64,000 nucleotides of DNA from Spirosoma foliorum (GTDB lineage: Bacteria > Bacteroidota > Bacteroidia > Cytophagales > Spirosomataceae), in assembly GCF_014117325.1 (NCBI RefSeq), contig NZ_CP059732.1:1860001-1924000 (forward strand), in the 5' to 3' direction. Made by a program: the position numbers and the translations under genes. The notes beneath the pieces are model-generated. The model saw only the letters and a program-made list of their open reading frames with translations, ran no database searches and was not told the DNA's origin. Positions 1 through 64,000 of this stretch are shown in pieces. Position 1 is the first letter of the stretch. Each line of letters begins with the position of its first letter.

Positions 1-2055
1 AATGGAAAGTTTATTGCCTTCACTGATAATGCGGTACGAGTCAGGATACTCGAACTATCGACCCGCGCTATTACGACCATCGATACCGGTGGTATGAATT
101 TAGACCGGGATAATATGGGGCTCACCTGGTCGCCTGATAGCAAATGGCTGGCCTACACGAAATCCGCAGCTAATAATTTCAGAAACGTGATGGTCTGGTC
201 GGCAGACAGTAAAAAAACGCGACCGCTGAGCGATCCCCTGGCCGATGCTTTGTCGCCAGCCTGGGATCTAAACGGACGCTATCTGTATTTTTTAGCGAGT
301 ACGAATGCCGCGCTGGGTTCGGGCTGGGCCAACACCAGTTCGCAACAGGCTAAACCAACGTTTGGGGCTTATATCACCCTGCTGCGTAAGGATGACCCGA
401 ACCCATTTCCGCTTAAAACTGATGAAGAACCTGATAGCACCAGTAAACCTGCACTCCTTAGCAAACCAGAAGAGACGACCAAGCCTAAACCGGGCAAAAA
501 AGTAGCCGTAAAGGACACAACGGCGGCCAAAAACGTCCGGATCGACTGGACGAATCTGGATCGGCGCATCATCGCGATGCCAATTCCGGTAGGCAGTTAT
601 GAAGCGTTGCTGGCGGGCCCCAAAGGACACCTGCTCATCTCCACGGGTAAAACACTGAGCAAATACACCATTGCCGACAAGAAACTGGACGAATTGGTGA
701 AATCAGGTTCCGAGTTTGCCGTATCGGCCAATGGCGAAAAGCTATTGTATAAATCCGGAACAGACTGGCAGGTTGTGTCGACAACCAAACCGCCAAGTGC
801 AACGGCGGGAGCGGTACCGATGCACCTACGGATGGAACTGAACCGGCTCGATGAATGGAAGCAAATCTTTACGGAGGCCTGGCGCTACCAGCGCGACTAT
901 TTTTATGACCGAAACATGCATGGGCGGGACTGGCAGGCCGTCTGGAACGACTATGCGCCATTGATTCCGTACATCAGACACCGCGCCGATCTGACGTACC
1001 TGCTCGACCAGTTGGGTGGAGAAACATCGGTAGGGCATAGTTTCGTTTTCGGTGGCAATTTCCCGGAGCAGGATACCTCACGGGTTGGCGTATTGGGTGC
1101 CGATTTGATTGCTGTTGATGGACGGTGGAAAATCAAACGTATATATACTACCGAAAGCTGGAACCCTGGTCTGGTCGCCCCACTGGCTCAGCCAAACCTG
1201 AAAGTAGAAGAAGGCCACTATATTCTGGCCATCAACGGACAACCGCTGACGGCCGACAAAGACCCCTATGAATCGCTGAACGGTACTGCTACGTTGCAAA
1301 CCATCCTGACGGTGAATACCAAACCAACACCCGAAGGTGCCTGGACTATCCGGGTGCAACCTACGACCAAAGAAAATGCGCTGCGCCAGCTTGCTTGGGT
1401 GGAAGATAACCGGCGGAAAGTAGCTGAATTGTCGAAAGGGAAATTAGGCTATGTGTGGGTGCCAAATACATCAGGAGCAGGGTTCACCAGTTTCAATCGC
1501 TATTATTTTGCCCAGCAGGATAAGGAAGGGGCCGTTATCGATGAGCGTTTTAACGGAGGAGGATTGCTGGACGATTACATGGTCGATCTGATGGTACGTC
1601 GGCTACGAGCGTCTATTACCAATGAAGTGCCCGCCGGTAAAGCCATGCGATTACCCGCGGGCATACTCGGTCCCAAAGTACTCCTGATCAATGAACTGGC
1701 AGGGTCGGGAGGGGATTTCTTTCCCTGGATCTTCCGTCAGCAGAAAGTGGGCCCGCTGATCGGTACGCGTACCTGGGGTGGCCTGGTGAAATCGTCGGTG
1801 CATTATTCCTTTGTCGATGGTGGTGCCATGACCGCCCCTGATAACGCCATTTTTGATCCCATGACCAGCAAATGGGTGGCCGAGAACACGGGTGTCTCGC
1901 CGGATATCGAGCAAACAATCTCCGCCGATGCCGTATCAAAAGGTCATGATCTGCAACTCGAAAAAGCAGTTGACGAAGCACTGAAATTACTGCAGAATGA
2001 GCCCCACCCTTCGGTAGTCAATCCACCCTATTCTACTCCTGCCAGGAAGCCATAA
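1..2055 (+). CDS. Tricorn-like S41 family protease, C-terminal part (partial)
   Basis: The reading frame is open from base 1, so the true start lies outside the window; the ATG at 94 is internal. The visible part begins in beta-propeller-like repeats (LTWSPDSKWLAYT and similar), as in tricorn and DPP-like N-termini. A PDZ-like stretch (VEEGHYILAINGQPL) follows, then an S41 protease domain. NELAGSGGDFFPW carries the presumed nucleophilic serine (codon 1705-1707) and is followed by GTRTWGG, typical of tricorn-type C-terminal peptidases. In this family the enzyme degrades peptides; in Bacteroidota it is usually exported to the periplasm, but the signal peptide is not visible here. The next gene starts 30 bases downstream on the same strand, so the two are probably co-transcribed. 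Confidence 0.85.
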   Translation, partial: NGKFIAFTDNAVRVRILELSTRAITTIDTGGMNLDRDNMGLTWSPDSKWLAYTKSAANNFRNVMVWSADSKKTRPLSDPLADALSPAWDLNGRYLYFLASTNAALGSGWANTSSQQAKPTFGAYITLLRKDDPNPFPLKTDEEPDSTSKPALLSKPEETTKPKPGKKVAVKDTTAAKNVRIDWTNLDRRIIAMPIPVGSYEALLAGPKGHLLISTGKTLSKYTIADKKLDELVKSGSEFAVSANGEKLLYKSGTDWQVVSTTKPPSATAGAVPMHLRMELNRLDEWKQIFTEAWRYQRDYFYDRNMHGRDWQAVWNDYAPLIPYIRHRADLTYLLDQLGGETSVGHSFVFGGNFPEQDTSRVGVLGADLIAVDGRWKIKRIYTTESWNPGLVAPLAQPNLKVEEGHYILAINGQPLTADKDPYESLNGTATLQTILTVNTKPTPEGAWTIRVQPTTKENALRQLAWVEDNRRKVAELSKGKLGYVWVPNTSGAGFTSFNRYYFAQQDKEGAVIDERFNGGGLLDDYMVDLMVRRLRASITNEVPAGKAMRLPAGILGPKVLLINELAGSGGDFFPWIFRQQKVGPLIGTRTWGGLVKSSVHYSFVDGGAMTAPDNAIFDPMTSKWVAENTGVSPDIEQTISADAVSKGHDLQLEKAVDEALKLLQNEPHPSVVNPPYSTPARKP

Positions 2056-2085
2056 ACATATCCAAACAACGATCACTTATTCATT

Positions 2086-3561
2086 ATGAAGGTATTAGTA
2101 TCGATTATGCTCGTTTGCTGGCTGACCGGCAGCTTCGCCGTTGTCGCCCAACCAGCTCCGTATTCTAAAGACGTGCTGTCAAAAATACAGCAGGTTGAGC
2201 AGCATTTAGCCAGCTACGTCAACCGTACACCCGACGACAAAGACTGGACACTGCAAGAGCGCATGAGCTATTACAAAATTCATGGTCTCAGCATAGCCGT
2301 TGTTCACAACTATCAAATTGAGTGGGCCAAAGCCTACGGCTGGGCCGATACGGCCCAATTAGACCATCGAACCGCCCACCCCGTCACGACCGAGACCCGT
2401 TTTCAGGCCGGCTCCATCAGTAAGTCGCTGAATAGCATGGGTGTACTGGCCTTAGTCCAGGCAAAAAAAATTGACCTCTATGCCGACATCAACAACTACC
2501 TGACCACCTGGAAATTTCCCTATGATTCGGTTTCCAAAGGCAGGAAAATCAACACGGCCAACCTATTGAGTCACACGGCGGGGCTGACGATTCACGGCTT
2601 CCCCGGTTATGGGATCAATAAGGCCATTCCTACCTTGCCGGAGGTGCTTAATGGCCAAAAACCGGCTAATACTCAGGCGGTTCGTTCTGCCTTTGAACCG
2701 GGCCTGAAGTATCAGTACTCTGGTGGCGGAACAACCATTTCCCAGCTTATGGTTATGGACGTAACCCATCAACCCTATGACCAGTATATGTGGGAGCGGG
2801 TGCTGAAACCGATGGGCATGGTCAACAGTTCGTACACGCAGCCGCCAGTCAATGATAACACGCTGGCAACGGGCTACTGGGCATCCGGAAGTGAAGTTCC
2901 GGGAAAGCATCATATCTACCCCGAACAGGCAGCCGCTGGACTCTGGACAACCCCAACCGATTTAGGCCGGTATATTATCGAAACACAGTTGGCCTATCAG
3001 GGCAAATCCAGTAAGGTACTCTCGCAGCAAACGACGCGCTTGAGGCTTACACCTTACGTGGATAGTTCAGCAGCGTTGGGCGTATTCATTGTTAAAAAAG
3101 GGGCAGACACCTATTTCTCACATAGCGGATCCGATATGGGGTTTCTGAGCCTGTATTATGGAAGCCTGACCGGTGGCAACGGCGTGGTGATTATGGTCAA
3201 CTCGCAAAACGGGGCCATTCTCGACGAACTAGCGAATAGTGTGGCCACGGTCTATAACTGGAATGGTTTTTATAAGCCCATCCTCAAGCAATCGGTGGCC
3301 TTACCAGAAACGGTTCTGGAATCTTATGTAGGCGAATATCAGGGGGATTTGGGAAAAAATATTGTCACCCGCGCCGGTAATCAGTTGCTTTACCGGTGGA
3401 CAAATGGAAATACGGCGAAAATTTTCCCCGAAACTGAAGCCCGGTTCTTCTTTAAAGATTCAGATGGTCAACTCGAATTTATCCGTGATGCGTCAGGTAA
3501 AGTTGTTGGGCGAAACATGACCGCTGGCGGGAAGACAACCGAAGCCAGGAAGGTAAAGTAG
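2086..3561 (+). CDS. Exported serine hydrolase, beta-lactamase/class C fold
   Basis: A 491-residue protein with a signal peptide (about residues 1-22, ending FAVVAQ). It has the penicillin-binding/class C motifs: S110-I-S-K113 as nucleophile motif, Y211-S-G in place of YxN, and HSGSDMGF as the third motif. The YSGGG variant is common among esterase/peptidase members of this family rather than true beta-lactamases, so D-amino peptidase or esterase activity is more likely than antibiotic resistance; the substrate is unknown. A small C-terminal domain (from about residue 400) resembles the lipocalin-like tail seen in many such hydrolases. It lies between two other exported hydrolases in a probable operon. 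Confidence 0.85.
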   Translation: MKVLVSIMLVCWLTGSFAVVAQPAPYSKDVLSKIQQVEQHLASYVNRTPDDKDWTLQERMSYYKIHGLSIAVVHNYQIEWAKAYGWADTAQLDHRTAHPVTTETRFQAGSISKSLNSMGVLALVQAKKIDLYADINNYLTTWKFPYDSVSKGRKINTANLLSHTAGLTIHGFPGYGINKAIPTLPEVLNGQKPANTQAVRSAFEPGLKYQYSGGGTTISQLMVMDVTHQPYDQYMWERVLKPMGMVNSSYTQPPVNDNTLATGYWASGSEVPGKHHIYPEQAAAGLWTTPTDLGRYIIETQLAYQGKSSKVLSQQTTRLRLTPYVDSSAALGVFIVKKGADTYFSHSGSDMGFLSLYYGSLTGGNGVVIMVNSQNGAILDELANSVATVYNWNGFYKPILKQSVALPETVLESYVGEYQGDLGKNIVTRAGNQLLYRWTNGNTAKIFPETEARFFFKDSDGQLEFIRDASGKVVGRNMTAGGKTTEARKVK

Positions 3562-3609
3562 ATTGTCATTTGTTGTCTGTCAATTGTCAAGTATTGTCCG
3601 TTAACCTCC

Positions 3610-5439
3610 ATGAACAAAACCCTTACGCTCCTCTTCGTTTTCTGGCTGGCCAGTTGTTTCGCCATTGTCGCCCAAACCACGACCGAAACCCGCTACGTTC
3701 GCCAGAACGTACTGATTCCCATGCGTGATGGCATTCGGCTAAACACGGTCATCTTTACGCCCAAAACTGCCGATGAGCCGTTGCCATTTCTGTTTAACCG
3801 GACACCCTATGGCGTAGATCACGCGCCCTTCCCCGACCAGTCTCCCTACACGAAAATTATGGCCGACCAGGGGTATATATTCGTAGCGCAGGACATTCGT
3901 GGGCGCTACAAATCGGAGGGAAAGTTTGAAATGCAGCGATTTTCGCGCGACAAAAAAGACCCCAAAGCCATCGACGAAAGCACTGATACGTACGACACGA
4001 TTGAGTGGCTGCTCAAAAACGTACCCAACAACAACGGGAAAGCAGGGATGTATGGCACCTCTTATGATGGCTGGACGAGCGTGATGGGGGCCATCGATCC
4101 GCATCCGGCACTGAAAGCGATTTCGGAACATGCCACGCCAGCCGATATGTGGATGGGCGACGACTTTCACCATCAGGGAGCCTTCCGGCTGAGCTACGGA
4201 TTCGAGTACGCCTTTATGGAAGAAGCCACTAAAACCGATTCGATGTTCGCCTTCAGCAGCTACGACACCTACGACTGGTATCTGAAACTAGGGCCGCTGG
4301 CCAACGTCAATAAAAAGTATTTCATGGGTAAACTGCCGACCTGGAATGACTTCGCCAAACACCCCAATTACGACCCTTTCTGGCAAAAGCAATCGCTGTC
4401 GTTCCGGATTGGGAAGCCTAAGGTAGCCATTCAGAATGTAGCGGGCTGGTGGGATCAGGAAGATTTTTATGGGCCGATAAAAGCCTACCAACTCTGGGAA
4501 AAAGAGGACGCTAACCAGCAGAATCACCTGATTGTTGGCCCCTGGAATCATGGCGGCTGGGCCTGGGGCGAAGGCCGTAAACTGGGCAACATCAACTTCG
4601 ATACCACGGCGTCCAGTACGTTTCGCCAGACGATGTTTGCGCCCTGGTTTGCCTATCACCTGAAAGGGAAGGGCGACGGTAAATTTCCCGAAGTGACCGC
4701 TTTTCAGACGGGTAAAAACCAGTGGAAAACCTACAACCAATGGCCGCCCACCGAATCGGTGAAACGAAATCTGTATTTCCGGGCCAATGGCCAATTGTCG
4801 TTTGAGAAACCCAACGATGCAGCCGCAATAGACACGTATATTTCGGATCCGGCTCACCCCGTACCGTACCGACCCCGGCCTATTGAAGCCACCTATAGCC
4901 CCGGCTCGCGCTGGTTTACCTGGCTAACTGAAGACCAGCGATTTGTGCAGAATCGCCCTGATGTACTCAGCTGGCAAACCGAACTGCTGACCGAAGACGT
5001 GACCGTAACAGGCACCCTATTGGCTAAGCTGTTTGCCGCCACCACCGGCAGCGACGCCGACTGGGTGGTGAAACTGATTGATGTCTATCCTGAAAGCTAC
5101 CCCAAAGAGCCAAAGATGGGCGGTTACCAGTTCATGGTGGCCAACGACATCCTGCGTGGTCGTTTCCACAAGAGTTTCGAAAAACCACAGGCGCTGCAAC
5201 CCAATAAAGTAGAAACATTCACCGTCGATCTGCATTCGCTGGATCATGTGTTTCAGAAGGGTCACCGGATTATGGTGCAGGTGCAGAGTACGTGGTTCCC
5301 CCTGATCGACCGGAACCCACAACGATACGTACCCAATATTTTCGAAGCAACGGAGGCTGATTACCAGAAAGCGACGCACTCTATTTTCCGGTCGGCCAGC
5401 TATCCGTCTCACTTAGAACTGAGTGTGATGCTACCTTAA
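3610..5439 (+). CDS. CocE/NonD family hydrolase (X-Pro dipeptidyl-peptidase S15-like)
   Basis: A 609-residue exported protein (signal peptide about residues 1-22). The alpha/beta-hydrolase domain contains GMYGTSYDGW with the S15-type nucleophile S151. Near the N-terminus, MRDGIRLNTVIFTP and RTPYG are typical of CocE, alpha-amino-acid ester hydrolases and glutaryl-7-ACA acylases. A C-terminal jelly-roll domain (about 400-600) includes FQKGHRIMVQVQS, which supplies the usual catalytic His region. Family members hydrolyse esters or amides of acylated amino acids or X-Pro peptides; the exact substrate cannot be read from sequence. It starts 48 bases after the preceding hydrolase, and a strong hairpin 43 bases downstream closes the unit. 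Confidence 0.88.
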   Translation: MNKTLTLLFVFWLASCFAIVAQTTTETRYVRQNVLIPMRDGIRLNTVIFTPKTADEPLPFLFNRTPYGVDHAPFPDQSPYTKIMADQGYIFVAQDIRGRYKSEGKFEMQRFSRDKKDPKAIDESTDTYDTIEWLLKNVPNNNGKAGMYGTSYDGWTSVMGAIDPHPALKAISEHATPADMWMGDDFHHQGAFRLSYGFEYAFMEEATKTDSMFAFSSYDTYDWYLKLGPLANVNKKYFMGKLPTWNDFAKHPNYDPFWQKQSLSFRIGKPKVAIQNVAGWWDQEDFYGPIKAYQLWEKEDANQQNHLIVGPWNHGGWAWGEGRKLGNINFDTTASSTFRQTMFAPWFAYHLKGKGDGKFPEVTAFQTGKNQWKTYNQWPPTESVKRNLYFRANGQLSFEKPNDAAAIDTYISDPAHPVPYRPRPIEATYSPGSRWFTWLTEDQRFVQNRPDVLSWQTELLTEDVTVTGTLLAKLFAATTGSDADWVVKLIDVYPESYPKEPKMGGYQFMVANDILRGRFHKSFEKPQALQPNKVETFTVDLHSLDHVFQKGHRIMVQVQSTWFPLIDRNPQRYVPNIFEATEADYQKATHSIFRSASYPSHLELSVMLP

Positions 5440-5482
5440 GTCCCGGCGAAATGTAGTCGTCAATATGGCTGGAGTATTTGAA

Positions 5483-5522
5483 AAAGCGGTAGTTAATTCT
5501 TTCGGAGGTTAACTACCGCTTT
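5483..5522. terminator. Perfect 14-bp stem hairpin after the hydrolase operon
   Basis: The arm at 5483-5496 (AAAGCGGTAGTTAA) and its exact complement at 5509-5522 enclose a 12-base loop. It lies 43 bases past the CocE-type stop codon and before the regulatory repeats of the next gene. This suits a terminator, although no long T-run follows. Confidence 0.7.
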
Positions 5523-5566
5523 AATCATAACTTGGAATGGGTCTTTCTGGAAGCACCGCCTATTGA

Positions 5567-5600
5567 CCCAAATCTGACAACTTTTGTCCCAAATGTGATA
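5567..5600 (+). promoter_or_regulatory. Pair of CCCAAAT direct repeats, 21-bp period
   Basis: CCCAAATCTGACA at 5567 and CCCAAATGTGATA at 5588 are spaced exactly 21 bp apart, two helical turns. The same arrangement occurs at 21465/21486 upstream of the other HisKA-type Reg_prop kinase. Tandem sites with this period are typical of LytTR or AraC-type regulators. They lie 82-115 bases upstream of the 5682 start. Confidence 0.5.
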
Positions 5601-5681
5601 GCTTCTCCAGGGATAGGCTGCTTATTTTGGCATGGCTAATACGAGTGTAGTGAATGGCCTTCCTCTTCTATACATACCGCT

Positions 5682-8600
5682 ATGCGTACCCCCCGTTTAT
5701 ACTTTCTCTTACTGCTAAATCTGACTATCCTATCCAGTGTGTTGGCTCAGCAACCCGCCCAACCCGTCGACCTGCCATCTCAACGCATCCGGTTCGAGCA
5801 CCTGACGGTGGCCGATGGCCTGCCCGAAAGCTCGGTCACCTGTATGATTCAGGACCATCTGGGATTTATTTGGATGGGCACTCAGGGTGGCCTGGCCCGT
5901 TATGATGGCACGCAAATTATTGCCTTTCAAGAAGATAGTAAAAATAAATATTCCTTTAGGGGAAGCAATGTTCAGTCCATCTATGAAGACCACAACGGTG
6001 ACATCTGGATTGGTTGTGAGCGACTGATCCGTTTTGAACGGGCTACCGGGCGATTTATCGAGTATCCGCAGAAAGCGCCTGAAGGCAATCGAAGCGCGAA
6101 CTACGTCGGATTGATCCATAAAGACCAGCGGGGCGATATCTGGACGATCACCGGTAATTACGGAGACAATCTCTTCCTACTGGACCGATTAAATCCTAAA
6201 ACTGCGACCTGGACCTATTTTCGCCATAACCCTGCCAATCCGCACAGTTTGGCGACGAATTCGATCTATCTGAGCAATACGAATAGCATTAATAATTTTG
6301 CTTTTTTAGAAGGCAGGTCGGGCACAATCTGGGTAACAACAACGGGGGACGAACGCATTCTACACCGCTTCGACCCGAAAATAAATGGGTTCAACCGCAT
6401 CACACCGAAGGCAAGCCCGGCTGTAGTGGCTGATTTCAAACGTATTACGGTCATGGCTGAGGATGGGCAGGGGCAGCTTTATGTATCCTCGTATAATCGG
6501 GGTAAAGGTTTATTTCTAGTAAACCGAACCGCCGGTGGTGCGGCATCCCGACCGCCCCAAACGTGGCAGGTGACGCAGTTCAAACACGACCCCCTAAATC
6601 CCTATTCGATTCGAGACGATTCCGTAACACGCGTACATCCAGACCGGGATGGAACCGTTTGGGTGCCCACAAGCCAGGGTCTGGATCGGCTGGATCCTAA
6701 AACCGGACGTTTCACGCATTTTGTATCGAAGCCCAACGACCCCAACAGCCCCAGTCCGGGCCTGCTTAAGTTTTTGTCCGAAACGCCCAACGGCGATCTG
6801 TGGTTCGCAACTACCGACGGGATGAATATGTATGACCGTCGTCGGCAATCGTTTGTGCGTTATCAGAAACGTAATGAGCCGGATGGACTAAAAGCCGGAG
6901 GGGAGATCATCTCGTTTCTGGTGGACCTAACTGGCTTATTCTGGGCGGGAAAGGTTGAGGATGGCGTGTATAAACAGAGCCGGGCGGTTAAGTTTTCGGC
7001 TATCACCAGTGAACCTGAAGTAACCCAACGGGGGATGCCAGGATCGGCACCAATCTCGTATATTTTTCGAATGTACGAGGCCCCCTCAGAGCCGGGTGTC
7101 ATCTGGCTGGGTACTGACGGCGGATTAGAGCGGCTGGATCGAAAAACAGGGCGCCGAACGACGTATAGCCACGACGATCGGAACAGCCGGTCTATTGGCA
7201 CAGGTTATGTCTTTGGCATGGCTGAGGATAAGCAGGGCCGGTTCTGGGTAGGAACGCAGGGAGGGGGCCTGAACCTATTCGACAGGAAGCGCGGGACGTT
7301 TACCCGGTTGGTGCACGATCCGGCCAATGCCAATAGCCTGATGAATGATAATATACGAGCGGTTTTCCCGGCTTCTGACGGTACGCTTTGGATTGGTACC
7401 TTTCAGGGACTGGATCATTATGACCCAGCTCGTCAGGCGTTTACCCACTATTACCAGGCCGACTCACTCTATACGCCTGAACTATACGCCCGCATCCAAT
7501 CGCTGGCCACAGCCCGGAAACCCGTGGCGGCTATCCGGCAACCAGGTAACAACACAAACCAAATGGTGGCTTTCAGCTTACACCAGCCGACCGATTTGCT
7601 GCTGGTGGTTGGTGGCGAATGGACGGCTGATACGAAGCGCGATTATGGCTGGCTGGAAGACGAACAAGGCAAGCGTATCTGGATTACCACCTACAAGCAG
7701 AGCGCGGGCGATGGCCCAGTGGGGCAAATCCGCAATCAGATAGACGTTATTCACCTGAAAGCAGGACGGTATCGGCTGCGGTATCGGTCGAATGACACGT
7801 ACGCCTACAGTCAGTGGAAAGTAGCTCCTCCCTATCACCCCCAGTTGTGGGGCATCCAATGCATTGCTCTTTCACCGTCCGAAGGTCAGGCTATGGCCCA
7901 GTTAGCCCGTAAACGGCAGTTCACCGGTCTAAATAGCACCTATGTTTTATCCCTGGCAGAAGATGCTCAGAAACGAATCTGGATTGGCACGTCGCTAAGC
8001 GGTGGTGTACAGTTGCTAGACCCCAATACAGGCCAATTTACAACCATCCTGACCGATAAAAGTGGCCTTTCCAGCGTCCAGTGTCTGTTAGCCGATACCC
8101 GACCGGGTTGTTTTTGGGTGGGTGATTTTACCCGTGGCCTATTTCTGATCAATGACAAGGGGCGGGTTCTGAAACACTTTACCCAGACTAACGGCCTGCC
8201 AAACAATACCGTGATTGGTGTTCATCGCGACAAACAAGGCATTTTATGGGTTGGCACGGGCAACGGATTAGTGCGGCTAGACCAGACCGCTGGACCGCCA
8301 AAAACCGATCAGATTCGCCACTTTACCCAGCGCAACGGTTTGAAGGGTTTATTCACGCCCATCTGGTTCTCCAGCACTGGTGAAGTCTATGCGGGCAGTG
8401 ATAGGGATGTCGTTGCGTTCTTCCCGGAGCAGGTTCAGGACGACCCGATACCGCCACCTATCGTCCTGACCGACCTGCTCATCAATGGCCAGCCCGCTAC
8501 GCTTGGCTCTGACGGCCAGCTACCCAGTCATATCTCGGTCACGAAAGAAATTACCCTGCCTCATGATCAAAGCGATCTTGCTTTCCAGTTTGCCGCGCTT

Positions 8601-9833
8601 AGCTATAACCGGGGTAGTGAATCGGAATATGCGTTTAAATTAAGCCCGATTGATACGGCCTGGGTGCCTTTAGGAGCCACTCGGCAGGCCCGCTTTCTGG
8701 ATTTACAGCCTGGCACCTACACCTTCCGCGTCAAAGCGGCCAACGCCGATGGGGTCTGGAATGAAGAAGGAACACGTATACAGATCACCATTTTACCGCC
8801 CTGGTGGCGAACCTGGTGGGCGTATTTTTTTTATGTACTGGTTTTTGCCATTCTGCTTCGTGCGTATATATCTTACCGTTCAAGAGCTTTGCGTCGGGAA
8901 AATCAGCTATTGGAAGAAAGGATTGCCCAGCGCACCAACGAAGTTCAGCAGCAGAAAGAAGAGATTGAGACCCAACGGGACTATCTGGAAGATACCCTCA
9001 CAGAACTCAAAAGCACCCAGACCCAACTCATCCAGAAAGAGAAACTCGCCAGCCTGGGTGAGTTAACGGCAGGTATTGCTCATGAGATTCAGAACCCGCT
9101 AAACTTCGTCAACAACTTCGCCGAAGTTTCCACCGAACTCATTGAAGAATTAAAAGAAGAGGTTCAAGCGGGTAACACCGATGAAGTTATGGCCATCGCC
9201 GACGACCTGACCCGCAACCTCCAGAAGATCAATCACCACGGTGGTCGGGCCAGCAGCATTGTCAAAGGCATGCTCGAACACAGCCGTACCGAATCGGGTG
9301 AGAAACGACCCACTGATCTTAACGCGCTGGCCGATGAATATCTCAAAATTGCCTATCACGGCCTGAGAGCCAATGATAAGAGCGGTTCGACGGGTCGATT
9401 TAACTGTGAGCTAGTGACTGATTTTGATTCGACCCTGGAACTGGTGGTAGTGGCTCCTCAGGAGATTGGACGGGTGCTGTTGAACCTCTACAACAATGCC
9501 TTTTACGCCGTACACCAACGACAGATCGCAGAGACAAGGCATGCCTTGTCTCTACCTGAAACCTACCAGCCAACGGTTTGGGTGAGTACCAAACGAATCA
9601 GTACTGGGATTGAGATACTGGTGCGTGACAACGGTACGGGCATTCCTGAATCGGTGAAGGCTAAGATCTTTCAACCTTTCTTCACCACAAAGCCTACTGG
9701 TGAGGGGACTGGATTGGGGCTGTCATTAAGCTATGATATCGTGACTAAAGGGCATGGCGGAATAATGGCAGTGGAGACTATGGAAGGAGAAGGAAGTGAG
9801 TTTATTATAAGACTACCCATCAATATTTCATAA
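5682..9833 (+). CDS. Reg_prop/Y_Y_Y sensor histidine kinase (kinase 1 of the array)
   Basis: A 1383-residue protein with a signal peptide ending VLAQ at about residue 23. A long periplasmic series of Reg_prop propeller repeats (recurring DxxGxxWxGT) runs to about residue 955. A Y_Y_Y domain (about 960-1035) and one membrane helix after WWRTWWAY (about 1043-1065) follow, then a coiled coil (QQQKEEIETQRDYLE), HisKA with phosphoacceptor H1134 in AHEIQNPLNFVNNF, and an ATPase domain with RVLLNLYNNAFYAV and TKPTGEGTGLGLSLSYD. Unlike classical hybrids of this sensor type, it has no receiver or AraC domain, so it must phosphorylate a separate partner. It is first in a tight operon; kinase 2 starts one base after its stop. 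A palindrome inserted in frame lies in the ATPase domain. Confidence 0.92.
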   Translation: MRTPRLYFLLLLNLTILSSVLAQQPAQPVDLPSQRIRFEHLTVADGLPESSVTCMIQDHLGFIWMGTQGGLARYDGTQIIAFQEDSKNKYSFRGSNVQSIYEDHNGDIWIGCERLIRFERATGRFIEYPQKAPEGNRSANYVGLIHKDQRGDIWTITGNYGDNLFLLDRLNPKTATWTYFRHNPANPHSLATNSIYLSNTNSINNFAFLEGRSGTIWVTTTGDERILHRFDPKINGFNRITPKASPAVVADFKRITVMAEDGQGQLYVSSYNRGKGLFLVNRTAGGAASRPPQTWQVTQFKHDPLNPYSIRDDSVTRVHPDRDGTVWVPTSQGLDRLDPKTGRFTHFVSKPNDPNSPSPGLLKFLSETPNGDLWFATTDGMNMYDRRRQSFVRYQKRNEPDGLKAGGEIISFLVDLTGLFWAGKVEDGVYKQSRAVKFSAITSEPEVTQRGMPGSAPISYIFRMYEAPSEPGVIWLGTDGGLERLDRKTGRRTTYSHDDRNSRSIGTGYVFGMAEDKQGRFWVGTQGGGLNLFDRKRGTFTRLVHDPANANSLMNDNIRAVFPASDGTLWIGTFQGLDHYDPARQAFTHYYQADSLYTPELYARIQSLATARKPVAAIRQPGNNTNQMVAFSLHQPTDLLLVVGGEWTADTKRDYGWLEDEQGKRIWITTYKQSAGDGPVGQIRNQIDVIHLKAGRYRLRYRSNDTYAYSQWKVAPPYHPQLWGIQCIALSPSEGQAMAQLARKRQFTGLNSTYVLSLAEDAQKRIWIGTSLSGGVQLLDPNTGQFTTILTDKSGLSSVQCLLADTRPGCFWVGDFTRGLFLINDKGRVLKHFTQTNGLPNNTVIGVHRDKQGILWVGTGNGLVRLDQTAGPPKTDQIRHFTQRNGLKGLFTPIWFSSTGEVYAGSDRDVVAFFPEQVQDDPIPPPIVLTDLLINGQPATLGSDGQLPSHISVTKEITLPHDQSDLAFQFAALSYNRGSESEYAFKLSPIDTAWVPLGATRQARFLDLQPGTYTFRVKAANADGVWNEEGTRIQITILPPWWRTWWAYFFYVLVFAILLRAYISYRSRALRRENQLLEERIAQRTNEVQQQKEEIETQRDYLEDTLTELKSTQTQLIQKEKLASLGELTAGIAHEIQNPLNFVNNFAEVSTELIEELKEEVQAGNTDEVMAIADDLTRNLQKINHHGGRASSIVKGMLEHSRTESGEKRPTDLNALADEYLKIAYHGLRANDKSGSTGRFNCELVTDFDSTLELVVVAPQEIGRVLLNLYNNAFYAVHQRQIAETRHALSLPETYQPTVWVSTKRISTGIEILVRDNGTGIPESVKAKIFQPFFTTKPTGEGTGLGLSLSYDIVTKGHGGIMAVETMEGEGSEFIIRLPINIS
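9530..9553. repeat. Perfect 24-bp palindrome inside the kinase 1 ATPase domain
   Basis: Bases 9530-9553 equal their own reverse complement (half-site AGAGACAAGGCA). They encode part of a short insert between the N box and the next strand that the sister kinases lack. It looks like a small REP-type element fixed in frame. Confidence 0.75.
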
Positions 9834-9834
9834 A

Positions 9835-12339
9835 ATGAAAACCTATCTCATCACGTTTTTGCTTGTTTTCTTTTGTTTGAGCTATCTACAAGCACAAACG
9901 GTTATCAATCCTTATACCGCCAAAATTGATAGTATTCAACAATTATTGACTAAACGCCCTACCACCGACACACTACGTGTCATTCAACTAAATGACTTGG
10001 CGCAAGTTTGCTTCAGGGATTTACAATTTAAACGTGGGCTGTTGGCCGCCAAAGAGGCCCGTGCTTTGGCCAAAAAACTCAATTTTGAGCAAGGAGAAGG
10101 CCTTTTTTTAATGACCATGAGAGACTTTAATGATGATTCTTTCTTTTGGTTTTACTATAACTTTAAGGCAACCTGGTTTTATGTCGATAGACATGAGCCC
10201 GTTTCTACCATCACCTTTTCCGTTGCGTCACCGGCTCAAACTAAAGAGCCTGAAAAGTCAATTAAAGAGTTAAAAGCTGCCTTAGCCTACTTTGAACGAC
10301 ATCCTGATGCAGAAATAACAGCCAATATTCTTCAGCTTATCAGTTACAATTACCGAAATATTGATAAAGAGCAGGAAAGTATACGTTATTTGGACAAGGC
10401 ATTTACGAAATTTCTGCAAGCCAGGCTTCCCATGAACGCCTATTACCTACTGGCTTTTAAAAGTCAATTGTTAGAGACAAAAGGTAAAAAACAGGAAGCC
10501 AAACTAGCCCAACAGCAAGTAAATAAGTTTATAGTTGCCAATCCGGATCATCAAGAAACGGCCTTGCTTTATACAGGGGTATCTAATTTTTATTATGCAA
10601 AAAAAGATGTACCCTTGGCTTTTGAGGCCAACGCTAAAGCGAATTTGCTACTGGAGCGATTAGGCGAACAGCACCTTCGAATCCTTATTCTTGAACGATT
10701 AGCCTCCGTCTATTTTTATAGGTTAGATATACCTAATAAGGCCCTTGATTTTTATCTCAAGGAAACGGCCCTGGCAGAAGCCATCCATGATCAAAAAAAT
10801 TTAGCCTGGATCTATCATAAAGTGGCTTTCACGCTGATCAGATTAAAACGGTTTGAGGAGGCTGCCCATTATGCCGGTAAAGCAAAAAAAATCATAGACA
10901 GCTCCCCTGAATCTCTCTCGAAGAAAAAGGATGTAGCACAGCACTACGATGCACTCGGGCAGATTCTGATGGGAAACCACAAATACCGGGAAGCTATATC
11001 GAATTTTAAGCAGGCACTCCAAATAGACAGCAGTTTTACCACCATTGCTATTTACTTCAACATGTATATTGCCCAGTGTTATCAAAAGATGGGCAACCTT
11101 AACGAGAGTATTTCCTATGGTTTAGTAAGTTATGAAGATGCCGTCGCCAATCCCAACTCTGATGGGAATTATGTTATACCAAGAGTGTGCCGATTGCTTT
11201 TTGAAAACTATGACAGCTTGGGTAACACTTCACAGGCCTACAACTATTTAAAGATTGAATATGGATATCGGAAAGCCATCGAAGAACAAAATGCGACCAA
11301 TCGTTTGGCGGAAATGGAAATTCAGTCAATTGTTCAGAAAAGCGAACAAGCGCGTTTGTTGAAAGAAAAAGAAAATCAGAACCAACGTTGGTGGTTATTC
11401 AGTATTGCCGTTGCCCTGTTTTCAGCAATAGTATTGGCTGCCGTATTTTATCGAAATAACCTGCACAAACAAAAGGCAAACACCTTGTTGTATCGGCAGA
11501 AAGAAGAAATCGACTGCCAACGGGACAAAGCCGAAAATGCCCTCACCGAACTCAAAACCACTCAGCAACAACTCATTCAGAAAGAAAAGCTGGCCAGCTT
11601 AGGGGAACTGACGGCGGGTATTGCCCATGAAATTCAGAATCCCCTGAACTTCGTCAACAACTTTTCGGAAGTTTCAGCCGAACTGATTGAAGAACAAAAA
11701 GAAGCCCTGGCTAAAGGAGATACGGAAGAAGCCAAAGCTATTGCTGAAGACCTTTCCAGCAATCTGCAAAAGATCAACCACCACGGCGGCCGGGCCAGCA
11801 GCATTGTCAAAGGCATGCTCGAACACTCCCGCACCGAATCGGGCGAGAAACGGCCCACTAATCTTAACGCGCTGGCCGATGAATATCTCAAGCTGGCTTA
11901 TCATGGCCTAAAGGCAAAGGAAAAAAGCTTTACTTGTGAGTTAGTGACCGAGTTTGATCCGGCCTTGGGGCTAGTCAAACTAACTCCTCAGGAGATTGGA
12001 CGGGTATTGTTAAACCTCTACAACAACGCATTCTACGCTGTTGATGAACGAAAAAAGCAGTTTGATCCTGACTATAAACCAACCGTTAAGGTTCGAACAA
12101 AGTGGGGGTCGGATCAGGTTGAGATTCGGGTTTCAGACAATGGCATCGGCATTCCAGATTCGGTGAAAGCCAAAATCTTTCAGCCCTTTTTTACCACTAA
12201 ACCCACGGGTGAAGGCACTGGATTGGGTCTTTCGCTGAGCTACGATATTATTACTAAAGGGCATGGGGGAATGCTGATAATGGACAGTCAACAGAATCAA
12301 GGCACCGAGTTCACCATTAGCTTACCTACTAAAGCTTAA
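9835..12339 (+). CDS. TPR sensor histidine kinase (kinase 2)
   Basis: An 834-residue protein with a signal peptide ending LQAQ (about residue 21). Tetratricopeptide-like helical repeats follow to about residue 500 (for example AISNFKQALQIDSSF), then a single membrane helix (about 518-538), a short coiled coil and the shared core: H598 in AHEIQNPLNFVNNF, HHGGRASSIVKGMLEHSR, the N box NLYNNAFYAV and the glycine-rich ATP lid. The TPR region would sit in the periplasm. The sensor half is visibly richer in A and T than the kinase half, which suggests a mosaic gene. It starts one base after kinase 1 stops, so translation is probably coupled. There is no receiver domain. Confidence 0.9.
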   Translation: MKTYLITFLLVFFCLSYLQAQTVINPYTAKIDSIQQLLTKRPTTDTLRVIQLNDLAQVCFRDLQFKRGLLAAKEARALAKKLNFEQGEGLFLMTMRDFNDDSFFWFYYNFKATWFYVDRHEPVSTITFSVASPAQTKEPEKSIKELKAALAYFERHPDAEITANILQLISYNYRNIDKEQESIRYLDKAFTKFLQARLPMNAYYLLAFKSQLLETKGKKQEAKLAQQQVNKFIVANPDHQETALLYTGVSNFYYAKKDVPLAFEANAKANLLLERLGEQHLRILILERLASVYFYRLDIPNKALDFYLKETALAEAIHDQKNLAWIYHKVAFTLIRLKRFEEAAHYAGKAKKIIDSSPESLSKKKDVAQHYDALGQILMGNHKYREAISNFKQALQIDSSFTTIAIYFNMYIAQCYQKMGNLNESISYGLVSYEDAVANPNSDGNYVIPRVCRLLFENYDSLGNTSQAYNYLKIEYGYRKAIEEQNATNRLAEMEIQSIVQKSEQARLLKEKENQNQRWWLFSIAVALFSAIVLAAVFYRNNLHKQKANTLLYRQKEEIDCQRDKAENALTELKTTQQQLIQKEKLASLGELTAGIAHEIQNPLNFVNNFSEVSAELIEEQKEALAKGDTEEAKAIAEDLSSNLQKINHHGGRASSIVKGMLEHSRTESGEKRPTNLNALADEYLKLAYHGLKAKEKSFTCELVTEFDPALGLVKLTPQEIGRVLLNLYNNAFYAVDERKKQFDPDYKPTVKVRTKWGSDQVEIRVSDNGIGIPDSVKAKIFQPFFTTKPTGEGTGLGLSLSYDIITKGHGGMLIMDSQQNQGTEFTISLPTKA

Positions 12340-12348
12340 CCGTTCGTG

Positions 12349-14508
12349 ATGAAATCAATTCTACTCATTGGTTGCCTTTCTCTGATCATAATGACTGCAT
12401 GTGCGCAGTCTGCTTTTCGTATCGATAGCTTACCACAAGATGGTATTTTGCTGGATAAAGGCTGGAAATGGCATTTAGGCGATAATTCTGATTGGGCCAA
12501 ACCCGATTTTGATGATGCCCGCTGGGATACACTCAACCCGACTCGGGAAATAGCCCTGCTGCACCAACTGCCTCAGCAGGGAATTGGTTGGCTTCGCATC
12601 CGCCTGCATGTGGTTCCGCTGCTTCGGGGGAAGATAGTATGTCTGAGTACTATTCAGGTTGGGGCTACTGAACTGTTTCTGAATGGAACACAAGTAGCGG
12701 AGGAGGGAAAAATAGGGGCCAGCAAAAGAATTCAAGAAGCCACATTTACCCCCGTTTCCTCCATTGTATTAGGGCCAGATAGTGTGCAGGTTATTGCCGT
12801 TCGTTATGCGTTTGCAACAGACAGACTTTTTAGCATGGATAGACTTAATTCAACGCCGTTCTTTGGTGTGAGACTTTGTTCAGTTGACTACGCAACGAAT
12901 CGTAGAGAATTGTTAAAAAGTGTTTATGTATTGGAATACACCCTGTTCGGTATTTTTCTGGTGTTGGGCGTTTTACAACTCATTTTCTTTGTCTCTTCAC
13001 CTACCCTGTTTGCCCATTTATATTTTGGCTTATTCCTCATCGCTCAGGGAGCTACTCACTTCCTTGATGCCTTCACCAAAGACGGTCCTCCTGCGTTTTT
13101 AGCCGTCACAAGAATTATTCTTTTCAACGACTATTTTAACATTGTCTTTTGTCTAGCGGTTACATTCTCCGCTATCTTCTACCTGCTGGGCGTTTACGTG
13201 TATTTTAACCAACCTAAACGAGCCTTATTTTTCGTTACCGCTACGCTCACCTTAGCGACCATACCCACTTATTTGTTTTCGTTTCTTGACGCTCCGGGGC
13301 CATTTATGTGGGTGCTGGGCTTTATTGTCCCCTGGACTGACATCCTGCGGGTGGGTTTGGTTGCTGCCAGACAGCAAAAAGCAGGGGCAAAGCTGTTTAG
13401 CTTCTCCCACTCTATTCTATTGACGGCCTTTATTCTATACACGTTAGTTGCCTTTGTGCCCATGGCGCGCAGCATTCTAGGCGATTTAGGAGACGATCTG
13501 TTTACGATTAGTTTTCTGGTTCTGGCCCTCACCATCACACTCCTGCTCACGCAGGAACGTGCTAATACGAATCGCTTACTCCAAAAACAGCTGATTGATT
13601 TAGAAATACTTTCTCAAAAAAATATCGCTCAGGAGCAGGAAAAACAGCAACTTTTAGCCAATCAAAACCAGCTTTTAGAGCACCAGGTTGAAGCCCGCAC
13701 CGCTGAACTAAAAGCCTCTCAAACCCAACTCATCCAGAAAGAGAAACTCGCTAGTTTGGGTGAACTAACAGCAGGCATCGCCCACGAGATTCAGAACCCC
13801 CTCAACTTCGTCAACAACTTCGCCGAAGTAAGTAACGAATTGGTCAGCGAGTTGCGCGAAGAAGAAGCCAAGCCCAACCGCGACGACGAGTTGATTGCTG
13901 ACCTTTTTAAGAATCTAAGCAGCAACCTCCAAAAGATCAATCACCACGGCGGCAGAGCCAGCAGTATTGTCAAAGGCATGCTGGAGCACAGCCGTACCAG
14001 TTCGGGTGACAAGCAGCCCACCAACCTCAACGTCCTGGCGGATGAATACTTCAAGATTGCCTATCATGGTCAACGGGCAAAAGAGAAAACTTTTGACTGT
14101 GAGTTAATCACCGATTTTGACGCCACGGTAGGAAAGGTTGACCTGATTCCTCAGGACATGGGTCGGGTGTTATTGAACCTCTACAACAATGCCTTTTATG
14201 CGGTGAATGAGAGGGTTAAACAACGTACTAATGCCAACTCCAACTATCAGCCCAGGATTGAAGTCAGTACACAACGTAGTGAATCGGACGTGATAATCCG
14301 GGTTAAGGACAACGGCACCGGCATCCCTGAGTCGGTGACCGACAAAATCTTCCAGCCCTTTTTTACCACCAAACCCACGGGCGAGGGCACAGGCTTAGGG
14401 CTTTCGCTGAGCTATGACATTATTACCAAAGGGCATGGCGGAACACTCACTATGGAAAGTATAGTGGGTGAAGGAACGGAGTTTATCATTCGATTCTCTA
14501 CGAACTAA
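12349..14508 (+). CDS. 7TMR-DISM sensor histidine kinase (kinase 3)
   Basis: I prefer the ATG at 12349 over the GTG one codon earlier; the spacing to the previous gene is 9 bases. The protein has about 719 residues, with a signal peptide ending MTACAQ. A periplasmic beta-sandwich of the 7TMR-DISMED2 type (GWLRIRLHVV, ELFLNGTQV; about residues 25-185) is followed by seven hydrophobic segments (about 195-400), a coiled coil and the shared kinase core with H479 in AHEIQNPLNFVNNF. The ATPase motifs RVLLNLYNNAFYAV and TKPTGEGTGLGLSLSYD are intact. DISMED2 domains are thought to bind carbohydrates or similar small ligands; the ligand here is unknown. It is the third gene of the array. Confidence 0.9.
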   Translation: MKSILLIGCLSLIIMTACAQSAFRIDSLPQDGILLDKGWKWHLGDNSDWAKPDFDDARWDTLNPTREIALLHQLPQQGIGWLRIRLHVVPLLRGKIVCLSTIQVGATELFLNGTQVAEEGKIGASKRIQEATFTPVSSIVLGPDSVQVIAVRYAFATDRLFSMDRLNSTPFFGVRLCSVDYATNRRELLKSVYVLEYTLFGIFLVLGVLQLIFFVSSPTLFAHLYFGLFLIAQGATHFLDAFTKDGPPAFLAVTRIILFNDYFNIVFCLAVTFSAIFYLLGVYVYFNQPKRALFFVTATLTLATIPTYLFSFLDAPGPFMWVLGFIVPWTDILRVGLVAARQQKAGAKLFSFSHSILLTAFILYTLVAFVPMARSILGDLGDDLFTISFLVLALTITLLLTQERANTNRLLQKQLIDLEILSQKNIAQEQEKQQLLANQNQLLEHQVEARTAELKASQTQLIQKEKLASLGELTAGIAHEIQNPLNFVNNFAEVSNELVSELREEEAKPNRDDELIADLFKNLSSNLQKINHHGGRASSIVKGMLEHSRTSSGDKQPTNLNVLADEYFKIAYHGQRAKEKTFDCELITDFDATVGKVDLIPQDMGRVLLNLYNNAFYAVNERVKQRTNANSNYQPRIEVSTQRSESDVIIRVKDNGTGIPESVTDKIFQPFFTTKPTGEGTGLGLSLSYDIITKGHGGTLTMESIVGEGTEFIIRFSTN

Positions 14509-14517
14509 TCATTTAGT

Positions 14518-16593
14518 ATGAAAAGTCATTATCTGCTTTTACTATTGATTTTTAGCCCAATACAGACGATAGCCCAATCCACTAGTCGGGCCATTGACAG
14601 TCTGCGGAGAGAACTCTCAGAAGCTAAAACGGATACTGCCCGCATGTGGCTCATGACCGATTTGAGCATTAAGTATTTTGAGCGAAATTTCGACTCGGCC
14701 AGATACTATGCGGAGCAGGGAATTCAACTGGCGCATACGCTTGGTCACTTACGGGGCGAATTGAAAAGCCGGGTTCTATTGGGCCAAAGTTATTCCACAC
14801 GCGACATTCCGCATAGTATCCGAATCTATCTGCAAGCCTTGCAATTGGCTCAGCAAACAAATCAGATTGATGATCAAGGTCAGTGTTACTACGGTATCGG
14901 AATCTTATATGGCTTTCTGGAAAATTCCCCGCTGGCAATTAACAACTTTAAACAGGCTCATACCATTGGACTTAAGGTACATGACCAGGAGTTGGCATCC
15001 TTTGCAAGTGCGGAAGTGGGAGGAGCTTACGGGAGGATGCATAAAGTCGACTCGGCCCGCTACTATCTGACGCTGAGTGAACAGGAATACCCACCCATAC
15101 GGCTTTATCCTTTTCAAGTACTTTATTGGGCGCGAGTAGAAAAGGGTACTAACCCCACCCAGGCCGCTCAATTGTATCGTCGTAGTATTCAGGTTTTCAA
15201 AGCACAAAACGAATTACGCGGTTTAGGCTATGCCTATGGTGCATATGGGGAGTTTTTGCAGCAGCATAATCAACCTGATTCCAGCCTTTTACTGGCGAAA
15301 GCCAGCCTGCAAATCAGCCTAAAGCTAATCAACTACAGGGCTATACTTACCAGCAGCCAACTGCTGACTAACCTATATCAGGACTTGAATCGACCCGACA
15401 GTGCTTATAAGTACCAAAGTATTATGATCATCGCCCGCGATAGTTTGTTTAGTCAGCAAAAATTTAATCAGATCCAGACCACGCTGATAGAGGAACAGCA
15501 GCGAGTACAGCAATTGCAGGACGAAAAAAGTCTGTTTGAAAGCCGGGTCAAAATCTATGGATTGCTAGGTATGGTCGCCGTCTTGTTGTTATTGGCTGGG
15601 GTGTTTTACCGGAATAACCGACAGAAGCAAAAGGCGAATGAAGAGTTGCAGACGCTCAATCAGGAGGTGCAGCAGCAGAAAGAAGAGATTGAATCCCAGC
15701 GGGACTATCTGGAAGAAACCCTCACAGAACTCAAAAGCACCCAGGATCAACTCATCCAGAAAGAGAAACTGGCCAGCCTGGGCGAACTGACAGCGGGTAT
15801 TGCTCATGAGATTCAAAATCCCTTGAACTTCGTCAACAACTTCTCAGAAGTTTCCACCGAACTCATTGAAGAATTAAAGGAAGAGGTTCAAGCGGGTAAT
15901 ATAGATGAAGTTATGGCTATAACCGATGACCTGACCAGCAACCTCCACAAAATTAACCACCACGGCGGTCGTGCGAGCAGCATTGTCAAGGGCATGCTCG
16001 AACATTCCCGTACTGAATCCGGCGAGCGACGACCTACGGATCTCAACGCCCTGGCCGATGAATACCTCAAGATCGCCTACCACGGCCTTAGGGCTAAGGA
16101 TAAATCCAATTTCAACTGCGAGTTAGTGAACAATTTTGACCCAAGTCTGGATCTGGTGAACGTAGGCCCTCAAGAGATTGGGCGGGTGCTGTTGAATTTG
16201 TACAACAATGCCTTTTACGCTGTTTCGGAAAAGCAGAAAACAGCTCCAGCCGAGTTCAAACCCACAGTCACGGTCAGTACGCGACTGCTGTCCCATAGCA
16301 GCCCTGAAGGGGCGTCATCGCTAACCCAGTCTTCCGGGTTGGGAACGACCGGGATGGGATCGGTCGAAGAGCGGATTGAAATTCGTGTGCGCGACAATGG
16401 CACAGGCATTCCAGAATCCGTAAAATCCAAGATTTTTCAGCCTTTTTTTACCACCAAACCCACGGGTGAAGGCACAGGATTGGGTCTCTCGTTGAGTTAC
16501 GACATTATCACTAAAGGGCATGGCGGAAGCATGGCTGTCGAGAGTCAGCCAGGGCAAGGAACTCTTTTTACCATTCAATTACCTATCCGATAG
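14518..16593 (+). CDS. TPR sensor histidine kinase (kinase 4)
   Basis: A 691-residue protein with a signal peptide ending TIAQS (about residue 20). Periplasmic TPR-like repeats occupy about residues 30-320, followed by a membrane helix (about 345-364, YGLLGMVAVLLLLAGVFY), a coiled coil and the common kinase core with H430. DNA and protein of the dimerisation region are almost the same as in kinase 1 (both have ELIEELKEEVQAGN). The ATPase domain carries an extra Ser/Gly-rich stretch of about 25 residues (codons about 16285-16370) before the DNGTGIPES motif, which the sister kinases lack. The start codon lies 9 bases after kinase 3 stops. It has no receiver domain. Confidence 0.9.
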   Translation: MKSHYLLLLLIFSPIQTIAQSTSRAIDSLRRELSEAKTDTARMWLMTDLSIKYFERNFDSARYYAEQGIQLAHTLGHLRGELKSRVLLGQSYSTRDIPHSIRIYLQALQLAQQTNQIDDQGQCYYGIGILYGFLENSPLAINNFKQAHTIGLKVHDQELASFASAEVGGAYGRMHKVDSARYYLTLSEQEYPPIRLYPFQVLYWARVEKGTNPTQAAQLYRRSIQVFKAQNELRGLGYAYGAYGEFLQQHNQPDSSLLLAKASLQISLKLINYRAILTSSQLLTNLYQDLNRPDSAYKYQSIMIIARDSLFSQQKFNQIQTTLIEEQQRVQQLQDEKSLFESRVKIYGLLGMVAVLLLLAGVFYRNNRQKQKANEELQTLNQEVQQQKEEIESQRDYLEETLTELKSTQDQLIQKEKLASLGELTAGIAHEIQNPLNFVNNFSEVSTELIEELKEEVQAGNIDEVMAITDDLTSNLHKINHHGGRASSIVKGMLEHSRTESGERRPTDLNALADEYLKIAYHGLRAKDKSNFNCELVNNFDPSLDLVNVGPQEIGRVLLNLYNNAFYAVSEKQKTAPAEFKPTVTVSTRLLSHSSPEGASSLTQSSGLGTTGMGSVEERIEIRVRDNGTGIPESVKSKIFQPFFTTKPTGEGTGLGLSLSYDIITKGHGGSMAVESQPGQGTLFTIQLPIR

Positions 16594-16604
16594 CTCCTTC
16601 TTTT

Positions 16605-18755
16605 ATGAAAACTCTGGTAGCTTTTTTACTCGTTAGTCTCTGCCTGACTCCCTGCTTGGCTCAGGATACAACCCTTACCCTGACTAATCGGATGTTTTCG
16701 TCGGATCAACTCATCAATCTATCAACAATGCGGGACTGGGTATTTAAAGCGGGGCAGAATCCAGGCTGGGCCAGTCCGGCACTGAACACCACAAGTTGGA
16801 CCAAACGCAGACCGAGTGATTTATCGATCAAAGATGCCGATAAGACCGGACGGGCTGAAGGTTGGTTTCGATGCCGCATTCGGCTGGATTCCACCTTTGA
16901 GGGCATGCAGTTAGGCGTATTCAGCTATTGCTGGGCGGCTGTTGACCTGTATGTCGATGGCCGGCTGATCACCTCGTTTGGTAACACAGGCGCCAACGGC
17001 AGACCCTATGCCGAGCACTACCCCTATTATCAAAAAGCGGCTCCATTTGACTTAACCACTGGACAGGATCACCTAATTGCGCTGCATGTTGTCGATTATG
17101 TCTCCCCCTTCTCGAAAAACCAATTGAAAGCTCAATTGGAGGGTGGAACCAGTAAAATCATCCGAATCGTTGGCCCTAAGACATTTAATTGGCTACACGT
17201 TAATGCCCGACTTTCTCCTGTTTACTCTGCCATATGGTTGACCGTATCGTTTCTGTTGGCCACCCTGTTCTGGCTACTGGTTTTTCAGAATTTGTATGAA
17301 AGGTCTTTAATCCGATTACTGGCTATCGGCGAAACTCTCCTTGTATTTGCTAGTATAGGGTTAATGATGGAGGTATTGGAACCTGCGTTTATCTATGAAG
17401 TAATCGTTTACCGTATATCAGGTGTATTATTGGGCGTCGCCATTGCTTTTCTACCCATCACATTACTACGTGTCTTAAACTATCCCTCATCCCGGCGAAT
17501 CGATAGCTTTATCATTGGAATTTCAGTGCTTGGAAGCAGCTTGACAGCGTATACCAATACTGGTTTACCTAGTTCCTTGGCTACTGTTTTGCAGTTCCTT
17601 TTTTTCTTTGCACTGTTGATATGGGCCAGGAAAAAAATAAAAGGGGCATTGTGGGCTATTGTAACAGGCGCTTTTCTGACGATTGCCTTTGCGCTGGGAT
17701 ATGCCATATTACAACTATCCAGTTTCTTTAATCCTCACCTTGGCTATGCAGCAACGGGTTTCTTTCTATCCCTTCCCCTTTCCTTTTTGGTTTATATCGC
17801 ACTACGTTTCAAAGAAATTGTAGCTGAAGATCGAGCGAAAGCAGTCGCCGTCGTACAGATAACCGAAGAGAAACGCCAACTCTTAGCTACCCAGAATCAG
17901 CGTTTGGAGCAGCAGGTTGAAACGCGCACGGCCCAACTGAACCAATCCCTCATCGACCTTCGCGCCACCCAAGCCCAACTTATTCAAAAAGAGAAACTGG
18001 CCAGCCTGGGCGAACTAACAGCAGGTGTAGCTCACGAGATTCAGAACCCCTTGAATTTCGTCAATAATTTCGCCGAAGTCAGTACCGAACTGATTGATGA
18101 GCTTAAGGAAGGACCATTCCAGAAACTGCCTGACTCTGAAAAAGGCTATGCGGACGAGATCCTGGGCGATCTCAGCAGCAATCTGCAAAAGATCAATCAT
18201 CACGGCGGACGAGCCAGCAGTATCGTCAAGGGCATGCTCGAACATAGCCGCACTGAATCCGGCGAGCGACGTCCTACGGATCTTAACGCCCTGGCTGATG
18301 AGTACCTCAAGATCGCTTATCACGGTTTGAGAGCCAAAGACAAGGACTTTAACGCTGACCTGAAAACGAACTTCATGACTGATTTGGGGCGCATCGAGGT
18401 GGTTCCCCAGGAGATTGGGCGGGTGCTGTTAAACCTGTACAACAACGCCTTCTATGCCGTAATCAAGAAACAGAAACTAGCCCCGTCAGGCTATCAACCA
18501 ACCGTCACGGTCAGCACCCATCAGTTTAATGGGCAACTACAGATCCGGGTTAGCGACAACGGTACGGGCATGCCCGAGTCGGTGAAAGCCAAGATTTTTC
18601 AGCCCTTTTTCACCACTAAACCCACAAGCGAAGGCACAGGGCTCGGGCTGAGTTTGAGTTATGACATTGTCACCAAAGGACACGGGGGCACCCTGACCGC
18701 CGAAAGTGAACCCAATCAGGGAACCGTTTTTACCATTGCCTTACCACTAACTTAA
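16605..18755 (+). CDS. 7TMR-DISM sensor histidine kinase (kinase 5)
   Basis: A 716-residue protein with a signal peptide ending PCLAQ (about residue 20). A DISMED2-like beta-sandwich (GWFRCRIRLD, VDLYVDGRLITSFG; about 25-195) is followed by seven membrane segments (about 205-400), a coiled coil and the shared core with H477 in AHEIQNPLNFVNNF. The ATP lid reads TKPTSEGTGLGLSLSYD, one Gly-to-Ser change relative to its sisters. The HisKA-ATPase linker (GPFQKLPDSEKGYADEILGD) resembles that of the frameshifted sixth kinase more than its operon neighbours, so the core lineages are mixed. It is the last kinase before the lone receiver, with 15 bases between them. Confidence 0.9.
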   Translation: MKTLVAFLLVSLCLTPCLAQDTTLTLTNRMFSSDQLINLSTMRDWVFKAGQNPGWASPALNTTSWTKRRPSDLSIKDADKTGRAEGWFRCRIRLDSTFEGMQLGVFSYCWAAVDLYVDGRLITSFGNTGANGRPYAEHYPYYQKAAPFDLTTGQDHLIALHVVDYVSPFSKNQLKAQLEGGTSKIIRIVGPKTFNWLHVNARLSPVYSAIWLTVSFLLATLFWLLVFQNLYERSLIRLLAIGETLLVFASIGLMMEVLEPAFIYEVIVYRISGVLLGVAIAFLPITLLRVLNYPSSRRIDSFIIGISVLGSSLTAYTNTGLPSSLATVLQFLFFFALLIWARKKIKGALWAIVTGAFLTIAFALGYAILQLSSFFNPHLGYAATGFFLSLPLSFLVYIALRFKEIVAEDRAKAVAVVQITEEKRQLLATQNQRLEQQVETRTAQLNQSLIDLRATQAQLIQKEKLASLGELTAGVAHEIQNPLNFVNNFAEVSTELIDELKEGPFQKLPDSEKGYADEILGDLSSNLQKINHHGGRASSIVKGMLEHSRTESGERRPTDLNALADEYLKIAYHGLRAKDKDFNADLKTNFMTDLGRIEVVPQEIGRVLLNLYNNAFYAVIKKQKLAPSGYQPTVTVSTHQFNGQLQIRVSDNGTGMPESVKAKIFQPFFTTKPTSEGTGLGLSLSYDIVTKGHGGTLTAESEPNQGTVFTIALPLT

Positions 18756-18770
18756 CTAACTCCATACACC

Positions 18771-19154
18771 ATGACCATTCTTGTCGTTGATGATGAGCTT
18801 GATATAAAAGACCTGTTTCAACAACGGTTTCGCCGGGAAATCCGCTCCCAGACGCTGCACTTTGCCTTTGCTCACTCAGCACAGCAGGCGATGGATTATC
18901 TGAACCAGCATGGTGGGAAAGATGTGTTGATTCTATCCGACATCAACATGCCCGGTATGAGTGGACTCGACCTGCTGCGTCGGGTGCGGTCTGACTATCC
19001 CCTGCCTCCTCCACCCGTAATTATGATGATCACGGCCTATGGCGATGCACCCAGTTACCAGCAGGCGATGACCGAAGGAGCCAATGATTTTCTGAGCAAA
19101 CCCATCGATTTTGAGCAGCTGAGAGCTAAACTCCAACCGTTTGTGGGTCAATAA
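18771..19154 (+). CDS. Stand-alone response regulator receiver (no output domain)
   Basis: The 127-residue protein is a single REC domain. The acidic pair D7-D8 follows strand 1, phosphoacceptor D57 lies in ILSDINMPG, the switch Thr lies in ITAYGD and the conserved Lys in FLSKPIDF. There is no DNA-binding or enzymatic domain, so it acts through protein contacts, as CheY- or Spo0F-like proteins do. It is the last gene of the five-kinase operon and the only receiver in it, making it the likely common target of those kinases (inference). Its sequence (DIKDLFQQRFRREI) is closest in this window to the first receiver of the hybrid encoded next (DLEDLFKQHFRRQI). Confidence 0.93.
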   Translation: MTILVVDDELDIKDLFQQRFRREIRSQTLHFAFAHSAQQAMDYLNQHGGKDVLILSDINMPGMSGLDLLRRVRSDYPLPPPPVIMMITAYGDAPSYQQAMTEGANDFLSKPIDFEQLRAKLQPFVGQ

Positions 19155-19238
19155 ATCAACCCGTCAATCAAACTGATCGATTCAGTTGCCAGCGATCCAC
19201 AGCCTCGTCCCCAACGCACGATCAATTAACGTTCGAGG

Positions 19239-19258
19239 CAGTCAAACCTTTTTGACTG
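19239..19258. terminator. Short hairpin after the kinase array
   Basis: CAGTCAAA at 19239-19246 pairs perfectly with TTTGACTG at 19251-19258 across a CCTT loop. It lies 85 bases after the lone receiver and before the promoter of the hybrid gene, so it plausibly ends the operon transcript. Confidence 0.55.
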
Positions 19259-19386
19259 GCTGTACTGAGATTACTGACTAATTAGTAGGTAATTTCTTGA
19301 TAATCAGTATTTATCAAAACGGTTACTAGATTGATTATTTAGTGATCTATTGGTCAATGAACTTCTGCAAGCCATTAAATTATGGC

Positions 19387-19416
19387 TTGCATTCCTGGGC
19401 AACGGAATTATTTTTG
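19387..19416 (+). promoter_or_regulatory. Bacteroidota-type promoter of the hybrid regulator
   Basis: TATTTTTG at 19409-19416 matches the -7 consensus TAnnTTTG exactly. TTG at 19387-19389 lies 19 bases upstream, the expected spacing for the -33 element. Transcription would start near 19424, just before the ATG at 19452. This also argues against any start codon upstream of the promoter. Confidence 0.65.
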
Positions 19417-19451
19417 TAGAGCTAACCACTCCACAAAATAACCTTCCCTGT

Positions 19452-21425
19452 ATGAAGACAAAAATTCTACTAGCCGATGATGAAAGCGACTTAGAAGACC
19501 TCTTCAAACAACATTTCCGACGCCAGATTCACAATCACACCTATGAGTTTATCTTCGTTCGCGATGGCCAGGAAGCCTTAACGGTTCTGGAGCAACAGCT
19601 CGATATTGATGTGGTTCTCAGCGACATCAATATGCCGGGTATGGACGGACTAACCTTGCTGGCCAAACTATCGGAAATTAATCCCATTATCCGCACCGTA
19701 ATCGTTACGGCCTATGGGGATATGAGTAATATCCGAACGGCCATGAACCGGGGGGCGTTTGACTTTATTACCAAACCTATCAACTTTAAGGATCTGGAGC
19801 TAACCCTCGAAAAAACAATTCGGTCGGCCAGTCAGCTCCGCGAAACGGTTGAACTCAAGGCCGTTGACGAGATGAAAACTCGTTTTTTTACCAATATCAC
19901 GCACGAACTCCGTACGCCCCTCACCTTAATTGTGTCGCCAGTCGACAACCTGCTGGAGACCCCGAATCTGCCAACGGCTTTCCAGAATCAGTTATCGACG
20001 GTGCAGCGTAACGCCCGGCAATTGCTGCGTCTGATTAACCAACTGCTGGACATCAACAAGCTTGAAGCCCAGCAAATGGATCTGGTCAATGAGGTGGGGG
20101 ACCTAGCCAGCTTTGTTGGCCAGATCGTAGATCTGTTTCGTCCATCGACTACCATTAAGCAGCTGGTCCTTACCTACCAGACCAATTTGCCAGCCGGAAA
20201 TTACCTCTTCGATGCAGGCAAATGGGAGAAGATCCTGTATAATTTACTGTCGAATGCCATCAAGTTTACTGAATCAGGCAGCATCAGCGTTAGCTTGACC
20301 CATACGCCAACGATGGCTCAACTGACCGTCAGCGATACAGGCATTGGTATTGCTGCGGACAAACTACCGCATATTTTCAACCGATTCTACCAGGTTGGGC
20401 CGCGTTCGGTCGATACGTCCCGTAGTCGCACCTACGAAGGAACCGGCATTGGTCTGGCGCTGGTTCATGAATTAACAGTAAGGCTAGGTGGAACGATCAC
20501 CGTACAAAGTCAATTGCCAGGGCTCAATGGGCATTCGGGAACCCATTTTCGGGTGGAAATCCCCCTTCAGCAGGCAGGTGCCATGACTCCGCAGAAAATA
20601 GAATCCCGGCTCTCGGTCGATGTACCAATAGTGCCCTCTGAATTGGCGCACCCAACAACGGCAACGCTGTCCGACAACACACCGCTGGTGTTGGTTGTAG
20701 AAGATAATGCAGAACTGCGGGAGTTTATCGTAGCCGAATTAGCGACGACCTACCGTATCCGTTCGGCCGCCAATGGCTACGAAGGCTGGATGGTCGCCAA
20801 AGAAGAATTGCCCGATGTAATCATTTCAGATTTGATGATGCCCCGCATGGATGGCTATGAACTTATCCATCAACTGAGAGCCGATCCGGCCACCGATCAT
20901 ATTGCAGTCATCCTGCTGACAGCCAGCGTTGAAGCCGACAGTCGACTAAAAGGGCTGGACCAGGGCGCGGATGAGTACCTGACCAAGCCGTTTCACCTGG
21001 GCGAGTTGCGCCTGCGACTGCGGAATTTGTTGACCCGTCAGGAAAAGTTGCGGGAAGAATATCGGCAACAATTTACCCGGACTGATCAATCAACTCCGTT
21101 GGTAACCATTCAGGATCAGTTTTTAGGTCGGTTGTATCAGTTGCTGGAGGAGCGATTGGATGATTCATCGCTAAGTGTGGAGTGGCTAGCCGATCAATTG
21201 GCGCTGAGTCGCAAGACGCTCTATATGAAAGTAAATAAACTGTTGCAGGTATCGCCCAATGATCTAATTCGTCAGTACCGACTTCGCAAAGCTATCGACC
21301 TGTTGCGTGCAGGTCATAATGCATCCGAAACGGCTTATATGGTGGGTTTTGAATCACCATCCTATTTCACGAGGGTCTTCAAGGAGTTTTACCAGCAAAC
21401 GCCTACCGATTATATTCGGCAATAG
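19452..21425 (+). CDS. Soluble hybrid kinase-regulator: REC-HisKA-ATPase-REC-AraC
   Basis: I chose the ATG at 19452 because an exact promoter lies between it and the in-frame TTG at 19350. The protein has about 657 residues and no signal peptide or membrane helix. Domain order: receiver 1 (1-125, D58 in VLSDINMPG), HisKA with H151 in ITHELRTPL, HATPase (about 255-375, DTGIGI and GTGIGLALVHEL), receiver 2 (about 412-530, D460 in ISDLMMPRMDG), and an AraC-type HTH (about 555-657, ending FESPSYFTRVFKEFYQ). Bacteroidota hybrid systems normally start with a periplasmic sensor; here a receiver takes that place. It could be switched by the upstream kinases and then bind DNA (inference). Confidence 0.92.
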   Translation: MKTKILLADDESDLEDLFKQHFRRQIHNHTYEFIFVRDGQEALTVLEQQLDIDVVLSDINMPGMDGLTLLAKLSEINPIIRTVIVTAYGDMSNIRTAMNRGAFDFITKPINFKDLELTLEKTIRSASQLRETVELKAVDEMKTRFFTNITHELRTPLTLIVSPVDNLLETPNLPTAFQNQLSTVQRNARQLLRLINQLLDINKLEAQQMDLVNEVGDLASFVGQIVDLFRPSTTIKQLVLTYQTNLPAGNYLFDAGKWEKILYNLLSNAIKFTESGSISVSLTHTPTMAQLTVSDTGIGIAADKLPHIFNRFYQVGPRSVDTSRSRTYEGTGIGLALVHELTVRLGGTITVQSQLPGLNGHSGTHFRVEIPLQQAGAMTPQKIESRLSVDVPIVPSELAHPTTATLSDNTPLVLVVEDNAELREFIVAELATTYRIRSAANGYEGWMVAKEELPDVIISDLMMPRMDGYELIHQLRADPATDHIAVILLTASVEADSRLKGLDQGADEYLTKPFHLGELRLRLRNLLTRQEKLREEYRQQFTRTDQSTPLVTIQDQFLGRLYQLLEERLDDSSLSVEWLADQLALSRKTLYMKVNKLLQVSPNDLIRQYRLRKAIDLLRAGHNASETAYMVGFESPSYFTRVFKEFYQQTPTDYIRQ

Positions 21426-21464
21426 CTACCCAAGGCAAACCATCAACGTTTTTTTATGGATTGA

Positions 21465-21498
21465 CCCAAATTTATCAGCATTTAACCCAAATCTGACA
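21465..21498 (+). promoter_or_regulatory. Second pair of CCCAAAT direct repeats, 21-bp period
   Basis: CCCAAATTTATCA at 21465 and CCCAAATCTGACA at 21486 repeat the arrangement found at 5567/5588, including the preceding ATTGA before the first copy. The pair lies 139-172 bases upstream of the frameshifted Reg_prop kinase, just after the hybrid gene ends. It is a candidate operator shared by the two kinase loci. Confidence 0.5.
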
Positions 21499-21636
21499 GG
21501 GCGATTGAAGCCGATAAATGACCATTGAGCCTGATCGACAATTTTTTTAGAAACACCCGCAACGTGCAAAAAACTAATCCTTTAACGCCTGGCTGTAATT
21601 CTATCGACAATAACCCCTCTTTCCTCACCTGAACCC

Positions 21637-24600
21637 ATGAATAAACGCCCCAGTGGATACTTCCCCATTGGATACTGCTGCCAGTTGCTTGTCGTTATCC
21701 TGTCTACAATTGTTACTGCCTTCGCGCAGGGGCAGCGTCCAGTGGCGCAGCATCCACTGGCGCAGCATCTACTGAAGTTCGAGCACCTGGGCACTACTCA
21801 GGGGTTGTCGAACAATAGACTTTTCTGTATCTATAAAGATCGGGAGGGCTTTATGTGGTTTGGCACAGATGACGGCCTGAATCGCTACGACGGGTACACG
21901 TTTAAGGTGTATAAACCTGACCCCGCTGACCCGAACAACCACATGGCCCTTAATACGGTCTGGGATATGCTGGAGTCGCGGTCGGGAGAGATCTGGTTTG
22001 TTACGCCTGGCGGAGGGCTGCACCGACTCAACAAGCAAACAGGCCGGATCAACTACTTTCGGATAGGGCCGGATCGATCGGAGCGTTTTAAACCCTACGA
22101 CATCTGCTATACGATGATGGAAGACAAACAGGGTTTTCTCTGGATTGGCTCAGAAGGGGGGCTGGCACGCTTCGATACCCACACGAAACAGTATCAATTC
22201 TACGACATACCTGTTGAAGGGAGCCGATGACCGGGTGTGGTCTATTCAGGAAGATCGGTTTGGTACCTTGTGGGTAGGTACCTCCACCGGGCTGTTCACC
22301 TTGAACAGGCGCACGGGGCAGTTCAGCCCGTATTATTTTGGCATCAACCCCGCCGAAAAGCAACCCATCATTGAGTCGATGTACCTCGGTGCCGACAATA
22401 GCCTATGGGTAGCGACCCATCGCAGAGGGCTTTATCGGTTGCTGCCGGGAAAAACACCATTGCCTGGCCTGCGAAATGCAGCTACCACGTACGTGCCAAC
22501 TGGTCAGGTATACCTGAATAACCTGGAAATATTGCCGCACGGCCTGGCGGAAGACGAACACCATAACCTGATAGCCGGAACATTTTCGGGCCTGATCCAG
22601 CTCGACCCCGCAACCGGCAAATCCGTCACTTATCAGGCAGATCCGACTATTGCGGGTTCATTGAGCCACAACGTAGTCTGGGCGTTGCTGGCCGATAATC
22701 GGGGTACATTCTGGATAGGGACAGCAAACGGCATCGATCGATACTCCATGCTAATGCCCCAGTTTGCTTTCTATCAGCCCATTCCAGACCACAACGTGAC
22801 GCCCCGGTTCGAGAACCACGTTACCACGCTATCGACCGACCGACGGGGAAATATCTGGTTCAGTAACGCCAAACGACCTTACGCTGAGGGTGTGTTTCGG
22901 CTGAATCTGTCGGATCGTCATACGTACGTCAATTACACGTCGCAGTTGCTCACGCCTACTCTGCTAACCCCGAAAAAAATGGTTGTAAATGCGTCCACAG
23001 TGGATGCTACCGCCGTGGACGCTGCCGCCGATCTGATTTCGACCATCCATTGCGACCGGAGCGGACGGATCTGGATGGCCACCCCGTCGGGTCTACACAC
23101 GATGGATGCCAATGGTCAGTTTCGGCACTATCCTGCCAGCTTTTCCATCACTAGTATCGAGGACGATAACCACGGAAACCTGTGGGTAGGCGGTCAGTCG
23201 AATCTGGCTCGGTTCGACCCAACCAATGGTCGGTATACACGTTACCCAATCGATAAAGATAGTCCCATCGGCAAGGGCGGAGGCCAGGTCAACGACATTC
23301 TGGTGAGCCGGGCCGGGGATGTCTGGGTAGCTGTGGGGGGCGTAGGCCCCTGCAAACTAGACTTCCGTACGGGTAGATTTGTAAGCTATCACCCAAAGCA
23401 TACTGAAAATCAGAAAATTATGTATAGTCGGGATGTGCCGGCGCTCTGTGAAACCCACGACGGGGCTATCTGGGTATCGACCAATATTGGTGGGATATTC
23501 CGCATCGATCCTAAAACGGCTGCCGTTTCTACCTTCACGATCCATGACGGACTACCTGACAATCATGTAGTTGCCCTTGTTACCGACCAGGCGGGCATGC
23601 TCTGGATGGCTACCGGCGAAAAATTATGCCGACTGAACCCCGTGACGCGCAAACTTCGTGTATTCGACAACCGCGATGGGATGCTGAGCCGGGAATTTAC
23701 AGGTGCCTGTACCCGCACGCCAACGGGCGAACTGGCCTTTGGTTGTACGAATGGATTGGTAGTGTTTCGGCCATCGGAAATGGGTGTTAATCCTTATAAA
23801 CCACCCGTATACATCACCCAGGTTCAAGTACTGGATTCGACCCGTTTGTTTCCAAAATTACCCCTGACGCTGGCCTACAGCGCCAACGAAATCTCGTTCA
23901 ATTTCGTAGGCCTCAACTTTATCGCGCCGGAGAAGAACCGCTATGCTTACCAGCTCGAAGGTGCGAACAGCGAGTGGGTATACTGTGGAGCACAGCGCAC
24001 AGCCACTTATTCGTTTCTGGCACCAGGCGACTATGTTTTTCGGGTAAAAGCGTCGAACAACGATGGGGTCTGGAACGAGAAAGGAACCGCAATTCGACTG
24101 GTGGTCCTGCCGCCCTGGTGGCGCACCTGGTGGGCCTACACCCTGTATACCCTGCTGGCGGCTCTGGGCGTCTGGGCTCTGATTCGATACCGGTCTCGGC
24201 AACTGCTGCGGGCCAACCAACTGCTGGAATGTAAAGTAGCCCTGCGCACGGAAGAGGTGATCCACCAAAAGCAGGAAATCGAAACTCAGCGCAACCACCT
24301 AGCCGACGCCCTGAACGAACTCAAAGACACGCAGGATCAGCTTATACAGCGGGAAAAACTCGCCAGCCTAGGTGAACTGACGGCCGGCATCGCCCATGAG
24401 ATCCAAAATCCATTGAACTTTGTCAATAACTTCGCCGAAGTGAGTGTCGATCTGATTGATGAATTGAAGGAAGGGCCATTGCTGAAACTATCTGACTCCG
24501 AAAAAGACTACGCTGGTGAAATTCTGGGCGACCTCACCAGCAATCTAAAAAAGATCAGTCACCACGGTAATCGGGCGTCGAGTATTGTGCGGGGTATGTT

Positions 24601-25165
24601 GGAACACTCCCGTACAGAAACGGGCGAGAAACGGTTCATCGACATCAACGCCTTAGCCGATGAATATCTCAAAATTGCATACCAGGGACTTCGCGCTAAA
24701 GACAAAGTCGATTCAACCGGTCCCGCTCCGGCCGGTCCGCCGGAGCGGGACCGATTTAACTGCGAACTGAAAACAGACTTTGGCACTGAATTTGGAAAGG
24801 TCGAGGTGGTTCCTCAGGAAATTGGCCGGGTGCTCTTGAATCTGTACAGCAACGCGTTCTATGCCGTACGCGAAAAACAGAAAACAACGATGAATGGCTA
24901 TGAACCTATAGTAACTGTAAAGACCACCCAGGTTAATCAGTATATTCAGATTCGGGTAATTGACAACGGTACAGGCATTTCCGATTCAATCAAAGCCAAA
25001 ATTTTCCATCCCTTTTTTACCACCAAGCCCACGGGCGAAGGCACTGGGTTGGGATTATCAATCTCCTATGATATTGTAACCAAGGGGCATCAGGGTTTAT
25101 TGCTCGTGGAGAGTCAGGAAGGAGTGGGGACTGAGTTTATCATTCAATTGCCAACCGCTCACTGA
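21637..25165 (+). pseudogene. Reg_prop/Y_Y_Y sensor histidine kinase split by a single-base frameshift (kinase 6)
   Basis: Two overlapping frames together make one kinase of about 1175 residues. The first (21637-22230) has the signal sequence and early Reg_prop repeats and stops after IPVEGSR. The second is open well before 22219 and continues with GADDRVWSIQEDRFGTLWVG. Removing one G from the GGG at 22219-22221 restores a smooth join, VEGADDRVWS. The rest has Reg_prop repeats, a Y_Y_Y domain, a membrane helix after WWRTWWAY (about 830-850 of the repaired protein) and the array-type core with H920 in AHEIQNPLNFVNNF. As written, no complete kinase is made. The cause may be real gene decay or a sequencing error. 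A palindrome is embedded in the HisKA-ATPase linker. Confidence 0.85.
24718..24753. repeat. GC-rich 15-bp-stem palindrome inside the kinase 6 linker
   Basis: CGGTCCCGCTCCGGC at 24718-24732 and its exact complement at 24739-24753 flank a 6-base loop. The 36 bases are exactly 12 codons and encode most of an insert (GPAPAGPPERDR) that the sister kinases lack at this position. Confidence 0.75.
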
Positions 25166-25507
25166 CCTAAGAATCTGCCCCATCATTATGCCTAATTGGG
25201 TAGTGGATGGGCATAAGAAATGATTGTATGCGCCTGATAATTAGAAGTTTCAGACCGAATTGGACGTTTACGTGGACGATTTTAGATGCTTCTTATTCTG
25301 TCATAAATCATTCATTAACAGTATGTTACTTATATTTTAGTTCAAATTGACAACCCTTTTAGTGGCCGAAAACGGCCCGAAGGAGGAGACGAAAAGGTAC
25401 GCTAATCAACAGGTTCGTTACATAACAAAAACGACCCTATCGAAAGCCGGAAATTGGTTACCAGATAAGCAAACGGTCGAATACAGAGTTCTGATTTTTG
25501 ACTGGAC
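25166..25507. other. Gene-free spacer between convergent kinase genes
   Basis: No coding potential on either strand. An imperfect hairpin (TGCCCCATC near 25173 with GATGGGCAT near 25206) could act as a bidirectional terminator. The remainder is unstructured and rich in A and T. Confidence 0.4.
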
Positions 25508-28500
25508 TTAGGCAATGGCTGGCCGGTTGAAGCGGAGTTTGACCAACGTCCCATTCTGGTTTTCGTAGGTCAGCGTGCCTTCAAGCTGGTGGGTAAGCAG
25601 TTCCACCAACTGGGTGCCGAAGCCCGTTTCATTGGCTGTTTCTACAGGCTGTTTACCGATACCATTGTCAGCTACTATCAACAGCAACGAATCGTCGCCC
25701 ATCCGCGTCAGGCTGATGCGAATGGTGCCGTTGTCCTTCCCGATAAATGCATATTTAAGCGAGTTAGTGATTAACTCATTCGTTATCAATCCTATAGAAA
25801 CCGCCGTGTCGATGTCCAGCACTAGCTCGGGCATCGAACAATTAATGGTGATACGGTCGGCGGCATCGAACGAATCGAGAATGCTTTCACCCAGATTGTG
25901 AAAATAATCGCGCATTTCAATAGCCCCTAAATGCTTACCCTGGTAGAGTTTCTGGTGAATGATGCCCATACTCTGCACCCGGTTTTGACTGGCCTGTATG
26001 GCTTCCTGTACGTTGGGGTCAGTCACTTTAGCCGACTGCAAGGCCAGCAGCCCCGACACCACGGACAGATTATTCTTGACCCGGTGATGAATCTCTTTCA
26101 GCAGGAGTTCGTTCTGGGCGTTTTTCTGAGCAATCTCGTCGCGCTGTTGTTTAATGACGACGGCTTCCTGCAGGGCCAGTTCGCGGGCTTGTTCACGCAG
26201 ACGGACCTTCAATAGGTACCAAAAGCCGAGTAGCAGTAATAGCGCATAAGCCGCATAGGCCCAAAGGGTTTGCCACCAGGGTGGGCTGATGTGTATGCGG
26301 AGGGGCGCAAGATTTGTCCAAATTCCATCGCTATTGCGGGCTTTCAGGTGGAACAGGTAGGTTCCCGGCTTCATCTGGGCAAAATCGACGGTGTTTTTCG
26401 GGCCGATGCTTACCCATTGTGGCTCGTCATTCGGTCCGGTCAGGGAATAAGCATAGGCACGACTGCTGGTGTTGCGGTAATCCAACAGCGCAAATTTTAG
26501 TTCTACCGTGTTTTCCCGGTGCGACAAGGCCAGCTCGTTGGCTTGCCAGCGATCCGGGGGCATGGGCCGCATGGTTTGCGTTCCGTCGATGTCGAAGCAG
26601 GAAACACCCACCAACCGCAGCGGTGAGGAGGCTTTAGGAATGTTGTGGATGGTATCGTTTGGTCCAAACCGCCGTAAGTTGTTCTGGCAACCGAAATAAA
26701 TCTCGCCGGTAGTAGCCAGTGCTGTAATGGGCGTCGAGTAAACCGAGGTGCCTACAAACTGTGGAAACGTGGTTACGCGCTCCGTAAGGGGGTCGATACA
26801 GGATACCACCTGGTTCTGGTTGAACCAGATTTTGCCGGTTCTGTCGAGGGTGGCGTGGGCAAAATAATCATCCGTAAACCCGTTGGTAATGCCATACTTT
26901 TTGAATCGCCCCGTTTTGACCGACAGTTTCTGTAAGGGCGCTGCATACCCACTCGTTATCCATACATCACCTTGCTTATCGATCACGGGCGCAAAGGTGT
27001 AGTTGCTGGCCAGTCCATCGGGGTCGCCTTGCCGGAGTACAAATCGCTGCACTTGTCGGGTTCGTTTATTGACCCGACTAAGGCCGTGAGCGGCTCCGCA
27101 CACCCACACCGTGTTCTGGGCATCGACCGCAATCTTTTGCAGCGTGTTCGACAATAGGCTGTTGGCATTGGTGGGATCGTTTTTCCACTGTTCATAGGTA
27201 CTCACCAGCCCCGTCTCGACCAATAAACTGCCCTTTGGAATGCGGAAAAGCCCTTTCCCCCAGGTTGATATCCAGAGGTCACCATCCCCGTCAATAACCG
27301 AAGCGATGGCATTCGGGATCGTATTTCTTCCCGTCTTATCTAAACGGACGGGTGTGAGACGACCCGTCTTTTTGTTGTAAACGAACAGACCAGCTTCCGC
27401 ACCAAACAGCAGGTATGGATCGTGGCTGGCCCCGGTCGCACCTGGCAGCGGGATGGTGAAATAGGTGAGAGGTTGTTTCAGGACAATCTTCATCTCTTCC
27501 CGTCTCGGATTATAGCGAATCAGTCCCAGATCGGTACTGATCCAAAGGAACCCTTCCGAGTCGGGCATGAGCGATTCCGTGACGGGTCGGGCCAATCCAG
27601 GCCGGGTCGGTATCGCCCCGGCGGTGTTCGTAAATTTTGGCAGTGGAATGTTGGGGTGGCGTTCCTGACGGGGGTCGAAAAAAAGCGGATTTTTGTCGCT
27701 CGCCCTCTCCAGCCAGATCAACCCCTGTCCATCTTCGTACAGGGTTACCAATTCTTTGAGTTGCTCCCCATTGCTGATGGCTACGGGTGAGCATTGCTCC
27801 ACGACGGTCCGGTCGGCTGAAATGCGGAAGATGTCATTATCGCAGCAAAGCCAAAGCCGCCCCGCCCGATCTTCCAGAATCACGTTTGGAAACGGAATGG
27901 GTTTGCCATCGGCCGTTCGCCTATCGAACCAAGTGATTTGCCCTGTTGTGGGGTTAAAAACCCGCAGCCCGGTTTGGTCCGGAACACCCATCCAGATCAG
28001 GCCACGACGATCTTTGCAGAGGCCGTTAATCACATTGAGACCATCTGTGGCGTTGATGACGGGCGCACCTGATTTAGTTACCATCGGAAAGCACTGCCAA
28101 CGGTTACTGGTTCGGTCAAACTGCTCGAACCCAGCCGTTGTGCAAACGTAAATATGGCCCGGCCTGGATTGGCCGGGGGCTACCAGAATAGGCGACAGCG
28201 GGTTGCCCTGCAACTGACCTGACTCGCCTGGTTTGGGCAAAAAACGGACAGTACGGCCCGTTTTTGGGTCGAACCGATTCATGCCCCAATCGCTCCCGAT
28301 CCAGAGATAACCGGATTCATCGCGCTGAAGAAATCGGAGCTTATCGGATGATAAACTGGTTTTGTTGTTAGGCTGGTGCTGAAAATGGGTTACGTTGCCC
28401 GTTTGCTGATTGTAGGCATTAAGGCCCCCGTCGCGAGTGGTTATCCAGAACGTGCCTCGTTCATCCTGAATCATATCCGCCACCCGCCCCGAGGAGAGGG

Positions 28501-28756
28501 AGTTCAAATCCGCCGGATCAGAGCGTACCGTGACAATCTCATGGCCGTCGTACCGGCTCAGGCCACTACCTGTGACGAACCATAGAAAATCGTCTCGGTC
28601 GGCAAAGAATCGATTAATGGTTAATTGATTTCGGTTGCGGCCCAGCGTCTCTTTGGGGGGTTCGTCGAAGTAAAGCACCGTGGATTGTGCCTGCCCGGCA
28701 GACGCGGACAGGCACAATAGCAGGAGGAGCCACCCAAAAACAACGTATCCATTCAT
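25508..28756 (-). CDS. Reg_prop/Y_Y_Y sensor kinase of HisKA_2 type (kinase 7)
   Basis: I chose the ATG at 28756, which gives a good signal peptide (GWLLLLLCLSASAGQAQ). The longer frame up to 28876 would overlap the preceding gene. The protein has about 1082 residues: Reg_prop repeats to about 760, a Y_Y_Y domain, a membrane helix after PPWWQTLWAY (about 830-850), a coiled coil and a HisKA_2 domain with EIHHRVKNNLSVVSG (His near residue 890). A HATPase follows, with NELITNSLKYAF and DNGIGK. This core is unrelated to that of the five-kinase array. HisKA_2 kinases usually act on a separate regulator; the LytTR regulator 9 kb upstream is a candidate (inference). It is last in a three-gene minus-strand unit. 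Confidence 0.9.
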   Translation of the reverse strand: MNGYVVFGWLLLLLCLSASAGQAQSTVLYFDEPPKETLGRNRNQLTINRFFADRDDFLWFVTGSGLSRYDGHEIVTVRSDPADLNSLSSGRVADMIQDERGTFWITTRDGGLNAYNQQTGNVTHFQHQPNNKTSLSSDKLRFLQRDESGYLWIGSDWGMNRFDPKTGRTVRFLPKPGESGQLQGNPLSPILVAPGQSRPGHIYVCTTAGFEQFDRTSNRWQCFPMVTKSGAPVINATDGLNVINGLCKDRRGLIWMGVPDQTGLRVFNPTTGQITWFDRRTADGKPIPFPNVILEDRAGRLWLCCDNDIFRISADRTVVEQCSPVAISNGEQLKELVTLYEDGQGLIWLERASDKNPLFFDPRQERHPNIPLPKFTNTAGAIPTRPGLARPVTESLMPDSEGFLWISTDLGLIRYNPRREEMKIVLKQPLTYFTIPLPGATGASHDPYLLFGAEAGLFVYNKKTGRLTPVRLDKTGRNTIPNAIASVIDGDGDLWISTWGKGLFRIPKGSLLVETGLVSTYEQWKNDPTNANSLLSNTLQKIAVDAQNTVWVCGAAHGLSRVNKRTRQVQRFVLRQGDPDGLASNYTFAPVIDKQGDVWITSGYAAPLQKLSVKTGRFKKYGITNGFTDDYFAHATLDRTGKIWFNQNQVVSCIDPLTERVTTFPQFVGTSVYSTPITALATTGEIYFGCQNNLRRFGPNDTIHNIPKASSPLRLVGVSCFDIDGTQTMRPMPPDRWQANELALSHRENTVELKFALLDYRNTSSRAYAYSLTGPNDEPQWVSIGPKNTVDFAQMKPGTYLFHLKARNSDGIWTNLAPLRIHISPPWWQTLWAYAAYALLLLLGFWYLLKVRLREQARELALQEAVVIKQQRDEIAQKNAQNELLLKEIHHRVKNNLSVVSGLLALQSAKVTDPNVQEAIQASQNRVQSMGIIHQKLYQGKHLGAIEMRDYFHNLGESILDSFDAADRITINCSMPELVLDIDTAVSIGLITNELITNSLKYAFIGKDNGTIRISLTRMGDDSLLLIVADNGIGKQPVETANETGFGTQLVELLTHQLEGTLTYENQNGTLVKLRFNRPAIA
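28684..28718. repeat. Palindrome overlapping the kinase 7 signal peptide codons
   Basis: ATTGTGCCTG at 28684-28693 pairs exactly with 28709-28718. The stem can extend inward by three more pairs after one mismatch. On the minus strand it encodes roughly residues 13-25, that is the end of the hydrophobic core and the cleavage region of the signal peptide. Confidence 0.65.
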
Positions 28757-28784
28757 GTTGACCGGTTTGTTAGCCCAAGCTACT

Positions 28785-29297
28785 TCACTTGTCTTTCTGA
28801 TCCTCGTTGTTAATATCGCGGATGCAGATAAATTTTCCGTCGCGTTTTTCAAAAATGCCCATGTATTTGCCGGCACTTACTACGTTGCCAGCCGCGTCTT
28901 TGATCGTTGTCTTCCCGACTTCGGTTACTAGGTGGCCATCGCCGTACACGTCCATCGTCTCGTAGGAAACCGTAGTCCCGGCCTTGCGCGCTTTCATACT
29001 TTTGAGCAACACCTGCCGGATAGCAGCCTTCCCCACAGACATGGGTTCGTCGTCGGCCATTTCTACGGCATCGTCTGCATAGAGGGCCATTACTTTGTCG
29101 ATGTCCTTAGCTGTTGTCGCGTTGGCCCATTCGGTTTCGATTGCCTGTATTTCTGTTTTGATGACGGCCATATCGGGTTTAGCCGCTACCTGCTCAGTGG
29201 TAGCTTCTGCTTTTTTGGCGGGGGCGTTGCAACCAGTAACGCAGACAGACGTAATGGCAACAACGGCCAGGATCAGAGTAAATGGATTGGTTTTCAT
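28785..29297 (-). CDS. NTF2-like (SnoaL/DUF4440) lipoprotein
   Basis: A 170-residue protein with a lipoprotein signal (MKTNPFTLILAVVAITSVC, lipobox VTGC, Cys about residue 23). A single NTF2-like cone fold follows: IQAIETEWANATTAKDIDKV, LYADDAVEM and a C-terminal beta-sheet (YMGIFEKRDGKFICIRDI). Such domains bind or isomerise small molecules or merely serve as scaffolds; the function here is unknown. It probably sits on the outer or inner membrane facing the periplasm. It lies 28 bases upstream of kinase 7 and 18 bases downstream of the next gene, so the three are likely co-transcribed. Its leader closely resembles those at 33215, 34303 and 34902. Confidence 0.82.
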   Translation of the reverse strand: MKTNPFTLILAVVAITSVCVTGCNAPAKKAEATTEQVAAKPDMAVIKTEIQAIETEWANATTAKDIDKVMALYADDAVEMADDEPMSVGKAAIRQVLLKSMKARKAGTTVSYETMDVYGDGHLVTEVGKTTIKDAAGNVVSAGKYMGIFEKRDGKFICIRDINNEDQKDK

Positions 29298-29315
29298 AGT
29301 TTTGGTTTAAACGAT

Positions 29316-29720
29316 TTAGGGTACTCTCACTAAGCGACGGTAGAGTTCAACGGCTTTTATTTTCTCGTACACCAAACCCAATTTTTTGTTTGCTTCCTGA
29401 AACGATTTGTCGTCGTGGATTTTCTGGTACGCTTCGGCATTGGGCCAATTGCCCTCGAAGTAGTAGCGGTATTTATCGGCTCCTTCTCCGGCTACTTTGT
29501 AGAGTGTGTATCCAGCGTTAGGGTACCCCAGGCGTTTAATGACCGTGTTCAACTCGCCAATCACCGCTGACAGCTGGGCCTCCGTTACACCGGCTGGCAT
29601 ATCGAAAAGGTGGATACTTTTGAGCTGGGGCGTTGACGTTTGCTGAGCCTGTGCAGAGGCCGACATGCCGAGGCTAACCAGTAGCCAAAGTGCAGATAGC
29701 GAAATCAGGAGTTGTTTCAT
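29316..29720 (-). CDS. Small exported protein, possibly dimeric alpha/beta-barrel fold
   Basis: A 134-residue protein with a clear signal peptide (LWLLVSLGMSASAQAQ, cleavage near residue 25). The mature part has alternating strands and helices (LKSIHLFDMPAG, GYTLYKVAGEGADKYRYYFE) like NIPSNAP/Dabb-type ferredoxin folds, but I do not recognise a specific family. It is the first gene of a unit with the NTF2-like lipoprotein and kinase 7, so it may contribute to the same sensory pathway (inference). The leader region upstream (29721-29996) is AT-rich, contains a CCCAGC/GCTGGG hairpin at about 29761-29779 and shows no clear -7 box. Confidence 0.75.
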   Translation of the reverse strand: MKQLLISLSALWLLVSLGMSASAQAQQTSTPQLKSIHLFDMPAGVTEAQLSAVIGELNTVIKRLGYPNAGYTLYKVAGEGADKYRYYFEGNWPNAEAYQKIHDDKSFQEANKKLGLVYEKIKAVELYRRLVRVP

Positions 29721-29996
29721 GAATTTGATTGGTTAGTTTGACTATTTTAAGATCGATTCCCCAGCATTGTAGGCTGGGCTTATTTGTTTTACTCGACTAT
29801 GAATCAGGTGTCAATAATGTTGTTGACAAAAGGGCAAAGTGAACGTTGTTTCTCTTAGGTTTATTGATTGACTTAATTCGAAAGAAAGCTACTTAGTGAT
29901 TATTTATTTAGATGCTGAAGCAGGTAAGTTTGAGTTGAAAAATGTCCCTGAATAGTTTCCACTTTCTATCTTCTTTTTTTAAAGCACAATGCGAAT

Positions 29997-30112
29997 TCAC
30001 ATTTGCAATGCATAAAGCTTGTTCTGAGCCAATTCAGCCAAGTTTAGATAACCCAAAGTTTTGTGGGGGCGTTGATTTAATTGTTCTTTAGAAAAAAGTG
30101 ATATGAACTGAA
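29997..30112 (-). pseudogene. C-terminal remnant of an integrase-core transposase
   Basis: On the minus strand the frame ending at the stop 29997-29999 reads EQLNQRPHKTLGYLNLAEL. The RPHKTLGYL-type motif is typical of the C-terminal end of rve-fold transposases (IS3, IS481 and IS30 families). No start, catalytic residues or inverted repeats are found nearby, so only the tail of an old element survives, directly downstream of the AT-rich cupin gene. Confidence 0.55.
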
Positions 30113-30134
30113 AATGAGAGTTCAATTGCCGTTT

Positions 30135-30695
30135 TTATTTAGAGAGTTTAGGACCAACAATTTCCATGTCATGTTCCTTAAATTGCTGCTCAAGAGTTTT
30201 TCCGTCCGTATATGCTGGATTTTTTCTATTGTAAAAAAACTCTTCCATTTTACCCGCAGGTTGGTAGGTAAGAATCATTTGGTGAGGGCCTTCTCCAATT
30301 GTAAGAAAACAATGAGGAATATTTCTTGGTGCAAACGCAGTGTCGCCTTTCTTAAGATTAAATACCTCATCCCCAATTTTTACAAGGTAATTTCCTTTTG
30401 TGATAAAGAACACTTCATCTTGATTAGGATGAATATGTAAAGATGGGCCAACATCTACGGGGTCATTTTCCTCTACGACATATAAATTATTGTTAGTGTC
30501 TTTACCTGAAACTTTACACTTCATATTTTTTTCCTTTCCAAAAATCGTATCCTCATTCCATCGGTCTTTATCAGCTTCTACTTTAAATCCTCCTTTTAGT
30601 AATCTGAGTTTCTCTTGCGCCTTTGTAAGAAAAGGTGTGATCGTTGCAATCGGTACTATCGAAAGAAACAACTGAACTAATTTTCGTCTTTGCAT
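30135..30695 (-). CDS. Cupin-domain protein with export signal
   Basis: A 186-residue protein starting MQRRKLVQLFLSIVPIATI, a Tat-like or Sec signal with an RR pair. A single cupin_2 domain has metal-ligand-type histidines (GPSLHIHPNQDEVFFI, then APRNIPHCF). Exported Bacteroidota cupins of this type are mostly of unknown function; sugar or quinol oxidation is possible but not shown. Base composition is clearly richer in A and T than the genes on either side, as is the upstream GNAT gene, and a transposase tail follows. Together these suggest recent acquisition. The start lies 31 bases after the GNAT stop, so the two are probably one unit. Confidence 0.8.
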   Translation of the reverse strand: MQRRKLVQLFLSIVPIATITPFLTKAQEKLRLLKGGFKVEADKDRWNEDTIFGKEKNMKCKVSGKDTNNNLYVVEENDPVDVGPSLHIHPNQDEVFFITKGNYLVKIGDEVFNLKKGDTAFAPRNIPHCFLTIGEGPHQMILTYQPAGKMEEFFYNRKNPAYTDGKTLEQQFKEHDMEIVGPKLSK

Positions 30696-30726
30696 AGTGA
30701 ATCGATTTTTATTTTTAAATTGATAA

Positions 30727-31257
30727 CTAGTCGTCAGTTAAATCCAATTCCATGAATAACAAATAGTCTTTAAATTCTGCGGGAATTTCCATCTCCGGAT
30801 ACGCATCAATGTCACGAAATCCAAAACGTCTATATAAGGCGTGAGCGGCTTCCATAAACTTCGGACTGTCGAGCCGAACTTTTTTGTAACCGACTTTTTT
30901 CGCTTCAAGTAAAAGTCGGTCAAGAATAGCTCGTCCAGCCCCAATTCGTCTACTGGTTGGATCAACAAACATTCGTTTTAGTTCACCGATATCGGAGTTG
31001 ATACGTTTTAGGCTTCCAAGTCCACATACTTTACCTTCATAACTAGCCAGGATTAGCTGTCCATAAGGTGGTTGAAACTTGTCAATCTGTTGGATATCCT
31101 GTTCAACAGTTTCTTGGGGATTATGGGGATGGACGCCGTAGAGTTCTTGCATTTTGTCGTTACCCCAAACTAAATAATCAAACCATAATTTTTTAACGAC
31201 TTCCAGGTCGTCAGGAATAACAACAGTTCTTGTTTTTACTTTTTCACTTGTGTTCAT
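30727..31257 (-). CDS. GNAT family N-acetyltransferase
   Basis: I chose the ATG at 31257 (MNTSEKVKTRTVVIPDD). The longer frame to 31422 would run into the next gene and has no GNAT homology. The product is about 176 residues with the acetyl-CoA loop SRRIGAGRAILDRLL (R/QxxGxG/A type), preceded by the central strand ELKRMFVDP and followed by ALYRRFGFRDI, all typical of GNAT enzymes. It acetylates an amine substrate that cannot be predicted. Codons are AT-rich like the downstream cupin gene, with which it probably forms a two-gene acquired unit. Confidence 0.85.
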   Translation of the reverse strand: MNTSEKVKTRTVVIPDDLEVVKKLWFDYLVWGNDKMQELYGVHPHNPQETVEQDIQQIDKFQPPYGQLILASYEGKVCGLGSLKRINSDIGELKRMFVDPTSRRIGAGRAILDRLLLEAKKVGYKKVRLDSPKFMEAAHALYRRFGFRDIDAYPEMEIPAEFKDYLLFMELDLTDD

Positions 31258-31358
31258 TTCCTGACTAGGTTTTGATTGTTTACTTTCTGTGGTAGCCTTG
31301 CCGCTAATTCGCCAATTGACGCCTTCAGTCATGGGGTGTTTCATCCCGAATGGATTGA

Positions 31359-32603
31359 TCACAGATAGCTCAGCCACCACTGCTCTTTGTGCGCTGTCTT
31401 GTATGCATCGTACCAGCGACACAGAGGATACAACGACACGACAACGGCTATCCAGATTAGGTAAACCACGCCAAGATTGTAGCCTCCATCGCCGGGTAGC
31501 ACAAACCGCATCGGTAAGGTTTGCAGCGATTTATCAGCCTCCGTCATGGTGTGGCCAGCGGCAAAAAAGACAATCATGCGTAGGGTATGCAGGACATACC
31601 AATGGATTGTGTAATAAAAAAAGGCCGTTCGTCCGTAGGTACGGAGCACGCCAGTAACGCGGTTGTGTACATTCTCCAGCAACGCTAGCCCCAGCAGCCC
31701 CGGCCCAACCGTAATGCACATGTACAGCAGCGATGGTGGATATTTATGCACCTTCATGAACGAGAAGAACGTGGTTAGGCCGTCTTTTTGGATGCTCCAG
31801 GGGAAGGGGTCGCCGTATTCATTCAGCAAACGCACCCCCACAAATAACCCAATGGCTCCGGCACCGAGATAAAACAACCCCTGTTGACGCTTCGTGGCGG
31901 CAACCGTTGGGGCAAACAAACGGCCCAGGCAGTAGCCCAGCATCATTAGCCCCAGCCAGGGAAAAAACGGGTACAGTACATCAATGACCCGACCGGGCGC
32001 GTAGTCAAACACACGGTGACCGCCACCATGAAACAGCGCCCACCAAAAACCCGACGTGAATCCCGGTGCCTGTTCCACCGCATCCAGCAGATTATGGCCT
32101 AAAACGATCGCTAAACCAATGCCCTGTATGGCCCGGAACGGCAGCCACGTCAGCCCGGCCATGAACACCATGCTGATGCCCAGCGACCAGAAAACGGCCA
32201 GGGTGATGGTATTAAACAGGGTAAACGTATCTGCTGGCGCAATCAGGAGTACCTCGGCTACAAGGAGCCATAGGCCCCGTTTCAGCAGGAACAGACTCAA
32301 CTCGCTGCGCGATTTTCGTAAACCCTGCAGGTAAATGGACGTACCGGACAGCAAGGCAAACGTAGGGGCGCAGAAATGGGTAATCCAGCGGGTGGCGTAC
32401 AGGACCGGCGTGGTGGTATCGAGATTGAGCGGGTCGTCGATATTGGCCTGGGCATGAAAGAAATCGCGCGTATGGTCCAGCGCCATAATGACCATAATCA
32501 GGCCCCGCAGTACGTCGATGGACTCGATGCGGCTTTTGATTAATGAAGGCGCTGAATTGATGTTACCTGCGGTTGCCGATGTATAGGGGAGCGGAAAGGC
32601 CAT
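31359..32603 (-). CDS. DUF1624/heparan-alpha-glucosaminide acetyltransferase-like membrane protein
   Basis: A 414-residue polytopic inner-membrane protein with about ten hydrophobic helices. It opens with the family signature IESIDVLRGLIMVIMALDH, whose Asp-His region is typical of acyltransferase_3/DUF1624 and HGSNAT-like proteins that move acetyl groups across membranes onto sugars. Other features are FCAPTFALLSGTSIYL and the C-terminal TAFFYYTIHWYVLH. It would acetylate an external or lipid-linked saccharide; the substrate is unknown. It is flanked by intergenic gaps of about 100 bases on both sides, so it may be transcribed alone. Confidence 0.85.
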   Translation of the reverse strand: MAFPLPYTSATAGNINSAPSLIKSRIESIDVLRGLIMVIMALDHTRDFFHAQANIDDPLNLDTTTPVLYATRWITHFCAPTFALLSGTSIYLQGLRKSRSELSLFLLKRGLWLLVAEVLLIAPADTFTLFNTITLAVFWSLGISMVFMAGLTWLPFRAIQGIGLAIVLGHNLLDAVEQAPGFTSGFWWALFHGGGHRVFDYAPGRVIDVLYPFFPWLGLMMLGYCLGRLFAPTVAATKRQQGLFYLGAGAIGLFVGVRLLNEYGDPFPWSIQKDGLTTFFSFMKVHKYPPSLLYMCITVGPGLLGLALLENVHNRVTGVLRTYGRTAFFYYTIHWYVLHTLRMIVFFAAGHTMTEADKSLQTLPMRFVLPGDGGYNLGVVYLIWIAVVVSLYPLCRWYDAYKTAHKEQWWLSYL

Positions 32604-32711
32604 CTTGGTATAGCAGCTAAAACTCGTCTATGTGTTCTGGATGGTTTGGATAACCTCAGGCAGGAATCTGTCAAAAACGATGAGGCTCATCATCGAATCC
32701 GGTTAAACAAA

Positions 32712-33215
32712 TTAGTGCACTTTATAGGCTTCTAACTCAATCTCAATCAACTGGCCGGGCAAGGCTAATTCCTTTACGCCAAACCACGACCCGGTCGGAA
32801 ACTGCTTTTTGTAGATCGTATTTCGGTAAGCCGACTGGTTCACAAATTCGGGCATATTCGTGGTCAGAATATTCTCTACCACAACGTCATCCCAACTGTA
32901 GCCATAGTGCTTCAGTATCTTGTCCAGATCGGCATAGCAGTTTTTCATTTGTTGGCCCAGATCACCTTTCGCCGTCAGGTTTCCTTTCTCGTCCATACTG
33001 ACCGCACCCGATATTTTCAGTTCATTACCAATCCGAACGGCATGGGAATAGCCATACGCTTTTTCGAGTTCGGGCCGTAACATAAAGTACTCCGGTGCAT
33101 CGGATTGAGTCGCTGGTTTCTCATCTGCTTTTTGGGGAGCGGTATTGCAACCGACGGTCAACAGAATCAGGGCAGCAAAAGCGGCCAGCATCATGGTGAA
33201 TTGGTTGGTCTTCAT
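32712..33215 (-). CDS. RidA/YjgF-family lipoprotein
   Basis: A 167-residue protein with a lipoprotein signal (MKTNQFTMMLAAFAALILL, lipobox TVGC) joined to a complete RidA domain (HAVRIGNELKISGAVSMDEKG, DLGQQMKNCYADLDKIL, VENILTTNMPEFV, LIEIELEAYKVH). RidA enzymes normally act in the cytoplasm, deaminating reactive enamines; a membrane-anchored periplasmic copy is unusual. The catalytic Arg of RidA, expected in a PARS-like motif, is replaced: the sequence reads FPTGSWFGV. Deaminase activity is therefore unlikely, as in the Arg-less Rid subfamilies. The leader is near-identical to those of several unrelated neighbours. Confidence 0.85.
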   Translation of the reverse strand: MKTNQFTMMLAAFAALILLTVGCNTAPQKADEKPATQSDAPEYFMLRPELEKAYGYSHAVRIGNELKISGAVSMDEKGNLTAKGDLGQQMKNCYADLDKILKHYGYSWDDVVVENILTTNMPEFVNQSAYRNTIYKKQFPTGSWFGVKELALPGQLIEIELEAYKVH

Positions 33216-33243
33216 TGGGATTTAGTTGGTTAATGGGAAGAGA

Positions 33244-34303
33244 TCAATTCCCTTTTTTCAGAAACGAAATCAGCCCGGTGAAATACGTTTGCTGGTCGTC
33301 GTACATCGCCAGATGGCTACCGTTGGCACAGAGCAGAAAAGTGCCATTTTTGACCTGTCTGGCCATCATCGCCATGTGTTTGGGGTCCATCGTGTCGTAG
33401 GTGGCGCCGATAACAAGCGTCGGCACTGTGATTTTGGGCAGGTCTTTGCTGCGATCCCAGTTCTTTAGGTTAGCATCACCCGCCATGCCAAACTCGCTTG
33501 GTCCCTGCATAGTCACATACTGCTCCTGGTTCAGTTTGGCCAACCCCCGATTCAGCGGTTCGGGCCACTGCGCCGTTGGAAACCGGCAGATATGCTTCTC
33601 GTAATAATTGGGCAGCAACAGTTCCATATAGCGCGGGTTGGTGAAGTCGCCTTTGGCTTCAAGGGTTTTGATCTCGGCCAGCACCTTCGGATCCATTTGT
33701 TTGGCCAGTACGTCGTTGGCGTACTGGCTATAGGCGGGTGCGCTACTCATCATGTTCGAAATAATTAAACCCTTGATGTTTTGTCCGTATTTAAGCGCGT
33801 ATTCAATACCCAAAATGCCCCCCCCACGACTGACCGTATAGGTAAAAGTTGTCTTTGTTTAACCCCAACGCTATCCGAACCTGCTCTACTTCTTCCACAA
33901 AACGAGGTAACACCCACAGGCTCTTGTCAGTCGGTCGGTCGCTGTTGCCCGCGCCGAGCTGATCGTAATAAATGAACTCGATGCCTTCTTTAGGCAGAAA
34001 ACTCTCGAACACCTCGTAGGCCTCATGACCTGCACCGGGACCGCCGTGCAGAATCAAAACCTTGACTGTTGGGTTATTGCCAATCCGCTTCGTCCACACG
34101 TTGAATGTGCCCTTTGGAGTCTTGATCGGGATTATTTTCACGCCCCCGGTTTGTATACCCGTATCGGCGGGAGCAAAGTAGGTTTGGAGTTCGTTAGCCT
34201 TGTCGGCGTTTGGTTTTGGGTCACAGCCTACAACGGTCAGGCCAATGAGCAAAACAGCAAAAGTGGTCGGTAACAGCGAAGGTAGAAATTGGTTGATTTT
34301 CAT
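33244..34303 (-). pseudogene. Proline iminopeptidase-like lipoprotein, frameshifted in a G8 tract
   Basis: Two overlapping minus-strand frames make one S33 alpha/beta-hydrolase. The first (34303-33803) has the lipoprotein signal (lipobox TVVGC), HGGPGAGHE and the nucleophile motif YGQSWGG, then derails into HFGY and stops. The second continues LGIEYALKYGQNIKG and carries the acid (TYDTMDPKH) and His (NGSHLAMYD). The break is a run of eight G (33818-33825 on the plus strand as C). With seven G the join reads GQSWGGILGIEYA, exactly the family pattern, giving about 352 residues. As written the enzyme is truncated two residues after its catalytic site. It may be switched by slippage, decayed or a sequencing error. 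Confidence 0.88.
33818..33825 (-). repeat. Homopolymeric G8 tract (C8 on plus strand)
   Basis: Eight consecutive C on the plus strand lie exactly at the frameshift between the two halves of the iminopeptidase gene. Seven would keep the gene in frame. Poly-G tracts of this length slip readily in replication and also in sequencing. Confidence 0.8.
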
Positions 34304-34362
34304 GGATCTATCGAATAGTAAAAGGCTGCGAGGCTACAGGTTTTATAGACGATTAGTCTTTG

Positions 34363-34902
34363 CTACTTGACGGCTACCGGTGGCGATGCAGACTCCTGGT
34401 AAAACGTCGCTTTCCACGCGCCATTGATTTTGGTGAAAAGCATTGTTCCCGCTACGTGCTCAAACTTTAATTTCTGGCCGGTTTTGAGGGTTGCGTTCTG
34501 TTCCATCGAGAACGTATACAGCACCAGCGAGTCAGTCAAAACCCGAATCGCTTCCTTAGTTGGTACGACGCTCAACGTCTTCATCTGGCTAAACCCGTCT
34601 GCGTTCAATTTTTTGAGGGCGTTGTAATCGCCGAAGGTGCCATCGGGATTGACGGCCTGAAAATCAGGCGTATTTTCAAAGTACGTCATGCACGTTTCAA
34701 TATCCAGTTTTTCGACCTGTTGGAAGAATTCTTTCACAAGAGAAGAAATTTCCTGCTCAATCGCCTGCTTGTGTTCGGTTGTCATTGCCGACACGGCGGT
34801 CATTTTTGTATCCGTATCCTTTGCGGGTGTATTGCAACCGGCGGCAAACAGAAGCAGGACGGCAAAAATGGCCAGGGTGGGGGTAAATTGATTGGTTTTC
34901 AT
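34363..34902 (-). CDS. NTF2-like lipoprotein
   Basis: A 179-residue protein with a lipoprotein signal (MKTNQFTPTLAIFAVLLLF, lipobox AAGC) and one NTF2/SnoaL-like domain: IEQEISSLVKEFFQQVEKLD, YFENTPDFQAVNPDGTFGDY and the C-terminal sheet HVAGTMLFTKINGAWKATFYQES. The function is unknown; related domains bind small hydrophobic ligands. The leader matches the RidA-like and other lipoproteins nearby more closely than unrelated genes should. It lies 71 bases after the next gene upstream, with a short CCCGGT/ACCGGG hairpin in between (34925-34949), and 59 bases before the iminopeptidase. Confidence 0.8.
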   Translation of the reverse strand: MKTNQFTPTLAIFAVLLLFAAGCNTPAKDTDTKMTAVSAMTTEHKQAIEQEISSLVKEFFQQVEKLDIETCMTYFENTPDFQAVNPDGTFGDYNALKKLNADGFSQMKTLSVVPTKEAIRVLTDSLVLYTFSMEQNATLKTGQKLKFEHVAGTMLFTKINGAWKATFYQESASPPVAVK

Positions 34903-34973
34903 TGACTTGGGTTGGTTTGTTTCGCCCGGTCTGCGAAATACAAACCGGGAGAGTGTGGTGGGGATAGGGTCGG

Positions 34974-36080
34974 TTATTTCTTGTTCATAATCAGCATGGT
35001 AGGCTTACCAATGACACCGTCTTTTCGCATCGTTTCCGCCAAATCCGGGCGGGCAAAAAAAGCCTTCGGTGCGTCGGGCGAGGCCCACTCGCTGATGATA
35101 CAAACCGTGTTGGGGTCGTCGGCCAGCGTACTGACTTCGGCACTTAGTTCGCCCGCCAGCATTCGTTCGTTATAAAACAGATCGAAGCCTTTTTTCCAGG
35201 CGGCATAGTCGGCCACTTTATGACAGACCATCGCTTTGACGAGTTTGGATTGTGTGTTGCGGCTGATCTTCCACTGCCCGTTCTCTTTGACCGCAGTGTT
35301 GCTATAAGCCCCCTCCCTCACGATCCGGTCTCCTTTTGCCGACCGCCCCGTTAGCCGATAGGTTCCCGTGAAAATTACGCTGCCATCGAATTGCGGGCTA
35401 ACATTGGCCAGCGAAACGACGTTGGTCACGTCGGCATCGACAAATCCCTGTGTGTAAAAGTCAATTATTGCAGCCCCTTTTGTGGTGGTGCCGTCCGTAG
35501 CCGTCCGCACGGCATCGGCGGTGAACATCGTTTTCAGGGTCGCTGCCTCCTCGCGGTTGAAGGCATCCTGAAACCGCTTCATCAGGTCGCGCATCTCAAG
35601 CCCCACCGTGTTCATACTCCACTTGACCTGACTGATTTTCCACTGTCCGCCAACCTTGCCGATCAGCATCTCATAGATGCCCGCTGTGGGGTTGAGCTTC
35701 GCGCCGGTTTTCCGCACAAAATCGTAGCCGCTGACGGTCGTGCCGATTTTTACCTTGCCATCGGGCTGTGCCTCGGTGCTGACCACCGTAAAGTCCATAT
35801 ACGACCCGGCCGTTTCGCCGAAATCGCGTACATAGTCGGCTTCAACATCGGCTTTAGAACCGGGCGTTACACTGCCATCGGGGTTTACCCAGCCCACATT
35901 GTCAGCAAAAAGGGTCATCAGCGTGGGCCGGTCGCCTTTATTGTAGGCTGTCTGGTAGGTTTTGGTCAAGGCAACAGCTTCGGGGTTGAGGCCCTGAGCG
36001 AGGGTGGTGGCTGCGAAGGCCGGGAGGAGCAGCAGCGTCAACAGCCGGGCCATGACGTGATATAGGTTACTGGTTTTCAT
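34974..36080 (-). CDS. Exported protein with two NTF2-like domains and a C-terminal ferredoxin-like domain
   Basis: A 368-residue protein with a signal peptide ending AATTLAQ (about residue 29). There are two successive NTF2/SnoaL-like domains (about 32-155, KTYQTAYNKGDRPTLMTLFA; and about 160-275, MKRFQDAFNREEAATLKTMF). The C-terminal segment (about 280-368, MVCHKVADYAAWKKGFD to MLIMNKK) resembles dimeric alpha/beta-barrel domains like the antibiotic-biosynthesis monooxygenase fold. I know no defined function for this architecture. It continues the theme of NTF2-like exported proteins in this region (28785, 34363). It lies 51 bases after the upstream epimerase gene. Confidence 0.78.
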   Translation of the reverse strand: MKTSNLYHVMARLLTLLLLPAFAATTLAQGLNPEAVALTKTYQTAYNKGDRPTLMTLFADNVGWVNPDGSVTPGSKADVEADYVRDFGETAGSYMDFTVVSTEAQPDGKVKIGTTVSGYDFVRKTGAKLNPTAGIYEMLIGKVGGQWKISQVKWSMNTVGLEMRDLMKRFQDAFNREEAATLKTMFTADAVRTATDGTTTKGAAIIDFYTQGFVDADVTNVVSLANVSPQFDGSVIFTGTYRLTGRSAKGDRIVREGAYSNTAVKENGQWKISRNTQSKLVKAMVCHKVADYAAWKKGFDLFYNERMLAGELSAEVSTLADDPNTVCIISEWASPDAPKAFFARPDLAETMRKDGVIGKPTMLIMNKK

Positions 36081-36131
36081 GGGTTTGTATGGTTATTTGG
36101 ATTGATTGGGTGAATTTCTGAGCCAGCAATG

Positions 36132-37067
36132 CTACACAGCCTGCTGTAGCGTTTCCTGCGCCGGCCTGAACGCTACGCCGAGGTCATTGGTCGCCAGGGT
36201 GTTGCTGTATACAAGTGCGGCTTCGGCTGCGGGCGGTTGCTGGTTCAGCATGAGCGACAGATCGGAGATGCGGTAACTTTCGCTCGAAAGGAGGTAGTTT
36301 TTGCCATGCAAGCCCGACCGGGTAGCTGCCTGAAAAACGGCCTCGGCCACGTCCCGCACATCCACCACCGAAAACGCTACATCATTAGCGTAAAGCATTT
36401 CAACAAATGGGTTGGGGGCAATCTTGTGCTTGAACAGATATTGCATACCCATAGACGTTGAATCGGCGCGGGGCGACAAGCTATTGCCCATGACAAAAAC
36501 GGGTGAAACGGTAGTAATCTCGAAGGGTAAATCCGGGTTTGCCTCGATGAATTTCCTTACGACCTGGTCGGCCAGAAACTTGGCTTGTCCGTAGGGATGG
36601 TCCTCCGCACTGAACCAGGGCGTATCGGCTTCGGAAAACACCTGACCGGCGGGATGGTTAGGATGAGGCATCGGAAACGAAGTATTATAGGAAGCCACCG
36701 ACGCGATGAACACCACACGTTTGAGTCCCTCAGTTCGATTGGCTATGGCCAGAAAATTTTCTGTACCCCGGATGGTGGGGTCCAGCAGGTCACGTTGCGG
36801 GTCTTCTACCGCCAGTTGAAAAGGTGTGCCGCCGTGTACCACAATCGCGCAGCCCTGCATAAAGGATTCAAGCGCAGCCACATCGCGTACATCGCAGGTC
36901 ACCAGCATCAGGTTTTCGGCCCTGTTGAGGGTGTTCAGGTGAGCGTACTTTTCGGCATTTGTCGGGTCAGAAGCCGATACTTTCACGGCATAGCCCTCGT
37001 TCAGAAATTTTTGGGTGACGTAGCTGCCAATGAAGCCAGCTCCGCCAAGGATGCCTACCGTTTGCAT
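36132..37067 (-). CDS. NAD-dependent epimerase/dehydratase (extended SDR)
   Basis: I prefer the ATG at 37067 (MQTVGILGGAGFIGS) to the GTG seven codons upstream, because the Rossmann motif GGAGFIG then lies close to the N-terminus as usual. The protein is about 311 residues. A Rossmann fold with CDVRDV and VVHGGTPF is followed by VVFIASVASYNTSF and PYGQAKFLADQVV, the latter holding the YxxxK catalytic pair. It belongs with the dihydroflavonol reductase/cinnamoyl-CoA reductase-like extended SDRs and probably reduces a carbonyl using NAD(P)H; the substrate is unknown. It is a cytoplasmic enzyme and the first gene of the minus-strand run toward the lipoproteins. Confidence 0.85.
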   Translation of the reverse strand: MQTVGILGGAGFIGSYVTQKFLNEGYAVKVSASDPTNAEKYAHLNTLNRAENLMLVTCDVRDVAALESFMQGCAIVVHGGTPFQLAVEDPQRDLLDPTIRGTENFLAIANRTEGLKRVVFIASVASYNTSFPMPHPNHPAGQVFSEADTPWFSAEDHPYGQAKFLADQVVRKFIEANPDLPFEITTVSPVFVMGNSLSPRADSTSMGMQYLFKHKIAPNPFVEMLYANDVAFSVVDVRDVAEAVFQAATRSGLHGKNYLLSSESYRISDLSLMLNQQPPAAEAALVYSNTLATNDLGVAFRPAQETLQQAV

Positions 37068-37584
37068 AACGTTATGGGTGTAAACCACCGAGCCGTTTAT
37101 AGCCCGGTGATGGGGGTGTGGACAGACTTGGTTAAGGAGGAAGATGTAATTAGGTCGCGGCCGAATACGTCAAATCGGGCAGGACGTGACCAGTTCTCGA
37201 TTCTATTCCCCAGATGAGGGGTTTCCGTTTGGAACCGCGCGTATAAATTAGCCTGATGCGGTGGTTCGTATAAGCGGTAATCGTAGCCACGCCAGGCCTC
37301 TGTAAACCTGTAAGATGGCAGCTGGCAGGATGCACGTGAAGCAAAAACAGCCGGTGAACGAATAGTGGTAAACGGGAACGGCATGGTTAAACATAGTTTA
37401 GATGTAGTCAGAAACGGAGCGGCCCAATCAGCCCGGCAAAGCGATTTGGCTGATAACGGATCTAAACTATCGCCAGCGTATTTTCCAACCTAGTGCACCC
37501 GGACGAGCGTATTCTTTTACTGTCCGAAAGGGGGTATTTTCTTACCGGATGTGTGAACGGTAATTCCGGTTTCGCCCGGCGGCC
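37068..37584. other. Gene-free spacer upstream of the epimerase
   Basis: No convincing gene. A 95-codon minus-strand frame at 37097-37384 lacks any recognisable motif or signal peptide and I do not call it. The region probably holds the promoter of the minus-strand epimerase and the 3-prime end of the LytTR transcript. Confidence 0.35.
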
Positions 37585-38322
37585 TCAAATGGTCTGGATT
37601 CGTTTCAGTAGTGCCTCGCGCAGAAGGTGGCTGAGCGGAATCGTTTTACCCCCGATTCCGATATGGCCTTCGCCTACCTCATCGACCTGCGTCAGATTTG
37701 CCAGGTAGGAGCGGTGCACCCGCACAAAAAAGTTGGCCGGGAGTTTGTCTTCCATCACCTTCAGGGTCGTTGTCAGCAGGTATTCTTTGTCGGCCGTGTA
37801 GAGGTGGCAATAGTTGCGGTCGGCTTCCACATAGAGAATATCGGCGATGAAAATTTTGACGATCTTTTCGCGGTGCCGCACAAAAATCCGGTCACTGAGA
37901 ACAAAGGGAGCGTCGGGGGTAGGGTTGAAAGAGGTGGGAGGCTCGTCGGCCAGGCGGCTGGTGGCCAGTTCGATAGCCCGTTGTAGCTCAATGGCCCGGA
38001 TCGGCTTGGAGATGTAGGCGTAGGGATGCGTTTTTTTTGCCCGCGCAAAGGTGGCCTCGTCAGTATTGGCCGTGACGTAAATAATCGGGATATTCCACCG
38101 CTGATGGATCGCATGGGCCGTGTCGATACCGTCGAGTGAGCCTTTGAGACTAATATCGAGCAGAATCAGGTCAGGTCGGTTGGTTTCAGCGTGTAGGATG
38201 GCTTCTTCGCCCTTAGGTACAATCCCGCTCACCTCATAGCCGAGCTTGCTGAGTTGCAGGGCAATGGTGGCGGCAATAATCATGTCGTCCTCCACGACGA
38301 GCAACTTCAACGGGGTGTCCAT
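37585..38322 (-). CDS. LytTR-family response regulator
   Basis: A 245-residue protein. An N-terminal receiver has E11-D12-D13, phosphoacceptor D56 in LILLDISLKG, the switch Thr in IYVTANTD and the Lys in YISKPI. A linker of about 20 residues leads to a LytTR DNA-binding domain (about 150-245; KIFIADILYVEADRNYCHLY, FFVRVHRSYLAN, IPLSHLLREAL). LytTR proteins bind pairs of direct repeats spaced about two helical turns, which is the spacing of the repeats at 5567 and 21465; a link is speculative. In Bacteroidota such regulators often pair with HisKA_2 or LytS-type kinases, so kinase 7 (25508-28756) is a plausible partner. Confidence 0.92.
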   Translation of the reverse strand: MDTPLKLLVVEDDMIIAATIALQLSKLGYEVSGIVPKGEEAILHAETNRPDLILLDISLKGSLDGIDTAHAIHQRWNIPIIYVTANTDEATFARAKKTHPYAYISKPIRAIELQRAIELATSRLADEPPTSFNPTPDAPFVLSDRIFVRHREKIVKIFIADILYVEADRNYCHLYTADKEYLLTTTLKVMEDKLPANFFVRVHRSYLANLTQVDEVGEGHIGIGGKTIPLSHLLREALLKRIQTI

Positions 38323-38671
38323 TCTATTTGTTGATCATTCGTCAACTAATCATTACGCGCGCGTACCGAAGGTTGAATTTGGTAGCGCTGGCCGTGTAAT
38401 CAGTACTGTAAATTCGCTACGAAGTAAACTCAAATTTTATAGTTATGAAAACCAATAACTTGATTAAGCGAAGCCGTTCGAAAAAGAAGGATTTATGACA
38501 TTCAGTAAACCTATCATAAAGATTAAGTTTTATAACCTGCGTATGCGACGGATTACATTGGACAAATATTAAAAAATCACTGTCTTACATAAACGCTGGT
38601 TTTGGTGACCGATCTAAAACAACTGACGCCTTAGCTAAGTCAATCTAGTAAGGAATAAAATTTAGATAGCT
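38323..38671. other. AT-rich divergent intergenic region
   Basis: Lies between the divergent LytTR regulator and the DUF429 gene. It contains no coding frame of note. It must hold both promoters, but I find no exact TAnnTTTG box on either strand (the nearest is an off-by-one AAAATTTG-type match on the minus strand near 38430). Confidence 0.35.
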
Positions 38672-39346
38672 ATGTATGTAGGAATAGATGGGTGCCGGGC
38701 TGGCTGGCTGGTTGCCAGTATTGACCAAGAAACTAGGCTGCATCATGGCATTATACAAAACTTAGATGAGCTACCAGCTATCCCCCCTAAGCTATGCTTA
38801 ATCGATATACCGCTTCACTTTGCTGATACTACCTATCGTAGCTGCGAAGTCGCGGCACAAGCGTTGCTGGGGGTAAAAAAGCGAGCTTCTATTTTTTTTA
38901 CGCCACACTGGGGGGCCGTATACGCAACCACGTACGCGGAAGCAAACCGTCTCAATAGGCTTCACATCGGCAAAGGCGTGTCAAAACAAACCTGGAATAT
39001 ATGCGGAAAAATAAAGGAAGCGAATCGGTTTATGAGGGATCATCCGACCTATCCCTTGCGCGAAGCCCATCCAGAGCTTAGCTTTTACTACCTCAATCAG
39101 AGGCAACCCTTGCTGTCGAGAAAATCAACTCTTGAAGGAGCAACAGACAGGCTGGAAATCATTGCCCGGTATGCCGATAGATACCCTCAGGTGATTGCCA
39201 ACACATTAAAGATGACGAAACGGAAAGATGTTAAACCAGATGATGTCATCGACGCGACGATTCTGGCGATACGAGCCAGCGAGAGTACACTGCAATGTGT
39301 GCCAGCAAATAGACCGTTCGGTACGCAGGATGTTATTCTATACTGA
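38672..39346 (+). CDS. DUF429 domain protein
   Basis: The 224-residue protein starts MYVGIDGCRAGWLVASI, the family signature of DUF429, an RNase H-like fold. Further conserved segments are LCLIDIPLHF, FFTPHWGAVYATTYAEA, REAHPELSFYYLN and a C-terminal helix, DDVIDATILAIRA. Acidic residues at D6, D59 and in the HPE motif could form a metal site, suggesting nuclease-like activity, but no function is established. There is no signal peptide. It is a single gene with no same-strand partner within 300 bases on either side. Confidence 0.82.
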   Translation: MYVGIDGCRAGWLVASIDQETRLHHGIIQNLDELPAIPPKLCLIDIPLHFADTTYRSCEVAAQALLGVKKRASIFFTPHWGAVYATTYAEANRLNRLHIGKGVSKQTWNICGKIKEANRFMRDHPTYPLREAHPELSFYYLNQRQPLLSRKSTLEGATDRLEIIARYADRYPQVIANTLKMTKRKDVKPDDVIDATILAIRASESTLQCVPANRPFGTQDVILY

Positions 39347-39802
39347 ACGAGGATAGGCGTTTTTGAACACGAGTGAACGGCCGTTTGCATGGGTATATAG
39401 TAAAAAAAGCTGTAGTATTCATTCCTGATTTGTTAGGATCATATTACAAAATCTTATAAAAAGCGTCTATTGAACTAGTAGCCATAGCTTTAAATTTGCT
39501 ACCCATCAAGAGGTCAATAGCTGGGTTATTTACGGGTGATACGCTCTACCACTCCCTTTAACGCTTTAGCCACACGCATTGTAGTAGCCCTACCTTTTCC
39601 CAATCGGTCTTCGTAATTGGCCTATCCATATAGCTCGACGAGCCGCCTTATCTCAAAAGTGCTAGTAATTGACTCAATAGCTCGACGAGCCGCCTTATCT
39701 CAAAAGTGCTAGTAATTGACTCATTTGAGATAATGCCTTCCCCAAAACCACCCGACCTTTGACCTATTCAAAAACGAAACACAAATACAAATACATAAGG
39801 TC
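39347..39802. other. Intergenic region containing a tandem duplication
   Basis: No gene is visible. The notable structure is the exact 47-bp tandem repeat described separately. Otherwise it holds the promoter region of the small exported protein at 39803, with an A-rich leader just before the ATG. Confidence 0.4.
39630..39723. repeat. Exact 47-bp tandem duplication
   Basis: Bases 39630-39676 and 39677-39723 are identical, starting ATAGCTCGACGAGCCGCC and ending in ATTGACTCA. CTCGACGAG inside each unit is itself a short palindrome. It is non-coding and probably a recent slippage or duplication event. Confidence 0.85.
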
Positions 39803-40198
39803 ATGAAAACGCTAATCAACCCCCTGCTCATTGCTATCGCCCTGATGATGGCCACTGCCTATACTACGTTCGCTCAAGCTCCTGCCAGCGCTCAACCAAG
39901 CCCTGCTTTCCAAAGTGGCATCTATACCAACAAAGCGGGGAAATTGCAGATTGCTCTGGATAAGCAAACGGGTCATTCCCTTCAGATTCGGCTGGCCGAT
40001 GGCAGTGGACAAATGGTTTTTGTTAAACGGGTGGGTAAACAAGAAACCACCGTTCGCATGCAACTCGATATGAGTGACTTACCTGACGGGGCTTATCAAT
40101 TGAGCATCACAGACGGCAAGAACATCACTCAGCACACGGTAACGCTGGGCACTCAGAAACCTCAGGATATGAGCCGATTGGTAGCTATCAACGAATAG
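39803..40198 (+). CDS. Small exported protein with beta-sandwich-like tail
   Basis: A 131-residue protein with a signal peptide (LLIAIALMMATAYTTFAQ, cleavage about residue 25). A short Ala/Pro/Gln-rich linker is followed by a domain of about 85 residues with alternating strands (GKLQIALDKQTGHSLQIRLA, TTVRMQLDMSDLPDGAYQLS, GKNITQHTVTLG). The pattern DLPDGAYxLxIxDG resembles Por-secretion C-terminal domains and DUF3244-type immunoglobulin-like sandwiches, but it is the whole protein rather than a tail, so a small periplasmic or surface protein is likelier. Function unknown. A perfect hairpin follows 40 bases after the stop. Confidence 0.7.
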   Translation: MKTLINPLLIAIALMMATAYTTFAQAPASAQPSPAFQSGIYTNKAGKLQIALDKQTGHSLQIRLADGSGQMVFVKRVGKQETTVRMQLDMSDLPDGAYQLSITDGKNITQHTVTLGTQKPQDMSRLVAINE

Positions 40199-40238
40199 CC
40201 TTCTGCCCGAACTATTCGACATACCCTTCGATAACTAT

Positions 40239-40286
40239 AAGTCCTCCCGAATTTTGAGTAGCTAATCACAAAATTCGGGAGGACTT
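40239..40286. terminator. Perfect 17-bp stem hairpin
   Basis: AAGTCCTCCCGAATTTT at 40239-40255 pairs exactly with 40270-40286 around a 14-base loop. It lies 40 bases after the small exported protein gene, with A/T ends on both arms, so it can terminate transcription in either direction. Confidence 0.75.
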
Positions 40287-40378
40287 ACATATCGCTCCTA
40301 GGTGCTATGAATTTGCTCCTTTAATTGGGTGTTTATTGGAACGGTACTTAACCTGAAGTTTTGTACGTTGGCTAACAT

Positions 40379-40448
40379 AAAGTCCGCAGAATCAAACTCA
40401 TTTACGAAATAAATCATCCCCGTAAATGAGTTTGATTCTGCGGACTTT
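40379..40448. repeat. Perfect 28-bp inverted repeat with 14-base loop
   Basis: Arms 40379-40406 (AAAGTCCGCAGAATCAAACT and on) and 40421-40448 are exact reverse complements. The structure lies 134 bases beyond the stop of the convergent GNAT gene and is longer than an ordinary terminator. It could be a REP/MITE-like unit or a strong bidirectional terminator. Confidence 0.7.
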
Positions 40449-40582
40449 GCCACAAAAAAATGGTTCTTTTTGGTGCATTTCTAATTACTTCTGGCCTTTT
40501 GCAACAACCACTGAAATTAGGTTGACGCAGGACCCTAAAGCAAAGTCTACAGGCCTATTGACATATATATGTTTAAGGATTC

Positions 40583-41623
40583 TTAGTTATCATTTAGCCT
40601 TAAATAAGTCTGTAGGTGGCTCGTATCAATCTGCCAGTCGGTATGGGTCATCCAAGAGGTGAAGCCCAAGACCTGGTTGATGCGTAGCATACCTATATTG
40701 TCTGGCGTATTCCCCGCTCGTACGTACTGTGCCTCACTATTTAGAGTCAAGATCGCCTGTAGATTAGCGGCCTTCATCCAGCGACCTAATGAGTGACCAC
40801 GATGCTCAGTGCGCACGGACGTAGCCTGCTGAACTAATAAACTCGCTCGTTGGGTATCCCAATACAACTCAGTTAATCCCACGAGTTGTCGGCTTGATTT
40901 ATGCTCAAGGAAAGTCGTTAAGCGCTGTTTTTCGCTCTTGCTCAATAGATCATCTTCGTCCTGAATTGATTCTGATGTCGCCTGCCAGTCGTGGATAGCA
41001 CGCTCATCTGTGAGGCCAGTATTAATGATGTTGCGCAGATAGGCGATCTCCGCTAAACGGTCGATAGGATAAGCCCCTTGATGCTGCCACAGGTGGTAAT
41101 CCAAGTTCTGGCATTCCTGGATCCAGTTGGTCAGTAAAGTGGGCTCCATTTGACTCAAATCGAGTTGAATGAACTGCTGTTGCTTTGTGAGGTGCGCGCC
41201 TACGTGGCGTAGCACGGTTTCTCCAACTGGTAACCGGCTGCTAGCATTGGTAACCAGCTGATCACACCCCTTCTGTTGCGCGTAGGCTGCGATTTGAGCC
41301 ATCAACCGCTTGCCTAAATGACGACGACGGTAAGCAGGAAGCACACTTAGATAAACCGAAGCCCAATGCCTATTCTGGTCCAGTGGCACATCCATTGTGG
41401 CGCTTGCCACCACTTGATTTTGATGCCACAGCAAGAAATAACGTTTCTCGAAGTTGCTTTTCTTATAGCGCAACATAGCTAGCTGTGCCAGCTGATTAAG
41501 AGGAGGATCTTCTGGAACTCGCTCGGCATGTATGAGTTGATCATGTCGAGCTATAGCGAGTAGGGTGGTCTGGGGTGCTGTGGTCGTATCTACGGACTCA
41601 AGGTACATATTTGCGTTTAGCAT
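40583..41623 (-). CDS. Double-GNAT acetyltransferase
   Basis: A 346-residue protein with two GNAT halves, the layout of mycothiol synthase-like enzymes. The N-terminal half has SVYLSVLPAYRRRHLGKRLM (acetyl-CoA loop RRRHLG); the C-terminal half has ATSVRTEHRGHSLGRWMKAA (loop HRGHSLG) followed by NTPDNIGMLRINQVLGF. Both loops look intact. Thiol, antibiotic or amine acetylation are all possible; the substrate is unknown. There is no signal peptide. A good promoter precedes it (41658-41689), so it is probably transcribed alone. Confidence 0.85.
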   Translation of the reverse strand: MLNANMYLESVDTTTAPQTTLLAIARHDQLIHAERVPEDPPLNQLAQLAMLRYKKSNFEKRYFLLWHQNQVVASATMDVPLDQNRHWASVYLSVLPAYRRRHLGKRLMAQIAAYAQQKGCDQLVTNASSRLPVGETVLRHVGAHLTKQQQFIQLDLSQMEPTLLTNWIQECQNLDYHLWQHQGAYPIDRLAEIAYLRNIINTGLTDERAIHDWQATSESIQDEDDLLSKSEKQRLTTFLEHKSSRQLVGLTELYWDTQRASLLVQQATSVRTEHRGHSLGRWMKAANLQAILTLNSEAQYVRAGNTPDNIGMLRINQVLGFTSWMTHTDWQIDTSHLQTYLRLNDN

Positions 41624-41657
41624 AGATGAAGCTTCACAGCGTGCTTAGAGAGTGCAG

Positions 41658-41689
41658 CAAAGATAATAAAGGTTAATAGGTTGCCTAAA
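41658..41689 (-). promoter_or_regulatory. Promoter of the double-GNAT gene
   Basis: Read on the minus strand, TATCTTTG (41665-41658) matches the Bacteroidota -7 consensus TAnnTTTG exactly. TTTA (41689-41686) lies 20 bases upstream in the place of the -33 TTTG element. The start codon follows at 41623. Confidence 0.55.
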
Positions 41690-41864
41690 CTGTTGTATCT
41701 TCTGACGTTGTGGTAGCTAAAGTACGAAACAATAGGCTAGTACTCCTGAGCTAATAATATCTTTAAACTCTCCTCAATGAGACGGCTAATCTTTCATTTG
41801 TCTACTCTTGGAAACGGGCGTTTTTAGGGACGGTAAAGCTAAATAAGAGTTTATTTCCTGTCTT

Positions 41865-42221
41865 TCATTTATCGCCTGAGATCATCTTTTTCCGGTGTAA
41901 CTCTCCCCATTTGCGTAAGGATTCAATTACTTCATGTAGCGTTTGGCTATGAGCAGTTAAGGTGTAAGTCACCTTAGCTGGATAGGTGTCATACAGAGTT
42001 CGCTTGACCAACCCGTTCAACTCCAGATCCCGTAATTCTTTGGAGAGCATTCGATCCGTGATCCCGTGAACTTCTTTGGCGATTTCCCCAAACCGCTTCT
42101 CTCCGAAAGTAAGGGCCACGATTATAGGCAACTTCCACTTCCCATTTAATACATCTAGGGCATCTCGGATTGGGCGCAACGTACGGCCACATTCCTCAGG
42201 TAGTAAGTTGGTTGACTCCAT
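41865..42221 (-). CDS. HxlR-family transcriptional regulator
   Basis: The 118-residue winged-helix protein is typical of HxlR in length and motifs: RDALDVLNGKWKLPIIVAL, FGEIAKEVHGITDRMLSKEL (recognition helix) and DLELNGLVKRTLYDTYPAKV (wing). Cys11 (PEECGRTLRP) sits where redox- or quinone-sensing Cys residues occur in YodB/HypR-type members, so thiol-based control is plausible. It is divergent from a pirin gene with a 32-bp perfect palindrome between them, the expected arrangement for a regulator controlling itself and its neighbour. Confidence 0.9.
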   Translation of the reverse strand: MESTNLLPEECGRTLRPIRDALDVLNGKWKLPIIVALTFGEKRFGEIAKEVHGITDRMLSKELRDLELNGLVKRTLYDTYPAKVTYTLTAHSQTLHEVIESLRKWGELHRKKMISGDK

Positions 42222-42271
42222 AGACTATCGATTTGTACTATGCTGGTTGCTTTTCTTTTTGAGATTGTCGC

Positions 42272-42321
42272 TATACTAGAGTATAGTACTATACTCTAGT
42301 ATACTACTTACTAAAGTATAG
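42272..42321. promoter_or_regulatory. Operator region: 32-bp perfect palindrome plus half-site
   Basis: Bases 42272-42303 equal their own reverse complement (half-site TATACTAGAGTATAGT). A further related half-site, CTAAAGTATAG, lies at 42311-42321. It sits between the divergent HxlR regulator (start 42221) and pirin (start 42389), overlapping the likely -33 region of the pirin promoter. It is the probable binding site of the HxlR protein. Confidence 0.7.
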
Positions 42322-42330
42322 CAAATGTAG

Positions 42331-42338
42331 TAAATTTG
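42331..42338 (+). promoter_or_regulatory. Likely -7 box of the pirin promoter
   Basis: TAAATTTG matches TAnnTTTG exactly, 51 bases before the pirin ATG. The -33 position falls within or next to the palindromic operator and has only a weak TTA, which suits repression by the HxlR protein. Confidence 0.5.
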
Positions 42339-42388
42339 CAAAAGAAAAGGGAACGCAATCATTGACCTTTTATTAACCAGGTAGTGGT

Positions 42389-43264
42389 ATGAGCATTCAA
42401 CGAAATCTTGCAAAAACATATACACCCCAGATCCAGCAGGGATTTTTGGGAGCGGGTCACCTGGCCAGCCCCCTTATTCAGGTTGACTTTTCGGAGAGCG
42501 ATCCGTTTATCGTCTTGATGGATGATCGGCTCGAAAAACGGGATGAACAGCCAGCCGGTGGCCCACACCCCCACGCCGGTTTTGAAACAGTTTCCTTATT
42601 GCTGGAAGGCGAAATGGGCGACGAGGCTTACCGCATGAGTGGGGGCGATTTACAACTAATGACGGCCGGGAGTGGCGTGATTCATACCGAAACTATCGAG
42701 CGGGAAGCGACTATGCGACTCTTACAATTATGGTTGACGCTGCCTAAGAAAGACCGCTGGGCAACACCACGGGTGCAGGATATGCCCTTAAACCATGTGC
42801 CCAAAGTCACCGATGGGTCTATAGACATCAAAGTCTACAGCGGCTCTTTGGCGGGTGTAACGTCGCCTGTTCAGAATTATACGCCCCTGATTCTGGCTGA
42901 TATCCGGTTGGCACCTCATACATCTACCGTACAATACATCCCTGCACATTACACCGCCTTTTTGTATGCGCTTGACGGGAGTGTGGAAGTTGGCGACGCA
43001 AAGAAACCGTTAACGCATGATCAGGTGGGCTGGCTTGACCGATTCGCGGATGATGACGTCCTGAGCGAACTTAGATTAACCGCTGGTGAAACGGGCAGTC
43101 GCATCATTCTTTATGCTGGCGAACGGCAGGGGGATGAAATTGTATCCCATGGGCCCTTCATTGGCGATACGCAGGAGGACATTCGTCGACTTTATCAGGA
43201 CTTTAGACAGGGTAAGCTGAACCATATTGCAACCATTCCGAAAGGGCAACGGATTCTATACTAA
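42389..43264 (+). CDS. Pirin family protein
   Basis: A 291-residue bicupin. The N-terminal cupin has the metal-binding pattern GGPHPHAGFETVSLLLEGE and GSGVIHTE (His-x-His, then His-x-Glu); a second cupin follows (YIPAHYTAFLYALDGSVEVG). Cytoplasmic pirins act as iron-dependent quercetin dioxygenases or stress-linked regulators. With a divergent HxlR regulator bearing a putative sensing Cys, a role in handling quinones or flavonoid-like electrophiles is plausible (inference). There is no signal peptide. An IS630-type element is inserted about 47 bases after its stop. Confidence 0.9.
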   Translation: MSIQRNLAKTYTPQIQQGFLGAGHLASPLIQVDFSESDPFIVLMDDRLEKRDEQPAGGPHPHAGFETVSLLLEGEMGDEAYRMSGGDLQLMTAGSGVIHTETIEREATMRLLQLWLTLPKKDRWATPRVQDMPLNHVPKVTDGSIDIKVYSGSLAGVTSPVQNYTPLILADIRLAPHTSTVQYIPAHYTAFLYALDGSVEVGDAKKPLTHDQVGWLDRFADDDVLSELRLTAGETGSRIILYAGERQGDEIVSHGPFIGDTQEDIRRLYQDFRQGKLNHIATIPKGQRILY

Positions 43265-43371
43265 TCAGCTATGTACTAATTAGAAAGCCTAGTTCACAGG
43301 GGTTATCACTAGTGTTACTTAAAGAGTAGTCTGGCGGCTTTTTGTATTTTTGATGCTGTAACTCATCTTCC

Positions 43372-43833
43372 ATGACTAAGCATCGACTGACTCTAACGGC
43401 CACCGAACGTACAGAATTACTGGCTAAAGTCCAAAAAGGCAAAACAGCCGCTAAACTCATCCAAAAAGCACAGGTGCTTTTGGCCAGTGACGAGGCTGTC
43501 GAACGCCAGAGCCAAACTACGATTGCCGCCACCTATCATCTCTCCACACGCAGTGTTGAGCGGATTCGCAAAGAATTTTGTGAGCAGGGCATGGCGGTCT
43601 TTGATCCAAAGCCCCGCCAGCCCCGTTCCGACAAAAAGCTGACGGGGGAAGTGGAAGCTCACTTGATTGCCATTGCCTGTAGCGAACCACCAGTCGGTGA
43701 AAGCCGCTGGAAATTACAGGCTATTGCGGATCGACTGGTCGAACTCCAAGTAGTTGAAACGCTTTCTCACACGAGTGTGGCAACGGTGTTAAAAAAAACC
43801 AACTTAAGCCCTGGCGGGTCAAGGGATGGGTGA
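43372..43833 (+). CDS. IS630 transposase, frame 1 (N-terminal DNA-binding part)
   Basis: 153 residues with helix-turn-helix regions (TIAATYHLSTRSVERIRKEF and a second HTH around VGESRWKLQAIADRLVELQV) that bind the element ends. In this frame it ends shortly after LKKTNLSPGG. A -1 shift in the A8 run at 43791-43798 continues as KNQLKPWRVKGW into the catalytic part, the normal sequence of IS630 transposases. The full fused product would be about 368 residues. Confidence 0.85.
   Translation: MTKHRLTLTATERTELLAKVQKGKTAAKLIQKAQVLLASDEAVERQSQTTIAATYHLSTRSVERIRKEFCEQGMAVFDPKPRQPRSDKKLTGEVEAHLIAIACSEPPVGESRWKLQAIADRLVELQVVETLSHTSVATVLKKTNLSPGGSRDG
43791..43798 (+). other. A8 slippery tract, likely programmed -1 frameshift site
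   Basis: Eight A follow TGTT at the point where the two transposase frames meet. Slipping back one base turns LKKTNLSP into LKKNQLKPW, matching the family. Such A-runs serve as programmed frameshift sites in many IS630 and IS1/IS3 elements. Confidence 0.7.
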
Positions 43834-44480
43834 TTCCGCCCAAGCAAAGTGCCGATTTTGTGTACTATATGGAACAGGTTTTAGCTGTTTATGAGCGACC
43901 TTATGATGAGCGGTTTCCCGTTGTTTGTGTGGACGAATCACCCAAACAACTAATCGAAATCAAGCAATATCGTTCCGCCGACGGCACACGCATCCAAGAT
44001 TCCGAATACATCCGGCGGGGCGTAGGCGAGATTTATATGGCCTTTGAACCCTTGGCAGGGCAACGGTTTGTCGAAGTCAAAGACGATCACAAGGCCATTA
44101 CGTGGGTGGGTGTGCTAGCCAATTTATTGGACGGCCCTTATACAGACTGTGTAAAAATGACGGTGGTTGGAGATAATCTGAGTGCCCATAAACCCAGTGC
44201 ATTTTATACAGTTTTTGGGGCCGAGAAAGCCAAAGCGTATCTGGATCGATTGGAGTTTGTCTATACCCCCAAGCATGGCAGTTGGCTTGACATGGCTGAG
44301 ATTGAGTTGTCCATCTTACAGCGTGATTGCCTGAATCGGCACATTGCGACCAAAGAGTTGCTGGTAGCAGAAATTACCGCCTGGCAAGCAAACAGAAATG
44401 CCAAACAAGCGAAGGCGAACTGGCAGTTTACCACCAAAGATGCCCGAGTAAAATTACATAAGCTATACCCGACAGTTTAA
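43830..44480 (+). CDS. IS630 transposase, frame 2 (DDE catalytic part)
   Basis: 216 residues counted from a GTG, though the frame is open further upstream and is probably reached by frameshifting. The DDE triad is visible: Asp in VVCVDESPKQ, Asp in VVGDNLSAHK and Glu in DMAEIELSIL. The VYTPKHGSWLDMAEIE block is a hallmark of the family. It catalyses cut-and-paste transposition into TA sites. Confidence 0.88.
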   Translation: MIPPKQSADFVYYMEQVLAVYERPYDERFPVVCVDESPKQLIEIKQYRSADGTRIQDSEYIRRGVGEIYMAFEPLAGQRFVEVKDDHKAITWVGVLANLLDGPYTDCVKMTVVGDNLSAHKPSAFYTVFGAEKAKAYLDRLEFVYTPKHGSWLDMAEIELSILQRDCLNRHIATKELLVAEITAWQANRNAKQAKANWQFTTKDARVKLHKLYPTV

Positions 44481-44496
44481 TCTTTAGACAACACTA

Positions 44497-45393
44497 GAAA
44501 TGATTGTTTCTGATTTGTAACCCCTATTTTTTTAATTCTCAAAATACCCTGGTATTGGGTTCACCCTGAACCTAGCTGGGTTTGGTCGTCTTCTCGAAGA
44601 GTCCCTAATTGAACGATACCCAAATTCACTGCGTAAATCGCATGCCATACACCTATATTAGAGCCAACTTCTGGTTGGAATACGGCCTTCAAAGACGATA
44701 AAATCGAGACAGGTGTTGACCATGACAAAAGGCAAGGAATAGCAATAGAACCGATAAGAGAGGCTTTTTCTAGGGATGAATGACGTAATTGAGATAAACT
44801 AGTACTTTACCAAACTAGATTCTATCGGATTCTATTGCGGACATTCTACTAATAATTAATAGCTAAACCATCAATTAGAATAAACCGCGCGGGCGAACCC
44901 GAGAATCGCTAGAATCTAAATTGGAACAGTACTAGTAGTCGACTAGCCGAATTAGACAGCTAGTAAAAAATCAATGTCCCGCCAAACGCTCCTATGAGAC
45001 CATGGAGCCTGTAAGAATCTGCTGTTCAAAAGGGGAGTATACTAGCTGCATTAGTGCCAAGTACGCATCAGCAGGCTGCTTGTTTCTTTGAATGTCCAGA
45101 CTAAGAGGCTAACCAAGTTATCGCAGGTCACGGATACTATAAACAGGAGGCATGGCCGGGATAAGGCGCGGTTAGCCAGTACACAGTATGAGCCAAGCTG
45201 GCATCACAAACTGCAGTTCATGTCCCTTGCTATACGACTCGGAGGAAAGATATTCTCTAAGTGAAGGAAGTAACACGTACTGCCGAATGGCATCTATTCA
45301 GAAAGACAAAAAACGAGACTCCCAAGCCCTTAAGCTGATTAAGAAAGCTGCTCAATTTTTTTGGTAGCTTATTTAGGTGAGTCAGCCTGTTGG
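44497..45393. other. Long spacer of decayed sequence beside the IS630 element
   Basis: About 900 bases with stops in all frames. One fragment (45160-45264) resembles an IS4/IS701-type transposase. The rest shows no gene, repeat or RNA structure that I can support. It looks like the remains of old insertions. Confidence 0.4.
45160..45264 (+). pseudogene. Possible IS4/IS701-type transposase fragment
   Basis: The frame reading ASTQYEPSWHHKLQFMSLAI, ending at TGA 45262-45264, resembles the conserved region of IS4/IS701 transposases around the WHHHMALV motif. It is short and lacks the rest of the gene, so the identification is tentative. Confidence 0.3.
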
Positions 45394-46203
45394 TCACACA
45401 ATATGGCCCCAGACTGCAGAATACAAGTCTCCGTAGTGGCAGACGTGCCGGAGAGGGAGTTGGCGGGGGGCCAGTTCATTGTATTTAGCCTGAAATTGAG
45501 CCGCACTCATATCGAAAAAATGATACCACTCCCCCGCCAACTGCTCATAGATGGCGGCATAATAGAAACGATCATCGGCCTCGTATCCACAGAAACGAGT
45601 GATTTGGTAGCCTTTGGGAACTAATTCATTAAACTTGGCCTTCGCCTGGTCATGATTCATGTTGACGAACTGGGTAAAAGCACCATGCGGTCGTTTAGTC
45701 CAGGTAGCAGCCAGCCGAATGCCAGCGCCACTAAGGTCTTCCGAATAGGCGCACAGATCATGCAGCACATAGCCCCCATCGGCCATCACCTGGTTCTTAC
45801 TAGTAAAGTCAGACACCGACAGTACCTCTGACTCGGCGGGCCCGTTGACCGGCTTCCAAATGCAGGTAAACAAAAGGGGAACGGGGCTGGAGGTAACGTC
45901 CACTGGAATGAGATCTAGGAAATACTTAGTTTTGGGTATGACTCCTCCGCCCACGGTGCTGATCTGGTGGGGCCATAGCCCTTTCGGGTAAAATGCATTG
46001 AACCGTTGCTGGAATTGATCGCGGGTCATATACATATAAACGGGGCGCTCACTGCCCTTCTGGAAGGAACCTGCAACAGTATTGCCGGCCCACAGGGTCT
46101 CAGGCCAGTAGTGTTTGGCTGTCCAGTAAGCAAAACAGGTGGCAAAATTCTCAGGCTGAACACCAAAAAAATCAGCTGGACAGGGCGCATTGGAAGTTGT
46201 CAT
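45394..46203 (-). CDS. Protein with bacterial tandem repeat domain 1 (BTRD1)-like repeats
   Basis: A 269-residue protein without a signal peptide. Its C-terminal two thirds contain repeated units of about 45 residues of the type GYxxxxxCxYxxxxxxxYAAxW...F..M...QFQAKFNEL (for example NMNHDQAKAKFNELVPKGYQ and FDMSAAQFQAKYNELAPRQL). These match the tandem repeat seen in bacterial and fungal proteins with polyglycine-hydrolase-like partners. The N-terminal part holds a more divergent copy (YMTRDQFQQRFNAFYPKGLW). The repeats probably form a beta-propeller-like or elongated fold; function unknown. It stands alone on the minus strand between decayed DNA and the FAD monooxygenase. Confidence 0.7.
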   Translation of the reverse strand: MTTSNAPCPADFFGVQPENFATCFAYWTAKHYWPETLWAGNTVAGSFQKGSERPVYMYMTRDQFQQRFNAFYPKGLWPHQISTVGGGVIPKTKYFLDLIPVDVTSSPVPLLFTCIWKPVNGPAESEVLSVSDFTSKNQVMADGGYVLHDLCAYSEDLSGAGIRLAATWTKRPHGAFTQFVNMNHDQAKAKFNELVPKGYQITRFCGYEADDRFYYAAIYEQLAGEWYHFFDMSAAQFQAKYNELAPRQLPLRHVCHYGDLYSAVWGHIV

Positions 46204-46431
46204 GGGCTAAAAATAGTGCTATCTCCCTTCCAAAAACAGGTTAAATTGAGTAAATGGTCATAGGTTTAACAAGTTCATAATCTGCCTTCAGCAGACTTTT
46301 AGCTGCAGATGCTACTAATTGGATCGGCCAAATATTCAATGTCTTGCAAAACTCTTCCACCTGAGAGGAAACGCCGTCTCTTGCTTAAGCAGAAATAGGC
46401 CAACAAGGGAGAGCAGCAAGCACCAACACCC

Positions 46432-46480
46432 GACCTGCCTGACTACCAGCAATCTACCGTTACTGGTAGTCAGGCAGGTC
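46432..46480. repeat. Perfect 18-bp hairpin with a stop codon in its loop
   Basis: GACCTGCCTGACTACCAG at 46432-46449 pairs exactly with 46463-46480. On the minus strand the first arm encodes the last residues of the FAD monooxygenase (DLPDYQ) and the TAA stop (46462-46460) opens the loop. It may be a terminator that overlaps the coding end, or a duplicated inverted segment. Confidence 0.75.
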
Positions 46481-47665
46481 AATGCCTTTGTTTTCTTCTT
46501 CAGCAGGGTCAGAACTAAACAGACCAACCATCTTCTGAACCGGTTTGCTGGCCATAATCCCTGCCACCCTATTAAGCACCGACACGCCGAATTTCGTTTC
46601 CGGGTATACCAGTCTGGGGGTGCCTGGCGGCAGTTTCTGCACCTCCTCTACGTAAGGGCGCATCAGCTTTTCATAGGCCGCAAAGGCGTCCTCGTGCCGC
46701 TTGTGCCGTGACAGTTCACCGGCAAGAACGTAAGCTCCCACGAGGGCCAGGGTCGTGCCTTTTCCACTGATGGGCGTGGGGCAATACGCTGCGTCACCAA
46801 TCATCGCCACTCGCCCGGTTGACCAGCGCGGAGCTTTAATCTGCCCGACTTCGTCAAAATACAGGTCATCCGTTCCGTCGATGGCCTGACGGATGCGGTC
46901 GGCTTCCCAACCCGCACCGGCCAGTTTGGTCTTCAATACGCTTTTCTGCTCTTCGGTCGGGCGTTTCTCGTGGGTTGCACGGTTGTCTTCCAGAAAAGCC
47001 ACCGACGCCCGGATAGTACCCTTATTGTCGGGGCGGAGCATAAGCACTCGGCGGTCGACGGCGGTGTACCAGCGCCACCAGTCGTTGTCATTTTCCTGCC
47101 TGGGGATGGTCATGTAGGCGATGTAGAGGCCCAGCGATTTGAACTGGGGTTCGTCGCCAAACATAAGCTTTCGGGTCTTCGACCGAACCCCATCGGCTGC
47201 AATGACCAGCTGAAACGTTTCGGTTTTGCCGCTGGCGAACATTACGGATACTTCGTCGGGGTGCTGCTCCAGGGCGGTTATCGAATCGCCGAAGCGGTAA
47301 TCGACGTGCTTTTTCGAGCAATCATACAGAATTCTAACCAAGTCGCCCCGCAGAATTTCTAGTTCACGGGTTCCGGTGAGTGATGCCTCTTTGGGGAACT
47401 CACCGGCCACCTCACCATCCTGCCCAATAATCTGCAAACCGACTTCAGTAGTATTTTGGGCCAGTATAGCAGCCTCGATGCCCATTTTTTGGACTATCTT
47501 CCGGGCCGGCCCATTGACGTCGATGTTCTGCCCACCCAAGCGCAGGGCCGGTGCCCGTTCGACAACGGTAACGAGAAAACCATATTGAGTCAACCAGAAC
47601 GCCAGCGTAGGGCCAGCGATGCTGGCGCCAACAACAAGAATTCTTTTTTCTTTATTTATAGGCAT
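46460..47665 (-). CDS. FAD-dependent monooxygenase (PHBH/TetX-like)
   Basis: I chose the ATG at 47665 (MPINKEKRILVVGASIAGPT); an in-frame TTG four codons upstream is less likely. The protein is about 401 residues. The N-terminal Rossmann motif VGASIAG binds FAD ADP, the DG motif appears as VIAADGVRSKTR, and the FAD ribityl/pyrophosphate motif as GRVAMIGDAAYCP. RLGGQNIDVNG is typical of TetX-like class A flavoprotein monooxygenases, which hydroxylate aromatic or polyketide compounds with NAD(P)H and O2. The substrate is unknown; tetracycline inactivation cannot be inferred from the family alone. It is transcribed divergently from a small unknown gene. Confidence 0.87.
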   Translation of the reverse strand: MPINKEKRILVVGASIAGPTLAFWLTQYGFLVTVVERAPALRLGGQNIDVNGPARKIVQKMGIEAAILAQNTTEVGLQIIGQDGEVAGEFPKEASLTGTRELEILRGDLVRILYDCSKKHVDYRFGDSITALEQHPDEVSVMFASGKTETFQLVIAADGVRSKTRKLMFGDEPQFKSLGLYIAYMTIPRQENDNDWWRWYTAVDRRVLMLRPDNKGTIRASVAFLEDNRATHEKRPTEEQKSVLKTKLAGAGWEADRIRQAIDGTDDLYFDEVGQIKAPRWSTGRVAMIGDAAYCPTPISGKGTTLALVGAYVLAGELSRHKRHEDAFAAYEKLMRPYVEEVQKLPPGTPRLVYPETKFGVSVLNRVAGIMASKPVQKMVGLFSSDPAEEENKGIDLPDYQ

Positions 47666-47876
47666 AGTCGTGCACAAAGTTGATCAACTCTGCCTACTCA
47701 ACTGGAAAACGGCTTATAAGTTGGTGAAATCTTGTTTTAATCTCAACCGCGATCGGTTCGTCTAAAAGAGCAAAGTAAAATTCTATCACAAAATGCTCTT
47801 CATAAACCACTAGATTTTAGATTCAACTCCCTGGTTTGCTACCCGCCCAAGATTTTACTGCGTATATTGGCCCACC

Positions 47877-48194
47877 ATGGAAAACCAAAGCCCGATCCTT
47901 CGCTATCTGTCCACGGCTTACCGAGAGCAGACGCCCGTTATGGCCAACGCCAATGCGTGTGTGAGCCGCCTAACCATTATCACCGAAGAGCCCCTGCTGT
48001 TCGAGATCGATCTAACCATCGGCGCTGACCAGATGCGCACGTACGCCATCCAGAAGCTGTCGACCGACTCAGTCGACAATCCCCTCTATCAGGTCGCACC
48101 GGTGCATCAGGGCGCTACGGGGTCTTTCTCTAAACTATCCGAGTCGGACTTGTACTACATGTTTACCGGTAAATCGTTGACCGACCAAGAATAA
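47877..48194 (+). CDS. Small protein of unknown function
   Basis: A 105-residue frame with an ATG and good codon use, divergent from the FAD monooxygenase with a 211-base shared promoter region. I do not recognise the family. It has no signal peptide or membrane helix. A central strand-rich part (VSRLTIITEEPLLFEIDLTI) is followed by a polar C-terminus (YYMFTGKSLTDQE). A 350-base gap follows it. Confidence 0.5.
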   Translation: MENQSPILRYLSTAYREQTPVMANANACVSRLTIITEEPLLFEIDLTIGADQMRTYAIQKLSTDSVDNPLYQVAPVHQGATGSFSKLSESDLYYMFTGKSLTDQE

Positions 48195-48542
48195 CAGGTT
48201 ACCTTCGACAAGTCGTGCCTTAGCCTGGCTCTCAACCCGCAATGAGCTGTTATACGATTGTTCCCCAGAAGCTGGCGGAACGCTGAGGGCGAAAAGTGAG
48301 CTAGGGCAGGCCCCAAGTTTGTAATTTCTCTATTTAGTTACTGGGCCGCTTCAAAGTCAGGCAGATACGGGGCCGTTTGGTCCTTTATTGCCATGTATAT
48401 GAAAAAGCAACCAACTCGTCATGGGCTCAACAGTTCCTCTCCTAATCTTACATAAGGCTCCTTTTAACTCTGTTTTTAGACTTTGGCTTAAACTTTCTCA
48501 TTAAACAACCAGTCACCTAGATGATGCTAAGCTACTATAGGT
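48195..48542. other. Gene-free spacer
   Basis: No coding frame, repeat or hairpin that I can support. It must contain the promoter of the SDR gene at 48543, but no exact TAnnTTTG box is visible. Confidence 0.3.
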
Positions 48543-49244
48543 ATGAATGGAAAAAATATGCTCATTATTGGAGCCAGTTCGGGAATCGGTTACGCTCTTG
48601 CCAAACAACTCCAAACCCAGGGAGTAACTTTATTTACAGCGGGACGACAGCCACCTCAGGGAATTACCTCGACGCATATGAGTTGGGACGTCACCCAGGT
48701 ACCTGCAACCGACGCGCTCAATCAACTTCCCAGTGTGCTGCATGGACTAGTATATTGTCCAGGCACCATCAATCTGAAACCATTCCATCGACTCACCATT
48801 GATGACTATCGTCGGGATCTAAACATCAATGTATTAGGCGCTGTGGCTGCTGTTCATACAGCCTATCTGGCGCTGAAACAGGCTAAAGGCAGCAGCATCG
48901 TGTTGTTCAGTACGGTGGCTGCTAAACTAGGAATGGGGCTGCATTCGTCTGTCTCCATCGCTAAGTCAGCGGTAGAAGGGATGACTAAATCACTGGCAGC
49001 CGAGTTTGCTCCTGTTTCTATTCGGGTCAACGCAGTAGCCCCCTCCCTTACCGATACCCCATTGGCGCAGACGCTGCTGAGCAACGGCGAAAAACGGGAG
49101 GCTGCCAACAAACGGCACCCGCTGGGCCGCTTCGGTACTCCCGACGACATTGCCAGTATGGCGGCTTATCTGCTCTCCGACCAGGCAAGCTGGATTACGG
49201 GGCAAATAATCGGGGTTGATGGGGGGATGGGAAGCTTGAAATAA
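48543..49244 (+). CDS. SDR family oxidoreductase lacking the catalytic Tyr
   Basis: A 233-residue classical-size SDR with the NAD(P)-binding motif GASSGIG (residues about 10-16), the NAG-like segment LVYCPGTINLKP, the catalytic Ser region VLFSTVAAK and the C-terminal PLGRFGTPDDIASMAAYLLS. The usual YxxxK active site reads VSIAK (HSSVSIAKSAVEGMTKSLA), so Tyr is replaced by Val while Lys is kept. Subfamilies with this change exist; their chemistry is unclear and they may act as binding proteins. It is followed 102 bases later by a DUF2805 gene, possibly co-transcribed. Confidence 0.87.
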   Translation: MNGKNMLIIGASSGIGYALAKQLQTQGVTLFTAGRQPPQGITSTHMSWDVTQVPATDALNQLPSVLHGLVYCPGTINLKPFHRLTIDDYRRDLNINVLGAVAAVHTAYLALKQAKGSSIVLFSTVAAKLGMGLHSSVSIAKSAVEGMTKSLAAEFAPVSIRVNAVAPSLTDTPLAQTLLSNGEKREAANKRHPLGRFGTPDDIASMAAYLLSDQASWITGQIIGVDGGMGSLK

Positions 49245-49345
49245 AGGCAGAACGCTCTGACGCACTGGTATATTGAGATTAACTACAAGAGTTGGGCTCA
49301 CTAAAATGAGCCCTAACAATCAAGTATCCAACGCATTGACTAATT

Positions 49346-49639
49346 ATGAAAACAAACCGACTCATTCCCCTTTTAACAGAAACCGATCTAGACCGTATTG
49401 TTGAAATGGCTTGGGAAGACCGAACTCCATTTGAGGCTATCCAATCTCAATTTGGCTTATCGGAGCAAATGGTTATTGAACTGATGCGTACCCAGTTAAA
49501 GCCCTCTTCGTGGCGAAGGTGGCGCTCACGGGTACAGGGTCGACAAACCAAGCACGCCACTTTATCTGCGGTCGATGATGCACGCTTTAAATCAAACCAG
49601 CAGCGAATAATAACCCATAACAAGCTCGCAAAACGATAA
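49346..49639 (+). CDS. DUF2805/TIGR03643 family small protein
   Basis: A 97-residue protein whose core (IVEMAWEDRTPFEAIQSQFG, EQMVIELMRTQLKPSSWRRW) matches the short conserved family DUF2805/TIGR03643. That family has a predicted helix-turn-helix and a basic C-terminus (RVQGRQTKH). No function is established; DNA binding is a reasonable guess. It lies downstream of the SDR gene on the same strand and converges with a small minus-strand gene across a hairpin terminator. Confidence 0.85.
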   Translation: MKTNRLIPLLTETDLDRIVEMAWEDRTPFEAIQSQFGLSEQMVIELMRTQLKPSSWRRWRSRVQGRQTKHATLSAVDDARFKSNQQRIITHNKLAKR

Positions 49640-49718
49640 GAAGTTGGTTAATATAATCGCGTTTTAACATGAATAAAAGGAGCGCGAGTCTTATTTCCCA
49701 GTACTTTTTGCTGTCAAA

Positions 49719-49752
49719 TGAAAGCCCCACACGAATCGCTTTCAGGTGGGGC
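49719..49752. terminator. Overlapping alternative hairpins between convergent genes
   Basis: TGAAAGC (49719-49725) can pair with GCTTTCA (49738-49744). GCCCCAC (49724-49730) can pair with GTGGGGC (49746-49752). The two 7-bp stems share two bases and largely exclude one another. The site lies between the stop at 49639 and the convergent stop at 49759, so it is a likely bidirectional terminator. Confidence 0.6.
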
Positions 49753-49758
49753 AGATGA

Positions 49759-50001
49759 CTAGTCGGTATCCAACTCTTTAGGTATCTCAAGAGTAATGTT
49801 ACTTCGCTCAAAATGATTTTTTGCCCGCTTGAGGCTCAAAAATAACTCATCCTCCAGCTTACTCAACCCATTGTAAAGGGTATAGACGTGCTTGCTTTTA
49901 CCCTTTACTTTCGTACTACAAATGGCTTTAATCCGGTCTTTGGCTAGCGTCTGGTTGGCAGTGCAATAAAAGACCACATCACCGACAAACATCTCAAACA
50001 T
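49759..50001 (-). CDS. Small protein of unknown function
   Basis: An 80-residue frame with an ATG (MFEMFVGDVVFYCTANQTLA), a basic middle and an acidic C-terminus (LEIPKELDTD). The opening GDVVFYC followed by a strand pattern suggests a small beta-barrel-like domain, but I do not recognise a family. There is no signal peptide. Support comes from length, codon use and the terminator just beyond its stop; it could still be spurious. Confidence 0.5.
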   Translation of the reverse strand: MFEMFVGDVVFYCTANQTLAKDRIKAICSTKVKGKSKHVYTLYNGLSKLEDELFLSLKRAKNHFERSNITLEIPKELDTD

Positions 50002-50331
50002 GTAGCGTAAAACAACAGGGGAATTTCGGCTGCTGTTCTATAAAAAAAACAATACAGCTCTAGGATTAATTCACTTACTAAGAGTAGATAAATGGCCTTT
50101 GTTAATTCTGTCTATTGTATTTTTTATAGAAATAGACTCATGCAGAAGAGAGGAGAATCGACCTCCTTTTTGGCTGGAGTCGAGGGACACTTATATTGCG
50201 TATGCTATTGCTTAGGTTGTACAGCTATAAAAATAACACCAGCTTGGTATGCTAAAAGCCAAAATCTCAAAATACTGGAGTTGCTACATTTGACTGGACA
50301 TTAAGTTAAGCATCATCTAACTTAGTGAACA
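50002..50331. other. AT-rich spacer before the IS3 remnant
   Basis: Contains a 70-codon plus-strand frame (50092-50304) with no recognisable motif, which I do not call. The last 40 bases (TTTGACTGGACATTAAGTTA near 50289) may be the left end of the decayed IS3-type element. Confidence 0.35.
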
Positions 50332-50635
50332 ATGAAAACCAGGAGACAGTATGACCGCACGGGCGGCCCCGGAAGAATTCAAAAAGATGGCGGTGGAGCT
50401 ATCAGTGGCAAAAGGATCGCTAAAAGCGACTGTTGAAGAGTTGGGAATAACCCCACAAATTCTGACCCGGTGGCGGAGTGAACGAATAGTTGCTCAAGGC
50501 TCCCCAGCCGTCAGCCGAACTCAGATAAGCCAGGAACAACAAGAAATAGCGCGGCTGAAAAAGGAACTCAAACAGGCTGAATTAGATCGAACCGCCGAAG
50601 CGACGCGACATTTTAAAATCAGTAAGCTGCATTAG
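50332..50635 (+). pseudogene. Decayed IS3-family OrfA (transposase HTH protein)
   Basis: An ATG at 50332 begins MKTRRQYDR, the usual start of IS3-type OrfA. The frame then breaks in a GC-rich stretch (about 50355-50372) and resumes one frame over as EEFKKMAVELSVAKGSLKAT, VEELGITPQILTRWRSE (helix-turn-helix) and a leucine-zipper-like end, EIARLKKELKQAE. The end (ATRHFKISKLH, stop at 50635) is a corrupted version of the usual KKATxIFSKSD. No OrfB with catalytic residues follows, so the element is dead. Confidence 0.65.
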
Positions 50636-50827
50636 AGTTGAAGCGAAAAGCCCAGAAGGCTACACTAGTACTATTGGAAGGAATCTCCCAGCCTTCAGCC
50701 AGGCAGTTATCAACGGCTCCAGCCGGGAACTGATTGGGATGGATTGCATGCTCTGGTGTACCACCACCTCATTTCACATTGAACCCGATCAAGTTTTTAT
50801 TGGCCTCCAACGCAGACAGATACGTAG

Positions 50828-51078
50828 CAGTATACATCGGACTATGATGCCCTAAGTCATGTCATCTTCGCAGTTGTAGATCAGTTTCATCGTGAAATTG
50901 AATCTATGCCATCTTACACGAAGTTTAAAAAGTTTCGTGTACGAATTTTCAGGACCAACTCATTGCCATCAATTTGCCCTCAGAGGTCAACTTTATCCAA
51001 AGTAATTTGGCAGAATTCAACTTATTGAATGGAACAGTCTCCTGTCAAACACGCTTACTGTGTAACTTCAAAATATAA
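50828..51078 (+). pseudogene. Frameshifted remnant of a small unknown gene
   Basis: The frame from 50828 reads DALSHVIFAVVDQFHREIES and MPSYTKFKKFRVRIF. After a one-base loss near 50949 the sense continues in another frame as QDQLIAINLPSEVNFIQSNL to a TAA at 51076-51078. The continuity across the break suggests a once intact gene of more than 80 codons, now lacking its start. I do not recognise the family. The region 50636-50827 shows only further decayed sequence. Confidence 0.35.
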
Positions 51079-51114
51079 CTTCGTGAAGTTTTTTTTAAAT
51101 ATTTTTTACTTCTG

Positions 51115-51126
51115 ACTAAGGGTAAA
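51115..51126 (+). promoter_or_regulatory. ACTAAGGGTAAA motif upstream of the sigma gene
   Basis: This 12-base motif lies 43-54 bases before the sigma-factor ATG. It recurs exactly at 51816-51827, between the sigma gene and the anti-sigma gene. The repetition at two ends of one gene suggests a control element such as an autoregulated site. Confidence 0.4.
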
Positions 51127-51168
51127 TTCGTAAAACTATGTCATCCTAGTAAATACTCCCTTTAGCCA

Positions 51169-51816
51169 ATGCGCTCAATAGAAAATCAATCTATTTCAGA
51201 GACTTCTTTCAACAAAGGGAGTTTTCTCAGACATGATGATAGACAATCAGTAGTTGTAGACAACGAACATCTGGTCAGATTAGCCTTTGCGGAGTCGACA
51301 AACAAAGGTTTTGAAGCCCTCTTTCGTAGCTATTATCAGGCTCTTTATAGCCATGCGATTCGCTTTGTCTATACAAAGGAGAAGGCTGAGGATATTGTCT
51401 GCGAGGTCTTTCATGATTTCTGGAAGAGCAACAGTTTTAATTCCATCGAAGGAACCTACCGTTCTTATTTATATGCGGCCGTTCGTAACCGAGCCTACAC
51501 CTATATCCGATACGAACTCAAAGAGGAACGGAGTATGACTTCCTCTGAATTTTCAGAGCATATGCCCGGCTCTGAAAGCCCGCAGCAACTTATTGAGTAT
51601 GATGAGCTATTTCAACGAATCGAGCAAAGTATTCATAACCTGCCTCCTCAATGTCAGCGCGTTTTTCTACTGAGTCGGTTTGAAGGAAAGAAGAACCAAG
51701 AAATCGCTACAGAACTCGGTCTGGCTCTGAAGACGGTAGAGGCTCATATGGCCCGTGCATTAAGCGATCTACGAAAGGCTGTTCTCGTGATAGGTCTTCT
51801 TTTTCTGGTTAGTTAA
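51169..51816 (+). CDS. ECF RNA polymerase sigma factor (FecI-like)
   Basis: A 215-residue sigma-70 family protein of the Bacteroidota FecI-like group. Region 2 is LFRSYYQALYSHAIRFVYTK, AEDIVCEVFHDFWKS and TYRSYLYAAVRNRAYTYIR. Region 4 is HNLPPQCQRVFLLSRFEGKK and NQEIATELGLALKTVEAHMA. It has an N-terminal extension of about 40 polar residues and an unusual hydrophobic tail (AVLVIGLLFLVS). It should direct transcription of the adjacent SusC/D locus under control of the FecR-like anti-sigma encoded 52 bases downstream. Confidence 0.92.
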   Translation: MRSIENQSISETSFNKGSFLRHDDRQSVVVDNEHLVRLAFAESTNKGFEALFRSYYQALYSHAIRFVYTKEKAEDIVCEVFHDFWKSNSFNSIEGTYRSYLYAAVRNRAYTYIRYELKEERSMTSSEFSEHMPGSESPQQLIEYDELFQRIEQSIHNLPPQCQRVFLLSRFEGKKNQEIATELGLALKTVEAHMARALSDLRKAVLVIGLLFLVS

Positions 51817-51827
51817 CTAAGGGTAAA
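51816..51827 (+). promoter_or_regulatory. Second ACTAAGGGTAAA motif, before the anti-sigma gene
   Basis: An exact copy of the 12-mer at 51115. It begins on the last base of the sigma stop codon and lies 41-53 bases before the FecR-like start. Confidence 0.4.
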
Positions 51828-51868
51828 ACACACCTTCACTGTCAACCTTATAAATGATTGCTTATCGT

Positions 51869-52867
51869 ATGGAAGATATTATCATAAAAAATCTATTATT
51901 TGACTATTTCTCCGGTCATTCTACACCGCTTCAAAAGAAAGTAATTGAGGCCTGGTTACAGGATAAGGCTAATCAGGAGTACTATTATCAATGGCTGCAT
52001 GAATGGGAGTTAACCCATTTACAGGCACCCACTTCCTGGCAGGATGCCTTCGCTCGAACAAAGGAACTGGTGAATCAGGAAACGCCCGAAAGTCAGCCGT
52101 TTTTATCGGTATCTACCAATAACAGTTGGTGGTCGAGTTATACGTATAAACTGGTGGCTTCTATTGCACTGATTACGCTACTCGGGGCCACCATTTTTGG
52201 CCTGAAGGACAGTATTGTTTATAAGACAATTCAGGTTGGGTACGGACAAACACAGCAGGTTAAGTTAACTGATGGATCGCTGGTTACGTTGAATGCGAAT
52301 TCCTCGATCCGGTTTCCGCGTTTTGGTTTCGGCGATGGAACACGTACTGTTGAACTAACCGGCGAAGCTGACTTTCAGGTGCAGCATTCTCCTCTGCATC
52401 AGCGCTTTGTGGTTGTTACGCCTAAAGGCTTACAGGTGACCGTATTAGGCACCCAATTTACGGTTTTTGCCCGCCAGCGACGATCGCAGATTACCCTTCG
52501 TACAGGCAAAGTTGCCTTGCAAATGAGCCAGACACCCAAAGCGCCATCTATAATTATGAAACCTGGTGATCTGGTAACTATGGATAACGCAGGCAAATTA
52601 ACCCGGGCCCATACGGCTAATCCGGAAGTCCAGTCGGCCTGGAAACACCAGCGGTTTACGTTAGAAAGAACCTCCCTAAACGAGATTGCCTCTATACTAC
52701 AGGAAAATTACGGATTTCAGGTCGAGATAAAAGATCCTGAACTGGCCAATCGGACGGCCACAGGCTCTTTTCGCGCTAGTAACGCCGATGAGGTTCTTGA
52801 AATGATCACAGAACTATTCGATATAAACTTGACACGCCAGGATAATAAAATTGTTTTCAAAGACTAA
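51869..52867 (+). CDS. FecR-family anti-sigma factor
   Basis: I prefer the ATG at 51869 (MEDIIIKNLLFDYFSGHSTP); one five codons upstream (51854) is also possible. The protein is about 332 residues: a cytoplasmic anti-sigma segment (1-80), a membrane helix (YKLVASIALITLLGATIFGL, about 95-115), a periplasmic FecR domain (KLTDGSLVTLNANSSIRFP, VTVLGTQFTVFA) and the C-terminal DUF4974/STN-like domain (RTSLNEIASILQENYGFQVE). It holds the sigma factor until the TonB-dependent receptor signals substrate. The next gene encodes a SusC with an N-terminal signalling domain, the matching partner. Confidence 0.92.
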   Translation: MEDIIIKNLLFDYFSGHSTPLQKKVIEAWLQDKANQEYYYQWLHEWELTHLQAPTSWQDAFARTKELVNQETPESQPFLSVSTNNSWWSSYTYKLVASIALITLLGATIFGLKDSIVYKTIQVGYGQTQQVKLTDGSLVTLNANSSIRFPRFGFGDGTRTVELTGEADFQVQHSPLHQRFVVVTPKGLQVTVLGTQFTVFARQRRSQITLRTGKVALQMSQTPKAPSIIMKPGDLVTMDNAGKLTRAHTANPEVQSAWKHQRFTLERTSLNEIASILQENYGFQVEIKDPELANRTATGSFRASNADEVLEMITELFDINLTRQDNKIVFKD

Positions 52868-52894
52868 TTCATACCCTCTAAATCCCGTTAAACC

Positions 52895-55800
52895 ATGAGA
52901 TACTTTTTACGGGTAACTCGTAAAGTATTATTGAACAGTATATTGCTGTTTGTGTGCTATCAGGCACCTGCCCAATTATTAGCCAGCACAAGAATTGCGG
53001 CAGTGAGTACACAAACTGTACCCACGACAACGAATCTTTCCCTGCGCGACGTCCTGATTCAATTTAAAGCCCGTTATCATGTCGATATTTTATTCGAAGA
53101 TCGGTTGGTCAATCAATCCGTGAATTCATCTATCATTGAAACAACGGCAACGCTGGAAGAGAATTTGACGAAAATCCTTTATCCGCACGACCTTCGCTTT
53201 AAAAAAATACGGGAAGGTGTCTACGTAATTGTGAAAAGCCGAAAGAATCAAAACGCGATTAATCAGGCTTCCCCAGGTGGCTCCGAAGGTATCGAGACCC
53301 TACCAACCACTCCACTAAATCGGACTTCTTTACAAGCCTACAATTCGCCTGAAATGCATGTGCCTGCACCAGCCGATATGCCGGTTCAGGGAAAAGTAAT
53401 CGATGAAAAGGGCGAAGGGTTGCCCGGTGTAAGCATTGTGGTAAAAGGTACTCAGAAAGGAACAACCACCGATGCGGAGGGGATTTATAAACTGGATGTG
53501 CCTAGCTCAGCAGCTATCCTGATCTTTAGCTTTGTGGGGTATCTGCCTCAGGAAGTGACTGTTGGCAATCGAACCGTTGTGGACGTAACACTTAAAACAG
53601 ATAATAAAACACTCGATGAGATTGTTGTTGTCGGATACGGAACTGTCAAGAAAAAGGATTTGACGGGGTCGGTGGGTGTTATAAGCAGCAAGGAAGTAAA
53701 AGATTTAGGCGTAACCCGTATTGAACAGGGGTTGGCCGGTCGGGTGGCGGGTGTTCAGGTGAAAGCCGTTTCGGGTGAACCTGGTGCTGCCCCACAAATT
53801 CGGGTTCGTGGTATCGGTAGTATTTCGGCAGGCGCTGGCCCGTTGTATGTTGTCGATGGCTTTCCAACCGATAACATACAGACCTTGAACCCAAATGATA
53901 TAGAAACGCTGGACATTTTGAAAGATGCCTCCGCAACGGCTATCTATGGTTCGCGTGGCTCGAATGGGGTCGTTATTATCAATACCAAACGCGGTAAGTC
54001 GGGTAAAGCCAACATTACCCTGGACACATATTACGGCTGGCAGAAAGTATCCAAAGTGCCTATCATGAAGAATTCGCTCCAACAGGCTCAGTTCTACTAT
54101 GATGGCATGCGGAATAAAAATCTGGATGCAGGTAAAGACGTGACCGGACCGCCAACAGCCTGGTTCACACCCGTTCCCGCTATTATCATGGATGTTATTG
54201 AAGGCCGGAACACGACCGATGAAAACTCACTGGATAAAGTATTGATTACCGCACCTCAGCGTCAGATTCAATTAGCAGCCACGGGAGGTTCCGAAAACAT
54301 ACGCTATGCCGTAAGTGGTGAGTATTTCAATCAGGATGGGATTATCATCAACAGTGGTTTCAAACGGTATTCGTTACGAACCAATATTGATGCCCAGCTT
54401 TCGAAACGACTAACGCTCAAACTGAATTTCAATCCGTCGTATACAGATCAGCGTTCGCTCCCTTCAACTGGTGTCAGTGGTGGTACGGCCAGTACGCTCG
54501 GTATCGTTGCGTCTACATTGCAGATTCATAATTTTCGGCCTTTATTAGATGCTAATGGCAACTACTTCAACTACGCGGGTTTAGCTGACATGGCTGACAT
54601 TTATAATCCACTGGCCGTGGCGCAGGAAACCATTACTTCTCAGAAGGGCCTTCGTTTGCTGGGGAACATCAACCTCGACTATCAAATCATGGATGGTTTG
54701 AAATTCAACGTGTTGATAGGAGGAAGCCTTATAAGTGGAAAGGGCATGTATTTCAGACCGCAACGTATTTATTTTGCCAATGAACTGGCATTAGGTACTG
54801 ACAATGCATCGCTGATTACTAACTGGCTCACCGAGTACACGCTGAATTACACCAAAAGCTTTAATAAACATTCTATTTCTGCCTTGGCGGGTTACACTGT
54901 TCAGAAAGAACGGGGCGAGTCCAACCTGTTGAGCAGCAATAAGTTTCCTAATAATTTAGTACCTACTTTGAGTGCAGTTGGTGGCCTGATCACGAATGGT
55001 ACGTCAAGCATTTATGAGTGGTCGTTGCTGTCGTATCTGGCACGGGTTAATTACAATTACAATAGTAAATACTACGTAACTACCTCCATTCGTACCGATG
55101 GATCGTCTCGCTTTGGAACCGAAAATAAATATGGCATATTTCCTTCAGTAGCCCTGGCCTGGCGTATTTCGGACGAAGATTTCCTGAAAAATATACGTGC
55201 CCTCAACGAACTGAAACTTCGGACCAGCTACGGGGAGACCGGCAATAATAACATAGGCAATTACGACCAGTACGGAACCATTACCTATGAAAATTACGGT
55301 CTGGGTAATTCGGTTGCGACAGCTATTGCACCCGGACGCATCGGCAATCCGTCCTTAACCTGGGAGAAACAAACGTCCATAAACTTTGGGGTCGATGCCA
55401 GCTTCTTTAACAACAGAATCAGCGCGTCTATCGACCATTTCCAATCCAAGAATACGGATCTGTTGCTGAACGTAAATATTCCCAACAATACCGGTTTCAG
55501 TACGGCTTTACAGAACATTGGTGAAGTACGAAATACAGGTTGGGAATTTGTGCTAAGCACTGTAAATGTTGACCGGCAAATTAAATGGTCAACGGATTTC
55601 AACCTGTCGACCTATCGGAACAAAGTAGTGAGATTGGGGCCGCAGGGAGACCCTATTTATTCGGGCAACAACGTCACCCAGATTGGCCAGCCTATCGGGA
55701 TGTTTTACGGCTGGTTGACCGATGGCATTTTCAAAACCCAGGCAGAGCTGGACAAGGGTCCGTTTTATAACCCAACCGGCAGTGATCGCTCTCACGTGGG

Positions 55801-56380
55801 CGACATTCGATTCGTGGATATCAACGGCGATGGCGTTATTACGAATGCGGATAAAACGATCATGGGTTCGCCCTATCCTGATTTTTATTATGGTGTAACG
55901 AACCGTGTCAGCTATAAAAATATAAGCCTGAGCTTTACGCTTCAGGGATCGCAGGGAAGCCAGGTTTACAATACATCGCGAGGAGGAGGCAATAGCGGCC
56001 GCGCCCGTGTAAGAGGCTATGCGTTCAGCAATAACTACTGGAAATCGGAGCAGGATCCCGGTGATGGAAAAACTCCCCGGCCCAACGATACACCTACGGG
56101 TGGCGTTCGGTTGCCTAGCCAGCTATTCCTGGATACAGGAAGCTACCTCAGAGTCAACAACATATCCCTAGCGTACGTGTTGCCCGGAACCATTGTGCGG
56201 AAACTTGGGCTCAACTCGCTTCGGATTTATGCAAATGCATCGAACCCATTTATTTTCACGAAAAACACAGCGTTTAACCCGGATGTCAGTACAACTGACA
56301 ATCCGTTGACGCCCGGCGTAGAGGCTAACGATTATCCATTGCCCAAGAGCTTACTCATTGGTTTAAATGTGGGATTTTAA
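52895..56380 (+). CDS. SusC/RagA TonB-linked outer membrane receptor with STN domain
   Basis: A 1161-residue outer-membrane protein. An N-terminal export region is followed by a secretin/TonB short (STN) signalling domain (about 45-110; LRDVLIQFKARYHVDILFED). A CarboxypepD_reg-like domain (about 165-245; GKVIDEKGEGLPGVSIVVKG), the TonB box DEIVVVGYG, a plug domain (IRVRGIGSISAGAGPLYVVD, KDASATAIYGSRGSNGVVII) and a 22-strand-type beta-barrel follow, ending in aromatic LIGLNVGF. It imports glycans with the SusD partner encoded next. The STN domain fits trans-envelope signalling to the FecR/FecI pair directly upstream. Confidence 0.95.
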   Translation: MRYFLRVTRKVLLNSILLFVCYQAPAQLLASTRIAAVSTQTVPTTTNLSLRDVLIQFKARYHVDILFEDRLVNQSVNSSIIETTATLEENLTKILYPHDLRFKKIREGVYVIVKSRKNQNAINQASPGGSEGIETLPTTPLNRTSLQAYNSPEMHVPAPADMPVQGKVIDEKGEGLPGVSIVVKGTQKGTTTDAEGIYKLDVPSSAAILIFSFVGYLPQEVTVGNRTVVDVTLKTDNKTLDEIVVVGYGTVKKKDLTGSVGVISSKEVKDLGVTRIEQGLAGRVAGVQVKAVSGEPGAAPQIRVRGIGSISAGAGPLYVVDGFPTDNIQTLNPNDIETLDILKDASATAIYGSRGSNGVVIINTKRGKSGKANITLDTYYGWQKVSKVPIMKNSLQQAQFYYDGMRNKNLDAGKDVTGPPTAWFTPVPAIIMDVIEGRNTTDENSLDKVLITAPQRQIQLAATGGSENIRYAVSGEYFNQDGIIINSGFKRYSLRTNIDAQLSKRLTLKLNFNPSYTDQRSLPSTGVSGGTASTLGIVASTLQIHNFRPLLDANGNYFNYAGLADMADIYNPLAVAQETITSQKGLRLLGNINLDYQIMDGLKFNVLIGGSLISGKGMYFRPQRIYFANELALGTDNASLITNWLTEYTLNYTKSFNKHSISALAGYTVQKERGESNLLSSNKFPNNLVPTLSAVGGLITNGTSSIYEWSLLSYLARVNYNYNSKYYVTTSIRTDGSSRFGTENKYGIFPSVALAWRISDEDFLKNIRALNELKLRTSYGETGNNNIGNYDQYGTITYENYGLGNSVATAIAPGRIGNPSLTWEKQTSINFGVDASFFNNRISASIDHFQSKNTDLLLNVNIPNNTGFSTALQNIGEVRNTGWEFVLSTVNVDRQIKWSTDFNLSTYRNKVVRLGPQGDPIYSGNNVTQIGQPIGMFYGWLTDGIFKTQAELDKGPFYNPTGSDRSHVGDIRFVDINGDGVITNADKTIMGSPYPDFYYGVTNRVSYKNISLSFTLQGSQGSQVYNTSRGGGNSGRARVRGYAFSNNYWKSEQDPGDGKTPRPNDTPTGGVRLPSQLFLDTGSYLRVNNISLAYVLPGTIVRKLGLNSLRIYANASNPFIFTKNTAFNPDVSTTDNPLTPGVEANDYPLPKSLLIGLNVGF

Positions 56381-56408
56381 ACGAAGGCATTCCGTAAAAA
56401 CTACGAAC

Positions 56409-57848
56409 ATGAAAAAAATAGCCTGCCTTATCCTCTTCGTCTCCATGCTTACCATGTCATGCCAGAAGAGCTTTATTGAATTAAATCCGGTATCTACCGT
56501 AAGTGTTGAAGCTGTTTATAAAACGGATAAAGATTTTCAGGATGCGGTAGTTGGTGTATATAGTATGCTGCGTAACCAGTACCAGGATTTCTGGATATTC
56601 GGCGATCTGCGGGCCGATGATTCGTGGCACGCACTTGGGAATGACGCCTTTTTGATTTCGGTGGATAAATTCAATATGAATAGTGATGCCGCGTTAATGA
56701 TCTCCACCTGGCGGAATTATTACAGTGCCATTAACCGTGCGAATCTTATTTTGTCGAAAATAGAAGCCGCCGATGCTGCCGTTGTTACGAATAAAGATCG
56801 TCATGTAGGTGAAGCCAAGTTTTTGCGGGCTTTGGCGTATTTCGATCTGGTGCGTATCTATGGTGATGTTCCCTTAAACCTCAAGCCGACAACTATTGAG
56901 GAAGGCTACACCAAAGTGCGGGAAAAGGTAGATAAGATTTATGATGAAGTCATTATCAAGGATTTACTGGAAGCCGAAGCAAAATTACCAGCAAAATATA
57001 CAGGTGTAGATGTAGGCCGAGCCACGAAAGGAGCCGCTAAAGCGATTTTAGGTCGGGTATACATGACTCGGAAGGATTTTGTAAAAGCAGAAGCCAAGTT
57101 TCAGGAAGTGACGACCCTGGGCTATTCACTGCTTCCCAATTACAAAGACCTGTTCGATTATACCAAAGATGAACACCACAGTGAGTATATCTTCGATATT
57201 GAGTATCAGGATGGTAACCTCGGGGCGGGCAGTGGTTTCTCCAATAAGTTTTTGCCAAAATCAGCCAACTCTCTAGCGGAAACTTTCTACGGGATTAAAG
57301 GGGGAGCTGGTGAGCAAAATACGCCAACGCTCGCTTTGTTCGACTCGTTTGACCCAAGCGATCCAAGACGGGACGTCACGGTGGCTAAGGGTTATACGGA
57401 TAACAACGGCGTTTTTCAGGGCTTTTTACAGATTGCGACATTCACCAAAAAGTACCTGGCTATCACCAATTCACTGAATGATAGTAAAGCAAACTGGAAG
57501 GTGATTCGCTATGCTGATGTCTTATTGATGTACGCCGAAGCGCTGAACGAAAATGGCAAAATAGATGTCGCGCTGACCTACTTAAATCAAGTGCGTACCC
57601 GAGCCAAGATGCCTACGTTCAGTGGCCTGACAAAAGATCAGCTACGTACCAAAATCTACGACGAACGGATATATGAGTTATCGATGGAAGGCGTGCGCTG
57701 GTTTGATCTGGCCCGTACAGATCGGCTGGCGAGTGTAATGGGGCCACTTGGCTTTAAGGCGTTTAATGCGCTTTTCCCAATTCCGCTGGTCGAAATACAA
57801 ATAATCAATAACCCATCCGTATTGGCTCAAAATCCAGGGTATAATTGA
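56409..57848 (+). CDS. RagB/SusD-family glycan-binding lipoprotein
   Basis: I chose the ATG at 56409 (MKKIACLILFVSMLTMSC), which gives a lipoprotein signal with Cys about residue 18. The frame upstream overlaps the SusC stop. The protein is about 479 residues with the SusD pattern: LNPVSTVSVEAVYKTDKDFQ, WRNYYSAINRANLILSKIEA, TPR-like helices (AKFLRALAYFDLVRIYGDVP) and the C-terminal RYADVLLMYAEALNENG and YDERIYELSMEGVRWFDLAR. It sits on the outer surface over the SusC barrel and captures oligosaccharides. It follows SusC by 28 bases in one operon. Confidence 0.95.
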   Translation: MKKIACLILFVSMLTMSCQKSFIELNPVSTVSVEAVYKTDKDFQDAVVGVYSMLRNQYQDFWIFGDLRADDSWHALGNDAFLISVDKFNMNSDAALMISTWRNYYSAINRANLILSKIEAADAAVVTNKDRHVGEAKFLRALAYFDLVRIYGDVPLNLKPTTIEEGYTKVREKVDKIYDEVIIKDLLEAEAKLPAKYTGVDVGRATKGAAKAILGRVYMTRKDFVKAEAKFQEVTTLGYSLLPNYKDLFDYTKDEHHSEYIFDIEYQDGNLGAGSGFSNKFLPKSANSLAETFYGIKGGAGEQNTPTLALFDSFDPSDPRRDVTVAKGYTDNNGVFQGFLQIATFTKKYLAITNSLNDSKANWKVIRYADVLLMYAEALNENGKIDVALTYLNQVRTRAKMPTFSGLTKDQLRTKIYDERIYELSMEGVRWFDLARTDRLASVMGPLGFKAFNALFPIPLVEIQIINNPSVLAQNPGYN

Positions 57849-57985
57849 CGGGAATTTGCCCTTGCCTGATAAAATACACTCAACCCCTTAAAGAGTATTC
57901 ATTTCCATGTTGAGCAAAAACTCCTTAAGGAGGTTGGGGGTATTCATAGACAAACTAATTCGCTTGAGCCTTTCTGTCATCAATT

Positions 57986-60292
57986 ATGAAAATTAATAGC
58001 TTACTTATTTTCTCGATTCTCCTATCGCTAACTGGAATACAAATTGGTTTTGGTCAGCAAAAAAGGAATCCTTCTTCTGCAAAGTCGGTAACTGGGCTGA
58101 ATTACATTGATCCAACAATTGGGAATGTGGCTCCGTTCTACAACACCAATCGGCCTATTGTGCAGGTGCCTAATCAACTGGTGCGGATGTTTCCGAAACG
58201 CCAGGATCACCTGGATATGCAGATCACCGATTTTCCAATGTCTTCCCTGAATATCATTACGCCACAGGTTATTTTCGCCATCAAGCCTTATGCTGGCGTT
58301 TTGGCGGATACGGGTTGGTACAGACGATTGACCTACGATCATGATCTGGAAGTGACACAACCCTGGTACTATTCCGTGAAACTGACCGATGATAACATAT
58401 TGACGGAATACACCGCTGGCGAAAAAACGGGCATCTACCGATTTACTTTTCCGGCGGGGGCTAAGAAGAACCTGCTCCTTTCGCACTATTACGCGAAAGG
58501 AAAGTATGACCTAACGGATGGCAATACCCTGACAGGTGTAGAGTTTGTGGACGATGCTAATCACCAGCAAAAAGGCGTTGCCTATGTGTATGGAAAGGTG
58601 TCGGGCAAACCAGAAAGTGGAAAGAAGCAGGGCGAAAAAGATTGGGGTCGATACACAGTTTTGGGTCCTCCTCAAAAGCATAAAAAGGTAGATGGTGAAC
58701 GGGCGTATTTCAGTTATGCGGAATCGGATGCACCTGTGCAGGAATTTCGCTACGCCATTTCGTTTATCAGCCCCGAACAGGCTAAGAAAAACTTCGAAAA
58801 AGAACTGACCAACGTCACGTTCGATCAGCTTAAAGAGAAAGGCAAAGCCGCCTGGGCAAAAACCATCGGTCAGGTGCAGGTAGAAGGCGGCACCGACGCG
58901 CAGAAACGTAGTTTTTATACGGCTCTGTATCGTTGTTACGCCCGCATGGTGAACATGTCGGAAGAGGGGAAATACTTCAGTGGCTACGATAAGAAGGTTC
59001 ACCAGGATACGCGACCTTTTTACACCGACGATTATACCTGGGGTAACTACCTGGCTCTCCACCCATTGCGCTCCATCCTTGATCCTAAGGCGGAAGCCGA
59101 TATCCTCCAGACGTATGTTCGGATGTATCTGGAAAGTGGCTGGATACCAGAGTATCCTAAATTCTTTGGTGATCGGGCGGGTATGTTCGGCTTCAAATCG
59201 ATGGTAGTTTTTCTGGATGCATACCGCAAAGGAATCCGTGATTTCGATACGAAAACCGCCCTGGAAGGCATGGTGAAAAGCGCCGATAAACGAACCATGC
59301 TTCCGCACCGAAACGACCCGAAAGGCGCTCTGGACGATTTCTACTACGCAAAAGGCTATTATCCAGCACTCCATCCTGGCGAAGTTGAAACCGATTCTGT
59401 TGCTAAACTACATGGCAATGGTCAACGTCGATCGGCTGTTGCTATTACATTAGGAAACAGCTACGATAGTTGGGCATTGAGTGAATTCGGTAAAGAACTG
59501 GGGAACCAGGATGTGTATAAAAAGTATGCGCCCCGAGCCCAGAATTATAAGAACGTCTGGCACGCTAAAACCGGATTTTTCCTGCCGAAAGATGCCCAGG
59601 GAAACTTCATAGAGATTGACCCAAAATTCGATGGTGGGCATGCCGGTAACGATTATTACAATGAGAATAACGGCTGGAGCTACCGCTGGAATGTTCAGCA
59701 GGACATTAAAGGATTTACAGAGCTGATGGGCGGGCCTGAGAAACTGGAAGAGAATCTGGATCAGCTTTTCCGAGAAGGCCTCGACCGTAGTAAGCCAGTT
59801 TTCTGGGAAAAATTCCCCGATCAAACGGGCATGATCGGTCAGTTTGCGATGGGCAATCAGGTGACCTTCTTCATTCCCTACCTCTTCAACTACACCAACT
59901 CGCCCTGGAAAACCCAGAAATACACCCGACTCCTGCTTGACACCTGGTTCCAGGATACTATTTTCGGGGTTCCGGGGGATGAAGATGGTGGTTCGATGTC
60001 CTCCTTTGTGGTCTTCTCGGCTATGGGTTTTTATCCTACCACGCCCGGCCTGCCCCGTTACAGCATCACCAGTCCGTTATTCACTAAAGTGAGCATCAAC
60101 CTGCCTAACGGCAAGACATTCACCCTGTTGGCTCCTAAGTCATCCCGTCGAAATAAGTACATCCAGTCAGCCACCTTAAACGGCAAGCCGTTAAAATCAC
60201 TCTCGTTTACCCACGATGAGCTGATGAATGGCGGTACGCTGGTGTTGGACATGGGCGAGAAAACCGACAAAAAATGGGAAATAACGTATTGA
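57986..60292 (+). CDS. GH92 family alpha-mannosidase (copy 1)
   Basis: A 768-residue exported glycosidase (signal peptide about 1-23, ending IGFGQ). The N-terminal beta-sandwich starts NYIDPTIGNVAPF, and a C-terminal (alpha/alpha)6 barrel follows. Family motifs include DDYTWGNYLALHP, HPGEVETDS, NENNGWSYRW, GDEDGGSMSSFVVFSAMGFY and LPNGKTFTLLAPKSSRRNKY. GH92 enzymes are calcium-dependent exo-alpha-mannosidases that trim alpha-1,2/1,3/1,6-mannose from N-glycans and mannans. It follows SusD with a 137-base gap that contains an imperfect CCTTAAGG-centred hairpin. The last 430 bases are almost identical to those of copy 2. Confidence 0.93.
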   Translation: MKINSLLIFSILLSLTGIQIGFGQQKRNPSSAKSVTGLNYIDPTIGNVAPFYNTNRPIVQVPNQLVRMFPKRQDHLDMQITDFPMSSLNIITPQVIFAIKPYAGVLADTGWYRRLTYDHDLEVTQPWYYSVKLTDDNILTEYTAGEKTGIYRFTFPAGAKKNLLLSHYYAKGKYDLTDGNTLTGVEFVDDANHQQKGVAYVYGKVSGKPESGKKQGEKDWGRYTVLGPPQKHKKVDGERAYFSYAESDAPVQEFRYAISFISPEQAKKNFEKELTNVTFDQLKEKGKAAWAKTIGQVQVEGGTDAQKRSFYTALYRCYARMVNMSEEGKYFSGYDKKVHQDTRPFYTDDYTWGNYLALHPLRSILDPKAEADILQTYVRMYLESGWIPEYPKFFGDRAGMFGFKSMVVFLDAYRKGIRDFDTKTALEGMVKSADKRTMLPHRNDPKGALDDFYYAKGYYPALHPGEVETDSVAKLHGNGQRRSAVAITLGNSYDSWALSEFGKELGNQDVYKKYAPRAQNYKNVWHAKTGFFLPKDAQGNFIEIDPKFDGGHAGNDYYNENNGWSYRWNVQQDIKGFTELMGGPEKLEENLDQLFREGLDRSKPVFWEKFPDQTGMIGQFAMGNQVTFFIPYLFNYTNSPWKTQKYTRLLLDTWFQDTIFGVPGDEDGGSMSSFVVFSAMGFYPTTPGLPRYSITSPLFTKVSINLPNGKTFTLLAPKSSRRNKYIQSATLNGKPLKSLSFTHDELMNGGTLVLDMGEKTDKKWEITY
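59822..60255 (+). repeat. Segment almost identical to the end of the second GH92 gene
   Basis: This 434-base stretch matches 62232-62665 with, by eye, only two mismatches (59956 and 59959). The rest of the two genes differs throughout. The sharp edges suggest gene conversion between the copies. Confidence 0.8.
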
Positions 60293-60298
60293 TTGAAT

Positions 60299-60362
60299 GT
60301 ACCCATGGGCTTTAGCCCGTGTATGAATTGGAATAAAAACACGGGCTAAAGCCCATGGGTAC
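60299..60362. repeat. Perfect 24-bp stem hairpin with GGGCTTTAGCCC core
   Basis: Arm 60299-60322 (GTACCCATGGGCTTTAGCCC and on) pairs exactly with 60339-60362 across a 16-base loop. It lies between the two GH92 genes. The arm itself contains two smaller palindromes (CCCATGGG and GGGCTTTAGCCC), a structure typical of REP-like elements. Confidence 0.75.
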
Positions 60363-60398
60363 CTATATACATCGAAACACCTTAATCCTCAACGAAAT

Positions 60399-62702
60399 AT
60401 GTCCTTTTTACACCATAACCTACTTAAAACAGTTTTAGCCAGCCTGATTATTGCCACTTGCTTGTGTCAACTCAGTTTAGCCCAACCTGGCAAAATTAGC
60501 AGCACGGGCATAAACTATATTGACCCGACAATTGGGAACGTAGCGCCCTTGCTGAATACCAATCGGCCTATTGTCCACCTGCCCAATCAGATGGTACGCG
60601 TGTTTCCCCATCGGCAGGATCATCTGGATATGCAGATCACCGATTTCCCGATGCTGTGCCAGAATATCATTACCCCACAGATGATTTTTGCGATAAAGCC
60701 ATCTGTCGGAAATGTAGCGGATACGGCTTGGTTTAGCCGCTTGACCTACGACCACGATCTGGAGGTTACGCAGCCCTGGTACTATTCGGTAAAACTGACG
60801 GATAGTGATATTCTGACGGAATATACGGCTGGCGAAAAGACGGGTATCTACCGGTTTACCTTTCCGGTAGGTGCCAAGAAAAATCTTTTGCTTTCGCATT
60901 ACTACGCCAACGGGAAATACGAGTTGCAGAATGGCAATCAGCTAATCGGTACCGAGTTCGTTGTCGATGCCATTCATGAACAAAAAGGGACAGCTTATTT
61001 ATACGGCGTTTTTACCGGAAAGCCACAGGCAGGTAAAAAAGACGGTGAAAAAGACTGGGGGAAATACACCGTGAGTGCCGTGCCTGAGAAACCGATGAAA
61101 ATGGCTGGCGAACGAGCCTTTGCCAGCTACGGTGAAAGGGATGGATCTGTCGTTGAATTCCGCTACGCCGTTTCATTTGTCAGTCCCGAGCAGGCTAAGA
61201 AAAACTTTGAGAAAGAACTGACCAACGTTACGTTCGATCAGCTCAAAAACAAAGGCAAAGCGGCCTGGGAAAAAGTTATCGGACAGGTAAACGTGGAAGG
61301 CGGTACCGACGCCCAGAAACGCAGTTTTTACACGGCCCTCTACCGCTGTTACGTTCGTATGATTGATTTCTCCGAAAACGGCAGCTATTTCAGTGGCGCA
61401 GATAAGAAGGTGCACGAAACTGCCCGTCCTTTTTACAACGATGATTATACCTGGGGCAACTACCTGGCCCTGCACCCTTTGCGATCTATTCTTGATCCCA
61501 AACGGGAAGCCGATATGCTACAATCCTACGTAACCATGTACCAGCAAAACGGCTGGATGCCTGAGTACCCAAGGCCCTTCGGCGACCGTCCCGGCATGTT
61601 TGGCTTCAAATCGTCAGTGATGTTTCTGGACGCGTACCGCAAAGGAATCCGGAATTTCGATGTGAAAACAGCTTTCGAAGGCATGCTCAAAAATGCCGAA
61701 CAGGCAACCATGCTTCCTTTCAGAAATGGACCCAAGGGGGACCTGGAAGACTTTTATTTCGCGAAAGGCTATTATCCGGCACTCCACCCCGGTGAGACAG
61801 AAACGGATGCGTTTGCCTCACAGAAGCCAGGTCAGAAGCGGTCGGCGGTGGCTATAACCTTGGGCGATTCGTATGATAGCTGGGCGTTGAGTGAACTGGC
61901 AAAGGAACTGGGCAATCAGGATGTGTATAAGAAATATGCCCCCCGCGCCCAGAATTATAAGAACGTCTGGCAGGAAAAAATAGGATTTTTTATGCCCAAA
62001 GATGCCAAAGGAAACTGGATCGATATCGATCCTAAATTTGACGGTGGGCACAATGGATTTGATTATTACAACGAAAATAATGGCTGGAGTTATTTGTGGA
62101 ATGTTCAGCAGGACATTAAAGGGTTGAGAGAATTACTGGGTGGAGCGGATATAATGGAGCAGAAACTCGACCAGCTTTTCCGGGAAGGCCTCGACCGTAG
62201 CAAGCCAGTTTTCTGGGAAAAATGGCCAAACCAAACGGGCATGATCGGTCAGTTTGCGATGGGCAATCAGGTGACCTTCTTCATTCCCTACCTCTTCAAC
62301 TACACCAACTCGCCCTGGAAAACCCAGAAATACACCCGACTCCTGCTTGACACCTGGTTCCAGGACACCATTTTCGGGGTTCCGGGGGATGAAGATGGTG
62401 GTTCGATGTCCTCCTTTGTGGTCTTCTCGGCTATGGGTTTTTATCCTACCACGCCCGGCCTGCCCCGTTACAGCATCACCAGTCCGTTATTCACTAAAGT
62501 GAGCATCAACCTGCCTAACGGCAAGACATTCACCCTGTTGGCTCCTAAGTCATCCCGTCGAAATAAGTACATCCAGTCAGCCACCTTAAACGGCAAGCCG
62601 TTAAAATCACTCTCGTTTACCCACGATGAGCTGATGAATGGCGGTACGCTGGTGTTGGACATGGGTGAGAAAACCGATAAGAAGTGGGCGATGCAGAACT
62701 GA
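60399..62702 (+). CDS. GH92 family alpha-mannosidase (copy 2)
   Basis: A 767-residue paralogue of the preceding gene with a different signal peptide (ending LCQLSLAQ, about residue 29). The same motifs are present: NYIDPTIGNVAPL, DDYTWGNYLALHP, NENNGWSYLW, GDEDGGSMSSFVVFSAMGFY. Outside the converted 3-prime segment the two proteins differ at scattered sites, so they may prefer different linkages. It follows copy 1 by 106 bases, with a REP-like hairpin between, and the lactate permease follows 35 bases later. Together they act on alpha-mannose residues captured by the SusC/D pair. Confidence 0.93.
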   Translation: MSFLHHNLLKTVLASLIIATCLCQLSLAQPGKISSTGINYIDPTIGNVAPLLNTNRPIVHLPNQMVRVFPHRQDHLDMQITDFPMLCQNIITPQMIFAIKPSVGNVADTAWFSRLTYDHDLEVTQPWYYSVKLTDSDILTEYTAGEKTGIYRFTFPVGAKKNLLLSHYYANGKYELQNGNQLIGTEFVVDAIHEQKGTAYLYGVFTGKPQAGKKDGEKDWGKYTVSAVPEKPMKMAGERAFASYGERDGSVVEFRYAVSFVSPEQAKKNFEKELTNVTFDQLKNKGKAAWEKVIGQVNVEGGTDAQKRSFYTALYRCYVRMIDFSENGSYFSGADKKVHETARPFYNDDYTWGNYLALHPLRSILDPKREADMLQSYVTMYQQNGWMPEYPRPFGDRPGMFGFKSSVMFLDAYRKGIRNFDVKTAFEGMLKNAEQATMLPFRNGPKGDLEDFYFAKGYYPALHPGETETDAFASQKPGQKRSAVAITLGDSYDSWALSELAKELGNQDVYKKYAPRAQNYKNVWQEKIGFFMPKDAKGNWIDIDPKFDGGHNGFDYYNENNGWSYLWNVQQDIKGLRELLGGADIMEQKLDQLFREGLDRSKPVFWEKWPNQTGMIGQFAMGNQVTFFIPYLFNYTNSPWKTQKYTRLLLDTWFQDTIFGVPGDEDGGSMSSFVVFSAMGFYPTTPGLPRYSITSPLFTKVSINLPNGKTFTLLAPKSSRRNKYIQSATLNGKPLKSLSFTHDELMNGGTLVLDMGEKTDKKWAMQN
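62232..62665 (+). repeat. Segment almost identical to the end of the first GH92 gene
   Basis: Partner of 59822-60255 at a constant offset of 2410 bases. Identity ends at 62666, where synonymous differences resume. Confidence 0.8.
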
Positions 62703-62737
62703 TTTTTTTAACCACCTACATTAATGCAGTCAACTCT

Positions 62738-64000
62738 ATGAAATGGATACAGGTTATTGATCCACTTAACAATATAGCTTTGTCCGTACTGGTCGCGGCC
62801 GTGCCTATTATCTTCATTTTCTGGGCACTGATCATCAAAAAAATGAGGGGCTATCAGGCAAGTCTGATCGCTATTGTCATTGCTACAGTTATTGCCATTC
62901 TGGTGTATGGAATGCCCATAAAACTAGCGGTTCTATCAATTGGGCATGGCGCTTTATACGGCCTGTTTCCAATCTGCTGGCTGGTGGTTATGTCGGTGTT
63001 TCTTTTCAACCTAACAGTCAAAAGCGGCCAGTTCGAAATTATCAAACATTTTATGGCGTCTATCACCTCCGACCGGCGATTGCAGGCGCTGTTGATTGCC
63101 TTTTCCTTTGGGTCATTTCTGGAAGGAACAGCTGGTTTTGGCGCACCGGTTGCCATTACAGCCGCTATGTTGGTAGGTTTGGGGTTTAATCCACTCTATG
63201 CATCGGGGATTTGCCTGATTGCCAATACAGCTCCCGTTGCGTTTGGCTCCATCGGCATTCCAATTACAGTAGCCTCGCAAGTATCCGGCATTCCTGAGTT
63301 GCCCATCTCACAAATGGTTGGCCGGACATTACCAATTCTATCCATCATGCTGCCGTTTTATCTGGTCATGATCATCGCGGGTTTTAAAAAAGCCAGGGAG
63401 ATATGGCCTGCGGTATTGGTATCCGGCGTTTCATTTGCCTTTCTGCAATGGTTTTCATCCAATTATTTAGGACCTTCTCTACCCGATGTAATTGCAGGTC
63501 TGGGCTCAATTGTCTGCCTGATGGTTTTCCTGCGCTTCTGGAAACCTAAAGCCGTATGGCGCTTTGCCAACGAACCTGCCCCTACGTTTGATGCCAGCAT
63601 TACCTACACAAGCGGACAAATGCTTCGAGCCTGGTCGCCGTTTATTGTACTGACTATTATGGTGATTGCCTGGGGGATGCAACCCATTAAGGATGTACTT
63701 AACTCAATTGGTATGTTCCAGTTTGAGTTTCCGGGACTTCACAATGCCATTCAGGGACAAGATGGGGCAGTTCTCTCTAAACTATTTAAAGTCAATTATT
63801 TATCAGCAGCAGGTACCGCCATACTCATTGCTGATCTTGTCGCCATTCCGCTCATTGGCCTGACCTACCGGGAGGGTGCAAAGGTTTTTGGAGCCACATT
63901 GAACCAACTAAAATTCCCCATTCTGACAATTGCCGCCGTATTAGGATTTGCCTACATTTTGAACGATTCGGGTATTACACTAACGCTTGCCGCAGTACTG
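62738..64000 (+). CDS. lldP: L-lactate permease (LctP family), partial
   Basis: The ATG at 62738 opens a frame that runs off the right edge (421 codons visible; the family is usually 500-560). The protein is highly hydrophobic, with the LctP signatures LIAFSFGSFLEGTAGFGAPV and ANTAPVAFGSIGIPI and many membrane helices. The family imports L-lactate, D-lactate or glycolate by proton symport in the inner membrane. It starts 35 bases after the second mannosidase on the same strand, so it may be co-transcribed. A lactate permease is not a standard part of a mannan locus, so it may be a neighbour rather than a member. Confidence 0.9.
   Translation, partial: MKWIQVIDPLNNIALSVLVAAVPIIFIFWALIIKKMRGYQASLIAIVIATVIAILVYGMPIKLAVLSIGHGALYGLFPICWLVVMSVFLFNLTVKSGQFEIIKHFMASITSDRRLQALLIAFSFGSFLEGTAGFGAPVAITAAMLVGLGFNPLYASGICLIANTAPVAFGSIGIPITVASQVSGIPELPISQMVGRTLPILSIMLPFYLVMIIAGFKKAREIWPAVLVSGVSFAFLQWFSSNYLGPSLPDVIAGLGSIVCLMVFLRFWKPKAVWRFANEPAPTFDASITYTSGQMLRAWSPFIVLTIMVIAWGMQPIKDVLNSIGMFQFEFPGLHNAIQGQDGAVLSKLFKVNYLSAAGTAILIADLVAIPLIGLTYREGAKVFGATLNQLKFPILTIAAVLGFAYILNDSGITLTLAAVL

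Follow-up and report, generated by a model that had tools for sequence, protein, structure and literature searches.

What does a run of membrane histidine kinases address when it leads into a receiver that has no output domain of its own? This question is raised by a stretch of 64,000 nucleotides from Spirosoma foliorum (positions 1,860,001 to 1,924,000 of NZ_CP059732.1; hereafter the window), where five kinase genes are followed by a gene for a lone receiver (REC). In the textbook view, two-component pathways are one-to-one pairs insulated from each other, and a preliminary description of this DNA had proposed that many inputs converge here on one output-less phosphoreceiver, perhaps through mixed kinase dimers, in a system of a kind not previously described.

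The kinase run and its receiver

The five kinases (K1 to K5; Table 1) are all encoded on the + strand in tight tandem, with gaps of 1 base between K1 and K2, 6 between K2 and K3 (9 if K3 starts at its next ATG), 9 between K3 and K4, 11 between K4 and K5, and 15 between K5 and the receiver. The preliminary description is borne out on this point, as it is in holding that the kinases lack receivers of their own and that their HisKA regions are nearly alike: the Pfam Response_reg domain is absent from all of K1-K5, their cores are 67-83% identical in pairwise comparison, and the helix after the phospho-histidine is nearly invariant among them. HATPase_c is clear in all five, and HisKA (PF00512) scores above the cut-off of 26.9 bits in K1, K2, and K5 and marginally below it in K3 (26.8) and K4 (26.6). 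The sensors had been given as Reg_prop once, TPR twice, and 7TMR-DISM twice, of which Reg_prop stands for K1 and TPR for K2, with K4 borderline (TPR_12 score 29.8, cut-off 30.1). The 7TMR-DISM assignments fared less well, with a match to PF07695 of 13.3 bits in K3 (cut-off 29) and none found by Pfam in K5; both proteins consist of an N-terminal part and then 6-7 hydrophobic segments ahead of the core. Among the best 25 matches listed per protein, no NCBIfam model scored above its cut-off for K2, K5, the lone receiver, the hybrid downstream, or the REC-cyclase and cNMP-binding protein described below. Six of the 12 core kinases of the 8.85 Mb genome fall within one 20 kb of the window, and their clustering is therefore not a matter of chance.

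The closest relative of the lone receiver was found in genome G003 (locus L112; 76% identity), and its beta4-alpha4 stretch reads MMITAYGD, which is conserved across its family. Membership of the Spo0F or MrrA groups was considered for this protein and, on the outcome of the membership tests, not adopted.

Table 1. Features of the window, and members of the same receiver subfamily elsewhere in the genome (C1)
Feature	Position	Strand	Core from	Remarks
K1, Reg_prop/Y_Y_Y sensor histidine kinase	5682..9833	+	9027	Pfam
K2, TPR sensor histidine kinase	9835..12339	+	11572	TPR clear; Pfam
K3, histidine kinase with 7TM-like region	12346..14508	+	13729	weak 7TMR-DISM; GTG start, or ATG at 12349
K4, TPR sensor histidine kinase	14518..16593	+	15751	TPR just below cut-off
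K5, histidine kinase with multi-TM region	16605..18755	+	17979	without Pfam sensor domain
Lone receiver (REC), 127 residues	18771..19154	+		receiver subfamily; conserved D57 at phospho-acceptor position
Intergenic stretch, 297 bases	19155..19451	+		single copy in genome, strongly structured
Promoter-like TTG-N19-TATTTTTG	19387-19416	+		in front of hybrid
Hybrid effector REC-HisKA-HATPase-REC-HTH_AraC	19452..21425	+		N-terminal REC in receiver subfamily, paralog of lone REC
K6, Reg_prop/Y_Y_Y kinase	21637..25165	+	24341	same core as K1-K5
Second lone receiver	C1:6861468			receiver subfamily; 62% identical to window lone REC
REC-class III cyclase	C1:6861103			N-terminal REC in receiver subfamily
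Second hybrid	C1:238104			N-terminal REC in receiver subfamily

A hybrid effector with a receiver in the sensor position

The system does not end in the output-less receiver, as had been claimed. The next gene on the same strand encodes a REC-HisKA-HATPase-REC-HTH_AraC protein whose N-terminal receiver (N-REC) is 44% identical to the lone one, and a sixth kinase of the same core follows, broken by a frameshift near 22145-22230 into ORFs 21637-22230 and 22145-25165. Two HTCS-type proteins of the host genome (Reg_prop-Y_Y_Y-HisKA-HATPase-REC-AraC) match the hybrid through their C-terminal parts, at 42% identity over 557-559 positions that begin at its residue 121 or 130 and run to its end. The C-terminal HisKA-HATPase-REC-HTH_AraC order of an HTCS is present, but the periplasmic sensor and membrane segment expected at the N terminus are not: Response_reg occupies this position, and hydropathy revealed no membrane segment anywhere in the protein (highest 19-residue value 1.27). 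Judged by these matches, the hybrid resembles an HTCS in which a receiver has taken the place of the sensor half and membrane segment, so that kinases acting in trans should supply its input.

The 297-base gap ahead of the hybrid carries its own promoter-like site, an indication that the hybrid is transcribed on its own at this locus; a palindrome spans 19267-19296 within the same gap. This site was recognized by a consensus that we take to be of the Bacteroidota type, with TAnnTTTG as its -7 element. On the + strand of 5000-25500, TAnnTTTG occurs at three sites, 6293 (inside K1), 19409 (before the hybrid), and 23374 (inside K6), and it is absent on that strand from the start of K2 to the end of the lone receiver. 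A long hairpin in front of K1 (5440-5681; z -2.2, with 3 of 200 shuffles folding equally well) is weak evidence that the unit begins at K1. Scans for sigma-70 promoters (22 matches, 23.3 in shuffles) and terminators (22 and 21.8) returned no more than shuffled sequence and are uninformative on the operon limits, and no Rfam family matched at its gathering score within 5000-26000. The gap was also considered as a mobile repeat that had split an older overlapping gene pair, against which its single genomic copy argues; in 11 other genomes searched, it yielded only a 28-base match (E 0.008).

Both subfamilies across the host genome

The 12 core kinases of the genome correspond to 13 matching stretches, two of them within K4. 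The receiver subfamily comprises five domains at E <= 1.7e-25 (Table 1), and as the next receiver scores 3.6e-12, it is sharply bounded in this genome. The gene for the second lone receiver overlaps that of the REC-cyclase, the genome's only PF00211 match, by 4 bases; additional PF00211 matches exist in other genomes of the order. Farther upstream of this gene pair, past three ORFs of which two share its strand, are two core kinases together with a 1071-residue protein that combines HEAT repeats with a cyclic-nucleotide-binding domain. No lone receiver adjoins the four kinases at L028-L031 of this genome, and at L031 the remains of a third hybrid adjoin a core kinase.

Recurrence of the arrangement

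Loci were collected from a contig scan with the two lone receivers (best 80 of 470 confirmed stretches), to which we added the window, the other loci of the host genome, and loci from the genus and order, for a total of 109 distinct lone receivers after 4 duplicates were dropped. A lone receiver was defined by at least 90 bits to the receiver model in an ORF of < 215 residues. The collection is a sample rather than a full count, leans toward the host genus, and includes 20 regions picked for arrays or pairs, and because the flanks stop at about 10 kb, array sizes are lower bounds.

Within 600 bases downstream on the same strand, the 109 loci have a REC-cyclase in 74 cases, REC-HK-REC-AraC in 9 (the window included), REC-HK-REC in 1, a different receiver protein whose remaining part is unmodelled in 5, core kinases in 7, a cNMP protein in 1, genes of other kinds in 6, and no gene in 6. 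The lone receiver is usually paired with a receiver-effector (74 REC-cyclases and 10 REC-HK-REC proteins with or without AraC), and the single output-less phosphoreceiver of the earlier reading is not supported; what survives is the many-to-one principle in the form of many inputs facing few receivers, with 12 kinases and 5 receivers in the genome, co-occurrence of the two families, and arrays elsewhere. The genes for lone receiver and effector overlap in many loci. Directly upstream, there are one contiguous core kinase in 48 loci, two in 19, three in 6, four in 3, and five in 2, the last being the window and Hymenobacter artigasi (L040); in 31 of the 109 no core kinase lies directly upstream, an observation that runs against a model in which kinases address the receiver pair. 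The search for three or more core kinases beside a lone receiver, which had been suggested as a check, was run and found them in 11 of the 109 loci, the window among them; before the regions chosen for arrays or pairs were added, the figure was 9 of 102 rows, duplicates included, for loci entered by their receiver together with the window. With 9 AraC hybrids, 74 REC-cyclases, and 11 arrays of at least three kinases, it is clear that the kinase-array/receiver layout recurs.

The receiver model detected no receiver domain in the 261 core-bearing ORFs of these loci, and a C-terminal tail of > 90 residues follows only 1 of 247 core matches. The nearest relative lies in the same locus for 56 of the 167 kinases of multi-kinase loci, so in-place duplication is only part of the story. 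Similar kinase cores with a lone receiver and REC-cyclase were found in Alphaproteobacteria (L086, L100), and in Scytonema (L075, L083) the lone receiver is followed by a 727-residue receiver protein.

Individual loci illustrate the range. In another genus of the same family (L152), four kinases, a lone receiver, and a REC-HK-REC-AraC protein form one run with gaps of 13, 13, 11, 13, and -4 bases, and all four kinases carry a HAMP domain, whereas the sensors of the window are mixed. One kinase directly upstream, a lone receiver, and a hybrid make up L114, L116, and L117; L118, L119, and L128 have the lone receiver and hybrid without a core kinase directly upstream, and in L115 the kinase comes after them. 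L168 begins with the hybrid, followed by four 7TMR-DISM kinases, with no lone receiver in the 20 kb read, showing that an array may have a hybrid as its only partner nearby; a lone receiver accompanies a REC-cyclase elsewhere in that genome. L166 likewise has an array beside a hybrid. The lone receiver in G003 (L112) stands between kinases with the hybrid about 34 kb away, so that the closest relative of the window's receiver has no hybrid next door, which is again at odds with the pair model. Kinases, lone receiver, and hybrid are present in G018 and a PF00211 match is absent, from which it follows that the hybrid can be the sole output of the receiver pair.

Co-occurrence, contact residues, and kinase phylogeny

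Across 80 genomes of the order, both subfamilies are present in 20 and neither in 55 (Fisher p 6e-14, not corrected for relatedness). The remaining genomes, four with receivers and no kinase above threshold and one, G059, with a kinase and no receiver, speak against the pair model; the four receiver-only genomes all belong to family f2 and have weak matches. Thresholds were 1e-19 for receivers and 1e-60 for kinases, with at most 49 and 32 first-look candidates, respectively, scored per genome, and the 80 are what is left of 88 after removal of G000, G017, and G027 together with five small genomes in which no receiver matched. Families f5, f8, f10, and f15 each contain some genomes with both subfamilies and others with neither. 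Within the genus, 32 of 36 genomes have receivers, and two of the four without are < 83% complete; among 14 chosen genus genomes searched for kinases, 12 have both subfamilies, and the two without receivers (G012, G013) are also kinase-free.

In all 12 kinases of the genome, positions H+1 to H+9, H+11, H+12, H+15, and H+16 relative to the phospho-histidine are identical, and conservation is 0.94 over H-12 to H+17 versus 0.74 in the rest of the core. Such kinase positions, and their receiver counterparts, set specificity in HisKA systems. On the receiver side, a helix-1 motif, L..Q.[FY]R..I, occurs in 81 of 99 lone receivers, 73 of 76 cyclase-linked receivers, and 15 of 18 hybrid N-RECs. As the motif was defined on the families counted, only the zeros among the controls inform, namely 0 of 18 second receivers of hybrids, 0 of 12 receivers in L001-L008 (both strands), and 0 of 22 weaker receivers elsewhere in the loci. 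The alpha4-beta5-alpha5 face, on the other hand, differs between the two kinds, with K118 in 92% of lone receivers and T120 (100%) and K123 (98-100%) in effector N-RECs. Over 76 pairs of lone receiver and partner, helix 1 is 50% identical and the other segments 36%, 55%, 43%, and 41%, the 55% belonging to the segment around the active site. These identities are suggestive of a common specificity, although helix 1 stands only modestly above most segments and below the active site, and shared descent alone could explain its value.

A tree of 231 cores groups the window's six kinases in one clade with 11 from G003 (support 0.82), within which K1 (Reg_prop) is sister to K4 (TPR; support 0.91). This joint clade and the sisterhood of K1 and K4 indicate that sensors have probably been swapped on a common core within the lineage.

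A model for the locus and its alternatives

Beyond the observed genes, their order and domains, the subfamily match, the recurrence, and the co-occurrence, we infer a course of phosphotransfer, buffering, and switching. K1-K5 probably converge on a pair of receivers, the lone receiver and the N-REC of the effector, with the hybrid as the gene-regulatory output. Five kinases (six with K6) would present differing sensors on one near-invariant dimerisation and phosphotransfer core, and the contact residues predict that they phosphorylate both the lone receiver and the hybrid's N-REC via the same docking helix. Phosphorylation of the N-REC should then switch the hybrid's internal kinase, its second receiver, and DNA binding by the AraC domain. 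The lone receiver would most likely serve as a shared phosphate buffer or adaptor setting the signal level at the effector. HE-x-x-N, a phosphatase motif, is kept after the histidine, so the kinases may also dephosphorylate the lone receiver. As all 12 kinases have common docking residues, the operon would not be an insulated unit, and cross-talk with the cyclase cluster is predicted.

What the lone receiver does, whether it buffers, relays, or binds a partner, is where this model is least certain. Were it the hub of a phosphorelay, like Spo0F or MrrA, phosphate would pass from it to a histidine on an HPt protein or on the kinase of the hybrid and from there to the output. Its best natural match among solved structures is indeed Spo0F (6ifh, E 1e-13; one designed protein ranks above it), the hybrid carries its own HisKA domain, and the 7 HPt matches of the genome include short ORFs of 140 and 146 aa. 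In addition, MrrA is a single-domain receiver that at least six kinases load and that hands phosphate on to PhyK in a bow-tie network (PMC5964349). None of the 7 HPt matches is near the operon, however, and a relay step would be unneeded in the common form of the arrangement, where the partner REC-cyclase shows no Pfam histidine domain. The arrays of L168 and L166 also stand beside a hybrid with no lone receiver in the stretch read (lone receivers occur elsewhere in both genomes), and taken together we regard a relay as unlikely.

Distinctly unlikely, in our estimation, is that the lone receiver works by binding, for instance by forming a heterodimer with the effector's N-REC and so controlling an effector that depends on dimerisation. 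The helix-1 motif common to both kinds of receiver, the overlap of their genes, and the fact that class III cyclases work as dimers fit such a role, and the systematically different alpha4-beta5-alpha5 faces could be read in its favor; unlike output faces argue equally for no pairing at all. It may also be asked whether the neighborhood of the lone receiver means anything, since the array could be a by-product of duplication, with most of its kinases addressing regulators elsewhere. The clade shared with the G003 kinases implies expansion at the level of the lineage, and the four kinases of L028-L031 have no lone receiver beside them. Yet all 12 kinases have kept their phosphotransfer residues frozen despite drift in the remainder of the core, and the kinase and receiver families occur together, both of which make this explanation very unlikely. 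The reading that we favor is accordingly convergence of K1-K5 on the receiver pair.

Implications

More tentatively, and as a possibility rather than a probability, these loci may represent a plug-in sensing module of Bacteroidota, in which lineage-specific sensors are set on a frozen core, all drive a conserved receiver pair, and, from any location, address the same few outputs. Insulation would have been given up, cyclase and gene-switch outputs would be exchanged with the inputs unchanged, and the lone receiver would be the new part, a shared buffer encoded with its effector. If this is true, the set of outputs in the host genome would consist of the lone receivers and the AraC hybrids, two of each, and the only PF00211 cyclase. 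The family amounts to a natural repeated experiment, where sensors multiply and change, the phosphotransfer surface is fixed, and the output is either a cyclase or a gene regulator. Two matters thereby become accessible to experiment: whether kinases encoded together lack insulation by design, and what role a lone receiver plays next to a receiver-effector. In related bacteria, an enzyme of the type that produces cyclic-nucleotide messengers is often the output. The family also points to class III cyclase signalling being, in some of these bacteria, an output of two-component pathways.

Comparison with known systems

Spo0F is the lone receiver of the Bacillus phosphorelay, where many kinases converge and a Spo0B step follows. 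The sporulation kinases are scattered, a separate phosphotransferase is used, and linkage of that phosphotransferase to the receiver is not required; we know of no receiver-effector twin in this relay. The likeness lies in five kinases with different sensors feeding one pathway, as KinA-KinE do in sporulation (PMC8749435). GacS-type multikinase networks also join several kinases to one output, and their kinases are reported to act on one another as well.

To our knowledge, the donor kinases of MrrA and SdrG in Alphaproteobacteria are not encoded in one tandem array. In the window, by contrast, the kinases form a tandem run, and a receiver-effector gene accompanies the lone receiver. The predicted likeness is that of many kinases facing one single-domain receiver; the donors there, however, are mostly HWE/HisKA2 (one HisKA) and the receivers carry PFxFATG(G/Y) (PMC5964349), whereas the kinases of the window are HisKA with no HisKA_2/HWE match among those listed and its lone receiver does not contain this motif. 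In the titles and opening parts of abstracts of the open-licence literature, no description was found of such tandem arrays, receiver pairs, receiver-input HTCS, or cyclase clusters. The claim that no such system had been described can thus be kept for the gene arrangement and not for the principle, since MrrA (PMC5964349) and Spo0F already show many kinases converging on a lone receiver.

Further likenesses lie within Bacteroidota and among the loci described here. With the HTCS hybrid regulators (PMC3404733), the hybrid has in common its HisKA-HATPase-REC-AraC half and differs in carrying a receiver in place of a Reg_prop/Y_Y_Y sensor and membrane segment. The clusters of kinase, lone receiver, and REC-class III cyclase, some with a cNMP-binding protein nearby, have the same core, receiver subfamily, and gene order as the window, where core kinases and a lone receiver stand adjacent with a receiver-effector downstream (5682-21425). 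Tandem kinases occur in these clusters too, and the difference is in the output, which is a cyclase-domain protein there and an AraC hybrid here.

A candidate regulatory element and related kinase arrays

The stretch that separates the lone receiver (REC) from the hybrid REC-HK-REC-AraC gene is predicted to fold far more strongly than shuffled sequences (z -6.06), contains an imperfect palindrome of 30 bases (window 19267-19296), and is present as a single copy in the S. foliorum genome. Judged from its sequence, this stretch is possibly an operator or an RNA element.

Features noted in the window, elsewhere in the S. foliorum genome, and in other genomes
Feature	Location	Strand	Basis or type
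Intergenic stretch, lone REC/hybrid	window 19155-19451		fold, palindrome, and copy-number analysis
K6, sixth kinase, apparent frameshift	window 21637-25165		ORFs and domain matches
Reg_prop-like kinase	window 25508-28876	opposite	translation read by eye only
cNMP/HEAT protein, 2 core kinases, lone REC, REC-cyclase	L026:4417-15789 (own genome C1:6860416-6871788)
Remnants beside core kinase	L031:3658-5500 (own genome)
Large kinase run	L155-L158 (G076:C9:690000-760000)
Partly alternating kinase-REC-kinase-REC, REC-cyclase last	L069, L081, L162		Algoriphagus type

The apparent frameshift in K6, genuine or a sequencing error, lies where two Reg_prop-containing ORFs overlap. Read from its translation, the core of the opposite-strand kinase beyond K6 appears unlike that of the array and resembles HisKA_2.

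The second cluster in this genome (L026) encodes a protein combining HEAT repeats with a cNMP-binding domain, and its REC-cyclase is the only PF00211 match in the genome. At L031, an intact core kinase adjoins a remnant REC-HK-REC-AraC gene, and a kinase core survives as two small pieces within the remnant ORF.

The large run elsewhere has 10 core kinase matches across about 60 kb, two of them in ORFs of >2000 residues, with a lone REC and REC-cyclase at its end. At the Algoriphagus-type loci, kinases and receivers partly alternate, and lone receivers are therefore closer to one per kinase.
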